The position numbers and the translations under genes were made by a program. Source: Malus domestica (Eukaryota > Streptophyta > Magnoliopsida > Rosales > Rosaceae). Taken from it: DNA of 64,000 bases. Position 1 is the stretch's first letter. Every line of letters starts with the position of its first letter. This document shows positions 1 to 64,000 of the stretch, one piece after another. The stretch is from the NCBI RefSeq assembly GCF_042453785.1, contig NC_091671.1, positions 35,045,001 through 35,109,000 of the forward strand, in the 5' to 3' direction. Below the pieces are notes generated by a model. That model was not told where the DNA came from, did no database searches, and saw nothing but the letters and a program-made list of their open reading frames with translations.

Positions 1-591
1 TCATTTCATACCTCTTTATCATTTCTTCTTTGAACTTTTCAATCATTACAGCATCATTTCCAGTGTAGACAACATCATCCACATAGATTTAGACAATGAA
101 TGTCTTGTTGTTGCTTTCTGTCTTGGTGTAGAGTGTAGCTTCACTAAGACTTTTTTTTTAAATCTTTTCTCAGTGAAATAAGAATCAATCTCACTGTACC
201 AAGCCCTTGGAGCTTGTTTTAGGCCATATAGTGTTTTCTTTAGCTTGTACACTTTATCTGGAAATGCATTACTTGTGAACTCTTGAGGTTGTTCCACAAA
301 CACCTCATTCTCTAGCACTTCATTTAGAAATGCCGATTTGAAATCCAATTGATGTAGCTTTTAACCCTTCTTGGCTGCTAGGGCTATCAAGGTCCTTCTG
401 GTCTCTAACCTTGCTACTGCTGCAAAGGTTTCATTAAAGTCTACTAATCTTGCCTTGTTCTTCTGCATAGAACCATTTAGGTATAGCTTCACTTTGTACA
501 CCCATTTCACTCCAATTACAGGTTTGTCACTTGGTCGATTTACAAATTCCCAAGTGTTATTCTTCTTTATCATTTCAAGCTCTTCCTTCAT
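1..591 (-). pseudogene. copia reverse transcriptase, N-terminal part
   Basis: Two minus-strand frames (361-591 and 46-348) together read as the start of a copia RT. The first has the NNTWEFV / GVKWVYK segment that opens this RT family. The second has MDFKSAFLN, where the catalytic YxDD upstream context begins, followed by [12 protein letters not shown] stop and frame change near 350-361 separates them. The YVDD active-site segment is expected around 60-100, where the peptide breaks up. Broken and edge-truncated. Confidence 0.85.
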
Positions 592-1545
592 TGCTTTCTT
601 CCAAGCTTTGTCTTTCTCAGCTTCTTCATATGTTTCGGTTCCATTACACAGTAATTACATGTAGCATATATCTCATCCAAGCTTCTTAACCTCACTGGAG
701 TTGAACTTGGAGTTGTTATTTGTGATTGACTTGATTGTGGACTCATGTTTGCTTGCTGTGGAGTCCCTTGCATGTCACCATTCTTTGTGGTTTCTTCTTG
801 AATTGAGGTCTCCATAGGCTCCCTTGTTTGCCCATTGTTGAGGTCAAGTTGTAGAGAGACAATGTCTTTCTCTTCTACACTTGTTTCCCAATTCCATGTT
901 GAGTCTTCATCAAAGATAACATCCCTTGACAAGATTATCTTCTGAGTTAACAGATTGTAAACTATGTACCCTTTCTCACTGGTACCATAACTCACAAAAA
1001 CACCCTTGTTGCTTGATTTCTCCAACTTATGTCGTAGTTGTTGAGGAATGTAAGTGTAGCACATTGAGCCAAACACTTTCAAATGCTTCACAGAAGGCTT
1101 CCTTCCACTGAACACTTCAAATGGAGTTTTCTTGTCCAATGCTTTAGTAGGGCACCTATTCAATAGGTACATTGAGGTGTTCACAGCTTCATCCTAAAAT
1201 GTATAAAACATGTTCTTTTCATGCATCATAGACTTAGCCATTTCGACTATAGTCCTATTCTTCATTTTTGCAATGCCATTCGATTGTGGTGAATATGCCA
1301 CTATGAGTTGATTCTCCAACCCCACATCTTTACATAATGCATTGAACTCAAGATAGGTGTACTCTTTTCCCCTATCACTTCTTAGTCTTTCCCTTCAAGC
1401 CTTTCCAGCTTCAAATGGATCTCTGTGATGCTTTCCAAGCACACACCCTTCACAGGTTTCACTGCATTGATCCAACTTTGGTATACCTTGTACCATTTCA
1501 TGCTTTTACAGATTTTCTAGACTTGTCATGTTTAAGTGACCAAGC
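588..1545 (-). pseudogene. copia GAG-pre-integrase and integrase remnant
   Basis: The 5' part (about 1545-1400) keeps the pre-integrase zinc-binding arrangement (RLGHLN ... CEGCVLGKHH) with an internal stop. An internal deletion then removes most of the catalytic core, including the first Asp. The frame resumes at about 1385 with the end of the core (AYSPQSNG) and the C-terminal region 588-1184 (NRCPTKAL, FEVFSGRKPSVKHLKVFG, GYIVYN). A stop lies just upstream of 1184. Non-functional integrase. Confidence 0.8.
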
Positions 1546-1548
1546 CTC

Positions 1549-1977
1549 TTATGCCATAGCTTCATAGAACTTGTCACACTTGTTTTCCTTGCCACCTCTC
1601 TTAGGTACTTCAACATAAGTGGAAAACTTCTGTTTTTCACTTCCACTCATATTCACTAGGTTTGATAGGGACTTGTCATCATAGATCTCGACCACAATTC
1701 CTCCAAAAAGTAGGAAATAGCCATGCTCCATCATTTGACCCACACTAATTAGATTCTCATCCAATCCAGGCACTAGCATCACCTCCCTTATGTATCTTCT
1801 TCCTTTCTTAGTGTTAACGAACATAGCTCTTCTTCGAGTGGCTTTGACAATGTTTCCATCTCCCATTTTCACTTTTCCAGTGAAGTTTGTGTCAATGTCA
1901 ATGAGTAATGACTCATGTGCAGCCATGTGATTGCTGCAACCACTGTCAATGTACCACACTTCAGTGTTTTTCTCCAT
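1549..1977 (-). pseudogene. copia aspartic protease region
   Basis: A 142-residue open frame begins MEKNTEVWYIDSGCSNHM. WxxDSGCSxHM is the copia retropepsin active-site block (DSG triad near residue 12). The LISVGQM segment further on is also family-typical. It lies between the gag zinc knuckle and the pre-integrase domain, as expected in a copia polyprotein. The frame is open on its own but cut off from gag and integrase by stops. Confidence 0.85.
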
Positions 1978-2019
1978 TTATGCACTGAAAGCACAAAACA
2001 CATTTGCTTCTTCTTCTAC

Positions 2020-2975
2020 TTAGTTTGCACAGTTCACTTGCTGCACATTCTTTGATTTGCAATCCCTTATGATGTGCCCGAACTTGTTGCATTTGTGACA
2101 TCTAGGCTTGTCCTTGAACCAACACTCTCCAAAATGGAAATTGTCATAGTGCTTGCATTGCTCCTTGGTTCTTGGACCTTCATTTGAGTTGCTACCTTGG
2201 TTAGGTCTAGGGGTTTTGTTACCCCTTTCCTTCCCATTTCTTGTTCTTACCCTTCCACTGTGGTTTTTGTTTGCTTGCATTAGCTTGACTACTAGATCCA
2301 ATAGAGAGAGATTGAAATGCTTTCTCAGTGGCAAAATCTGCATGCCTCTTGAGCTTTTGGTCAAAAACTCTTAAGGATGCCATCACATCTTGCACACTAA
2401 GAGTTTCAATGTCCTTGATTTCTTCAATGACACTCACTATTGAATCATAGGGCTTAGTTAAACTGATCTACAGTTTCTGGACAACTCTCTCATTAGGCAA
2501 TTCCTCACCATGTGTTTTCATCTTATTTACAACATCAAATAGACTAGTAAAGTAATCTTTCAACATCTCATTTTCCCTCATTCTTGTATACTCGAAATCT
2601 CTTCTACGGGATTGAAGTTTTACCTTTCTGACTTTGGGGTCTCCTCTGTACTCTTGCTGTAAAACTTCCCAAGCTCCCTTTGCAGTTTTTTCATTTGCTA
2701 TCCTCGGGAAAATAGTGTTTGAGACAGCACCTTGGATGATTCCAAGTGCTCTAGCATCCTCCATCCAGTTCTACTTCAGTGTTTTGAGTTGTGTTTCTAT
2801 GAGGTCCTCCTTTAGAGCATCGACCTCCATCTTAGGTAGTTCATACCCATGTTGAACCATATCCCATATATCATAGGACTTGAAAATGGTTGTCATTCTT
2901 ATTCTCCAAAAATCATAGTTCTCCCCCATCAAAGACTAGAGCCTTTAGCTCACTGCTACTGCTTGATCCCTTCAT
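2020..2975 (-). pseudogene. copia gag with CCHC zinc knuckle
   Basis: The likely start Met is at 2973-2975, followed by a serine-rich leader. The LKALVFDGENYDFW-like opening is split by an extra base near 2925, and a TAG stop precedes the UBN2-type gag segment at 2468-2764 (VLQQEYRGDPKV). A further frame (2020-2364) carries one CCHC knuckle, CHKCNKFGHIIRDC, just before the protease. At least three lesions break the polyprotein. It would have formed the virus-like particle and bound RNA. Confidence 0.85.
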
Positions 2976-3082
2976 TTGCAGGGTTGTTTGTTGATTGTTG
3001 TTGTTGAGGATACTATGTAGGTGCTCCCAAAGATCTCAACTTGCACATATTATGCCTAGAAAGTTGTAAGATCAGAAACTAA

Positions 3083-3094
3083 GCTCTGAGGCCA
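3083..3094 (-). other. probable primer binding site (initiator tRNA-Met type)
   Basis: The minus strand reads TGGCCTCAGAGC immediately after the proposed LTR end. This differs at two positions from TGGTATCAGAGC, the primer site common in plant copia elements. Its contact with the LTR end (TTATCA then TGG) supports the boundary. Confidence 0.65.
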
Positions 3095-3421
3095 TGATAA
3101 AGTTTGTTTGTTTAGATGTTTTGGTTGATAGTTTGGATTGGTTTCTTAGGGTTAGAATAGTAAAGAATGGAGAGGACTTGGAGAAGTGATTGACGGCTTT
3201 AAAGGCTGTGTAAAGTGCAGCAGCCATAATTTCATTAAGTAGAGGAAATCTTGTAGGGTATGGTGCATTGCCATGACCCATGCTTGCTTAAAGGAGTGAT
3301 TGACAAGAGACTTAAACAACTCTTTTATCCTTACTACTCCAAATTAAATCCTAGCCCTTCATTTGGTTTTTAAGTGATCTAATTTGGAATGTACATTTGT
3401 CACTCACACACTTCACATACA
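3095..3421 (-). repeat. copia 5' LTR (about 327 bp)
   Basis: Delimited on the minus strand by TGTATGTG at 3421 and TTATCA at 3095, next to the primer site. The second LTR is outside the window, so the outer border is inferred from the TG...CA ends only. Confidence 0.55.
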
Positions 3422-3559
3422 TTTAAACTGAAAAACTAACCGTTGGAGGCTAAAACCCTTTCTTCTTCGATGCAGTTAGAAGCCATGCTCGGGAGCTCCT
3501 TGCTGCCTTCGATCCTTCGACTTCAGAAGCTGTTTAGCTTCCAACAGGGTACCCGTCTT

Positions 3560-4275
3560 CAACTGTGGTATTGACGCGTAGCCATGAAGTTCAGTCCTTG
3601 ATGACATCAAGATCGTGTGGCGTTGGTATTAGAGTTAACCGGAGGCTTATCACAGGATACAGAGCGATCAAAGAATGTGACGCCTCTGCCTTAGAACGTG
3701 CAGAGAGTTCGAAGGTGACTTTTGCGATTACTTGGAAGCACAGTTTCAAAAGCCAGTGCTTTTAACCGGACCCGTATTGAGCCTGGAAAAAGGACCAAAA
3801 TTATTAGAAGAAAGGTGGGCTGATTGGTTTGCCGGGTTTGAAGCCGGATCAATGGTGTTTTGTGCATTTGGAAGCCAGTGGGCATTTGGAAAAGACCAAT
3901 TCCAGGGTTTGAGCTAACTGGGTTGCCATTTTTGGTAGCTGTGAAACCGCCATTGGGCTTTGTGCACCACTGTGGGTATGGGATAATGTGGGAGTCTTTG
4001 ATGAGTGAGAATCAGATTGTGCTGGTCCCACAATTGGTGGACCAGATCTTGGGAGCCAAGTTGCTGGCTAAAGAGCTCACGGTTGCAGTGGAGGTAGAGA
4101 GAAGAAGATGGGTGGTTTTCAAAGGAGAGTTTGAGCAAAGCTGTTAAAAGTTTGATGGATAAAGAGAGTGAGGTGGGTGTTATGGTGAAGAAGAACCATG
4201 CAAAGTTTAGGGAAATAATATGGGAGCCAGGGTGGGCTACGTTGATAGGTTTGTTGACAATCTGAAAGAGCATGT
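3560..4275 (+). pseudogene. UDP-glycosyltransferase (UGT79-like) pseudogene
   Basis: Plus-strand frames read as a family-1 glycosyltransferase acting on plant secondary metabolites. Visible pieces in order: ITGYRAIKECDA (about 3640-3690); a frame change near 3715; FCDYLEAQFQKPVLLTGPVL (about 3723-3780); [57 protein letters not shown] with [12 protein letters not shown] (the end of the PSPG donor-binding box); and a C-terminal part to about 4270. The fold's N-terminal acceptor domain is absent. Between KPPLG and FVHHCG about 40 residues normally found there are missing, including the first half of the PSPG box. With two or more frameshifts it cannot be functional. Confidence 0.85.
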
Positions 4276-5017
4276 TTAATTATATCTTTGATGTCTTGTT
4301 GACGTCTTTGATGTATGACAGTTGAAGTTTATTTCAATAAGTTGCCGGTTGGATTGGTCCAACCAAGAAAGGCATGGGGCATTACTTTACTTGTTTGCTT
4401 ATGATCTGAATCATTCGTATTATAGATCATTATGTAAAGATACCTTTGCAAAAAATCAATTAAAACTAAGTCCTTTTAGTTAATCAACTTTACTTGTTAT
4501 GATAAACTAGCATCATATGTGCTAACAAAATGCAAGTGTCCCTAGCCAAACTTACAGCCTAAAAGGCATTTCCAGCTCAACAAAACCTTGCTTCAGTTAG
4601 CATGCAAAACCCTTGTTCATACAGCACCAAATACTACAATTTGAATTGGTTCACAATAAACACCCTCCATACAAAAGGAATGGCAAAATGCAAAATATGG
4701 TTCAAAGAAATTGAAGCAACCATGTAACTTTCGACTTCCAAATTAACAACGAGCGTCAACTGGAAGACCATGGCATGAGTAGCTTAAGCACATCTCTTCA
4801 TACATGTTCATGTCACCGCAATAGAATTCTACCCAAGGTTAAAAAAAGTGATACAAAGCGGATACGAAATTTAAACAGCCCAAAAATAAACATCAGAAAA
4901 TCGATCCATCTTAGGATTTAACAGATGTGCTTGTCTGGTTTCCAACTTTGATGGCTGAATCCATCTAAAACACAATGCTGGAGTTACAAAATAGAAAAAC
5001 GTTGTGAACGCTGCAGT
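4276..5017. other. non-coding stretch, nothing recognised
   Basis: AT-rich sequence between the UGT pseudogene and the F-box remnant. No convincing frame, TIR or LTR end seen. The part nearest 5017 is probably the 3' untranslated region of the F-box locus. Confidence 0.4.
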
Positions 5018-5510
5018 TTAGACAACTTCAACCAGACAAGTCCTAGAGCCCCTTTCAAGCATTAGTTCTTTGTACAACTCATCATTGTCAACAGTCATCT
5101 TAGTCAAAACTTTACCGCTGTTTAACAAACACTTTGTCACTTTCTTCACATGCGGGTATCCCTCGAGTCCCCTTATAGTGATAGTCTTGAGGTGTCCTGT
5201 CACACAAATCGGCACAGACTCTGGTGTACTCCATAGATCCTCTTTTGAGTACCTTTCAAGCTCCTCATGATCCTCAACGCATTCCTCATCCTGAAAAGTA
5301 CGAATGATGAGAATACTAGAGAGCATCAAGTTGTTATGACTTAGCATGAGCGAAAATACATCTTGCTTCTTCATAATATGAAGACAAGAGATGCCAAATT
5401 AGGTGATTTCTTGACGAACTGTGTTAGCAAATCCCAATGATAGCAATCGTAAACAAGCAACTTCAATTCGGTCAAATGATTTAAAGCAGGCAGACAACCC
5501 TGGCTCACGA
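5018..5510 (-). pseudogene. F-box/LRR protein, C-terminal LRR and FBD exons
   Basis: Minus frame 5018-5330 reads DEECVEDHEELERY ... ESVPICVTGHLKTITIRGLEGYPHVKKVTKCLLN, the FBD domain that ends plant F-box/LRR-repeat substrate adaptors of SCF ubiquitin ligases. The upstream frame (about 5373-5508) reads CLPALNHLTELKLLVYDCYHWDLLTQFVKKSPNLASLVF, the final LRR. A pyrimidine-rich acceptor (TACTTTTCAG then GATGAGG) at about 5292 and a second acceptor-like CAG at about 5500 suggest the two frames are exons. The F-box and earlier LRRs are not present. A Mutator-like element (5524-24654) lies immediately upstream, probably in the preceding intron, and no further exons were recognised past 24663. Truncated remnant, or the 3' end of a disrupted gene. 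Confidence 0.7.
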
Positions 5511-5897
5511 AATATAAAAAAATGGGTACATTACAAAAAACCACATCAATTATGGATCGCATCACAATTTCATGCCTCATGTTTTAAACATTACAATGTT
5601 ATACTTTAATTTATGAGTCCATTGCAATGTCATACTTCCGTTAAAAATGCAATCAATTTATTTGTTAAATGCTAACGTAGCAACAAATTAATTTGTGCCA
5701 CGTGGCAAAAAATAATTTCAATAAAGTTTAATAATCTAATAATGCCAAAAACAAGAAAATCTATTTAAAATATAAAAAAGTTTCATCATTTTAAAAGAAA
5801 AAGTTGCAGACCTTCCCACCCATCTTCCCCGACCAACCCCAACCCTCTCGACCCTCCGTTGCGCAATCCATGAGAATCATCCAGCCAAAATACCCCT

Positions 5898-6262
5898 TGT
5901 TAAAAAACCAGACCTACAATGGTCTCAACCTACCAGTGCCGCAATGGTGATGGAAGCAATGGAGAAGATGAGTGAAGAGAGAGAGAGAGAATATTCTATT
6001 AGATTTTTCAAAGCATACCGTTACAAATATTTCGGAATAAAAAATATAGCTACCACTAGCATTCCTCCCTAATGAGTGACTGCCAACTGGACACTTAACA
6101 ACTAATTAAATTGACTCCCCAAAAGACTTAGGCTATTACAATCCAACCCCAATTCTTTAGACTCTTACAATTAGCCCCAAAATCCCTTATAATTTAGTCC
6201 CATACGACTAATAATAATTTATCCTTGTGACTGAAACAATCACTCGAACTTAGTTCATAACA
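5898..6262 (-). repeat. gypsy 3' LTR (365 bp)
   Basis: Starts TGTTA and ends TAACA on the plus strand. It aligns along nearly its full length with 16471-16800 plus 23927-23951, including the run from ATGGAAGCAATGGAGAAGAT to the LTR end. It contains a short GA-rich tract at about 5980-5992 that is shorter in the other LTR. Confidence 0.9.
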
Positions 6263-6265
6263 ATA

Positions 6266-6276
6266 CTCCCCCCCTT
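6266..6276 (-). other. polypurine tract
   Basis: The minus strand reads AAGGGGGGGAGTATTG immediately before the 3' LTR. This is the expected position and composition of a plus-strand primer for reverse transcription. Confidence 0.75.
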
Positions 6277-6298
6277 CGAACAACCTTGTCCTCAAGGT

Positions 6299-7480
6299 TC
6301 AAAGTGGAAAATCTGGAAACTTATTCTTGAGCTCATCGAAATCCTCCCAAGTTGCATTAGCTTCCTCTTGGTCATTCCATTGCACCAGCACTTGTACACC
6401 AGCAACACTACCCTTTTTGTACATCCTTCTAGCAAGAATTGCTTGAGGAATGTTATGAGCCAACCCATCTTCTATGACTTGAGGCAACACATATTGTGGA
6501 GTGATTGCATAACCTAGTTGTCTCTTGAGGCAGCTCACATGGAAGATAAGATGAATCTTGGTTTTTGCAGGGAGTTTTAGCTTGTAAACCACCATTCCAA
6601 CCTTCTCCACGATTTCATAAAAGCTATAGTACCTTAGTTGTAGCTTATGGTAGCTATGTGGAGCTAGAGCTTGTAACTGATATGGCACCAATTTCAAGTA
6701 GACCAACTCTCCAACCTCCAAATGCATTTCAATTCTCTTTCTGTCACTATATTGCTTCATTCGATTATGTGCTACTTCCAAGTTGATCTTCAACACTGAT
6801 AACACCATATCTTTGTCCAATAAACCTTGTTCCACAACTTCTACCTTTGCAGTCCCTAGCTTGTAAGGGATTACTTGAGGTGGGGGGTAAACATACATTA
6901 ACTCAAAAGGGGTATATTTTAAGGAAGTGTGAAAGGAAATATTGAAGCACCACTCAGTCCATGGTAACCATTGAACCCATTTCCTAGGTTGCCCTCTCAC
7001 AAAGCATCTTAGATAGGTCTCCAAACACCTGTTCATTACCTCAGATTGCCCATTACTGGATCTCTGTCACTCACAATGGAACTAGGTATTCCATGAAGTT
7101 TGAAAATGTATTCCACAAAGAGTTGTGCTACTGAAGATGCAGTGTAAAGATGTGACATAGGCACAAAGTGAGCATACTTTGAAAGCTTGTCCACCACCAC
7201 CCATATCACAGATTTTCCCTTGCAATTGAGTAGACCTACTATGAAATGCATGTTGATATCACTCTATATTCTCTATGGGATTGGAAATGGTTGCAACAAC
7301 ACATGAGGTGACATATTTTCGATTTTGTTTTGTTGACAATTTGGGCACTCAGGTATGAATTTCTGAATGTCATGTTTAATGCCCTTCCAATAAAAACTCC
7401 TCTTGATCCTTTGATAAGTCTTGAGCACACCTTGATGACCTGAAGATGGAGTGGAGTGATGTTCTTCAATAATTTTTGCT
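6299..7480 (-). pseudogene. gypsy integrase with chromodomain-like tail
   Basis: About 7480-7290 holds the HHCC zinc-binding module (EEHHS ... GHQG ... CPNCQQNK), readable only by changing frame. Frame 7036-7251 is the start of the catalytic core (FIVGL ... SVIWVVVDKLSKYAHF ... SDRDPV). The residue before FIVGL is His where the first catalytic Asp of the DDE triad is expected. Frame 6299-7036 holds the core end (CLETYLRCF), TPFELMY and the chromodomain-like C-terminus. A one-base slip near 6299 breaks the usual LEDKVV ending. Several lesions, so inactive. Confidence 0.85.
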
Positions 7481-7560
7481 CTTTATTTAGAAGTAGGCCC
7501 TAACATAATTCTCTTCTTGTAACAAAGAAATCCATTATCAATAGAATACCTACCCAACTT

Positions 7561-8000
7561 TTAACTACTAGAACCATCTTGTAGGGACTGAGCAATCTCT
7601 TTCTTCTTCTCTATAATCCACTCATCCTGTTCATTGCTTTTCCTCAAGTCATCTATCCACCTAGCATAAGGGTAAGATATAGCAACACATTCAACATCCT
7701 TAGAGATCTTAGTGATAAATTCTTGCAAACAATGAGCATCCTGCAATCTTGACAGTGCATCAGCAACCATGTTTTGAGCCTTTTGCTTATATTGAATCTC
7801 ATAATCATACCCCATGAGTTTTGAGACCCACTTTTGTTGAAAGGGAATACTTGCCCTTTGGCTTAAGAAATACTTGAGACTGTTGTGATCTGTCTTAATA
7901 ATAAGATGTCTCTATTGCAAGTAATTCTTCCATTTTTTGATTGCATACACTATAAAAATTAGTTCTTTCTCATAAGTGGAGAGTGCTTGATTCGTCAGAC
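7561..8000 (-). pseudogene. gypsy RNase H region
   Basis: Minus frame 7561-7815 begins MGYDYEIQYKQKAQNMVADALSRL, the end of the gypsy RNase H domain that degrades the RNA of the hybrid. The stretch 7815-8000 continues the same domain in other frames, with several stops. It joins RT upstream and a linker to integrase downstream. Confidence 0.8.
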
Positions 8001-9262
8001 CTAGAGCTTGGCTAGTGAATGTTGTAGGTCTCCTCCTTGTTGAAGAATAGCTCCAATGCCACAACCTGATGCATCACACCCTAATTCAAATGGCTTGGAG
8101 AAGTTTGGAAGGGCCAAGACTTGTGGTAATGCCATAATGGACTTGAGTTTTTCAAAAGCCTGTGCAGCTTCCACTCCCCAATTGAAACAATCCTTTCTGG
8201 TTAACTGATATAAAGGTTGACATATTTTCCCATACCCTGGAACAAATTTCCTGTAATACCCAGTTAAGCCTAGGAATCCTCTTAGCTCTTTGACAGATTT
8301 TGGAGTAGGCCACTCTTGTATAGCTAACCATTTAGAAGGATCAGCTGCAACCCCCTTGTGAGAAACAATATGACCTAGGTATTCTACACTTGATTGTCCA
8401 AATGAACATTTGGATTTCTTGAGATACAACTGATTTTCCCTTATAACCCCCAATACTACCTGCAAATATTGTAAGTGTTCATTCCAATCCTTGTTATACA
8501 TCAGAATGTCATCAAAGAATACTAGCATAAACTTTCTGAGATAAGCTTGAATATATCATTCATTAGACTTTGACAAGTGGGTGAAGCATTGGTAAGCCCA
8601 AAAGGCATCACCAAGAATTCATAGTGACCCTTATGAGTTCTAAATGCTGTTTTTTTCCACATCACTAGCTTTCATTAGGATTTGTTGTATCCAGACCTCA
8701 AATCTAGCTTGGTAAAGTACCAGGCACTATGTAATTCATCCAACAGATCACCTATGAGAGGTATGAGGTATTTATCCTTAATGGTTAAGGCATTAAGCTC
8801 CCTATAGTTTATACATATCCTCCAACTACCCTCTTTTTTCTTGACTAGGAGCACAAGAAATGAGAAGGGATTGTGATTTTGTCTAATAAACCCTGCAGCT
8901 AATAGCTCTTGCATTGCCTTTTCAATTTCATTTTTCTGCAATGGACCATAGTGATATGGTCGAATGTTTGGGGTAGGCACTTGGAAAATATCCTCAAATT
9001 GCTCCAATACAACCTGGAGTTCATGTAATTGCTCCACATTTAAGTCATGGAACTCCATTTTCCCACCCTCCATAGAATAGAGGAATAGTCCTAAGTTAGA
9101 ACTACCAAGCTCTTTATCAATGTGCTGCAGAGAAGTTTCTTGAATCAACTATGAAGGGGTCACAGTGTGAGAGAGTTTGTATTTATGTTGATCTTTAGTA
9201 AACTCCATTGTAAACAACTGGAAGTCCCATAACATAGGACTCACAGTTGATAACCATTGCTG
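8001..9262 (-). pseudogene. gypsy reverse transcriptase
   Basis: Frame 8675-9148 includes QNHNPFSFLVLLVKKKEGSWRICINYRELNALTIKDKYLIPLIGDLLDEL and LDLRSGY, the fingers and palm of a gypsy RT. Frame 8001-8528 starts at [11 protein letters not shown], the FDD form of the YxDD catalytic motif, then covers connection sequence to FELGCDASG at the RNase H start. The segment between (8528-8675) is frameshifted, and about 10 residues are missing after PNIRPYHYGP. The 5' end (WLSTVSPMLWDFQ) is cut at 9262 by an LTR unit and continues at 13564. Confidence 0.88.
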
Positions 9263-10935
9263 TGAAATCACGTTCTCGGATTTCACTGTTATAATCTACG
9301 TAATTGTATTATTGAGATTTTTATTTTTCGGGAATTTATATTAATTTATTTGAATTTAGATTTTAATTAAACTAGTTACAAAGAGTGAAGTTTGGAAACT
9401 AATTATTTAAAATCTGTCGATCGTTCATGTCACAATTTATATTTTTAAATAGAGCTCGATCTCACGAATGCATAGGCACAAACCGTTCGTGAAACAGCGC
9501 CATAACGAAGGAGTTATTAACGTTTAAAATTAATGATATTTCGGTATTTTTACCTCAATCAAGAAGGCTCCAGATTTTATGGAGCACTGAGATTATGCCA
9601 CATGTGTGGCTAACATAAAAAGAAAAGAAGAGATGGACGGACAGGATGAAAAGGAAAGGAAAGAGAGAAGAAATGAGAGATGCGGGAGAGAAAATGAGAG
9701 ACAAGACCAATCAAAAAGGGAGGAGGAAAATGAGAGGACGAATGAGGGAGAGTGAGGGAAAAGGAGAGAGGTGAGATGCACGGAATCAACCCCAACCCAT
9801 GGCACCTGTGACCCGAACCGTTATCCCGGTGACATTCCGTCGCTTATCCGCCATTTTTTTCTGACGAATTGGACCGATCTACCACCCCCAATATTGTTCT
9901 AGTCCTTCCCTCTTCCATTTCCACCTAAAATTATAATGAAATTGGTTTTATTTTGGTGGAATACTACCCGATGGGAAACATTGGTGCACGGCGGCAATTC
10001 CGCCGTTTTTGCAGCTATTGTCAACGACCACCACCCTTGAGGCCTAAAACATAGCCTAAACACTAGTAGGGGCGTCAGAGCATCCATGGAGTGGAATCGA
10101 AGTACACTCAAAATCTAGGGTTCTGGTGGGTTCAAGGTAATTCCGAGCACTTTCCGGCCGAAAGACAATTTGGCCCAGGTATGAAACTTACTCTACTCAT
10201 TGAGATCTACAATTATGTAAATTTTCGTAATTTTTGGAAATAGTTGAATTTTCCGGCAACTCGGGGTGGTCGACCACCACCCTCAGCGGCGCATGCCCAA
10301 TGGGCCAACAATGTCTTTCTAAGTTCAATTAGATGCCTTGATTTCATAATTGATATTCGTAAGAAGTGGTTTGGTTGTTTGAACTTAGTTTCATTATGAT
10401 ACATTACTTGAACAATATATGAATTGACGATACGACCGTTGGATCATATTGAAATTTTAATATGTTGTTTTATAAGCATAATGTGAGTCTTTGGAAGTTA
10501 CGGATCTGAAATCTGATGTGCGGATCTTATGGATCAAATTACGTAGGGTTGTGGGCACCACCGTTGATCGAGAGTTCACTTTTGGTCAACATGTCTCAAA
10601 TCGTTTGTAAAACTAAAATTAGTATTAATAGAGGCTCAGTGAGGCTTTGTGGACCTATCTAGGTGAGTGACTTTAATATATGTGATATGGTGATTACCCG
10701 ATTCTTTATATTAATATCCTTTGTGGATATGACTTGGTTTTATAATTGTTTTTTCTATTAAAATGTGACTTAGTTTTATAAATGTGTTTTTTGTTAAAAT
10801 GTGATTCTTTTATAATTGGCCATCGATCTATTTTTATTAAATGTGAATTGATTCATGGATTGGTAATATTTGTGAAAATAATGATTTGAATTGCATATTG
10901 AAATGTTTATTAAATTGAGGGCTAGTAGGAGACCA

Positions 10936-11260
10936 TGACCCTGTTTGGTGAATCCGCGATAAGGGATCACTAGTGGTCTTGCTTGGTTAATCCGCGATAG
11001 GGGACCATATTATTTATGGATCATGATTGGTTAATCCGCGATAGGCGATCCTTATAGCCATACATACTTAGAAGTGATCATGCTTGGTTAATCTGCGATA
11101 GGTGATCACTGCCTAACAGTTCCGTAAGTGTGACTCTGCTTGGTTAATCCGCGATAGGGGACCATGATCTTGCTTGGTTAATCCGCAATAGGGGACCATA
11201 TTTTCTATGGATCATGCTTAGTTAATCTGCGATAGGCGATCTTTATATCTTTGGTATGGC

Positions 11261-11313
<53 letters not shown>

Positions 11314-11474
11314 AGGGGTGATCATACTTGGTTAATCCGCGATAGGTGATCACTGCCTAACAGATGCATATGAGTGACTTTGCTTGGTTAATCCACTATA
11401 AGGGGTCACTGCCTACTTGGTTACTACAGGAGTGGTTCTACTTGATTAATCCATGATAGGAGGGCCACTTCCTG
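10936..11474 (+). repeat. array of about ten hairpin units with constant core TTGGTTAATCCGCGATAGG
   Basis: Ten copies of the core (variants allowed) lie at about 10943, 10982, 11027, 11082, 11139, 11172, 11217, 11328, 11382 and 11441. The flanking arms change from copy to copy yet mostly remain complementary within a copy: TGGTC/GACCA (10974-10978, 11003-11007), GGATC/GATCC (11018-11022, 11047-11051), AGTGATCA/TGATCACT (11073-11080, 11103-11110), GTGATCA/TGATCAC (11318-11324, 11347-11353), AGTGAC/GTCACT (11373-11378, 11405-11410), AGTGG/CCACT extended by CAGG/CCTG (11427-11474). The fifth copy is not complementary and the sixth has one mismatch. The pattern suggests selection, or copying, of a folded unit. 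Confidence 0.75.
11264..11310. repeat. (CA)n microsatellite
   Basis: Uninterrupted CA dinucleotides, about 23 copies, between hairpin units seven and eight of the array. Confidence 0.95.
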
Positions 11475-12411
11475 TTTGGTTACATATGTAGGCTTCGGCC
11501 GAACTGCGTCCTTCTAACCCTAGTTTTTAATGCACATATGAACGATGGTTTTTGAGAATCCTGGTGGTTTGAATAGGAAAATTTGTTGGATGTCTAGGTG
11601 ACTCATTCGGAGCTGTTAGAGACTGGACTATGTTTTCATAATTACGAACTTATCTTTGAGGTTTATAAATTATGATCGATGGTCTTTCTTTTTATTGAAT
11701 ATCACATACTTGTATTATTGTCACTCACCTGAGCTTTGCAGTTTATCTGAGTTCTGGTTGGCCAGTGCACCATTCTCATGATGTAGGCACTGATTATATA
11801 TATGATAGATTTGGGTAGATTACGAGAAACCGCTAGATATTTTGGATTCTGTTGAGTGGTTCGGAATCCTTGCTCCTGTTCATTTCCATAAGGTTCGTCA
11901 AGAACCCTAGATTCGAGTGAATGGGAATTACCCACAAAAGGCCTTGTGAATATTATTTAGATTCACCATGTTTAATTACTTATAATTCAAATAGGGAATT
12001 ATGTAGAGTTCCTTGATTAGATACGTGAAATGATATGTATTCGCATTGATTGATTTATGTAGTTAAATGCTAAGATTATGCATCTTTGAGTCATGAATTG
12101 ATTAATCGATGGGATTGTGGAATGACGTTGGATATGATTGTTATCATTATGATGATTTTAGTTGATCAGTGTGGCTTGAGAATAATATTGTGCTTCGTTG
12201 GTTATTTGATATGTTACATGCTGTTGATGGAGGTATCATGTTGCAAATAAAGTGAATTATGGGATTATTACTTGAGTGTAGTGAATGGTGAACTACGAAT
12301 GGCTTGATCACTATTTAGGGTACGTAGGTAGTCTAACGAAAAATGTTAGATGTAGCCATAAAGTATACAAAAAAATTTTATGCGATTCGATTCTTGAGTT
12401 ATGCTTCGTAC

Positions 12412-13461
12412 CAGAGCCGGCGTTAGGGGAGTGTGACCGGTTCGATGGCACAGGGCCCCAAAATTTTGGGGGCCCCCAAATTATTATTTTTTGAATATAA
12501 TAATATATATAAAATAATATTATATAAAAATAATAAATAAAAATATTAATCAAATCAAAATATATACATATAAAAATCGGATGGGTCAAAATCAAATCAA
12601 AATATATACATAAAAAAAATTTGATGGGCCAAAAGCCATCAGACTACTACCTATCAAAGTCAGACTACTAGTACCTAAAAACCATTAGACTACCTACAAC
12701 CTGTATGAAAATATATAAAAAAATAATTAACAAAGGGCAAAGTTAATCAGAGAAGCCCACTGACCGAGGCAAACAATTCAAAGACAAAGTATTCCTCTCA
12801 CGCCAAAATCCCATCACTACGTTCCACTTTTCTTCTTTCACAGCAAACTACCAGTACCAGAGCATCGAAATCCTAGACGTTGTGCCAGTGTCCCAGACTC
12901 CCAGTGTAATTCCCTTCTCTTTTCATTCCATTGTTATATTTCCCACAAATTATTAAACCCTAATTTATAAATTTATGAAATTAAAGAGAAACGTCCAAAT
13001 TATCAGAGTGATGGAGACTTCGATCAAAGCATGATATTTACTAATTTAAGTATATTGACTCGAAATTTGAAGATTTGGGTATTTTTCATCTATAATGATT
13101 TTTTTTTGTACTTTTCAGGGGAAAATCAAGAGAAGAGCAGTCACAAAAAATCGCTAGACGCACACGTATTATGGACTATCAGGTTTCATCGTTAAGTGAA
13201 GCTTTAGTTCTAGACTTTTTTAAGTTTTGTTTATTTGGTTTCTTTAGATTGAACTTATTGTTACTTATTAGTACTATGGTTATTTTGTAGCTTTCTTTGC
13301 ATTTAATAGTATTTAGAAATAGATGGTTAGTTAGTTTTAAAGTTTATTTTGATATTGCTTTTTAGCATCAATACGTTGTTCAATTTTTTTAAGATGTCTT
13401 ATAAGAAGGGCCCCTTTTATGAATTTCGCACAGGGCCTCCAAAATCTCAGAGACGGCCCTG
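12412..13461. mobile_element. hAT DNA transposon, non-autonomous
   Basis: Perfect 8-bp duplication CTTCGTAC at 12404-12411 and 13462-13469. Imperfect inverted ends: CAGAGCCGGC at the left, and CAGGGCCGTC on reading the right end inward. The 8-bp duplication and CAGNG ends define hAT. The sub-terminal G/C runs near both ends (CAGGGCCCC and CAGGGCCTCC) fit the same family. No transposase frame is visible in the 1,050 bp. Confidence 0.9.
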
Positions 13462-13558
13462 CTTCGTACATATTTCAGAGGTGGGATATGTTGGAGATAT
13501 GGTTACTTGGTGACGTCACGTGTCGATCCTGGACGTAGGTCGGGATCGAGGCCTGACA

Positions 13559-13912
13559 ATTGCACCCCTAAGACAACATCACACCCCCAAAGGCAATGCA
13601 AAAAGATCAACAGTGCATTAAAACCCCCTACAGAGAGTGAAGTAGCTTTGCAGCAACCAGAACTTCTAACTTTTCCCCCATCTGCTATCATTACCTCAAA
13701 GTGTTTGGTAGGAGAAACTGGGTTGCCCCAATGCTTCAAAAGTTTTGAGTCTACAAAATTATGAGTGCTACCTAAATCTAACAGGATCCTAACACTATGT
13801 CCATTAATTTGCCCTTCAACCTTATAGTTTGAGTTGTTTGGCCACCCATTTAGTGCCATAAAAAGCACAAGAACTGAGTTCCATTTGTTGACACTCAATG
13901 TGGTCTTCAAAG
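13559..13912 (-). pseudogene. gypsy aspartic protease, 3' end displaced
   Basis: The minus frame includes INGHSVRILLDLGSTHNFVDSKL. The retropepsin active site is normally D(S/T)G; here it reads DLGSTHNF. The domain continues to CDVVLGVQ at about 13564, where the ATTGC duplication and LTR unit interrupt it. Its continuation WLSTVSP is at 9262. Residues past GVQ in this frame come from the inserted LTR. Confidence 0.85.
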
Positions 13913-14229
13913 GGATTCAATTCTACTTGATCAGAACATAGCACATCCAGCATCAAAAGCTGTTTTAATCCATACTTATGCCCTTTAACCCACTTATCAC
14001 TACAAAACCAGCATTCTCCTATCTCTTTTCTTCTGGAGACAATTTCTTAATAGGGAAGTTATTCAAATGAGGGACAGTGTGAGGAATAACCGTGGTGGTA
14101 GTGGATTAAGATTTGGCTGCAGTGGTATATTTTTGAGTAGGAGGTCTAAGCTTAGCAAGTTTTGCATCTAATTGCATCGCAATGGAAATTGCATCATGGA
14201 CACTAATAGGTTTCAATAGCTTCACATCG

Positions 14230-16440
14230 AACTTCAATTCCTTCTTCAACCTTCATATGAAACAACTTTTCAGCAGAATCAGACAAACCTTGGGTGATCT
14301 AGTAGCTAAACGCTTGAATTCATAGATGTAGTCACGAAGGCTACATGTATGTCCCAATTTGAAGAATGCTTCAGCATTATCTTCAAACTCAGAAGGTCCG
14401 AACTCCATACACAGGGCCTTAGTGAACTCTAGCCAAGTTGGGGCAATATTCAGGCAATCCAACCAACGACACCAGTGGAGGACCTCACCTTCAAGATGAA
14501 AGGAGGCAATGAGAACTCACTGAGCCTCAGGGATGTTGTAAAAGGAAAAGAACTACTCCGCCTTGTAGATCCAAGCAAGGGGGTGATCACCCTTAAGGAA
14601 TCTTAGGAATTCGATGCGCTGAGGCCATAGTGGGCCTGGAGAAGGTCCGCCCCCACCCGAGTTAGGACTCAAAGGGCGAGTGTAACGCCTCGCCCTTTAA
14701 ATATTTATTTTCAGGAAATAGTTTGATGATAGGCCCAAATCAAACTCTTGTTTAATTTGCTACCATTACACATTATTCTTTAATTAAAATTCCTTAGTTA
14801 CTCACAAAAGCCTACCACCAAATTTACTTATAAAAAACATACGTTTATTATTTTTAGTTTAACACCAATTTCTCTTCTTTACTCTAATTCCCAACAAGAG
14901 GTCAAAACTCAATTAATTAACATCATTTATTTTATAGCTGCATCTAACTTCACGTTAGACTGCCTATGTACCCTTCAAAGGGATCAAGCCATTTGTAGTT
15001 CACATTTCATTTTCAATTCATTTTCGAGACATTCAAGTAAAAACAATAACCCACATTGGGTTTAATAATTGAAACACATCAATTGGATACCAAATTCATA
15101 TGTAGAATATCAAAATTTTCACAAAATGGTAGCATCCAACCACTGGCCACGTGTCGCCGGGAGTGGTGGTTTTAGGCGAACGGAAACTCAATTTTTCGAC
15201 TAATTTCAAAAATTACCAAATTTCACAGAAATGTATATCTCAATGATTAGAGAAAGTTTCATACTTGTGGCCAAGTCCAATTTGGCCGGAAAAATCCCCA
15301 AATTCATTCGAACCTGCTGGAAACCCTAAGATGAGTGTTATTCGATTCGACTTACTCGATGTTCCAACACCCCTACAACTGACTAGTTCTTGTTCCTAGG
15401 TCCAAGGGGAGTTGATTAAGGGTGGTGGTGGGTGGTGAAACTCGCCGGAACGGCGAAATCGCCGTTGAACACCTCTAGTCACCCGCATCGTTTTTACGTG
15501 ATTTTTAACTTAAAAACCCACAATCTTGAGTGAAAATGGTAGAGGGGATGTTGGAGAAGAGGTTGTAGATATTGAATGATGGTAATTCGAAGGAGGAAAT
15601 GGAAAAAATCATCGGAGTGGGTCGGTTGGGTTGTGCGGGTGCTCGGCGACGGGAAGGTTAGGAACTTCCCTTATTTTTTTCCCCCTTTTTCTAATTTGTT
15701 CCTCCCCCTCCCCCTTTTTCTGATTGATCCCAATCTGTCCTTTTTTCTCCTTCTCTTTCCATCAAAGTCACACACGTGGCATTCCCTTTTCTCCAGATTT
15801 TCTGGAACCTTCCAACTTAATGTCAAAATGACTATTTTGCCTTCAACTTCTATCGCTAATAACTTCTTCGTTATAACTCTATTTCAGGAACGGTTTTCGC
15901 CTACGCGCTCATAGGATCATCCTCTGTCAAGAAATCCAATAAAATATATGAGAATAAAATACGTCCTCATATAATTACGTTAAGTCAACTAGGGGCATTT
16001 CCGTTTTTTCCACTTAACGATAAATTTCACAACATAATTTATAATAATTTTTGGAAACAAAACTTTAAAAGCTCTCAATTCAATTTTACATACCCATAAA
16101 TCAATTTATTTTCAATTTTTATCCGCATACTCATATATTTAAATTTTTAGGGTATTATAGCGAGAAAGTTGCTCCAGTTCATGCGGAGGTGGACGATCGA
16201 TAAGTGGTTAAGTTGAGGAATCTTCACCGGACCTCTGGCAACTCATCTCATGCCGAAACTGTTCGAAGTAGAGAGGTAAGCGAGCATTAAGGTGAGTATT
16301 GAGCTTGTTGTCAAAAGCAATGTTAACAGCGGAAGCGATGAGAGAAGGCAAATTCGCAAGGAAAGCTTCAAGGGTGGGGACACGGGCGTCCATGGTGGTG
16401 AAGCGTGTAGTGTTGGTGTAACGGGGCATACATAGCAAGG
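14230..16440 (-). pseudogene. gypsy gag, interrupted by a solo LTR
   Basis: The 5' part (16208-16440) carries MDARVPTLEAFLANLPSL and EQFRHEM. The 3' part (14230-14675) carries LDCLNIAPTWLEFTKALCMEFGPSEFEDNAEAFFKL ... LRDYIYEFKRLA, the retrotransposon gag core. The solo LTR at 14681-16159 lies between them. Stops occur near 14560 and in the linker to protease, and the CCHC-like region around 14030 is degraded. Confidence 0.85.
14681..16159 (-). mobile_element. solo LTR (1,479 bp) inserted in gypsy gag
   Basis: Identical GCGAG at 14676-14680 and 16160-16164. Ends TGTAACGCC and GGTATTATA are slightly decayed forms of TGTAATACCC...GGGTATTACA. No coding sequence. It carries the two-hairpin motif (14941-15002) also seen in the solo LTR at 30868-32177, with related but not identical flanks, so the two belong to the same broad LTR group. 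Confidence 0.88.
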
Positions 16441-16458
16441 AAAACCAATTATCGAATA

Positions 16459-16470
16459 GGGTGATACCAA
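16459..16470 (-). other. gypsy primer binding site
   Basis: The minus strand reads TTGGTATCACCC directly after the LTR end (TTAACA). The first eight bases of TGGTATCAGAGC, the initiator tRNA-Met primer complement, are present. Confidence 0.7.
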
Positions 16471-16800
16471 TGTTAAAAACCATACCTGCAATGGTCTCAA
16501 CCAACCAATGCAGCAATGACGATGGAAGCAATGGAGAAGATGAGTGAAGTGAGAAAGAATATTCTATTAGTTTTTTCAAAGCATACCGTTAAAAATATTT
16601 TGGAATAACAAATATAGCTACCACCAGAATTCCTCCCCAATGAGTGACTGCCAACTGGACACTTAACCAACTAATTAAATTGACTCCCCAAAAGACTTAG
16701 GCTATTACAATCCAACCCCAATTCCTTAGACTCTTACAATTAGCCCCAAAATCCCTTACAATTTAGTTTCATACTACTAATACTAATTTATCCTTATGAC
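16471..16800 (-). repeat. gypsy 5' LTR, first part
   Basis: Aligns with 5898-6228 of the 3' LTR. At 16800 the match stops at CCTTATGAC and resumes at 23923 with TGACTGAAACAATCACCCG to about 23951. The shared TGAC is the likely target duplication of the LINE inserted between. Confidence 0.9.
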
Positions 16801-18622
16801 CGATGAAAATGGTGAAAGGTATAGAAAAGCGAAGCAAGAGGCGAAGAAAGCTGTCAGAGAAGCTAAGTTAGCGGCTTACGACGATATGTATAAACGACTA
16901 GATACCAAAGAAGGAGAGTTGGATATCTATAAACTATCTAGAGCAAGGGAAAAGAAGACAAGGGACCTAAACCAAGTGAGGTGCATCAAGGATGAGGATG
17001 GAAAGGTTCTTGCTACAGAGAACGCGGTTAAAGACAGATGGAGAGGTTATTTTCATAATCTTTTCAATGAAGGACATGAAATGAGTGCTTCTTTAGGGGA
17101 GTTGAGTAACTCAGAAGAGTGTAGAAACTACTCTTTTTATCGTCGAATCCGGAAGGAAGAAGTGGTTGTAGCTTTGAAGAAGATGAAGCATAAAAAAGCA
17201 ATAGGCCCAGACAATATACCAATCGAAGTGTGGAAACTTTTGGGAGAGACAGGTATAACATGGCTCACTGACCTTTTCAATAGGATTTTGAAAACGAAGA
17301 AGATGCCAAATGAGTGGCGAACGAGCACTTTGGTGCCTATCTACAAGAATAAGGGCGACGTACAAAATTGCATGAACTATAGGGGTATTAAGCTAATGAG
17401 TCATACAATGAAGCTCTGGGAGAGAGTCATTGAGCATAGATTGAGGCAAGAGACACGGGTTTCGGACAACCAATTTGGGTTCATGCCAGGGCGCTCAACC
17501 ATGGAGGCAATCTATCTCTTACGAAGATTGATGGAAAGATATAGAGATGGGAAAAAGGATTTACACATGGTCTTTATAGATTTGGAAAAAGCGTATGATA
17601 GGGTCCCAAGAGACATTCTTTGGAGGATTTTAGAGAAGAAAGGAGTACGAGTAGCATATATCCAAGCTATAAAGGATATGTATGAAGGAGCAAAGACTGC
17701 CGTAAGAACTCATGAAGGACAAACCGAAAGCTTTCCCATAACTGTAGGATTACATCAAGGCTCATCCTTAAGTCCTTACCTTTTTGCGTTGGTAATGGAT
17801 GAGTTAACAGGACATATTCAAGATGATATTCCTTGGTGTATGCTTTTCGCAGACGATATAGTGTTGATAGATGAAACTCAGGAAGGGGTAAATGCAAAGC
17901 TTAACCTTTGGAGAGAAGTGTTGGAATCTAAAGGTCTTCGCCTAAGCCGATCAAAGACAGAATATATGGAGTGCAAGTTCAGTGCAAATGGAGGCCAAAA
18001 CGAGTTAGGGGTGAGGATCGGAGATCAAGAAATACCAAAGAGCGACCGTTTTCGTTACCTAGGATCTATCTTGCAAAAGAACGGAGAATTAGATGGAGAT
18101 CTCAACCATAGAATACAAGCTGGATGGATGAAGTGGAAGAGTGCATCCGGCGTGTTGTGTGACCGCCGTATGCCACTGAAGCTCAAGGGAAAATTTTATA
18201 GGACGGCAATAAGGCCGGCGATGCTGTATGGCACAGAATGTTGGGCGGTGAAACATCAACACGTACACAAAATGGGTGTAGCGGAGATGAGGATGCTTCG
18301 TTGGATGTGTGGGCACACGAGAAAGGATAAGATTAGGAATGAGGATATCCGGGGTAAAGTAGGAGTAGCCGAAATTGAAGGAAAGATGAGAGAAAATCGG
18401 TTACGGTGGTTTGGCCATGTGCAAAGAAGGTCTACTGACGCTCCGATTAGAAGATGCGACTATGGGACAGAGGTTCAGGGCCGAAGGGGTAGAGGAAGAC
18501 CTAGGAAAACTTTGGAAGAGACTCTAAGAAAAGACTTAGAGTACTTGGATCTAACGAAAGACATGACACAGGATCGAGCACAATGGCGTTCTAAGATTCA
18601 TATAGCCGATCCCACTCAGTGA
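16796..18622 (+). CDS. RTE-type LINE reverse transcriptase, truncated ORF
   Basis: A 608-residue open frame. The first ATG (16796) lies in the gypsy LTR flank, so the first residues are not native. In order: a basic N-terminal segment, the RT domain from about residue 115 ([22 protein letters not shown]...[47 protein letters not shown]), then a long C-terminal region with [24 protein letters not shown] is the metal-binding catalytic motif. The apurinic endonuclease that precedes RT in complete RTE proteins is missing. The TGA stop uses the first bases of the neighbouring LTR block. Such enzymes copy their RNA at a nicked target. Without the endonuclease it is unlikely to act alone. Confidence 0.88.
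16801..18619 (+). mobile_element. RTE-type LINE, 5'-truncated (copy A)
   Basis: Begins abruptly after TGAC in the gypsy LTR, lacks the endonuclease domain, and ends at CCCACTCAG about 30 bases short of the family's 3' terminus as seen in copy B (23881-23922). The next bases belong to an LTR-derived block (18620-23306). The frame is open throughout, unlike most transposon frames in this window, which suggests a young copy. Confidence 0.85.
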
Positions 18623-18882
18623 CTTGGATTTTCCAAGTCTCCAACCGAGAAGTTTTCCTCACTCGGGAAATTAAGGGAACACTACCCCAACCTACATGCT
18701 CCACTCAGAAAGCTTCAATATACAAGCTTCAACAAAAGAAAATTCAAAGAACTTAGCGAAGAAGGCTTTGGTGTATTTAACACAATTCGTTGAAATGAAG
18801 GAAAGCTTATTTATTGATATCCCCGATAAGCTACAAATATGTACATATACATGAGTCAAAATAAACACACAAGAGGGAGCCT

Positions 18883-19557
18883 TCACAAAGGTTGCTTAGG
18901 AGAAGTCTCAGCAGTCGGTACAGCCACAGAAAGAGAAGGCACCGGAGGGGGATCATTTGGAGCCTCAGTACTGGACAGAACCCTAGAAGGAGGAGGCATC
19001 AGAGGTTGATCATTCGGAGCTTCATTACGCGGTACAGCCCCAGAAGACGAAGGCAATAAATGCCTTTGGAACAAACCCACAAATCTCTGATGATCAAGTA
19101 AAACCTGACCATCAGTTTCCTTCATCTGGTCAAGCTTCCTCTTCATGTTTGTAGCATAGTCATGTGCGAGCCGGTGCAACTGTTTATTCTCATGCTTGAG
19201 CCCTCTAATTTCCTGTTTGAGACTCATCATTTCAGCCGCCAATGATTCAACTTGGCGGGTTCGCGCAAATAGGCGTTGGGCCATATTAGACACAGAACCT
19301 GCACACTGAACACTGAGAGCCAGCGAATCCTTAACAGCTAACTCATCAGACCGTTTGGAAAGTAGTCTGTTATCTTTGGGAGTGAGAAGGTTCCTGGCCA
19401 CCACCGCAGCGGTCATATCATTCTTCATCACGGAATCCCCAACGGTAAGAGGACCAGTAGGGGAGACGAAGGATGGGCGCCATATGTTGTCTGGAGAAGG
19501 CGGGGCTGCCTCTTCAACAAGGTTCAAGTCAAAACGACGGTCGGAGGGGCCAGACAT
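18883..19557 (-). CDS. antisense coiled-coil ORF of an LTR retrotransposon family
   Basis: The frame opens at 19563 (MKM...), but I prefer the second ATG at 19555-19557, giving MSGPSDRRFDLNLVEE and 224 residues. The N-terminus has DLNL, similar to the EAR repression motif (inference). The middle (about residues 95-165) is a heptad-like coiled coil (SLAAEMMSLKQEIRGLKHENKQLHRLA). The C-terminus is a Pro/Ser-rich region with two near-repeats (EAPNDQPLMPPPS, EAPNDPPPVPSLS). No transposase, gag or pol motif. It runs opposite to the inferred LTR direction, as antisense ORFs do in some plant Tat-lineage gypsy elements. I recall close relatives being abundant in apple annotations but could not check. 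Function unknown. Confidence 0.65.
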   Translation of the reverse strand: MSGPSDRRFDLNLVEEAAPPSPDNIWRPSFVSPTGPLTVGDSVMKNDMTAAVVARNLLTPKDNRLLSKRSDELAVKDSLALSVQCAGSVSNMAQRLFARTRQVESLAAEMMSLKQEIRGLKHENKQLHRLAHDYATNMKRKLDQMKETDGQVLLDHQRFVGLFQRHLLPSSSGAVPRNEAPNDQPLMPPPSRVLSSTEAPNDPPPVPSLSVAVPTAETSPKQPL

Positions 19558-19668
19558 TTTCAAAGGTGTTGAAGAGAGAAGAGGTCGGACAAATCAAGAT
19601 CTTAGAAGTGCAAGAATGAAGCTTCTACTGGTGGAGATTCAAGTGTGCTTTGGAACTTAATGCCAGCC

Positions 19669-19680
19669 CCTATAAAAATC
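19669..19680 (+). promoter_or_regulatory. TATA box candidate of the LTR block
   Basis: CCCCTATAAAAATC on the plus strand is a good plant TATA box. It points away from the antisense ORF and into the tandem-repeat field, consistent with an LTR promoter at the end of U3. No start site can be proven. Confidence 0.35.
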
Positions 19681-19689
19681 TGCACTCGA

Positions 19690-21930
19690 CGGAGCTTCAG
19701 AAATCGAAGAGGCGCCTGCTCAGAAATCGAAGAGGCGTTTGCTTTCTCAAAAGCTGGGCTGCTTAGAGATCACGAGGGTTGATCTTAGAAATCGAAGAGG
19801 CGTTTGCTTTCTCAAAAGTTGGGCTGCTCAAAGACCAAGAAGGCCGATCTCAGAAATCGAAGAGGCGCTCGCTTTCTCAAAAGCTGGGCTCCCCAGAGAC
19901 CACGAGGGCCGATCTCAGAAATCGAAGAGGCACCTACTTTTCCAGCCTTGTCAGCACTTGTCACACGCACACTCAGCTTTGCGGAAATTATGGGCATTCT
20001 GTCGAAGACTTCTGGGGAAGTAGAAAACACATGAATCTTACTGTTCAATCACCCACTTCCCACACGCAACAATAGCTCATGGGTACCACATATAACTTTG
20101 CCAAAGTTCTCTGCCAAAGTTGAGCACGTGAAGCTTGCAGCTCCCACTACATCGCTCTGACCAAGAAGGGTAAAAGAATAGCAAAGAAACAGCATTAACA
20201 AAGTTTAGACCCATAAATTTTGAAGGTCTAGCTACCATATTATTACCCACAAGGGTAAAGGAACAGTACCACTGCTGGATAATTGGAAAGTCCCTGTGTG
20301 TCAACCTCTGTGCTTCGTGGCAAGGTAGACTAGCAAACATGCCCAACCTTTACTCACATTCGAGAAAACACTCCCAATAAGATTGCTTGCTCCAAAATCG
20401 AAGAGGCACCGTCCTCCGAATCTCGAGAGCCAGACTTCCAACATGACTACTTTCTTAAAAATCGAAGAGAGGGTAAAGGAACAGTACCATTGCTGGATAA
20501 TTGGAAAGTCCCTATGTGTCAACCTCTGTGCTTCGTGGCAAGGTAGACTAGCAAACATGCCCAACCTTTACTCACATTCGAGAAAACACTCCCAATAAGA
20601 TTGCTTGCTCCAAAATCGAAGAGGCACCGTCCTCCGAATCTCGAGAGCCAGACTCCCAACATGACTACTTTCTTAAAAATCGAAGAGAGGGTAAAGGAAC
20701 AGTACCATTGCTGGATAATTGGAAAGTCCCTATGTGTCAACCTCTGTGCTTCGTGGCAAGGTAGACTAGCAAACATGCCCAACCTTTACTCACATTCGAG
20801 AAAACACTCCCAACAAGATTGCTTGCTCCAAAATCGAAGAGGCGCCGCCCTCCGAATCTCGAGAGCCAGACTCCCAACATGATTACTTTCTCAAAAATCG
20901 AAAAGACACTGCTCCCCGAATCTTCGAGAGCCAGACCCCCAACATGATTGCTTTCTCAAAAATCGATGAGGCATCGTTCTCCGAATCAATTGAAGAGGCG
21001 CTCGCTTTCTCAAAAGCTGGGCTGCTCAGAGACCACGAGGGCCGATCTCAGAAATCGAAGAGGCACCTACTTTTCTAGCCTTGTCAGCACCTGTCACACG
21101 CACACTCAGCTTTGCAGAAATTATGGGCATTCTGTCGAAGACTTCTGGTGAAGTAGAAAGCACATAAATCTTACTGTTCAATCACCCACTTCCCACACGC
21201 AACAATAGCTCATGGGTACCACAGATAACTTTGCCAAAGTTCTCTGCCAAAGTTGAGCACGTGAAGCTTGCAGCTCCCACTACATCGCTCTGACCAAGAA
21301 AGGTAAAAGAATAGCAAAGAAACAGCACTAGCAAAGTTTAGACACATAAATTTTGAAGGTCTAGCTACCATATTATTACCCACAAGGGTAAAGGAACAGT
21401 ACCACTGCTGGATAATTGGAAAGTCCCTGTGTGTCAACCTCTGTGCTTCGTGGCAAGGTAGACTAGTAAACATGCCCAACCTTTACTCACATTCGAGAAA
21501 ACACTCCCAACAAGATTGCTTGCTCCAAAATCGAAGAGGCACCGTCCTCCGAATCTCGAGAGCCAGACTCCCAACATGACTACTTTCTCAAAAGCGAAGA
21601 GAGGGTAAAGGAACAGTACCATTGCTGGATAATTGGAAAGTCCCTATGTGTCAACCTTTGTGCTTCGTGGCAAGGTAGACTAGCAAACATGCCCAACCTT
21701 TACTCACATTCGAGACAACACTCCCAACAGGATTGCTTGCTCCAAAATCGAAGAGGCACCGCCCTCCGAATCTCGAGAGCCAGACTCCCAACATGATTAC
21801 TTTCTCAAAAATCGAAGAGACACTGCTCTCCGAATCTCGAGAGCCAGACCCCCAGCATGATTGCTTTCTCAAAAATCGAAGAGGCATCGTTCTCCGAATC
21901 TCGAGAGCCAGATACCACAGACCACTTTTT
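19690..21930. repeat. complex tandem-repeat field in the LTR block
   Basis: Two levels of repetition. Short units of about 57 bp built on AAATCGAAGAGGCG...TTTCTCAAAAGCTGGGCTGC occupy 19690-19950 and recur near 21000. A 218-bp unit containing GGATAATTGGAAAGTCCC and GTAGACTAGCAAACATGCCC repeats with exact 218-bp spacing at about 20346, 20564 and 20782, and again near 21479 and 21690. The block 19860-20350 is also duplicated about 1.14 kb further on. The small frames repeated here are by-products. Confidence 0.85.
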
Positions 21931-23306
21931 CAAAGTGCTCTGACAGAGTTAAAACATGTGAAACTAGCAGCTCCCACTACCGTGCTATGACCAAGCAGGG
22001 TAAAGGAATAGCATTACTACTTATTGTTAGGGAGACTCCTATATATGTCGACCTCCATCCCCAACGGACAGGCAGACCTGCAAAAATGCTCAACCCTTCA
22101 TCATATCTGAGAGGGCACTCCCAACGAAGCCTTTCGAAATATTCAGCTTTCTTTCCCCCCGATAATACCTCTGCAAACAAGCTATACTAGAGCAAGAATA
22201 TCTCATATCATCAGGGTTAAAAGCAAGAGTATCCCATATCATGCTTTTTCCCTGTCTTTTCCTTTGGCCTTGTTTTTACCTGCAAGACAAGGAGAAAGAG
22301 AGCAATCAGTCAGCACTTGGAATCAAGCTTCCAGCCAGGAACTGACTGCCTGGAACCCCTTACCTGATTACTTACCTGACATTGCTCTCGAGTACTCATC
22401 TTCAACATCTTATGTTTCCAGGGAAGATTCCACATCTGCTTGAGGAACAGATAGGGCAAGTGCGAAGGATACAAGGAAGCATGTGGAGACAAGCGTAACA
22501 GCACACGTGCCGATACATCCATTACTCTGTCAAAAGCAAAAGTATCCCATATCAGCAGGGTGGAACGTACTATAGATTTGATGGACTTGTTTTGACCCTC
22601 AAATTCTTCAGTCGGCCTTATATTCTGGAGGAAACCAGAAAACCCTCCAGCTCAGTTCAAGAATAAGCCTGTGGAAAGTTACTTCTTCAAAAGCAAAAGT
22701 ATCTCATATCATCTCTTCTCATTTTTCTTCTCTTTATCCTTCATGCTGCTGCAAGATGGGGAGAAGGTGAACAATCAGTCGGAGCTCTGATTGCTTACCT
22801 TGTCTGTCACCTCTTTCAGCAGACCCCCTAGCTCGGCAACTTGGGGGACTCCTACTACATGGTTTGTATCGCGCTTGACCAAGCCTGAAACTACAAGTAA
22901 GCTTCAAGTGAAATTGATACATTACCTTGTGCATCTCCACCAGTTAAAGATACCACCCCTGGATGGAGGAAGAGTACTTCCAGAGAAGATGCCACATCTA
23001 CCTATGAGACAGATAAGGCAAGTCAAGACGACACCACACTCCGATATTTAGAAGTTTAGTGATTACGAGATCATTCTCCCACAATATTTCCTAATGTCAT
23101 TTGTACTAAATCATTCACTTGTACTCACTAAAGGAGAGCTTGAACCTATGTACTTGTGTAAACCCTTCACAATTAATGAGAACTCTTCTATTCCGTGGAC
23201 GTAGCCAATCTGGGTGAACCACGTACATCTTGTGTTTGCTTTCCTATCTCTATCCATTTATATACTTATCCACACTAATGACCGGAGCAATCTAGCGAAG
23301 ATCACA

Positions 23307-23922
23307 AAAAGCGACCGTTTTCGCCACCTAGGATCTATCTTGCAAGAGAACGGAGAATTAGATGGAGATCTCAACCATAGAATACGAGCTGGATGGATGA
23401 AGTGTAAGAGTGCATCCGGCGTGTTGTGTGACCGTCGTAGGCCACTGAAGCTCAAGGGAAAATTTTATAGGACGGCAATAAGGCCAGCGATGTTGTATGG
23501 CACAGAATGTTGGGCGGTGAAGCATCAACACGTACACAAAATGGGTGTAGCGGAGATGAGGATGCTTCGTGGGATGTGTGGGCACACGAGAAAGGATAAG
23601 ATTGGGAATGAGGATATCCGAGGTAAAGTAGGAGTAGCCGAAATTGTAGGAAAGATGAGAGAAAATCAGCTCCGGTGATTTGGACATGTGCAAAGAAGGC
23701 CGACTGACGCTCCGGTTCGAAGATGTGACTACGGGACAGAGGTTCAGGGCCGAAGGGGTAGAGGAAGACCTAGGAAAACTTTGGAAGAGACTCTAAGAAA
23801 AGACTTAGAGTACTTGGATCTAACGGAGGACATGACACAAAACCGAGCGCAATGACGTTCTAGGATTCATATAGCCGACCCCACTTAGTGGGAAAAGGCT
23901 TTGTTGTTGTTGTTGTTGTTGT
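23307..23922 (+). mobile_element. RTE-type LINE, 3' end (copy B)
   Basis: Repeats the last 585 bp of copy A at about 95% identity by eye, with in-frame stops (for example before FGHVQRR). It continues to the complete family 3' end: CCCACTTAGTGGGAAAAGGC followed by a TTG repeat tail (about 23901-23924). A simple-repeat tail instead of poly(A) is typical of RTE elements. It joins directly to the second part of the gypsy 5' LTR. Confidence 0.88.
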
Positions 23923-23956
23923 TGACTGAAACAATCACCCGAATTACATTACTCCT

Positions 23957-24360
23957 CAAATTGTGGGGTTTTGGTGATAAAAAATGAGGTGGAGAACGGC
24001 GAGGTTTAGCGGTAGAGGATGAAGTGAGAGTGGGTGAGTGGACTCACCAACGACTCGGCACTGATCGTAGTAGGCGGATCGTCTGGAGCGGGTGACTCTT
24101 CGTCCACCACGTCCAAGGGAAGCACGGCCGTCGGGTCGCCAGCTTGTCGCTTGCAGTGTCGTCGGCGGTCGGGTCTTCTCTCAGTTCTCTCTCCAGATCG
24201 AATCATGCGGCTATCGGGTCATCTCTCAAATATGGATCATACGACTATCTGGTGTAGAGGTCTGCAACTATGGCAGCGGATGTCGTCGGAAGTAAAGAGA
24301 GAGGATCGAAGAGAAAGAGGGGGCTATGGAGTGAATTTCATTAATTTTGGGCCCAAATTG
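23957..24360. other. GC-rich interior of the Mutator-like element
   Basis: Much richer in G and C than the AT-rich arm that follows (24360-24654). It matches in character the short GC-richer piece at 5815-5897 on the other side of the nested gypsy element. Plus frame 24034-24363 is open for 109 codons but has no recognisable domain. Such interiors in small Mutator-like elements can be captured gene fragments (Pack-MULE), which is only a possibility here. Confidence 0.4.
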
Positions 24361-24663
24361 TAAATTTTTATTTTATTTTATAATACTTTTTATTATTTTC
24401 AAATATTTATAAATAATAACAATTTTTAATTAGATTTTTTTTCATGTGGTTTAAACTTGACATCTATATGAACAAAATTGTGGGCTTCACAGTTGTCATA
24501 TCATCATTTAACAAATAAATTAATATAAAATTTAACGGATGTGTGACATTGCAATGAATTTCTAAGATGAAGTATGATATTACAATGTTTAAAAAAAATG
24601 AGATATGAGTTTGTTATGTGACCTAAAGTCGATGTGGTAAAATATAATTTACCCTAAAAAAAT

Positions 24664-25019
24664 TGATCAAACATATCCTCATCATCCAGACAATAATGAT
24701 ATCCTCATCATAAGATAGTGGCGTATTTGTGTGGCTCATTCGTATGTTTGTGAGAGTCAATTTATGAATTGTGAGTTAGAGAGCAATTTGAGAGAGTATT
24801 CTCAGTTTGTTTGGGTTCTTTACTTGTTTGGTTTTGTTAGGTTCTGTAATTTGTGAGATTTGGATTTGGGAGAGTTTAAACATTTTTTTCTAATCTTCGT
24901 TTGTTTAATGGAATTTCCTCATCGTGCTTTGCTCATGGATGCAAACTTTTACACCAAACTATGTAAATCTCTTCTGTTCAGTTTAAGATTGCTTGTTTTA
25001 ATTAGTTTTTATAGATAAT
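24664..25019. other. non-coding stretch between the MULE and a solo LTR
   Basis: About 355 bp, no convincing frame. The missing upstream exons of the F-box gene (5018-5510) would be expected on the minus strand from here on, but I recognised none. Confidence 0.4.
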
Positions 25020-27520
25020 TGTCACAGCCCGTTCCAAAATATTACATTCGTGGCTGTGAATGGACGAAATTGCCCTTAAGAAATACTAAGTATGTGAAGC
25101 TCAAGTTGATAATTATCTAGGTTCCTAAGTTTTGAAAATAAAATGGAATTTAATAAGGATGGAACTTAGATTTTTAGGTTAAAATTTTGTGGTTTAGAGT
25201 TGGGGATTGGAAAAGGACCACGTGGGATCCCCATTCCTTATTTCCCTCCCCATTTCCCGTATACTGTCCTTCATACTCTCTTTCTCTTCCTCAGACCTCA
25301 CTCTCTCTCTCACCCTCTCGAACACACGGGCAACCATCAAAACCACCTAAAACTATTACCAACGCCGGATTTAAAACCACCATTGCACTCCTGAGGACTC
25401 CACGATCACGTAGGTACCAGTTTAAGGTAAGTTTCACTTCGAAAACCCTAGTTTCTAAAGTTGCCGTGAATGTGTACTGTTCATGAGCTTTGAATTGGTT
25501 GATTTTTAGGACAATCCAAGCTCATGGTGAGCTTAGTGAGGTCCCAAGGAAGCTCGGAGTGCTTCGTTGGAAGGATTTGGACGTCGGGATCACGAGGGTT
25601 AAGTTTGGCCGGTTTTGCTTGGATTTTTCCGGTGAGATTTAGTTGTTTTTGAAGCTTAAAAGTAGTATATTGTAATTCTACATGTTGAGGGCTTTAAATT
25701 GATATATTATACGAAGAACATGGTTGAGAAACGAAGGAGAACGAAGCATTTGAAAATTCCCCAGTTTTCCGGCCACCGGAAAAACCAGTCCGGCGAACCC
25801 GCGAGGAAGAAGGTGCGCGTGGGCGCGCGTGGACCCGTGCCTTCCTTGGCGCGTGGGGGCGCGTGCTACAGTAAACAATTATTTTAAAAATATGTCGACG
25901 TCCGTGACGTCGAGTAGATCACTGTGGTATATTCATATACACAAATTGAGCACCGTATGAGAAAGTTATTAAGGATTGTTGGTTAGGTGTTCGAATAACG
26001 TTTTATAGTTTTCGCATTAGGTGAAAATGTGAATTGATGATCCGACCGTTGGATCGTTACCAAACTTTAATACGTTGCAATACGTAATGTTTGAGGATTA
26101 TTGGAACTTACGGATTGGGAATCCGAGTTACGGATCTTCCGGAATTGGAGTTGTAAGTTCATAAAATAAAATGTTAACCGTCACTTAGTTTTGGAAATTG
26201 ACGGAGATCCGACCGTTGGATGGTAATGAAATTTTAGGATGTTATCCTAGAGATATATTGTGGACCTTTGGAAGTTATGGATTTAAAATCTGAGTGGTGG
26301 ATCTTCCGGATTGAACTACGTAGTGACGTATTTTATATAAGTTATATATTCTATCGATATGAATTCTGAGGTTGGAATTGATTATTGTTTTAGGCGCCGA
26401 TCGTCATGACGCCTTGGCGTATTGTGCTAGGGAGTTGTAGGGCGAACTCCAGGTGAGTGGGCAGTTTTGTTTTCCGTATATATATATACTTGACGTTTTC
26501 CCAGAAATTGAAATTGAATGAAAGTATGCTTTAAATGCAATGTATAAAATTATATGAAAAGTATATTGAAATGTGAATTGAGATGCCATGCATAAAAGTA
26601 TATGAAAAGTATATAGAAATGTGAATCGAATTGCCATGCATGAAATGATATGAAAAGTATGAAATTGAGATATGATGCATATGAATGAATGGTGCGGCGG
26701 ACGCACAGGTGAGTATCAGGTGAGTATTTAAATACTGATATGATGATGTTAATGTATATTGAGCTCAAATCCTGCACCATGGTTTAGTGCTTATAGTATT
26801 CACCGCATCGCACGCTCGCCTTGGATCCAAGTAGATGCTGGTCGCACAGTCCACGCGGAGTGGGTGCGACGGGCCAGTCGAAGAGTGTTAGTGAGATTTC
26901 GACTGGTGGGTGACCTTAGATTATGTGCACAGATGATTGATGAGAAAGCACTAGAGCGTAACTTGTGTGCAGAAGGCCGGACAGGTCACAGAGGTGACTC
27001 CGGCAGAGTGAGAGTGATAGATTTTGAGCTCTAGGTTCAACCGTACATGGCTATTAGAGGGCCTCCGGTTGATTACTTTCTTGCACCTGATATGATTATT
27101 GTTGATGCATCCATACTTAACTGTTGAATTAGACATGGCATGGCATGATTGATAAAGAAAAATGTTGAGATAGTAAAAATGAAGTTTGAGAATATATATG
27201 TATATTTATATTTTACATTTCTGGGAAAGTATACAGGTTTTACGGAGAGGGGTTACAACGTTTTGAGAAATGTTTGGATTTGGAAAAGAATTGTTTTACT
27301 GACCCACTCAATTTTGGTTTTGCGCCCCTCCAGGTTCAGGAATCACAAAGGTGTGGTGACTACGAGGAATTCGACGGTGTTCTGACAGATTGGACAAAAT
27401 TAGGACTCACCTTCGGGTGTATCAACTTATAAATTGTATCTTAAAGCTTCCGTACTGTGCAAATGGTCACGTCACTCTCACGTGACGGCCAGCATGCCCT
27501 CCTTCGGGACGGGGTGTGTC
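25020..27520 (+). mobile_element. solo LTR (about 2.5 kb)
   Basis: Ends TGTCACAGCCCGTTCC and GACGGGGTGTGTC, with ATAAT at 25015-25019 and 27521-27525. A terminal A seems lost or shared at the right end. No coding domains. Internal near-repeats around GATCCGACCGTTGGAT (26040 and 26207) with a following ...GAACTTACGGAT / ...GAAGTTATGGAT resemble 10432-10530 in the LTR unit at 9263 and, inverted, 31110-31300 in another solo LTR, so these LTR families share modules. Three strong hairpins lie at 26841-27003. Confidence 0.75.
26841..27003 (+). repeat. three consecutive perfect-stem hairpins in an LTR
   Basis: Hairpin 1: GTCGCAC (26841-26847) with GTGCGAC (26864-26870), plus inner CCAC/GTGG across a 3-base bulge. 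Hairpin 2: CCAGTCGAA (26874-26882) with TTCGACTGG (26898-26906), nine perfect pairs. Hairpin 3: CCGG-ACAG-GTCAC (26977-26989) with GTGAC-T-CCGG (26994-27003). Confidence 0.7.
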
Positions 27521-27525
27521 ATAAT

Positions 27526-29737
27526 TCTCACTTTACTACCCTCAAGTATTGTGAAATTCCGACTTTCATACCTAAATTGTTTTTCGTCTCACTTTCATAC
27601 CTAAAGTCTACATATTTTGTCATACTTTCATACTTGCGTTACCTTTTCTGTCAGCACATCCGTTAATGCGTGACGTGATACTCTCGTAGACAATGACATG
27701 GCACAACGAGCCCTGTAATATATGAGGCAAATAAAACGTAAAAGAAAATTTGGACAAAAATCAACAAATAAAAAATAAAAGACAAATTATATTTGTATTC
27801 ATTTTAATATTTTATTTAAAAAATTAAAAAGAAACCACTGCTCTTCTGCACCGCATCATCGCCATTGATGCCAAGTCCAACATGCTTCAGCTCCTCAACA
27901 CAACTCCCCCAATTGCAATTTTCAAACAATTTTCTCAGCCTCTCGAGTAAAAGTAGAAATATAGAGAATAATCTTAAGGATGACTTTGAAGTACGATTTG
28001 GATTGTTCTCAAAAAGTGTTGTTAGCCCCCTACTCAAATGAGTTTGCTAAAAAGTTCTTGGTAAATCTCTTCCATGATACAACATAGTATGTTCGATTAA
28101 CAAAACTGAATTATATTCCTTTAGAAATAACTAGAAAGAAATTGCATAAATGTGATGGAGAGAGAAGAGAGTAAGGAAAGTAAAAATAAGTTTCTGAAAT
28201 TGTGTTTGAAATAGTATACCACAATAAGTATTTATAGACATTAAAGCATCCGTTCATCGAGTCCCTTCATTTTAGTTGAAGACATACAACTCTTTTTAAT
28301 AGTGCTGACCCAAAAAACATGTCATCTATTTAGAGTTTCCAGAAAATAAATATTGACTGATTGCATCTTTTAATTCTACTGAGTAAGTATCATGTCTTTT
28401 AATAAAAAATTGTTCAACCAAAAGGTACAAGGTTGAATTAAATCCAACCTTTCTATACATATGTTGCCTCACACATCGCAGCGGCACAAGGTCGTGTGTA
28501 TGTGTATATATTTATTGAAATCTCTAGCACTCTCTGCAAATTTTCTTCCCCAATAAAACTTCACTCTAATCATTACTAAGTTCATCTTCCTATTTTCCCA
28601 CCTGGGTTGTATTTCGATTTTCCTTTCGTTTTCTACCTGGCTGTCGAAGGAGCGCACCTGGGTTGTATTTATGACATGACAAACAGTGTTGTTCTCAAAG
28701 TTGCATTCGCAGTCAGTATTTTTCTGGGATCCCTTGGTTGCTTCTCTGTTACCCCTACCATATTGTTTCGGAAAAATTAGTATGAGATCTTTAATTTCTA
28801 ATGTTCATTAACTGAGACCTTATCAGTTTTTAGATTTTGATCAAAGTTTCTAATATTAGTATTAATGAGTTACATGTCAGTTACATAATTGTTTTTAAAA
28901 TAAAAATTAGTAATTGATTTAGGGTTTTAATACTCACATCCTTACTAAATTCCTAATTAATTTTCAATTAAAAACATCTCCAAAATATAAAAAATAAAAT
29001 TAGAATAAGTTTGTACCCATTAATTTTTTTTTTTATAAAAAATTTCAATTTTTTAATCTTATATGTACCCATTCATATACCAATTTGTTATTTTTAGAAT
29101 GTACCTTTTTTAATATAAAATGTACCTATTTTTTATATAAAATTCATTCAATCTTTTTCTTATCAATTTTTTAAAACTTATATGGGTTCATTACGTTCTA
29201 TTTCGTTGATTTGAAAATGTATTCATGTCAAGTTAATAGAAGAAATTTAATATATATATATATATATATATATTTTTTTTAAATGTACCCATGTTTTTGT
29301 GCAATAATTTTTTGGTTAGTATTGATGAACATACCCATGTATATATAGAAAAAATATATTGGAGAGTATAATTTATCTTTAGTATTTTTTTATCCCATAA
29401 ATTATTGGTTTTATTTAAAATCTCATTAATATAAATAACTACAAATTTCTTTTTTAATTTAAAAATATAATAACTACATAGAAATACATTATTACATTAA
29501 TATCAAGAACTTCAATAAAAAATTGAAAATCACAAAGGTTTCAGTCAAAGAACATTAATTGTTAGGGATCGCATCCATAGTCTCCCTTTGATCTTTACCC
29601 TATTTTTGGTTGACAAAAGAGGATTATATTAATAGGTAGTTGGACACCATTCACAAAACTAGCGTAAGAAACGCGAAGATTTTTCGATCTAGGATCATAA
29701 CGAATCCAAGCGATATTGATCCGTCTGATTGTAATGG
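27526..29737. other. AT-rich intergenic sequence
   Basis: No supported gene. 27526-27720 has the texture of a Mutator-like terminal region (repeated ACTTTCATACCTAAA, CACATCCGTTAATG) but I found no partner end. A (TA)n tract lies at about 29251-29271. Confidence 0.4.
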
Positions 29738-29745
29738 ATCCGTTC

Positions 29746-30632
29746 TAGGGATGGGCAAATACCCATTGGTTATAGGTAACCGCGGTTACCCGCCCATTTA
29801 AATTAAACGGTTACTGTTATGGGTAACCGTTTAAATAAATAAATGGTTATGGGTATAACCGTTTACCCGCGAAATTTAAATGGGCGGTTATGGGTATTAA
29901 CCATGGTTATAAACGGTTAACCATTTACCCATTTATTTTATATATGTAAAACTAACACAAACCATGTTCTCGATCCAATAATACTTAGCACCCAATAAAT
30001 TAGCAAGGAATTCATCGGTCCTTCTCTCAATAACACTACTACAGGAATGATGATTCTCATCATCAAAGAATTGGCCAAATTAATTTAAATTCCTTGCGGG
30101 TTACCGTGAAATTGACAGAAATACTTTGACAGAAATGTCTTCTAAACAATTTTTGTAACCCAATAATACTTAGCAAATATTATATTTACCTTCATTGGTA
30201 ACAATTAAAAATATCATCCGTAAACTATTATTTCAATTATTGGAATGATATAAGGACTTAAAAATTAAAATATAGAAATGTATGATGAATGTATCTATAA
30301 CAGTGTTTAATTGTCAAAAAAAAAAAATTATGACATTTTTTTTTTAATTTTCAAGTTGTTAAAAAACATGTAGACGGGTGAAAAAAGGGTAATGGTAAAA
30401 AAAAAGAAGATAAACGGGTTAAAAAAGATAAATGGGTAAACGGGTATTAAACGGTTACGGTTAAATTGGTATGTGGTTATGGGTATGGTTAACCGTTTAT
30501 AAACGGTTATGGGTATGTGTATAACCATTTAGGCAATTACCCAATGGGTAAACGGTTATGCGGGTATGAGCATAAACGGTTATGGGTAAATTAACCGCGG
30601 TTACCCGCCTGCATAACCATTGCCCATCCCTA
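29746..30632. mobile_element. hAT-type MITE, copy 1 (887 bp)
   Basis: Perfect 8-bp duplication ATCCGTTC at 29738-29745 and 30633-30640. Terminal inverted repeats TAGGGATGGGCAA / TTGCCCATCCCTA. The sub-terminal regions are filled with repeats of AACGGTTATGGGTA and its complement. No transposase. A second copy is at 45782-46658. Confidence 0.92.
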
Positions 30633-30867
30633 ATCCGTTCCAAGGCTTTAAAACTTTAGACTTTAGAGAGTTACAACAAAAAGGTGGACCAATTGCCTTC
30701 ACCATCCAGGCTTTGGCCCTAGGAACAAAGCTTTATCAACCTTGGAAAGATAACTCATTACTATTGTGCATACAGTCAAGCAATGGTAAAATTATTTGCA
30801 GGAGTGCCACTTTGTGATCAAAGCTGACTATAACAGCCTTACGTACTTCCTTAATCACAAAGCAAAC

Positions 30868-32177
30868 TATAACGACCCAAAAATTCTTATTTGGAAGCTA
30901 AAATCCGGTGTAGGCCAAAATAAATTCATGATCAATTTCCACGATATTAACCATAATTATTTCTTTCCTTAAAAGAAATCCAACACAAATAAATTTGGAT
31001 TATTTTGTGGCCGCATCTAACCATCTCGTTAGACTGCCTACGTACCCTACGAAGGGGCTAAGCCATTCATAGTTCACATTACGCTTACAACATACTAAAA
31101 TTTCATTACGATCCAACAGTCGGATCTCAACCAATCACAACAATCGAGTGGCGGTCGACGTTTTATTTTACAAACTTACAAATCCAATTTGGGAAGATCC
31201 GTACGTCGGATTCCCGATCTGTAAGTTCCTAAGGTCCTCAAATATTACGTATTATAATGTATCCAAGTTTGGTGGCAATCCAACGGTTGGATCGTTGGTT
31301 CCTAAACTGATCAAGCACTGGATCGTAGTGAATTTAGATTCAAATGATCAACCTACATCAAATGATTATCAAATCTAAAATCAAGACATCTAATATGGCT
31401 TAAAAATAACATTGACGTCCATCTGGCCATGCGCCCCTGCAGGTGGCAATCAGCCGCCCCGATTCGTCGGACAAATTCAATTATTTCTAAAAATTCTCAA
31501 AAATTACAGAAATGAAGATCTCATTGAGTAGAACAAGTTTTATACTTGTGGCAAGTCCAATATGGTCGGGAAATGGTCCAATTTGGCTTGCAACCGCCAG
31601 AAAACCTTAGAATAGGTGTTCATTGATTCGCCACCTCCGATGCTCCGCCGACCCTACAACTGGTTGAGCTTTGTTCTAGGCCTCAAGGGGAGTCTAATGG
31701 TGGTGGTAATTGGTGGAAAACGTTTCACAAATGGTTGATCACCGTCGAGCTCACTCGAACATGTCGGTGGAATCCCTCGCAAAATCATGGCCAAACACTT
31801 CGAGTTTGGTTGAAAATGGATGGGAAAGTGGCACGGAAATGATTTGGTAGTGGTGGGGAGCTTTTGATTGCTTGAAAAATGCCACGAGGCTGTTAGAAAT
31901 GGATGCCGGCCAAAGCGGGTTGGGATGAAGAAACGGGTATAAGGGAAAGATGTTTTTGTTGGGCATTCCTTCCCCTCTCTTATTTTCCCTCATGTTCCCT
32001 CTCCGATTCGTCAACCTTCTTCCTCTCTCTTCTTCTAATTCGGATCACTCTCCCATTTCCTCTCCCGAACTTCCTAATTCTTCTTCTTTTTCCTCTTCTG
32101 CCATCAGGCATTTTTCTTTTCTTTTCTTTTTTTTTTCCCACCAAACACATATATTTTAGATTTTCCAGGGCATTACA
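30868..32177 (-). mobile_element. solo LTR (1,310 bp) inserted in gypsy RNase H
   Basis: CAAAC duplicated at 30863-30867 and 32178-32182. Ends TATAACGACCC (decayed TG) and GGGCATTACA. Carries the two-hairpin LTR motif at 31012-31076. The pyrimidine-rich stretch 31960-32150 yields long frames that are compositional only. Confidence 0.9.
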
Positions 32178-32360
32178 CAAACACACTATTTCAGCAAAAA
32201 TGGATGGCAAAGCCATTGATTATGAGATTAAATACAAGCATAGATTTGATAATATGGTAGCAGATGCTTTGTCTAAGGTGCTAGGTTCAATTCAACTACC
32301 TAAAGCATCACTTAAAACTTCTTGTACTCAAATGGAGTGCACATAAATTAAAAGACACGT

Positions 32361-32680
32361 TGTAAACATGAAAATTCTATATTGAATTAAACGAGAACAC
32401 GTGTACAAAGAATATTTGTATTAATGAATTTATAGGGTTACAATCTCTGTTTACAACTTTCCTCTGATTTAGTCTTCAAATTTGATGTGGATGCGTAGGT
32501 TGTTGATCTAAGGGTCGCGATGACTTGATCTCGGACAAACGATTGAACGATTGCTTCAAGTTTTAAGCTTGAAACAATGTGTGGATGATCTTTACCTCAG
32601 GTTTAGGGCTGCGGCAAAGGTAGTGTTGATGTAGGATTTCGTTGATTCAAGGATATTAATGACTTGATCTTGAACTGAAC
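32361..32680 (-). repeat. 3' LTR of TR-GAG element, shortened
   Basis: Matches 36493-36800 (TGTAAACA..., TATAGGGTTACAATCTCT / TGTAGGGTTACAATCTCT, GGATGATCTTTACCTCAGG). The rest of the 905-bp LTR is not found here. Coding-like sequence (VFKRLSKPKKQ) follows instead, so this LTR lost its U3 part. Confidence 0.75.
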
Positions 32681-33474
32681 GTCGTTACCATTTAGTTCCG
32701 CCTTCCTCTTCCTAGAAGGCTTCTTGGTTTCTTCAAGTCTTTCCAAGGTCGACCATCTTGGAGGATAGCTAGCTGTGTTGCTTTGTTTCTTAGGTTTTGA
32801 CAACCTTTTGAACACAAAGCTTTGGGGTGTTAGCGTGTTAAACCGTTTGAAGACAGAAGTTCGGTCTTGACCACCAATGCAATCAAGTGCCGAAATTTTG
32901 GATTTTGAACGATTCAGCTTATTGAATACTGAAGTTCGAGAGGTAGTTTAGGCTCATCTTGAATTTGTTCAATGCTCACGCTGATGTGTTGAGCGTTAGT
33001 GTTTTTTGCTTTACTTGAAATCTTCACAGGTGTATTTGGTGTGAAGCCAAGTCAAACTTTGTTGTTATCAACTCCGTAACCATGTTCCTTCAATTTCTTT
33101 TGAGTCTCGGTGAGGTCACATTTTTTATCGTTGACAATGTTTGCATTCTTTTTTCCAAGATTTGAAAATGAGGGGAAATCGTACCCAGCCTTTGACATGA
33201 GTTGGTAGACGTTTGGGTCGAAACACTCTTTGGTCCTCTTGGTTGGAAGAGAGCTTGGTTCCGCTCCCTTTGGTAGGGGTTTTACGAAACCTTGTGGTGG
33301 TTTTGAAACTTTAGCGTTGCCTAGCTGTGTCAGAGGTAAAACCGCATTTGTCTTGAGCAGCTTTACATTGTCCTTGTGCAGTTGTGTGTCGGCTTTGCTT
33401 ATTCCAGTTTCTAATAAGGATTGCCCATCTTTTCTTCTCGATATCAGGATGTATTGGAAGATTGGTGTGTTTGG

Positions 33475-34257
33475 TCATTTTGAGAGCATCACACTCCTTT
33501 TGGTTGTTACAGGCTTAGTAGGCTTATCATCGTCTTTGCTTGAAGATGGCACGGCTTCCCCTTCTTGCTTCTTGGGCATGGCTTGCCATTCCTGCTTTTT
33601 AGATGTTGATTTGCCTGTGGATTTGATCTCTTTTGGAAGAGCTTCGGGCACCACTTCTTCATCCATGTAGAACTTGGTGTCTGCGAAGTGTGATTCAGCT
33701 TCGGTGAATGGCTTGGTGTCGCCTTGTATCACCTTTACTCATTCTTGGTAGAACTTTAAGCATTGGTGAATGGTGGATGGCACTACTCCATTTTCATAGA
33801 TCCAAGGTCTTCCTAAGAGTAAGCTGTAGAAAGTTCTTGCATCAATCACATGGAATAGTGTGCTTGATTTGAGTTCGCCAATGGTCATCTCCACTCGGAT
33901 CATGCCCATCGCTCTTTGTCTTCCTTGGTTAAAACGGTGGATTAGGAGACGGCTTCGGGATAATTCATCCACCTTGATGTCGATTGTAGTCATTGTTGAC
34001 TTTGGCATAATGTTTATGGCTGATCCATCATTCACAAACATGCGGTTGATTTTGTGCTTCTTTATGTACCTAGAGACAAAGAGAGGACGGTTGTGAGGCT
34101 TTGATCCTAAACACAAGTCTTCATCGGTGAAGTTGATTGCGTCATGGGTGGCATAATATATGGCATATTCGTGTGGCCAAAGCTTTAAGCGTTTTTCCTT
34201 GCTTTCTTGCACTTTATGGTCGTCAGGATTCGCCAAGACGCTACTAGTGCTTTTCAC
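33475..34257 (-). pseudogene. gypsy-type retropepsin domain of TR-GAG element
   Basis: Minus frame 33739-34257 (172 residues) has MFVNDGSAINIMPKSTM near residues 73-89 and LLLGRPWIYENGVVPSTIHQCLKFY at the end. This is the Tat/Athila-like retropepsin arrangement, in which D-G-S replaces the usual D-T/S-G. A stop separates it from 33475-33732 (IQGDTKPFTEAESHFADTKFY), which normally follows in the same frame. It would process the gag polyprotein. Confidence 0.8.
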
Positions 34258-36501
34258 ATCTCCTTGGGCAATCGTAGTGTTTCCTTAATGCTAAAGTTGT
34301 TGGTTGGCTTTCATTGGGCGTGAGATTTTTCTCTTCCTCGACAACAATAGTTTTGCCTTTTGAAGGCTCTTCTATCTCTATTTCAACCATGTGATAAACA
34401 GTGGTAGTGCATTGTTAAAAGAAGTCCTTGGGGAAATACTCATGCAAAGAGATGGGAATGTGTGGCTCCTACTCCATAGGTTCCCTTGCGTATGTTGGCT
34501 TGATAGCTTTTACCCTTATTTTGGGCTTCCTATTGTTGTGGCGGCGGTGCTTTCTCCTTTGCTCCACCTTTGGCTGTGCAGCTTGTGGTATTGGCTTCCT
34601 TTTCTTTTTGTAGTTCACCAGTGTCCATCATTCTTCATCTTTGGTAGTAGCATTTGGGTCGTTTACCCCCAGAGATGGTTATGCAGAAGATGTTGTGTAG
34701 CTTGAGGATAGACGAGCGGTCATTCGTCACTTGGAAAGGCACGAGATCGAAGAACCTAAACACAATTGTAGTAGTATGTGTTGCGACCGTGGCTTCGAGG
34801 TCAAGTCCAATTTTCCCTTATGGTTCTAGCTTCATGATGAGCTATTTGATGACAAAGCATTTACCAATAGGATGACTCACGATACGATAATATTTGCAGT
34901 ACATAGGATCATTAATCCGATTCATCTCTTCGGGGCGCTTGCACTCAGGTAACTTGATTACCTTTTTTTCTAGCAAGTCATCTAGCATTGCAACCACGTC
35001 AAAGTCCGGAAAAGGTTACGTCTTCTGCTCTAGTTCCCTCAAAGTGTTTTTGTATCTGTCTTGGGTGCAAGAAGGCTCACCTCTTTTCATCTCCTTTGTT
35101 TTATTTTTGGATGAGATCTTGACAGGCGCGAATGAGGTGTTGATGGGGGTTGTATGGAAGGTAAAAGCTTTATTGGCAGGCTTTTTCCCAGTCTTGTCTA
35201 CCTTTGAGGTGAACACCTTATCCCTTTTTAAGTCGGTGTTCGGCTCCTTCTTCCCATGATTTGCGATACTCATCTCCATGTCATGGGATCGAGTTGCCAA
35301 CTCCTCAAATGATCTCAGTTTTATGCCTTTGAGGATGTAATGTAGCCCTCAATGCATGCCTTGAACACACATCTCAATGGCGGAGGTTTAAGAAAGTTGA
35401 TCTTTGCAATCCAAACTTAATGAACGCCATCTATTGATGTAGTCGATGACATGTTCATCCTTCCATTATTTTGCACTCGTCAGCTCCAGCATGCTTATGG
35501 TGCGGTGAGTGCTGTAAAAGCAGTTAAGGAATTCCCTTTCAAGCTGGATTCAGCTGTTGATAGATTTAGGCTCAAGGTCAATGTACCAGTCAAAGGCATT
35601 ACCTTTTAGCGAGCGCATAAATTGCTTGACAAAGTAGTCTCCTTCCATCCCAGCATTATTGCAAGTTTCGATTAAATGGCAATATATTGTTTGTGATTGC
35701 TTTTTCCATCGAACTGGATGAATTTTGGCATCTGATAACCCCTTGGCATCCTCAAGGTATTAATCTTCTTGGAGCATGGCTTTGAGTATAGCACGGAGTC
35801 ATGTGAGCTTCCTTCGTACTACGCCTTGATCATGCTGATGTTCATTTCTTGCAGTTGTTGGATAGACAGAGATCCCATGAGTGTTGTAGCTTGGTTTACC
35901 TCCATCTTTTCCTTAGCTTTCTCTAGCAACGGTTCATCTTCCTCGTTGGTTTCCTTATTTGGTGGATCAACCTTCAGGTAATGGTCAATTTTCTTGTCAT
36001 GTTGCGCCTCCAAACAGTTGATGAGTACGGCAATTTGCAAGTCCTTTTCCTCCATGGTTCTTGTCAGCCTTGCAATTGCTTCGTTCATTTGAGCTAGCTG
36101 TTCCTCGATTAAAGTCGCACAGTAGTCACGACTTACATGGCTACAGGATACGAGCTGCTGCTTGAGTCGGCATCGGAAGTTAAAGACTCGGAGTACCTCA
36201 TCGGGCTATCTTCCCTTGGCACCCTTAGTGAGGCCAAGGTGATTATAAGCTCGTGCCTCGGGTGCTCTTGCTCATTTGGCAGGTTTGATGTTGGGGTGGA
36301 AGGCACGGCAGAAAGAGCTTTTGCCTTACTTTGCGTTGTGATGCCCAAAGTGCCACCATTTGCGGCAAAGATGTTCTTGTTCTTTGCATTGGTTGCAGGA
36401 ACAACTTGATCATTTCTTAATGCCATTTGCGCTTGTTGCAAATTTGAAGACAGAGATGAGAGGCTGAGAGGTCTCACCGGACGTGCCAAATTTGTAAACA
36501 C
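34258..36501 (-). pseudogene. gag region of TR-GAG element
   Basis: The Met at 36501 lies at the 5' LTR edge and opens a Ser-rich leader (36133-36501). It is followed by EAIARLTRTMEEKDLQIAVLI (a short coiled coil, 35819-36088) and, with frame changes, a retrotransposon gag core at about 35400-35800. The stretch 35016-35300 (MATRSHDMEMSIANHGKKE) matches the linker usually seen after such gag domains. Several stops show it is decayed. Confidence 0.65.
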
Positions 36502-37397
36502 GAAAATTTTGTATCAAATGAAATGGGAACAAGTGTATAAAGTAGATTTGTATTAAACAATTTGTAGGGTTACAATCTCTATTTACAACTTTTCTCTTAT
36601 TTAGTCTTCAAATTTGATGTAGATGCGTAAGTTGTTGATCCAAGGGTTGCGATGACTTGATCTCGAACGAACGATTGAATGATTACTTCAGGTTTTGAGC
36701 TAAACAATGCATGGATGATCTTTACCTCAGGTTTAGGGTTGTGGCAAAGGTAATGTTGATGTAGGATTTCGTTGATTCAAGGGGCTTGATCTTGAATTGA
36801 ACGTTGTTATAAGTTTTGAGCTTGCAACAAAGTTTTGAAGGAATCGGCACAAATGCTTGTTGATTCTTCAAGGGTGTGCTTCGGCTTTGGTTGAAAGAAA
36901 GCTTCAGCTTTTGTTGTGCGTTCTTCGAAGAGGGCTTTGGCAGCATATTAGTCTTTAAAGATTTGGCAAAGGTTCTTTTTTTGTGAGAATTTCAGCCCTT
37001 CAATGTAGAAATTGTCAACCTTTCAAAGTAGAAATTGTTGACTCTTTTGTTGTCTTGGGACCTTGTATTTATAGACTTCTCAAAGCTTGCCTTTGGATGG
37101 ATTTGGCTTTGATTGTCTTAATTTCAACCATTTTCCCTTGCTTGGCCGAAATCTATAGGGCTTGTTGCCTATTTTGTGAGCAATCTTCAATTCTTGATTG
37201 TTTTATGCAGATGCTTTAGCTTTCTTTCCAGTTTTAGGAGCAATTTGGACCCCTTGCCGAATTTTGGGGAAGTTTTATTCTTCATTTGCTTGATTTGTGC
37301 CATATGTTATTGATGACTTGTCCATTTACAATGTGTCATATGCCACATGGAGCTTTGTGATACATCATTTGTATGCAAGGAAATTTACGTGTCTACA
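36493..37397 (-). repeat. 5' LTR of TR-GAG element (905 bp)
   Basis: From TGTAAACACG to GTGTCTACA. The minus-strand sequence right after it reads AATTTGGCACGTCCGG, a junction of the kind seen in plant gypsy elements; I do not assign the tRNA. Confidence 0.8.
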
Positions 37398-37960
37398 CAC
37401 GTTGAGCATGAAGATTACAGAAAACTCAAGAAGATGACACCAACTCCATTGCTAATGGAATATCACCACTCAACTCGAGCAGCAGGCCACCACATAGACT
37501 TTTTAGAGAATCAAGAGAGGATTCTATTGGTTTGGCATGAAGGCTGATATAAAAAACTTTGTGGTTGAATGCAATGTGTGTCAGTCAAACAAATATGAGA
37601 CTATATCCCCTCCTGGATTACTGAAACTACTTCCTATTCCTCAGTAAGTATGGACATAGATAAGTATGGACTTTATTGTTTGATTGCCTCTATGTACGGA
37701 AAGTCAATCATCCACCATTGTGAGTGATATGGTCCCATCATTGTTAGTACCTTTTGGAAGGAGTTCTTCAAGCTACAAGTTAAAATTGTGCATGGGCTCA
37801 GTTCATCACCCCAAAGTGATGGACAAACCGAAGTGGTGAACAAACCTATTTAAGGTACTTTGATGGGTGCCAATCCAAAAAATGGGTGCAATGGTTAATT
37901 TCGGTTTAGTGGAGCTACAATACTTCCTATCATACGTCATCCAAATTCACTCTAACTAAA

Positions 37961-38456
37961 CAAATCTCTAATTAGCAAACTGAATGGAAAAAAAAGCACA
38001 AACACAAATCCACGTCGTCTTCTCCGGGGAGACAAAATCGTCCATGTCTTCCTCCTAGCCATCTCTTATGCATCCCCTTCCCCCCTCCATCTCTCGCTCT
38101 CTCTGTCATTTTTTTTTTTTTGCCTATGAACAAGGAGAGGCAAACTGCCTCAGATTTCACGCTATCGCCGGAGAATTAAAATTATATTTCAATATTTTCA
38201 CACGACTTTCCCTTGTGGATCTATTCTTTGGATTGTTTTTAGATTTATTTTTCTTTAAACAAGGTAATTAGTATTACGAATTTGGTTTTTCCAGACACGT
38301 TGGAAAAATTGTATTTTTCGATTGCAGGTATTTCGTTGCTCTCATACATTTTGAGAAGTGAATACAATAGCTGACAAATTAGTCAATTTAGGGTTTCTCT
38401 CGTCTTCACTTGTTTGGCATGCCGCTCCTCTTGTAGAGATTCTTCCTCTTTTGCAC
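37961..38456. other. non-coding stretch
   Basis: No supported feature. Short plus and minus frames here look compositional. Confidence 0.35.
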
Positions 38457-38459
38457 TTA

Positions 38460-39420
38460 GGCCATCTCCACTAAATGGTCATGAGGGCCAAAAATAGCCC
38501 AAAAACCGTCTCCAATCGAGAGTCAGGCCAAATGGCTCATGGGCCCGACTGGACAAAAAATAGCCAAAAGGCCAACCGGTCGGGCTCCCATTCAAACCCC
38601 AACGGCTAACTGACGTCAGTTATCGTTGGTTCTTGAATTGTTTTTTTTTTTTGGGCCAAAATATTTTTAAAAAATTCTAAAAAATTCTCATTTTTTCCAA
38701 TAAAAACCTAAGTCATTCCTACACCATTCCTCACAAATTTTTCACCATTTCAATTCTCATATTTTATTACCTCTTCCAATAATATCTCCTTCAAAATTTT
38801 CAATAATTTTCAACTGGCCTCATCTGCAATGAAAGGTAGAGCTTGGACCTGAAAAGAAGATGAAGCTCTTTGCAGGGCATATAGATGGGCGTCAGAAGAT
38901 AATGTGAGGGGGAGTTCTCAAACAAGTGAAGTTGTTTGGACTCGTGTGTCCAAAAAATACTTAATTCTACAAAGGGCACCACTCCATTGAATACCCGAAA
39001 CCACAAGAGTTGTTCTTCAAGATGGAAGAAATATCTTCAGCCAAGTTTGAACAAATGGCATCAAGCACTGTTAGCAGCCGCAAGTAGACATGAAAGCGGC
39101 GCTAATTACTACGACGAAGTAAGTATTTTCATAATTTATTTTAAATATTTAATTATATTACATTTAATTTCATAAATTAATTTCCTTTAATTTTTGTAAT
39201 TATATTTAATTATATTAAATTAAATTTAATAAATTAAGTTCCTTTAATTTTTGTAATTATATTTTCTAGGTACGCCAAGCAGAATAATTGTATTTGGAGG
39301 ACAGCTCGAAACCCTTTTAGAATCAAATGATTTGAGTTTTTTTTACCCGAATAAGAGAGACAAGAGGAGGTATAGACGAGGACGACATAAGAGTAAACGT
39401 GTTGCTTACCCTTTCATAGA
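38460..39420 (+). mobile_element. PIF/Harbinger element remnant with Myb/SANT-like ORF1
   Basis: TTA at 38457-38459 precedes GGCCATCTCC, a Harbinger-like end. The ORF1 product is readable from 38828 with one stop and one frameshift (near 38960): KEDEALCRAYRWASEDNVRGSSQTSEVVWTRVSKKYL, then NTRNHKSCSSRWKKYLQPSLNKWHQALLAAASRHESGANYYDEV. This is the DNA-binding SANT-like protein that works with the Harbinger transposase and is often mis-annotated as 'glutathione S-transferase T3-like'. An intron-like AT-rich segment follows GANYYDEV. I found no transposase and no right TIR. Confidence 0.65.
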
Positions 39421-40019
39421 GAATTGATTGGGTGAAAAAAAATTTATAATTCAAAGATTTAAGCTTATAACTCTATCTTCCTTGAATTAATATGACAATT
39501 TTAATTAAAATGATCCTCACAGAACCTCTTATTTACGTTCTTAGATGAGCATTACTGAGGAGAGAAGACCACGATATCTTGAAGTTGACAAGGTGACTAT
39601 ATTAAATATGTTGTACATTTCACATTTAATTTCTTATCTATATATTTATTGCTTTGCTTTGTTTGTGTGGTCTACGGCAGTGGCGGAGGGGCCAGTGCAG
39701 GCTGTCGCGCCTACTCCATCGTCCTCTTCTTCTCCCATTTAATTGCTCAAGTGAATTGATCTTTTCTTTCAACTTGGAGAAAGTCTGCAACTTGTTCGAT
39801 TAAATGCCTCGAAGAGGAGGTTGAGACGAGGACAACTACTGGTATGAAGGCATTAAAATTGCCCCTTTTAATTAGCAGCCCAAACATTAATTTGGAAAGC
39901 TTAATCCTTATCTGAGAGCTTCTTTCATCTTAAACAAAAATATGATGCTAATGAAAAAGACTAGAGTCATTTCCTTTAAAACTTAACTAAAACTCCAAAA
40001 CTTCTTTTAGTTACAACAA

Positions 40020-40122
40020 TATATTTGGCTTAGGGTTTAAGTGCATTTAACTTTGCACGCGAGGTTTTGAGTTTGAACCTCCCTTCCCTCGGCATTGCTT
40101 GTACAAAAAATATATATATATG
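40020..40122 (+). mobile_element. SINE-like remnant
   Basis: TTTGCACGCGAGGTTTTGAGTTTGAACCTCC resembles the B box region of tRNA-derived SINEs (GGTTCGAACCTCC), and an A/T tail (AAAAAATATATATATA) follows. The A box is not clear. Confidence 0.35.
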
Positions 40123-40572
40123 AGAGTTTCTACATCATACCAATACCATAAGGAAGCATATTTCTGGATATCTGCTACTGGTCGACAGGGCCAAAGTTAA
40201 CGAATTAATAGACCGGGGAAATGTATTTTGGAAAGAAAATTTGTACAAAATGGAAAATGAATTGAATTCATTGGAGTGCTTGAAAAATGGAAATGGTTAG
40301 CAATTAGCATTCAGAAATCAAAATTGAAAGTTGGGTTTTTCTGCTAATCTTTTTGTTCTAATTTTCTTTCTTTCTAGAATTTGATAAAGACCTCTTTAAA
40401 CACTTTGAGTACAGAAACGGGTAGAAAACAGTCAGCTTGGAGAACAGAGTCGAGCTTGTCCACTCTGAACTTCTTGTTTATCCAGTTCCAGTACATATAC
40501 AATATAGCCAAACATAAAAATTAAAAAAAAATTACTAAACAAATTCTGTATACGTTAAACAGAATCATTAAA

Positions 40573-42687
40573 TTAAAATTTATTTTGTGTACTAAAGTGT
40601 GCTGATAAAGAAGAATTTGATGCAGATGATTTAGTGAACAGTGAGGAATTCGTGTTGTAACGATAACCTGAAGAATATGTTTCACCTCTTTCCAAATCTG
40701 TAGTATCAGTCGACGAAATTGACAATGTTAGCGGAGGTGAAAAGTAGCTAGCAACCGGCATCTTTGACGGGAGAGTAGGCAATGGGACTTCGAAATTAAG
40801 CACTTGAATTGTTTGTTGTATCGAAGGCCTGATCGTGTAATCCGGATGAGCACACCACAAACCAACAATCAACAAACACTCCATTTGTTTCTCATCAAAC
40901 TCTCCACACAATTTAGGGTCAGCCGCTTCAATGACTTTCCCTTCTCCATAAAGCTCCCAAACCCACTTCACCATATTCATTTTACTCCTTCCCAACATGG
41001 GATCAATGGGTTTTTGCCCACAAGCTATCTCCAAAGCTACAACTCCAAAGCTGTAGACATCTGTTTCCTTGCTAGCCTTTCCTGTGGTAAGACATTCAGG
41101 AGCCATGTAGCCCAAAGTTCCGCCCAAAATTGTTGTTTGTGATTGCTTTCCATGGTCCACAAGCCGAGCTAACCCGAAATCCCCAAGTTTTGCGTTGAAA
41201 TTTGAGTCCAACATGATATTGCTGGATTTGATATCCCTGTGCAGCACACATTGTTCCCATTCTTCGTGTAGATACAACAACCCAGATGCCAAGCCTTGAA
41301 CAATTTTGTTTCTTGCCTCCCAAGCTAACAAGCTTTTCCCTTTGAACAAATGGGAATCTAAGCTGCCGTTGGACATGAACTCATAGACAAGTAAGAGCTC
41401 TCTTTTTTCATGGCACCAACCAATGAGTTGCACCAGATTCCGATGCCTTAGCCGACTGATGATCCTTACTTCTGCTGCATACTCCTTCATCCCCTGTCTA
41501 GACTTGCTTGATATCCTCTTAACAGCAACGTACGTGTTTAAGTCTTTTATGAAGCCTCTATAAACCCCACCAAATCCTCCCTCTCCAAGCTTCTCTCTTT
41601 CGTCAAAATTACTTGTGGATGCTGCCAATGTTCTGTACGAAAACTTCTTCGGGCCTGTCCCCTTTTGGAATTCCTCATCGATCCAGTCATTAACCATTCC
41701 ATCTTCTGAACTACTCCTCTTCTTCCAGATAAAAAACCAAACCAAACCCAACCCACCAACTAAGAAAACAATCCCACCGGCACCCAACCCAAAAATTAGT
41801 CCTATATTGGTCCCATTTCCTAACTTGGGGTCAACAACGGGGCTCGGCTCAGGAACCACCGAAGTGTTCTTCGTTGCATTCTCTTCATTCAGTTGAATCG
41901 AATCAAAACTCCATGATTTGATCTTGTCCACAGCAGTCAGAGAACCTGTTGCAGCGGAGAACCCAACAATGACCCAACCCTGGAGAATGTCATTCAAATC
42001 AACCCTGCAATCTATATGCTTCATCACTTGAACATCATTCACATAACTTGTGAAAACAATACCAACATGGTTTGATGCAGAATCATAACTAATGCCAACA
42101 CTATTGACTTGTCCGTTTGTAATACTACCATTCCACGATTCGGTCATCTTAGACTTCACAGAGTTGATGTCTACACCGACATGATCTCCGGCAGGATCTT
42201 CCACGGACGTCACTTCATTCTGGTAGATATCAAACTCCACCGCCCAAAAAGGATACTGACTTTTTGACACGTTGTGGGGAGGGTTGTCGACGGGCAGTCC
42301 TAGACTGCCGCCTCTGCCTATTGTGCTGTTGAGTAAGGACCCGTTTGGCGCCAAAAAGAAGGCTAGTCCGTCCGCGTAGGGTGTCTTGCCTCGGGAATCG
42401 ATGACAAACGTGAAGTTTGTTGTGAAATCGGCAAGCTTTCCCGTGGCCTTGTCGCGGAGGAGGAAGGGTTGGCTGTAGGTGGCTCGACCGACACTTTGGT
42501 CATGTACGTCGTCAACAGCACTTTTGGTGAGTCGAAGGAATTTTCCATCAATGTAAGCATCTCCCTCGAGAGATAAAGTGTTGATGCCATTTGGAAAGGT
42601 GGAGAAGTTGAAGGATAATGGAGATGCACAAGAAAATAATTGAGACAACAGAAGGAGAAATTTGAGATGCCTTGGTGAGACAATCAT
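40573..42687 (-). CDS. L-type lectin-domain receptor kinase (LecRK, clade IX-like)
   Basis: Single-exon plasma-membrane receptor kinase. I start at the ATG at 42685-42687 (704 residues), which opens directly into a signal peptide (MIVSPRHLKFLLLLSQLFSCASP); an ATG 36 bases upstream adds only a polar leader. Legume-lectin ectodomain about residues 24-266, several N-x-S/T sites, TM helix about 296-321 followed by a basic stop (WKKR), kinase about 362-635. The catalytic set is intact: GEGGFGGVYRG, VAVKRI Lys, HRDIKSSN, DFGLAR, MAPE. A Ser-rich tail ends the protein. Clade IX members act in extracellular sensing and immunity (family knowledge). Apparently functional, unlike its relatives at 48.5-59.1 kb, which lie upstream of it in the same orientation. 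Confidence 0.9.
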   Translation of the reverse strand: MIVSPRHLKFLLLLSQLFSCASPLSFNFSTFPNGINTLSLEGDAYIDGKFLRLTKSAVDDVHDQSVGRATYSQPFLLRDKATGKLADFTTNFTFVIDSRGKTPYADGLAFFLAPNGSLLNSTIGRGGSLGLPVDNPPHNVSKSQYPFWAVEFDIYQNEVTSVEDPAGDHVGVDINSVKSKMTESWNGSITNGQVNSVGISYDSASNHVGIVFTSYVNDVQVMKHIDCRVDLNDILQGWVIVGFSAATGSLTAVDKIKSWSFDSIQLNEENATKNTSVVPEPSPVVDPKLGNGTNIGLIFGLGAGGIVFLVGGLGLVWFFIWKKRSSSEDGMVNDWIDEEFQKGTGPKKFSYRTLAASTSNFDEREKLGEGGFGGVYRGFIKDLNTYVAVKRISSKSRQGMKEYAAEVRIISRLRHRNLVQLIGWCHEKRELLLVYEFMSNGSLDSHLFKGKSLLAWEARNKIVQGLASGLLYLHEEWEQCVLHRDIKSSNIMLDSNFNAKLGDFGLARLVDHGKQSQTTILGGTLGYMAPECLTTGKASKETDVYSFGVVALEIACGQKPIDPMLGRSKMNMVKWVWELYGEGKVIEAADPKLCGEFDEKQMECLLIVGLWCAHPDYTIRPSIQQTIQVLNFEVPLPTLPSKMPVASYFSPPLTLSISSTDTTDLERGETYSSGYRYNTNSSLFTKSSASNSSLSAHFSTQNKF

Positions 42688-44602
42688 ATCTAAAATTTTT
42701 TTTTGGCAAGCTTTACAGATCAAATTGTGAGCATCTAAAATACAGAAGTGAAAGTAGATCAGTTCTTTTTGGAAGTACTTTTATCAGCAGCACTTTGCTT
42801 ACCTGTTCAGATCAAGATACTTGTTTCTGGGAAGACTTTCATCAGAACGACCAAATTGACATTTTAGTTGGACTTGTTTTATCTTTTACTTTGGGTAGAT
42901 GCAAATGCCAGCCATCCTTGTGCATCTGTTCCTACTTATTCAAGAGGGCGGGACCAGTAAAGATCATAGGCGGGCGAGTCCTGTGGTGTGGGGACTGGGG
43001 ACTAATAAGTTTTGTCTTGGACTCCTTGTGGATTAAGCGCCAAACTTGAAAGACTTGATCATTTATCTGCTAGCTAGAATGATAATAAAGGCCAAATGAC
43101 ATCTCTAGTTCCTCTAGTTTCTCCAAGTTTCACTATTCATATATATAGCATACGGACCGGTTATGGCGCAACATAGCTCGATGCTTCTTTAGCAACCATT
43201 TTGCAAGTGTATCCAAAGAAACACTAGGATTTTAATACAACCATTGGTTGTGCAATTAATAAACCGTTTCTAGCTAGTGAAAACTCTTGTAAACATAAGT
43301 GCTTCCCAAACATGTCATTCCTTTACCCATCGAAAAATAATAGGACTTAAATGAGCGTTGGGTAGTCAGCCAGGAACACCTAAAAGGAAATCAAGAGTTG
43401 GAGAGAGTTGAATTGAAGGTTTAAATGTGTGTGTATTGTTTCTTTTCGCGTGGTTGACGAGCCAAAGTTATGGAATAGATGAGTTCAATTAGGGTTCGAA
43501 ATAGATGACAATTGATAACTCGACTCTTAAATGAATTCCATATTGATGGGAGGAGGAACCAATTGCAAGGACTTGTAAAATAAGTTGGGCTACTCCGCGT
43601 ACTTACCTATTGGTTTTACTCAACTTTCTTCATTGATTGCCTGCCGAGGAAAAGTTCGGGATTATGCAGAGGTGGCCACATAAATAGCTTCTCCAGGATT
43701 ACTCTCATTGTCGTCTAGTTCTACTGCTGGTCCTGAAGAAGACCAAACTGAGTCTTTAGGCAACTCTTATAGCATTAGTTCTTCATAGTACATTGCATCT
43801 TGTTCATTAACTTCTTATCAGTTCCATCACTTTGGTAAGTGAACAAGTGTAATTTCATAAGTGTTATATACCCATTTCGAGAAGTTTTCTAAAGTAAGGG
43901 TGTCCTTACTGAACTTCTTATTTTTGGTGTGCAAGTCAAGAATCGCATACATTCAGTTCTCACTTAATTTATAGGTTCTCTTCAAGAATTATTCATGTAA
44001 AAAACAGTTCAATTAGTAATTCTTCAGCCAATTGATTATTCGCCTATTCGTTTCAATTTTATCTAATGTTGGCTATTGAGGGTAAAATGCCCACAGATTA
44101 GCAGTAGCCTTAGGCCAGTTTTTACTAGTGAAGCAAACATTGTTTTTGTCTCATTTTAAGTTACCAAACAATATAGCAAAACCATGGGGTCAATGTCGTA
44201 CACATCAACATATAACGATCTAGATGGTGTCTCAAGTCTCCCATTGTGGACAGTCTAGTGGTGGCAATTCGTGTACATAAGTCGAGTTATGGGCACGGTT
44301 AAGGCTAACATCGATACAATAGAATTATTAGTTGGGTGATTTTTTTTTTTCAAACGTAAAACACTGCTAGAAAATTTTCCAATGGGCACTGATTTAGGTG
44401 TGGCTATTGATGACAATGGCCACGGACGACCGTGTCCGCTGAGAGTACGCCATGTATTGGCCATAGACACCCTCCAGCGATAATTGAAGGGCGTTGCTAG
44501 GAATATTGGTCACGGCTTAGCTTGTTATTGGGACAATTTTATATAGAGTCCCACTGATTTTCCTTCATGCATTTTAACTTTTTATTAATAATATATATAT
44601 AG
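42688..44602. other. upstream region of the LecRK and intergenic DNA
   Basis: No gene I can support. The first few hundred bases must hold the LecRK promoter, but no clear TATA box or operator stands out. A minus-strand peptide-like stretch near 43660-43800 was not recognised. Confidence 0.35.
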
Positions 44603-45390
44603 GGATAGGATCAAGGGACAAAGATTTTGACAAATATTTTTACACTCTTTTGAAACCTTTAGATCTTATAACATTCAACAGTGTTGATTTGGAGACTTTT
44701 AAACATTAAATGAATTGAATGATTATGTGGAATATATGATAAAAAAATATCTAATAGAATAAAATTGAAAAAAATGTTTTTTAAAACAAATTTAAAATCT
44801 GATAAAAAAAATGTGAAACTGAAACCCACAATGAAGAAGCCTAAATCCAAAATATTCATTCTTGGATCTTGGGTTGTTAGAGTTTTGCTATGGAGGTGAC
44901 AAAGTGATTAAGTTGTTAGATTAAAATTAGGGCGCTTAAACGTTAAACCTTCTCAAGACCCTAACTGTTTTTTTTTCTTAAAGCAAAACTTTCCCTTAGC
45001 TTAGTATCATGTTTTATTATTCACTAGGGTTCATTGTTTGGAAAGCCAAGAAAAGTTTATATTTTCAGACAAAAAAAAAAAGAAGGAGAAGACTTTACAT
45101 CCAAGGCATGGAGTTGCAGGCCTAATCGGCAAACAAAGAGGTAGATGGAGGTTAAAAATATTTTCAGGGTTTTGTTGAAAAAAAATTCAATTATTTTTGT
45201 TAGATTTTTTTTTTTAAATTTTAAATTAGTGTTTTCCTTATTAGTTATAACCCAAATCATCATCCAATTCATTTAATGTTTTAAAGTCTTCACATTACTC
45301 TTAATCAATACCGTTAGATGTTATAAGATCTAAAGATTACAAAAGAGTGTAAAAATGTTTTTCAAAATTTTTGTCCCTTGATCATCATCC
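44603..45390. mobile_element. TIR element, unclassified (about 790 bp)
   Basis: The left end GGATAGGATCAAGGGACAAA and the inverted right end GGATGATGATCAAGGGACAA stay similar for about 90 bp (through TTTTTACACTCTTTTG and TTTAGATCTTATAACAT). Both borders touch TA-repeat sequence, which hides the target duplication. No transposase. Confidence 0.7.
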
Positions 45391-45781
45391 ATATATATAT
45401 ATATATATATTAGTCAAGGGCACTGCTTTCACATCCGTGGCCAGTTTGGTCAGCTCTTCTTATGCTTAATCTGCGATCTTCACATGACTTATAAACATGA
45501 CACAGTTATTAAACTTGTTACATAACATTATTGACACGATATTATACCGTTCAATATCAAAAAGTACAAAACTGTCCACAAGATATAATGGACAATCAAT
45601 TAAAGGGGTTGAACTTGTCATTCCACCTTCAATTTTAACGAGTTATATAGGGGTTATTGAGTTATATGAGTTCACCATGTTTATTTAGGCGTGTTAAATG
45701 GTTGACAATGTTATGACACAAACAGGATTAGACCGATCTAAATTCGTTTATTTTGTCCTTTTAGTGAGAGGTTGTCACATC

Positions 45782-46658
45782 TAGGGATGGGCAAATACCC
45801 ATTGGTTATGGGTAACCGTGGTTACCCGTTCATTTAAATTTCATAGTTACGGTTATGGATAACCGTTTAAATAAATAAACGGTTATGGATATAACCGTTT
45901 ACCCGCGAAATTTAAATTGGTGGTTATGGGTATTAACCGCGGTTATAAACGGGTAACCGTTTACCCATTTATTTTATATATGTAAAATTAACATAAACCA
46001 TGTTCCCTATTGGACAGAACTTAGATCAATGCTATTGACTATAGTGCATGATTTATGTAGCTAATATAATATAGTTTTCCTTAACCACTTTAAATTTCAT
46101 GATCCATTATATATATTATGTTAATACTTTACATTCCGAATTAAATAACCCAAGAATATTGTCTTTTAACAATTTTTATAACCGAAGAATACTTAGCAAA
46201 TTTTATATTACCTTTACAAACAATTAAAAATATCGTCCGTAAACTATTATTTCAATTATTGGAATGATATAACGACTTAAAAAATTAAAATGCGGAAATA
46301 TATGATGAATGTACCTATAACGGTGTTTAATTATTAGAAAAATAAAATTATGACAAAATTTTCTTTTTAATTTTTAAGTTGTTAAAAAAACATGTAGACG
46401 GGTGAAAAAGGAGTAAATGGTAAAAAAGAAAGGATAAACGAGTTAAAAAAATGATAAATGGGTAAACGAGTATTAAACGGTTACGGTTAAATGGGTACAC
46501 GACTATGGGTATGGTTAACCGTTTATAAACGATTATGGGTATAAGTATAACCGTTTAGGTAATTACCCTATGGGTAAACGGTTATGCGGGTATGAGAATA
46601 AACGATTATGAATAAATAACCGCGGTTACTCACCTGCCATAACTGTTGCCCATCTCTA
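45782..46658. mobile_element. hAT-type MITE, copy 2 (877 bp)
   Basis: Same family as 29746-30632 along the full length. Target duplications GTCACATC (45774-45781) and ATCACATC (46659-46666) differ at one base. The right TIR is slightly decayed (TTGCCCATCTCTA). Confidence 0.9.
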
Positions 46659-46888
46659 ATCACATCGCGTTCAAAATTGTCATTCATGTTGCATCAGAGC
46701 CTAAATGGCTAGTATATGTGAATTTAGTCAAATTGTCTAAAATAATGTGTTTTTTATTGTAGTCAAGTTCAAATCTCCGGTGGGAGAATATTGATGGTCA
46801 GAAAAGATATTGTACTACTAAACTTCTAAAGATATTGAATTTACTTGGCGCTAAAGAAAAACACAAAATAAAGATGAAGCTCCGGTTA

Positions 46889-47490
46889 GACCAACTCCAG
46901 CCGGGGGAGTAGCTCGATGGACCGGTCATTTTTCCAACCCAATAGCCAGAGCTACAAGCTCCAGCCCATACGGGCGTGTGGACTGAGGGGGGCCCGAGTG
47001 AGAGGCCCGGCTTAAATTGGTGGCCCGAAGCCTGAGGCCATGTGATGCATCCTGACGTCAACTACATTATAAAATTTAAAAAAAAATTAAAAAAAATTAA
47101 AAAAATTTAAAAAAAATGCAAACAATTAATAAAAAAATCCGGAAAAAAAATTTAAAAATAAAAAAGTAATTTTTTTCTATAAATATCTTATCATTATCTT
47201 CCACCTTATACCATAATTTTATATTTTCTTAAATAATTTGAGTTGTAATTTCTTATTTAATGAAACGTGGTACAACGAGACCGATTAAAAATTATATCCG
47301 AAATTTGAAATAAAATTTTTATTATTTTACAAAATAAAAAATACTAATATTTTATTGCATATTACCATGACTATTTAGTTCATGAGTAAAGATACAAAAT
47401 ATAATTACTGTTTATTAAAGGCATGTACTGTTTACGGTACGCTATTCAATAGTTAGTTGCCCTAGGAACTTTACAACGCTGGAGTTGGTC
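46889..47490. mobile_element. PIF/Harbinger MITE (602 bp)
   Basis: TTA duplicated at 46886-46888 and 47491-47493. Perfect 13-bp inverted ends GACCAACTCCAGC / GCTGGAGTTGGTC. TTA target sites and GRCC ends are Harbinger features. Its right end lies 30 bp before the methyltransferase ATG. Confidence 0.9.
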
Positions 47491-47520
47491 TTAGGAGCAG
47501 GGAGTGAGGAAAAAGGAGGC

Positions 47521-48216
47521 ATGAAGTTCACCGACTCACCAGTGATAGAGCTGCCGGTCCGCGACGCCCTCCTTTCCCTCCAACAGGACAACGGCTCCTT
47601 CCACGTCGGCACCTCCGTCTGGCCCTGCTCCTTAGTCCTCGTCAAATTCGCCGAGCGCTGGGCCCTACCCAACCCCAACATTTCCCACAACTCCTACTCC
47701 GCCGTCCTCGACTTCCACGGCAAACGAGCCGTCTAGCCCGGGGCCGGATGCGGGGCCGCCGGCATGGGCCTGTACCTCCTTGGCCTGACCGACCTCGTCC
47801 GCGGTCATGCCCGCACTGAAGCACAACCTCAAGCGCAACAAGCTGTCCTGGGGAAAACGATCAAGCACGCCATCGTGCACTGGAACAAGCCGGCCGATCA
47901 GGCCAAGCCCCTGAGTCCTCCGTACGACGTCGTGATGGCGACCGACGTTGTGTACATCGAAGAGACTGTGGGCCCGCTTGTGTCCACCATGGAGGCGCTG
48001 GTTAAGGACGATGGAGTTGTTTTACTTGGGTACCAAGTGAGGTCCCTGGAAGCACACCAACTGTTCTGGGAAATGAGTGAGAGAGTTTTTTTGATCGAGA
48101 AAGATCCGCATGAGGATTTGCACCCCAATTATGCGTACGAAGAGGCCGATGTGTTCGTCTTGCGCAAGAAGCAAGAAGGAGGACTCTCTCATCAGATTAC
48201 TCCTCCTGAATCCTGA
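47521..48216 (+). pseudogene. METTL21-like protein lysine methyltransferase pseudogene
   Basis: From ATG at 47521: MKFTDSPVIELPVRDALLSLQQDN...GTSVWPCSLVLVKFAERW, the N-terminus of plant METTL21-like (Methyltransf_16) proteins, which methylate lysines using S-adenosylmethionine. At 47734 a TAG replaces the Glu codon that opens the SAM-binding motif (AV*PGAGCGAAGMGLYLLGL). A deletion of about 17 bases after LTDLV removes the next conserved block and shifts frame, visible because VMPALKHNLKRNKLSWGK reads only in another frame. The original frame returns at KTIKHAIVHW. The rest (PPYDVVMATDVVYIEETVGPL...) is well kept to the stop at 48216. No intron is seen. The GC-rich body contrasts with its surroundings. 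A truncated product starting at 47764 would lack motif I. Confidence 0.85.
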
Positions 48217-48515
48217 TGCAGGTTTTTGGATTTCGGATTTCGGAATTTCTGTTTTTGTGTTTTTGTTGTTTGTTGAAAATTTGTCAAGTTTGTGTTGGTG
48301 TCTTTTTGATACCCTACCACTCCATGCTGTTGTTTATGTAGCCATTGATCTCAATACTCGCTACTTGTAAATTTGCTTACTAAGGGATTAGGAGTTTCGT
48401 ATAGTTCTCTAATCAAATTTTCGCTAATAATTCACACTCGTATATTATCAGAGAATTCTTAGCGTTGCAGTTGAAACGATCGAAAAATCATAACAATAAC
48501 AATAACCGAGGCTTG

Positions 48516-49555
48516 CTATTTGATTGGTGGCGAACATGAGAAGACGTCGGAAAAGTTATTTGTTATCCAAGTGAAGAGGGACGAGAATTTGTTGCAGAAG
48601 ATCCGGTGCACTCTGGAGGAATTGGTACTATCACACGACTCGATTTGACCTCCTTCAGAAGCGTTGGTACTAGGCGACCTCGAGAGTGATATTCCATGAG
48701 GTGATGTTGTGCGAAGCAGTAGCACCACCTGTTGAAGCAGAAAAGATGACAACGACCCAATCCGGCAAGTATTTATTTAGATCAACCAAGTAACTGAGAG
48801 AACTAATCACTTGCTCTTGGGTGTCATTAGCATAAGCGGTGAAGGCAATATTAGGATTTTTCAAGCTCGAATTATAACGAATCCAAGCACGATTAACTTT
48901 TCCTTCAAGAATACCACTATTCCGAGGCCTGGGAATATTAGAGTTGACGGAGTTGATGTCAATCCCCACATGACCGCCGTCTGGATCCTCCACCATTTGC
49001 CTTGAATTCCGATAGATATCAAACTCCAACCCCACAAACGGGTACTCATTGCTCGGCTCAGTAACATTTTTCATGGAGCTGTTGACAGGGAGGCCCATAG
49101 TGTTACCTACTCCAAGTGCTCGGTTGAGTAAGGACCCGTTTGGTGGCTAAGAAGAAGGCCAGCCCCTCGGCATAGGAGGGGGTGGTACTGTTTTTTGTGT
49201 TGATCATGAACGTGAAACTTGAGCTGAAATCAGCAAGTATTCCTGTATCGTTGTCCGGGAGGAGGAAGGGTTTGCCGTACCTGACACGGCCAACGCTTCC
49301 ATAAGCCACAAGTGTTTCCCCTCCCCTTCTGCCTTTGGTGAGGTGAATGAGTTGGTTGCTCATAACAGCATCTCCCTCGGTAACTAATTTTTTCAACACA
49401 TCCGTACTGTTGGTGTGATCACCTTGTCAAAAGTGGGAAATTCCAAATAAAGGAGCTGCACAAAGGATTAACAGAAGCAGGAGAATAAAAAAGAAGTGAT
49501 GATCAAGCTTTGGTGAGAGGACTGCCATGATAGCCGAGTTATTGGCAGCCATTTT
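48516..49555 (-). pseudogene. LecRK pseudogene, lectin half only
   Basis: Starts at about 49555 with a signal-peptide-like MAANNSAIMAVLSPKLDHHFFFILLLLLIL, then an in-frame stop. Frame 49103-49399 has EGDAVMSNQLIHLTKG...FLLPDNDTGILADFSSSFTFMI. After a one-base slip near 49130, frame 48670-49098 has MGLPVNSSMKNVTEPSNEYPFVGLEFD...HVGIDINSV...YLPDWVVVIFSASTG. The lectin domain is nearly complete, but TM and kinase are absent. A frame to 48516 continues with unrelated residues. Very close to the ORF at 51424-53820, so a tandem duplicate. Confidence 0.88.
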
Positions 49556-49985
49556 TGCTTTTGGTGGGAAAGAAAAACACTGGTGCTAACAGAGACGACA
49601 GAGACATTCTTGTCACCAATTCACCGTGTGACAACCAAGGGACCTCTAAAATGGAGAAGCAGATAATTGCAGGGTGAAATTTCCAGTTGAAAATGTATAA
49701 ACAAAGTTTGATTGGGGGGAGGACTTGGAGACCTGTTGACTGAATCTAGTGAAATTGTTCCCAAACCAGCACTTGGGGCCATCAACCTTGTCACCGCTGG
49801 TTGACTTGCACACTTAGAATCTGGCACTCTTCTTTATTTCCAGAAGGGATATCGAATGCACGACCTCAAGTGAAGAAATAAATACTCGGTTGAATTATAT
49901 TTTAACCAACCATGCATCAATCAATGTAATTTTGTAAGGTTCGAAACTTCAGAATTTTCCTGAACTACAAAAAGGATCTAATGGC

Positions 49986-50655
49986 TCACGACACCTTCCG
50001 GGACCAAGGAATTGGTGTTCTCCATATCACCATGGCCTGAGGACCCAGTTTTTTCTTCAGGTCTGGTGGTAGAACTAGACGACACCGAGAGTGATTTTCA
50101 GGAGGAGAGGTAGTCATTGGTGTCCTTGATGGGAGAATAAGCAACAGAAGTTCGGATTCGTAGTTTAGCACTTGAAACACTTGTATTGAAGGTCTGGATT
50201 TGTAATCTCGACAATCAACAAGCACTCCATTTGTTTGTCATCAAAACTTCCACACAACTTCGGGTTAGTTGCTTTTATTGAGCTTCCTTTCCTGTGAATT
50301 AAGCTTTCTGTCTTTGATACATCCCTCTTATCATCAAGTGGTTGGTGTGACTTGCTCGGCAAGGGATGAGTTTACCCTTGATCCTCTTGAATTACAAGTT
50401 TTTGCCTTTGAAAAGCGCTTTTTCGTTGCCAAAACTCTGCAAAAATTCCCCCAGCCTGATTCTATTCATATACGTGCCACCTAATTTTGCCGTTGGTGAT
50501 TTTCTGAAGGAGTTGGGCCAGTGCAAAGGCCCAAAGTTTATTTTCAATTCAAACAGGAGCTGCAGGAGGGATTAACAGCAGCAGGAGAATAACAAAGGAG
50601 TGATGATCAAGCTTTGGTGAGAGGTGTGCGATGGCAGCCATTTTTGCTTTTGGTG
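49986..50655 (-). pseudogene. LecRK pseudogene with most of the body deleted
   Basis: The 5' end (about 50631-50560) reads MAAIAHLSPKLDHHSFVILLLLLIPPAAP then stops. It is followed by scraps of kinase (ALFKGKNL near 50410) and the kinase C-terminus (PKLCGSFDDKQMECLLIV, 50165-50362; SRPSIQVFQVLNYESELLLLILPSRTPMTTSPP, 49986-50225) in broken frames. Lectin, TM and kinase core are gone. Upstream sequence 50700-50960 parallels 49610-50000, so whole units were duplicated. Confidence 0.8.
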
Positions 50656-50984
50656 GGAAAGAAAAACACTGGTGTTCACAGAGACGAGAGATACTCCCTT
50701 GTCACTAATTCACCGTGTGACAAACGAGCGGCCTCTAAAATAGGGAAGCAAATGATTGCAAAGTTGATATTTCCAGTTGAAAATATATATACACAAAGTT
50801 TGATTAACGTATTTATATTAACCATCAGTCAATGTACTTTTATATTAACCATCAGTCAATGTACTTTTATAAGGTCCAAACTCTAAAATTTTCCTGAATT
50901 ACAAAATGGTTCTCTTCATTTCAATGGTGAGTTTCTTGACAACTTATTTGAGAAAGTTATAGGCCAAACCTTTAAATTTCATCT

Positions 50985-51161
50985 CTACCCTGAATCCGAA
51001 GGGTCTAAGCTCTCACAGACACCTTCCGGGACCAACGAACTGGCGTTATCCATATCGTCATGGCCTGAGGACCCATTTTTTTCTTGAAAACTGGTGGTGG
51101 TAGAACTAGACAACGCTAAGAGTGATATGTCAAGAGAGGTAGTAGTTGGCGTCCTTGATGA
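50985..51161 (-). pseudogene. extra LecRK C-terminal tail unit
   Basis: Reads RTPTTTSLDISLLALSSSTTTSFQEKNGSSGHDDMDNASSLVPEGVCESLDPSDSG then stop. This is a third version of a tail unit present twice at the end of the neighbouring ORF (RTPMSTSPPDISL..., RTPMTTSPDIPL...). It lies 3' of that ORF's stop and is separated from it by the small solo LTR at 51162-51391. Confidence 0.75.
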
Positions 51162-51391
51162 TGTTAATCTTGTAGATGAAGTTCTATAACATTCTTGATA
51201 GTAAATGATTTGAGAGCTATGACAGAGAAAGAAGAGAGAGAAGTAAAATTGTATCAAATGTATTTCTTGATATGTAAGCAACACTGTTAATGAGTATTTA
51301 TACAACAAACACATCAGACTAAAAACTAACAACTACTCTTAATCCTTTGACACTTGTCATCATCTGACCTATTGACTTAATATCTCTAACA
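51162..51391. mobile_element. small solo LTR (230 bp)
   Basis: GATGA duplicated at 51157-51161 and 51392-51396. Ends TGTTAATC and CTCTAACA form a TGTTA...TAACA pair. The size is typical of a copia or TRIM LTR. It separates the LecRK stop from the extra tail unit. Confidence 0.85.
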
Positions 51392-51423
51392 GATGAGAGT
51401 ACTAGACGCCGCTGGGTCTAAGA

Positions 51424-53820
51424 TCACAACGACATCCCGAGGACTTTCTTGAACAAATGCTTGAGGACCCCTTTTTTTCTCTCAATACGGGGGGTAGAAA
51501 TAGACGACGCTGAGAGTGGTATGTCCGGAGAGGTAGTCATTGGCGTCCTTGATCGGTGTGTAGCAATATTCGACTCTGGGTGTAAGACCACAGTGACAGG
51601 TTCTGAAGGGTCCAAGCTCTCAACGACACGTTCAGGATCCAAGGAATTGGTGTTATCCATATCTCCATGGCCTGAGGACCCACTGTTTTCTTGAAAACTG
51701 GTGATAGAACTAGACGACGATGAGAGTGATATGTCAGGAGGAGAGGTGGACATTGGCGTCCTTAATGGGAGAATGAGCAACGGAACTTCGACTTCACAGT
51801 TAAGCACTTGGATCACTTGTCGCATTGAAGGTCTGGAACTGTAATCTGGATGAGCACACCACAGCCCGACTTTCAACAAGCACTCAATTTGTTTTCCATC
51901 AAATCCACACAACTTCGGGTCAGCTGCTTCGATGATCTTCCCTTGTCCATAAAGCTCCGAAACCCACTCAATTATATTGACTCGACCACTTGCCAACCTT
52001 GGTTCGATGGCCTTTCTCCCACAGGAAATCTCCAAAGCAACAACTCCGAAGCTGTAGACGTCAAATTCCTTGGCAACTCTCTGTGTGGCAGCATACTCTG
52101 GAGCTAATGGCATACTGTCCGAGTGTTTTTCATATAGATGCCAAGCTAATCTAAAATCCCCAAGTTTAGCATTGAAATTCGAATCCAACATAACGTTGCT
52201 GGATGCTATCCCCCGATGGAGCAAACATTGCCCACAATCTTCGTGTAAATAGAGCAACCCGGAAGCCAAGCCATGAGCAATTTTGTATCTAACCTCCCAA
52301 ACTAACGAGATCTGTTCTTTGAATAAATGATTGTCTAAGCTTCCGTTAGGCATGAACTCATAGACAAGTAGGAGTTCTCCTTTTTTGTGGCACCAACCAA
52401 CGAGTTGCACCAGATTCCGATGATGAAGTTCACGGATAATCCTTACTTCTGATGCATACTCTTTGGGCACTAGTTCGGACTCTTTGGGCACCAGTTCGGA
52501 TCTTCTTGTTATCTTCTTCACAGCAACATATGTCTTCAACTCTTCTATGTAGCCTTTGTAAAAGGCACCATGTCTTCCAACTCCAAGCAATTCTCCATCA
52601 GAAAAGTTCCTCGTCGCCCTAGCCAACTCTTTATAACTAAATATCTTATCGGAGAACTGTTCACCCAATTCATTAGGAATCGTAAGGTCTATATCAGCCC
52701 TTCCTCCTGTTGCTCTTTTCTTGCACGAGTTATACAAACCCAAAGCTAAAATACAAGCCAAGATAAACCCACCAATAGTACTACTGATCACGACTCCCAT
52801 TCGTTTCTTCCGTCTTCTTGACTTGACATTAGATCTAGGGCTTGGCTCAGGAACTAGAGATTCATCTTTTATCGTTTGGGCTGAAGGCACTAGAGATTGA
52901 CCTTTCTTTTCTTGGTTGGAAAGAGCAAGGGATCCATCACCTACCAGCGAAGTAGAAGTGAAATTCCATGACATGATGTCAATCAGAGCAGGAGCAGCAC
53001 CCGTTGAAGCAGAAAACCCGACGACGACCCAATCCGGCAAGTATTCATTCAGATCAACCAAATAACTGAGAGAAGTAATCACTTGCCTTCGGGTATCATT
53101 CGCATAAGTGGTGAGGGAAACACTAATATTTTTTGAGCTCGAATTATAACTAATCCAAACACGATTAAGTTTTCCTTTCACAATACCACTATTCCAAGGC
53201 TTGGTAATACTAGACTTGACAGAGTTGATGTCAATCCCCACGTGACCACTGCCTGGATCCTCCATCGTTGGCCTTGAATTCCGGGAGGTATCAAACTCCA
53301 CCGCCACAAACGGGTACTCATTGCTTGGCTCTGTAGCATTTTCCACTGAGCTGTTGGCAGGGACGCTCATACTGCCACCGACTCCAAGTGCTCGGTTGAC
53401 TAAGGATCCGTTTGGCGCTAAGAAGAAAGCAAGCCCCTGGTCATAAAAGAGGGCGGTGAAGTTTCTGGCATAAAATCTGAATGTGAAACTTGTGTTGAAA
53501 TCGGCAAGTTTTCCAGTAGCTTTGTCCCGGAGGAGGAAGGGTTCGCCGTAGGTAGCTCGGCCGACACTTCCATTAGTTTTTTCCCCATCCAAGTCTTTGG
53601 TGAGGCGAATGAATTGGTTGGCGATAACAGCGTCTGCCTCAGTAATTAATAATCCAGTACCGTTGGTAAGATCACTTTGTTGGAAAGTGGGGAAATCGAA
53701 AGATAAAGGAGCTGCCCAAGGGATTATCAGAAGCAGGAGAATAACAAGGAAGTGATGGACAAAATTCGTCGAGTCGAGTGCGATGACGGCAGCCATTTTT
53801 GGTTTGGGGGAAGAGACCAT
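51424..53820 (-). CDS. L-type lectin receptor-like pseudokinase
   Basis: 798-residue single-exon frame. Signal peptide at about 18-38 (a start at Met9 is equally possible), lectin about 40-286, TM about 342-364 after RSRRRKKR, kinase-like domain about 405-680. The fold core is kept: G-loop GVGRHGAFYKG, VAVKK Lys435, Glu458, APE at 573-575. The catalytic set is not: HRD is HRG (535-537), the HRDxK lysine is Ala539, and DFG is DFR (555-557). The T-loop is also shortened (KHSDSMPLAPE). SELVPKE is duplicated at 441-454. The tail has two copies of a Ser-rich unit. I infer a membrane receptor unable to transfer phosphate, perhaps a decoy or scaffold. The open frame suggests it is kept, or recently lost activity. 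A paralogue at 55.4-56.5 kb shares the changes. Confidence 0.88.
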   Translation of the reverse strand: MVSSPKPKMAAVIALDSTNFVHHFLVILLLLIIPWAAPLSFDFPTFQQSDLTNGTGLLITEADAVIANQFIRLTKDLDGEKTNGSVGRATYGEPFLLRDKATGKLADFNTSFTFRFYARNFTALFYDQGLAFFLAPNGSLVNRALGVGGSMSVPANSSVENATEPSNEYPFVAVEFDTSRNSRPTMEDPGSGHVGIDINSVKSSITKPWNSGIVKGKLNRVWISYNSSSKNISVSLTTYANDTRRQVITSLSYLVDLNEYLPDWVVVGFSASTGAAPALIDIMSWNFTSTSLVGDGSLALSNQEKKGQSLVPSAQTIKDESLVPEPSPRSNVKSRRRKKRMGVVISSTIGGFILACILALGLYNSCKKRATGGRADIDLTIPNELGEQFSDKIFSYKELARATRNFSDGELLGVGRHGAFYKGYIEELKTYVAVKKITRRSELVPKESELVPKEYASEVRIIRELHHRNLVQLVGWCHKKGELLLVYEFMPNGSLDNHLFKEQISLVWEVRYKIAHGLASGLLYLHEDCGQCLLHRGIASSNVMLDSNFNAKLGDFRLAWHLYEKHSDSMPLAPEYAATQRVAKEFDVYSFGVVALEISCGRKAIEPRLASGRVNIIEWVSELYGQGKIIEAADPKLCGFDGKQIECLLKVGLWCAHPDYSSRPSMRQVIQVLNCEVEVPLLILPLRTPMSTSPPDISLSSSSSSITSFQENSGSSGHGDMDNTNSLDPERVVESLDPSEPVTVVLHPESNIATHRSRTPMTTSPDIPLSASSISTPRIERKKGVLKHLFKKVLGMSL

Positions 53821-54720
53821 GTCGCTTTAGAAAAGAGCAGACCGCGGAGCCATTTATAATAGAAAAAAAATGTAACGAAAGTGTTCCGAAACAGGGGGAG
53901 ACCAGAACTTTCTGCCTTCGACTTCGTATTTCTTGGAAACTACTTAAGTGCTATGGAATTTTTTTCTTCCCTGTGACGAAATAAAAAACTTCGGACAAGG
54001 TTGTTTGCCCCCTCCCACTACTTTCAGTGTCATTTTTTTCTTATTATCTCTATAAAAAAGTAATATAAAATATTAACGTGGCTTAACCGTGACCACACAA
54101 AAGCGATATTGTCTCTAATTGGAGACCTGGTTGCCTGACTTTAGTGAAAGTGTTCCGAAACCAGCACTTGTGGCCATCAAGTTTGTCACTTCTAATTGGG
54201 GATTGCAACGCGTACAATCTCGTACTTTTCTTTACTTCTTGGAAACTGCTGTAGTTTCTTTTCAGCGCATTTTTCCTTGAATTCTCCTGTGTTTTTAGGG
54301 TAATACTAAGAGTTAACTTTTTAAACTAAATTCTGTAAACCATAACGTTATTTTTTATGATTGAATTATTACTTAAGTGTTGATTAACGTGTTTATTTCT
54401 TATTGATGACATATCATATGATTTACAAATTTGGTTTAAAAAATTTGTCTACCTAGCATTACTTATCTCTTTTTGTATTTTATGTCTTCCTATGTGAATG
54501 ATATTTGGAAAGGAATATCAAATGTACGGCCTTAGATGCAGAAATAAATACTCTTAGTAAATTGAACTGTAACCATCAGTCAATGTACTTTTACAAGGTC
54601 CAAAACTTTTAAATTTTCCTGAATTACAAAATGGTTCTCTTCATTTCAATGATGAGTTTCATGGCAACTTACATTAGAGAAAGTTCATCTCTAAACTAAA
54701 TCTGAAGGGTCTAAGTAGGA
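53821..54720. other. upstream region of the LecRK pseudokinase and old LecRK 3' flank
   Basis: No gene. 54540-54720 repeats the 3' flanks at 49850-50000 and 50810-51005 (ACCATCAGTCAATGTACTTTTA, ATTTTCCTGAATTACAAAATGG), marking the 3' end of the next LecRK unit. Confidence 0.6.
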
Positions 54721-55440
54721 GTGAGCACGGGCTGAGCCAGGTTCAAATTTGAAGGGACAGGATCGGACTTGTTTTAAAATACAATAGGGTGGGCCAAGTT
54801 GATTTGGAACCAGATCCAACCCAATTCATTTAAAACAGACCGATTCGGGACGGATCCACGGCTCCAAACGCCTTCTGTTTCTTCTGCAACAACTGAAATC
54901 CATTAAAAATCAACCTTTTCTCTTCCTTCCAATTCCGAAGGACCACCTCTTCTGCAACAACAAAAATTCATCAAAATCCACCTTTTCTCTTCCCAATTCC
55001 GAATGACCGCCGCAACCTCCAACAAAAAAAAAACCCAGAAAACCCAAAATCCCAATCCATCTCATAAACCCAAGATCGGCAAATCTGTGTCGGCTAGGCT
55101 TAATCTTCAAACCAGTAGCTTCTGGAAGTTTGGTGATGGTCCGGGTTCGGTGATGATGAAGGATGAACGGCAGATAGAGCTGGGTGTGAGAGAGAGGAGA
55201 GGACGAGTCAGGGAGAGTGAGAGTGGCCTGCTCCATACGAAACTCAAGACGCGTGACGCCGACAAACTCGTCGTCGGCCATGGGAGTCCATTTCAGTCTT
55301 GGATCGTGGCGATGAGGTCGTCGATCGAGTCAAGAACATCGGGGAATCGGCTGCGTCAGACCAGATTGGGTGGTCAGCAGTCGAGGTTTAACAGTCCACC
55401 GACTTCAGCGAGAGCTCGAGGGAGGCTTAGTGGCGATGGT
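54721..55440. other. inserted sequence in a LecRK tail, partly hAT-like
   Basis: Separates the LecRK 3' flank (ending GGGTCTAAG) from the LecRK tail that resumes at about 55443. It starts TAGGAGTGAGCACGGGC, close to ends of some hAT MITEs, but no matching right end is visible. Minus frame 54910-55281 (MADDEFVGVTRLEF...) is open for 123 codons and has no domain I recognise. Confidence 0.4.
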
Positions 55441-56732
55441 TGTAGAACTAGACGACGCTGAGAGTGATATGTCAGGAGGAGAGGTAGACATTGGCGCCCT
55501 TAATGGAAGAATGAGCAACGGAACTTTGACTTCGCAGTTAAGCACTTGGATCACTTGTCGTATTGAAGGTCTGGAATTGTAATCTGGATGAGCAGACCGA
55601 CAATCAACAAGCACTCCATTTGTTTTTCATCAAAACTTCCACACAACCTCAGGTCAGCTGCTTCCATGATCTTCCCTTCTCCATAAAGCTGCCAAACCCA
55701 CTCAACTATATATTGACTCGACCACCTGCAAACCTTGGTTCGATGGCCTTTCTTCCACAGGAAATCTCCAAAGCAACAACTCCGAAGCTGTAGATGTCAC
55801 ATTTCTTGGTAACTCTCTGTGTGGCAGCATACTCTGGAGCTAATGGCATAGTGTCCGAGTGTTTTTCATATAGATGCCAAGCTAATCTAAAATCCCCAAG
55901 TTTAGCATTGAAATTCGAATCCAACATAACGTTGCTGGATGCTATTCCCTGATGGAGCAAACAATGTCGACAATCTTTGTGTAAATAAAGCAACCCGGAA
56001 GCCAAGCCTTGAGCAATTTTGTATCTTACCTCCCAAACTAACGAGATCTGTTCTTTGAATAAATATTAGTCTAAGCTTCCGTTAGGCATGAACTCATAGA
56101 CAAGTAGGAGTTCTCCTTTTTCGTGGCACCAACCAATGAGTTGCACCAGATTCCGATGTTGAAGTTCACTGATAATCCTTACTTCTGATGCATACTCTTT
56201 GGGCACCAGTTCGGATCTTCTTGACATCTTCTTCACAGCAACATATATGTTCAACTCTTTTATGTAGCCTTTGTAAAAGGCACCATATCTTCCCACTCCA
56301 ATCTTTTCTCCATCAAAAAAGTTCCTTGTCGCCCAAGCCAACTCTTTATCACTAAATTTCTTCAGGGAGATCTCCTTTTCACTCAAATGATTCGAAATCG
56401 TAAGATTTTTATCAGCCCTTCCTCCTGTTGCCCTTTTCTTGCACGAGTTATACAAACCTAAAGCACTACTATCACGACACCCATTCGTTTCTTTCGTCTT
56501 CTTGACTTGACATTAGATCTAGGGATTGGCTCAGGAACTAGAGATTCTTCTTTTATAGTTTGGGCCCAAATGATTAGTTCTAGACCTTTATTTTCTTGGC
56601 TAGAAAGAGCAGGGGATCCATCACCTACCAGTGAAGTAGAAGTAAAATTCCAGGAGGTGAGCAGAGGAGGAGCTTTACCTGTTGAAGCAGAAAACCCGAC
56701 AACGACCCAACCGGCAAGTATTTACTCAGATC

Positions 56733-58380
56733 TGTTCGCGTCAGGAATTTCCGTCGGGGACGTTTCCTGGCCGACGAGCACACAGCTCCCCAGGAGGTTG
56801 GCGCCGGTTGAGGGCTGTTGTCGGGCTTCTGCTTCTCTGTCGGGCTTTGTCGGGCAAGGCTCGTCGGGCACGGCCTATCGGGCAAGGCTGGAAGAGAAGG
56901 ACAGCGTTAACTTTGAAAGGTGCCTTTGTGGGGCCTTAGGTGTAGGCCTTGAGGCTCACAATCAAGATTAACTTCTAAGTACTCAGGCGTGCTACTGCCA
57001 TCTTTAGCATGGCAGATGTAAAATGGGTATCGCGTTTTAATTGTGTGTATATATATATATATATATGCCCGAGAAACCGTGTTAGTTATAACAGGTGCCT
57101 TTGTGGGGCCTTAGGTGTAGGCCTTGAGGCTTCCCATCAATAACTAAACCAGTGCTCGAACATATAATATGCGGTCGATTGATTGCAGGAGCCTTACAAC
57201 TATTATACTTCTGATTACCCGAATTTGAGAGATAGAACGAACCCAAATAGGTGCCTTTGTGGGGCCTTAGGTATAGGCCTTGAGGCTTCCTATCAGAATT
57301 CGTTCTTATACTCAAACGTTCCAGACCGCAGAATGGAATGAATCCAAATAGATGCCTTTGTGGGGCCTTAGGTGTAGGCCTTGAGGCTTCCTATCAGAAT
57401 CCATTCCATGCTTAAGCGTTCTATAATAATCATAATATAATAGAAATAAAACTAAGGGATAGGTCGATTACTTGCGCCCCAAGTAACTTCGGACTTCTTG
57501 TTTATCAAGGGTTATCGTGGATGGGTTAAGTCCACATAAGGTTCTTTTTTATGCCTTGAGGCTAAGGACTTTCAACTGATCAAGTTTATATGCCCGAGGG
57601 CTTAGAACTTAGATCTGATTTGAACAATGAAGATATATTCAAATCGGATCCAAGCACTCAGAGATTTTTTCAATCGTCACCTTAATCGAAATAACTTGAA
57701 TACAACTGGAAGTATACAACATATTGCTAGGCTAATGAATGAAAAGACAAAAACACAAGAAGGTCGGGCAAGGTTTAACCTTGTCGGGCAAGCCTGGTCG
57801 TCTTGCAGGTTCCTATCTTTGTGGCTTATCAAGGGTCTGAGAGCTTTTAGGGAGAGGTAAGGAAAGGAGTTTTACAAAGAGAAATCGATACTACAGCAAG
57901 GTTGAATAGGGTAGCAGAGCTATTACAAGGGTTGAGTGAAGGCTTGTCCCGAGAGGGATGAAGGCTTGGGCTGACTACAGCTTCGTTCTAAAGGCAAATC
58001 TAGCTTTGAGCAGAGTTTGTGTTTGCATTTGTTTGTTTGTTTGAGTGTCCTTAATCCTGATTTCTCTTTCTTCTTTTATAGACAACTCAGCTTGGCCTCT
58101 TGTAGCAGCAGCCTTGCCCGAATGCAACTTGAGAAGCAGTGACTCATCGGCTATATTACTTGTTCTGCCATTATAAAGTACTTTATGGGCTATATAGCTG
58201 GTCAGTCTATACCACTTGGCTTTTGGGTAGGTGAGCAAGTGGTCTTCATGAGCTGCACCAAGTCAGGAAAGCCCCTTTTCTGCTTTCTGGGCTTTGGCTG
58301 GGCTTAGGCCGACTCTCCCTTGGGCATCCTTTTGGGCCAGCCCCTTTTCTGAGCCCAAAATTCAAGTTTTGATCCAAACA
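56733..58380. mobile_element. solo LTR (1,648 bp) inside a LecRK pseudogene
   Basis: AGATC duplicated at 56728-56732 and 58381-58385. Ends TGTTCGCGTC and ATCCAAACA. Removing it rejoins the lectin reading. It contains four spaced copies of a 37-bp unit built on TGCCTTTGTGGGGCCTTAGG (about 56920, 57092, 57252, 57353) and a (TA)n tract at 57047-57066. Confidence 0.9.
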
Positions 58381-58716
58381 AGATCAACCAAAAAACTGAG
58401 AGTAATCACTTGTTTTCGGTTATCATTGGCATAAGTGGTGAGGGAAACACTAAGATTTTTCGAGTTCGAATTATAACTAATCCAAACACGATTAAGTTTT
58501 CCTTCCACACCACCACTATTCCAAGGCTTGGTAATACTAGACAGAGTTGATGTCAATCCCCACGTGTCCGAAGTCTGGATCCTCCACCGTTGGCCTTGAA
58601 CTCCAAGAGGTATCAAACTCCACCGCCAGAAAAGGGTACTTATTGCTTGGCTCTGTAACATTTTCCACTGAGCTGTTGACAGAGAGGCCCATACTGCTAC
58701 CTACTCCAAGTGCTCC

Positions 58717-58739
58717 CGGGGGGGGGGGGGGGGGGGGGG
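58717..58739. repeat. poly(G) run
   Basis: About 22 G residues followed by TTGGTGGTGGGGTGGTGGGG, in the lectin part of the pseudogene where GLGVGSS-type sequence is expected. Likely slippage, or an assembly or sequencing artefact. Confidence 0.85.
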
Positions 58740-59089
58740 TTGGTGGTGGGGTGGTGGGGTGCCATTCAAATCTAATTGTGAAACTTGTGTTGAAGTTTTC
58801 TGGTAGCATTGTCCCGGAGGAGGAATGGTTCGCTGTAAGTAGCTCGGCCAACACTTCCTTGAGTTGTTTCCCCACCCACGTTGTCTTTGGTGAGGTGAAT
58901 GGATTGGTTGGCGATAACAGCATCTCCCTCGGTAATTAATAATCCAGTACCGTTGGTAAGATCACTTTGTTGGAAAGTGGGGAAATTGAAAGATAAAGGA
59001 GCTGCCCAAGGGATTATCAGAAGCAAGACAATAACAAGGAAGTGATGGACAAGATTCATCGAGTCGAGTGCGATGATGGACGAAAGTAT

Positions 59090-60066
59090 TCCGAAACGGA
59101 GGAGACCAGAACTTTCGAACCATCTGTAAAGAAGACGCTATATCTTAAGTGGAATGACATATAATCAAATTTGAAGGTATAAGCAAGTTTCAACCGATAT
59201 GTCAATACTATGTAGATTGACATATGAGAAAAGGTAATGTCAAATAATTTTTAATTATTTTATTGCGTTGATCCAATTAATGCATCAATTATAGATTTTA
59301 AAATTTTATTTTAATTGATTTCTTTTTTAAATGGATCCTACAAATATAATAATTCTTACATTATCACGTCAATCATCAAATTAACTTTTGACATCTTTAT
59401 TGGAGATACACTCAGCCTTCAACTTTGTATTTCTTGGAAACTACTTAAATTGCTACGGAGTTTTTTCTTCTCTGTGACGTAGTCATAAAACTTCATCTGT
59501 GGTCTCGCGTGATGATAATTTTCTTGTATACAATTTAGTTTTTACATCAATACAAAAGGGAAAAAGGAAACTGTCTTCCCTTTGGAAGTTTGAATGTTGT
59601 TTTTGTTGTTGGTTTAATTGTATGAAGGAATCAAGAGACGGAGTCATACCGGACGACGGCAATGACTGTTAAAATTTTAACCCGAACCCAGCCGGAGGTA
59701 ACTTGATTTATGAACTAAACATATCTCTAATATTAAAAAGCCAGAAGTGAGTTTTAATGTCTCAAAGTTTCACTAACAAAAATTGGACATAAAAGTCCCT
59801 AAAACAAAAAAATTCAAACCTTACTGAAAATAATAGAACAAAATTCACAGGGATAATTTTGTCATAAAAAAATACATACAAAAAAAAATTATTGGAAAAG
59901 AGATCGAGTAATTTCAAAACAAATAAAGAAAATAAATAATAGAGACGTGCACATTCTCATCCCATGTTCTGCCCACGTAGAATTTACAAAATTGATCAAC
60001 GTCAACAGCAAAAGTGGTTTGCTGAATCAATGGCCATTTATAAGAACCACCCTCACGTCCATACAC

Positions 60067-60070
<4 letters not shown>
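59090..60070. other. upstream flank of the LecRK pseudogene, no gene
   Basis: AT-rich. Short similarity to 53870-53960 (CGAAACAGGGGGAGACCAGAACTTTC and the later TATTTCTTGGAAACTACTT) shows that the duplicated LecRK units include the upstream flank. Confidence 0.5.

Positions 60071-60072
<2 letters not shown>

Positions 60073-60138
<66 letters not shown>
60073..60138. repeat. (CT)n microsatellite
   Basis: About 33 CT dinucleotides without interruption. Long frames crossing it on both strands are products of the repeat. Confidence 0.95.
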
Positions 60139-60139
<1 letters not shown>

Positions 60140-60141
<2 letters not shown>

Positions 60142-61189
60142 AATCACGGTTATTATTTTTGTGGGTTAATTTTTGTGTTTGTAGGGTTTTGTTGCGAAGC
60201 CGGAGACTTTACCAGATGAAATGGTTAATTTGATGCTATGCCATTGCACGATTCATGGCGTAAGCACTCTGACTTATAGGGCACTATTAATTTAACTGTT
60301 TTTATGTTTTTTTTTTTAAATTCTGGTAATATTTTCACTCAAAACTAAATTAAGGTTAAAGAACTATGATGACATCGAGGGGAACTATAACCTGGTGTCT
60401 GTAATTCCATTATCCATTGGAGCAAGTGATAATCACAAAATGTCTCCAATAAGGTCCTGACTACCAACTGCGGAACCCAAGACTTGGCGGTTTCTGGTGA
60501 AATCGGGAGTGTCTGATTTGTACAGATAAAGGTTTGGAGGATAGATATTAGTGCCAATTTATGTTTTTATTCCCATTTTTCTTCTAATTCATGTTTTTAA
60601 CATCAAATTTTCGTTCTTTTAGCATCTCCAAATTGGTGGTTAATATATGGATAGGTCGTTTTCTTGCAATTCTGACTTCATATACTGTGAGGAATGAGGA
60701 TGAAACCATTTCGATGAAGAGGGCATTTGGCATTTAATTTAAGAGCTTCCCTCAACATAACATTATTCGGTAAATTCTAATATCTTATTAGAATTTAATA
60801 TTTTTTTTTTCCCACTTTCGTCTAGGCTTGCAGGGAGTAAAGGACTCAGAAATATAGCAACTCACCATGCAAACACCACTACAAGTCTACAATTACACGT
60901 TGCGGTTTGAAACAAACTCCACTCTTCTGTTTTAACCTCTAGCCAGCTTAAAACTCCTCCCTATATGACTTATTATGTAACGTTGCCATTACTGTGTCCA
61001 ATCATCATACAATAAGTTGTTTAGTAAAGATTATGTTCTCTATTTTTAAACACATGAAAATAACTTAAGGGGTGCGTAGTGTCCATAATAAAAAAATTAT
61101 AAAATAAAAAAAATAAAAATAAAAATAAAAGCCTTTCACATGCGGGCAGCGTGCAGGAAGGTTAGTAAGTTGTAACGCTTATGATGGGT
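60140..61189. other. AT-rich non-coding stretch
   Basis: No supported gene or element end. Confidence 0.35.
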
Positions 61190-61320
61190 CATCACATATT
61201 CGACAGCTTAATTTGGTATCAAATTTGTCATCCACGAGATTCGAACCTAAGATCTCTCATTTTCAAGTGAAAAGGAATACTACCAGACTGTAGTGGCCAA
61301 GATGCACCTAGTTAGTGTTA
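61190..61320 (-). mobile_element. SINE-like element
   Basis: The minus strand has TGGTAGTATTCC near its start and GGTTCGAATCTCG (complement of 61231-61243), a good RNA polymerase III B box, followed by TGATACCAAATT. The next 180 bp hold a related, more decayed unit. Confidence 0.5.
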
Positions 61321-61374
61321 GAATATTTCATTATATTTTTTTTTTACAAACAATGTTATCCACACAAAAAGAGA

Positions 61375-61500
61375 TGGGTGGACTTAGCCTCACAATGGGC
61401 TAGCAATAATGTAGTTCAAATTCGTTTTAGACGAGAATTACCTAAAACCTATCGCTTACAAATAAGAAAAATATCATAGACTGTAGTACTAAGTGGCAAG
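61375..61500 (-). mobile_element. SINE-like remnant, decayed
   Basis: The minus strand shares the layout of the previous unit (CTACAGTCTATGATATT at its start, then GTAAGCGATAGGTTTTAGGTAATTCTCG with a degraded B box) and ends with TGAGGCTAAGTCC. Confidence 0.35.
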
Positions 61501-61808
61501 ATGTTGAGCAAAAATTGTACATAATATGTAAACAAATAATTCACTCGACACAATTTCACCCTCGTTCATTTTTCCGAAGAGGGTTTTATTAATTCGAGTT
61601 CGACCCATTCTAGGCTACGCGCCAATTAATTACAACCCTTCTTTTGGGAAAGGAATACCCTTTGATTCCAATTCGAATAAAATGTAACTTGAGGATTTTG
61701 GTGTTCATTTGATTTTGTGATTGCACCTAGGTCGAACCCTAGATTGCCTATGTACCCTCTTGAGGGATTAAGTCACTCGTAGTTCATGTATTTGGTACTT
61801 GTTTGGAT

Positions 61809-62085
61809 TTGATGCTTTGTGCAGTTTTAGCTCATGCGGGCGAGGAGCATTTGAGTTACTTGGAACTTTTGATGCCTTGTGCAGTTTTAGCTCGTGTGGG
61901 CGAGGACTTTAAACCATTGGAGCAACTGATGCCTTGTGCAGTTTTAGCTCATGCGGGTGAGGAGCATTTGATGCCTTGTGCAGTTCTAACTCGTGCGGGC
62001 GAGGACTTTAAGCCATTGGAGCGTTTAATGCCTTATGAAGTTTTAGCTCATGCAAGCGAGGACTTTAAACCATTGGAGCTTGATG
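61809..62085. repeat. tandem array, about 50-60 bp unit
   Basis: Five or so copies of GATGCCTTGTGCAGTTTTAG + CTCATGCGGGCGAGGA, with alternating endings (GCATTTGA or CTTTAAACCATTGGAGC). The 111-codon frame across it is a by-product. Confidence 0.85.
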
Positions 62086-63214
62086 TGGCTTCATGCCATT
62101 TAAGATTTTTCTTCGGCTTCGTGCCATTTGGGATTTGATACGGCCTTGTGCCCTCTGAAACTTGACGTGACTTCGTGGCACTTGAGATTTTGTCGCGGCC
62201 TCGTGCCATTTGATATTTGACTTTTTCTTCAACTTTATTGCTTGAGCAGCATACTTTAATTGGAAATCTAGGAACTGTGCTTTTAGACTTTTCCTTTACT
62301 CTTCGTAGAGTTTGTAATTACTTGGTCAGAAGTGAATTTAGTCTATATAAACCAGGGATTCATCTTGATTTCATGGTTGCGTCTAAAATTTGATATCAGA
62401 CTGCCTATGTATCCTTAACGGAATCAAACCGGCGTAGTTCGTAAATGCTTGATTTGGATTTGCATTCTTGTGTTTAGACTTGGCAAAATGAGAAGTCGTT
62501 TGTGAAATAGGATAATGTCTTTTCCTTAAGCAAAATTCCATGTGAGATGCACAATTCAAAGTGAAATAGTACTTTGTCATAAAGTGGGACTTCCAAGCGT
62601 CTTGACAGCAAGATTTACTTTTACTTTTTTTCTTTTCATGTGATTTTAAGGCTTCCAAGTTCAAATAGAACTTGAAAAATCCTCTCTTTCCTTTTGTCTT
62701 GTAGCACCTATCACTTTGTCTCCATATTAATTGTTTCATGCACCCTATTCAATTAATGGGACCTCTTTTGTTCCCGTGATTGGTTTTCCACAAGAGGCAA
62801 AACTTTGTTTTGTACTCTTGTCATTTTGTCTCCATGCTTTTGATTGAATGCAAAATTTACAAAGACCATAATTAAATGGGAAGTGGTGGCTTTCTTTTGT
62901 TCTTCACGTGATCCCCTCTTAACTTTAAAACTTAGTGGTCTCCATATCATCGCTTTCATATTGTTTTGACAAACTTCACGACAAACTTGGAGGGATGTGT
63001 TACGACAAACTTCACCTCTTCACCTTTTATTTGCTTGCTGGAGACCATTTCCTTCACTTCCTAATTTAAACAGATTAAACTTGGTTAGCAATCCTTCTTC
63101 TTCTTAACTCTAAGACGACGACGGAGGTTTGTTGTTGTTTCTTTTTCTTTGCTGGAAGTATCATTCTTTTTATACAACTTCCTTCCCCGACTTTCTGCCA
63201 AATCCCTTGAGTGC

Positions 63215-63512
63215 TCCTAAAACGGAGCTGAAACAAAAATACTAATGTCTTTGCACTGCACCCCTAAAACGGAACAGCAGCAACCGTCAATGTCTTCAAA
63301 CTGCGCCCCTAAAACGGAACAGCAGCAACACGTAGGTTTCTTTTTCGAACTGAGCTCTTAAAACAGAGCAACAGCAGCATGCCGGTTTCTTCGAACTGAG
63401 CTCTTAAAACAGAGCAGCAGCAATCATTTTAACTTCGGACTGCGCTCCTAAAACGGAACAGCGGCAACGATTTCAACTTTAGACTGCGCTCCTAAAACGG
63501 GGCAACATCAAC
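63215..63512. repeat. tandem array, about 50 bp unit
   Basis: Seven copies or so of a unit centred on GCTCCTAAAACGGAACAGCAG preceded by CTGCG/CTGAG, with variable spacers. Confidence 0.85.
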
Positions 63513-63689
63513 GCTGGGTTTGAGGACGGCGAGATCATTATGGCCGTTGGTGTTTGTGTGAAGTGGTGGTGCTCGACGGCGTCGTAACGGCAAGTTGGGC
63601 AGAGAGGGAGGGTTGCGGTTGTCTGGACCTTGAGGAAGTCGGCAACAACTTGGACAAAGGTCCTCGGTGGTTGCTGGTGTGCATTTGTC

Positions 63690-63912
63690 ACTGTTGCCTT
63701 ATTTGTAACCATCCTCGCGTTATCGACGAACCTCGAACCATCCCTGGGCACGATGGGTAGGTGATGTCCTTCCATGCAAAAACTTCTTTAGGCACCCATG
63801 TTGTTGCTTTATTTGTAATCATCCTCGCGTTATCGACGAACCTCGAACCATCACTGGGGATGATGGGTAAGTGACATCCTTCCATGTAAAAAACTTTTTT
63901 GGGCATCCATGC
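63690..63912. repeat. tandem duplication, about 115 bp unit
   Basis: The block TTATTTGTAACCATCCTCGC...CATCCCTGGGCACGATGGGTAGGTGATGTCC...GGCACCCATG is repeated once with few changes. Confidence 0.85.
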
Positions 63913-64000
63913 AACTGGTTTCTTTCTTTTTGAAATTGGGTTGAATCCAATCGGTGCATTTTGCTGAAATCTCCATTGTATATCGCTGCAGCAAAAGAGA

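Follow-up and report, generated by a model that had tools for sequence, protein, structure and literature searches.

The window, a 64,000-nucleotide stretch of Malus domestica DNA, contains a tandem array of ten units that share one loop sequence and differ in the arms on either side of it. Changes on both sides of the stems that keep the pairs exceed shuffled and slid controls, and we are reasonably confident that the stems are a covarying structure. On balance, the sequence leads us to favour the reading that the array is a sense-strand cis-acting RNA element of LTR retrotransposons that are protein-less where they were read through.

The array and its setting in the window

The window DNA is plant-type and is packed with nested retroelements. 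Those around the array are the following:

5898 to 16803, minus strand: older gypsy chromovirus, host to the solo LTR insertion; its LTRs (5898-6234 and 16471-16803) are 91% alike
9261 to 13558, plus strand: solo LTR carrying the array, TGTGAAATC...CCTGACA, with a 5-bp target duplication ATTGC at 9256-9260 and 13559-13563
12412 to 13461, no strand assigned: hAT-like DNA element inside the solo LTR and outside the array, with an 8-bp duplication CTTCGTAC on both sides

Pieces of the chromovirus match aspartic protease, reverse transcriptase, RNase H and chromodomain. A sequence-only reading of this DNA had put the array inside an LTR, and that LTR is now placed, with its ends and its target duplication. 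It measures 4.3 kb in total, or 3240 bases without the nested hAT-like insert, and the array lies about 1.0 to 1.6 kb upstream of its end. Two shorter related solo LTRs (14681-16159 and 30868-32177, both on the minus strand, with ends and 5-bp duplications located) align to both flanks of the array region; neither contains a core within five mismatches.

Some further features of the window may be recorded here. The near-palindrome GATCCRACNGTTGGATC, a further inverted repeat of this LTR group, occurs in or near related LTRs at 10429-10445, 26039-26055, 26206-26222, 31110-31126 and 31277-31293 (10 strand matches against 0.82 expected). At about 10175-10190, or about base 915-930 of the solo LTR, CCCAGGTATGAAACTT has by eye the look of a 5' splice site and has counterparts in both other solo LTRs of the window; given this splice-site-like sequence, the array could sit inside an intron. 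A reverse transcriptase frame of 608 codons, LINE-like in appearance, occupies 16796-18622, with a 94% fragment at 23305-23890. Tandem repeats of 217-218 bases lie at 20252-20906 and 21385-21820, adjoined by repeats of ~65 bases. Two minus-strand frames with legume-lectin and kinase domains are found at 40573-42723 and 51424-53820, and fragments similar to them between 48.7 and 59 kb.

Each array unit is laid out as arm, TGC, core and arm. As the sequence-only reading had noticed, about ten units have a common core: ten 19-nt cores with at most three mismatches lie at 10945-11460, where shuffling expects 0.02. The array as a whole covers 10934-11474:

10934 to 10971, plus strand: unit 1 (position 1), arms TGACCC / GGATCA with one C.A mismatch
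10972 to 11009, plus strand: unit 2 (position 2), arms TGGTCT / GGACCA
11016 to 11053, plus strand: unit 3 (position 3), arms GGATCA / CGATCC
11073 to 11110, plus strand: unit 4 (position 4), arms AGTGATCA / TGATCACT
11129 to 11166, plus strand: unit 5, apparent chimera of a position 5 left half and the right half of an extra unit; 34-nt step (52 in other copies)
11163 to 11200, plus strand: unit 6 (position 6 type), arms TGATCT / GGACCA
11207 to 11244, plus strand: unit 7 (position 7), arms GGATCA / CGATCT
11264 to 11311, no strand assigned: (AC)24 microsatellite in the spacer between units 7 and 8
11317 to 11354, plus strand: unit 8 (position 8), arms GGTGATCA / TGATCACT
11373 to 11410, plus strand: unit 9 (position 9), arms AGTGACTT / GGGTCACT
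11427 to 11474, plus strand: unit 10 (position 10), arms AGTGGTT / GGGCCACT, outer CAGG / CCTG

The earlier count of eight units in ten with complementary arms was about right: six are exact as then quoted (units 2, 3, 4, 8, 9 and 10, the last in a register shifted by one base) and three nearly so. Within the inner six pairs there is one mismatch in unit 1, and units 6 and 7 each combine one mismatch with one wobble. Unit 5, already singled out as the rule-breaker, has two mismatches and one wobble. The same reading had held that simple tandem duplication does not explain the array, and this part is not supported in that form. Units 1-4, 5-8 and 9-10 correspond in a higher-order repeat, and duplication is part of the history of the array. 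The ten window units are therefore not ten independent witnesses.

In the window alone, arms pair with their own partners in 51 of 60 cases (six pairs, wobble allowed), where permutation gives 44.5 (p 0.004; values across nine settings ranged from 0.002 to 0.09). Paired cells amount to 78.8% against 69.7%, a level reached in 6 of 500 shuffles. The arm duplex energy gave p 0.002 on either strand, and the summed arm energy was reached in 0 of 2000 sets with shuffled flanks. When reduced to five unit types the test is weak, the true pairing ranking 2 to 28 of 120 over nine settings. Folding of the window array gave z -1.75 for the sense and +0.67 for the antisense strand. A search of the window against Rfam returned 0 matches at gathering score and, at a permissive threshold, three weak hits, all on the AC run.

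Stem covariation and loop constancy among genomic copies

Copies of the array were sought in the window's own assembly, a single genome of 651 Mb in 19 contigs. The 17-nt core with at most two mismatches was found at 984 sites, compared with 18 for a reversed control; these counts are lower bounds, and the sites fall on 17 large contigs. A second version of the loop, GGTATATCCGCAATGGG, was commoner than the first (1272 sites against 11 for its control). One genome thus holds up to 2256 loop sites, any site two mismatches from both patterns being counted twice. The core gave one match in one contig among viral contigs, which by arithmetic is no more than chance, and a longer core gave no match in bacterial and archaeal genomes.

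We fetched 52 regions on the strength of the core and without regard to the arms: 51 contain the 17-nt core exactly, and L015 contains it with one mismatch. From them came 458 units, each no more than five mismatches away from the 19-nt core; they fall into 55 locus-and-strand sets with 1 to 13 units apiece. Because regions and units were chosen by core match, loop conservation within copies is biased upward. Array position was assigned from unit spacing only, which placed 270 of the 458 units in ten positions (22 to 34 each). The spacing of the other 188 fitted no position rule, and these units were left out of the majority-arm, loop-divergence and outer-helix tests.

In the majority arms, all 60 of 60 inner pairs across the ten positions are formed, 56 of them Watson–Crick and 4 G.T on the sense strand, with no A.C. 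Across many genomic copies, then, arm changes between array positions are non-independent, in line with the earlier claim. When right arms were exchanged among the ten positions the mean was 47.7 of 60, and 60 was reached with a permutation p of 4.5e-5, which overstates independence since the ten positions are partly duplicates. A stricter count is that of six stem types, hand-picked, one of which (CAGTCC/GGACTG) turned up in just a handful of arrays: here 36 of 36 is reached by 2 of 720 pairings, one of them the true one. The shortest tree connecting these types, of which TGATCA is its own complement, contains eight two-sided changes.

All six pairs are formed in 291 of the 458 units; shuffles gave a mean of 102 and a maximum of 128 in 500. 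Among fully paired stems, TGATCA/TGATCA (69 units), TGGTCC/GGACCA (49) and TGACTC/GGGTCA (37) are the most frequent, followed by GGATCG/CGATCC (29), TGACCC/GGGTCA (15) and TGGTTC/GGGCCA (15). We also aligned units rich in deviant arms (of 397 distinct units 146 have unique arms, and 140 of these were used), a sample in which decayed arms are over-represented. Here 71.4% of cells were paired against 62.8%, and 162 cells were changed on both sides against 79.6; 0 of 500 shuffles was as high in either measure. The covariation score was above all 500 shuffles, and slid controls were 38-51% paired. Two of five measures on these units were null, namely the number of pairs changed on both sides (8 against 7.9) and further pair types (24 against 26.1).

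The stem continues at positions 4, 5, 8, 9 and 10. Beyond a one-base bulge, an outer helix (TTAGG/CCTAA, GTAGG/CCTAC, GCAGG/CCTGT), sought after the sequences had been viewed, has 575 of 665 cells paired compared with 502 when shuffled (maximum 524 in 2000 shuffles). It is absent at the other five of the ten positions. Majority G.T pairs occur at positions 5, 9 and 10; G.T stands to A.C as 4 to 0 in the six inner pairs and as 7 to 2 when eight pairs per arm are counted.

The sequence-only reading had proposed folding of the array as a check. RNAalifold returned five of the stem pairs and a small UGG/CCG helix within the loop. The whole-array folding energy was only mildly low, with a mean z of -1.55 for the sense strand, -0.92 for the antisense strand and -0.81 for a downstream control (n = 41 each). 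At -1.55 against -0.81 for the control, it was too weak to serve as main proof and was dropped in that role.

At every place of the 22-nt loop, all ten positions have the same majority letter. Mean divergence between positions is 0.000 in the loop, 0.363 in the arms and 0.631 in the next bases. Within positions, decay proceeds at similar rates (loop 0.073, arms 0.060, next bases 0.109). Among 1450 cells of decayed copies, taken from units with no more than two changes per arm, 67 were changed on the left, 63 on the right and 3 on both sides (2.9 expected), one of these still paired. Among single changes in dead copies, the division between G.T and A.C is 56 to 40. The two sides of a pair thus change independently in decayed copies, from which it follows that the matching arose while the element replicated. 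Stem matching and loop constancy were kept only during replication of the element.

The second loop version has TATATCC for TTAATCC and ATGGG for ATAGG. Three short stretches of this version (L064-L066) contain 23 units, and nearly all units of an array share the loop version. Their stems include TGATCA/TGATCA and TATGGTTC/GGACCATA, as well as ACAGTCC/GGACTGT in L064, and all six inner pairs are formed in 14 of the 23 units, as read by eye. Hybrid arrays (L014, L033, L038) have the TTAATCC loop in the first half and the TATATCC loop in the second. Loops that differ in concert along the array while the stems stay distinct could result from homogenisation, from growth out of few founder units or from a change of partner.

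Units also recombine. At the place of unit 5, L027 and L034 show steps of 52 and then 34 nt, and a 34-nt step occurs somewhere in 13 of the 55 sets. In line with the suggestion that unit 5 of the window is a recombinant, it joins a left half of the position 5 kind to the right half of the extra unit found 52 nt on in L027 and L034, and it looks like the product of recombination across identical loops. Chimeras like it are present in L017 and L065.

The host element

The host of the array is an LTR retrotransposon, since both a TG...CA LTR with target duplication and a primer-binding site were found. The sequence TGGTATCAGAGC, which we take to be an initiator-Met primer-binding site, lies 7-8 bases past the LTR end in L022, L039, L041 and L058. 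In L045 and L046, apparently copies of a single duplicated segment, that place is taken by a three-base variant, and an exact match follows about 150 bases further along. Because the primer-binding site follows the LTR, the plus strand of the array is the sense strand. LTR end pairs numbered 19, from 17 loci: the 5-bp flanks are identical in 9 and differ by one base in 5, and the other 5 (three loci) run into the primer-binding site. Given the 9 identical and 5 nearly identical flank pairs, solo LTRs dominate this 17-locus sample.

The LTR is about 3.2 to 3.4 kb long in L022, L045 and L046. Behind an LTR with a primer-binding site, the distance to the next LTR is 402 bases in L022, about 877 bases in L045 and about 2.87 kb in L039. 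The internal region of L039 has no frame above 106 codons, and the frames behind the array in L058 contain no retroelement domain. Judged by frame lengths, the gag-pol coding region of an autonomous gypsy (Tekay-like) element was not found in the internal regions of the elements read through (L022, L045 and L039), and these short regions without long frames are the reason why we call the three elements non-autonomous. Maize Zeon-1 and rice Dasheng are likewise non-autonomous, with large LTRs and little inside; the present elements resemble them in their LTRs and in internal regions of about 0.4 to 0.9 kb (L022, L045, L046) or 2.87 kb (L039). We know of no hairpin array in Zeon-1 or Dasheng. 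In the search for an autonomous partner, L062, behind the primer-binding site of L022, proved to contain copia domains 3.1 kb on, past the next LTR start. L063, a 2-kb stretch behind another such site, resembles the fetched loci in no more than its first 46 bases.

The internal regions of L039 and L058 each contain a nine-unit array, which sits about 420 bases past the primer-binding site in L039 and about 680 in L058. The leader of L018 is 97% like theirs over 251 bases, and L018 probably bears an array in its leader as well; its fetched stretch contains no primer-binding site. No core was found in the fetched part of the L039 LTR, and the LTR of L058 also has four units of the second loop version. 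As its place, LTR or leader, depends on the copy, the array has been copied between them, together with about 80 bases of upstream flank.

LTR pairs are 87.2% identical over 617 columns in L022 and 97.3% over 182 in L045. With a substitution rate of about 4e-9, as given in PMC11197308, the uncorrected ages would be roughly 16 and 3 million years, respectively.

Alternative explanations and a possible role

Two-sided matching with free letters argues for a structure and not for a DNA word read by a protein, and judging from the pairing pattern the stem-loops probably act at the RNA level. The excess of G.T over A.C on the sense strand gives a lean towards RNA and is no proof, since the independent events are few. 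Each unit would fold into a short stem of six inner pairs that presents the same 22-nt loop, and in five of the ten positions five outer pairs would extend the stem across the one-base bulge. The repeated loop may then form a multivalent binding site for a trans factor, either the Gag of a helper element or a host RNA-binding protein, whose binding would serve packaging, dimerisation or export of the element RNA. The RNA form would be the thing selected. Packaging fits best among these uses because some copies carry the array in the leader, and we propose tentatively, from its sequence and placement, that the array may be used for packaging or recruitment.

The strongest rival is foldback in reverse transcription. 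Hairpin-templated switching during this step, or earlier conversion, would copy arm from arm and leave a functionless palindromic minisatellite. Several observations fit such a neutral process: the number of units varies (1 to 13 in the 55 sets), units recombine inside identical loops (unit 5 of the window, L017 and L065), one loop version is common to all or nearly all units of an array, as homogenisation would give, and the matching is made only in the replicating lineage, where reverse transcription acts. However, foldback leaves unexplained why the majority letter never changes at any of 220 loop places, against a divergence of 63% in the next bases. It should also convert G.T to Watson–Crick pairs, yet majority G.T pairs stand at positions 5, 9 and 10. 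Decayed copies show no such correction, which bears on DNA-level processes only. We consider the neutral explanation unlikely.

An element acting as DNA, whether as a cruciform or as a set of protein-binding sites arrayed in the LTR promoter, is in our view rather improbable. A constant core in about ten copies does resemble an enhancer array, and the GGTTAA and GATA words of the loop presumably resemble plant GT-1 and I-box sites. Such repeats have precedents in the LTRs of tobacco Tnt1 and Tto1, where tandem enhancer repeats are protein-binding DNA repeats; like the units described here, they are a short repeated motif in an LTR. We know of no covarying arms in the Tnt1 or Tto1 repeats, and a protein site accounts for the core but not for arms that change on both sides in step. 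A cruciform, in turn, lacks a strand preference, whereas the sense-strand majority pairs favour G.T over A.C (4 to 0 and 7 to 2, from few events). Folded as single-stranded DNA, moreover, the window array does no better than shuffled sequence (z -0.44). No sign emerged of a protein that binds a cruciform, nor of a hairpin that spreads itself, both of which the sequence-only reading had raised.

Chance pairing inherited from an ancestral palindrome is very improbable: although TGATCA/TGATCA is self-complementary and is the commonest paired stem (69 of 458 units), TGACCC/GGGTCA, TGGTCC/GGACCA, GGATCG/CGATCC and CAGTCC/GGACTG differ from TGATCA on both sides at matched places, and random substitution starting from TGATCA/TGATCA reaches 36 of 36 in 2 of 300,000 and 0 of 300,000 trials under two substitution schemes.

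The favoured reading, a cis-acting RNA element, can be set beside known systems. The packaging and dimerisation region of yeast Ty1 RNA comprises cis-acting hairpins in which compensatory changes keep function, and a helper moves a mini element, according to PMC5454406. By analogy with Ty1, which likewise has hairpins in the RNA of an LTR retrotransposon, the array would work like a packaging or dimerisation region made of stem-loops. The Ty1 region has a pseudoknot and two hairpins with complementary loops, whereas the plant array consists of about ten tandem hairpins with one loop and is known here from sequence alone. In retroviruses, packaging relies on a group of adjacent stem-loops that lie in the leader, close to the primer-binding site. 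Two or three copies of the array similarly lie behind the primer-binding site; unlike the retroviral stem-loops, the window array lies in the LTR, and its near-identical loops are far more numerous. In the literature, the core letters were found in no paper, and among the matches listed there was no hairpin array in LTRs and no ten-fold array with one loop. To our knowledge, little is known of the cis signals of plant LTR elements.

More speculatively, a tandem array of about ten one-loop stem-loops might represent a new class of cis RNA element that recruits helper machinery for a protein-less plant retrotransposon, with the loop switching over whole arrays between subfamilies (TTAATCC...ATAGG and TATATCC...ATGGG) as if it tracked a trans partner. 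The array bears on the open question of how gene-less retrotransposons have their RNA copied. With its constant loop and covarying stems, the array would offer a bait for the missing partner protein, and comparison among related species would allow selection on the RNA to be tested directly.
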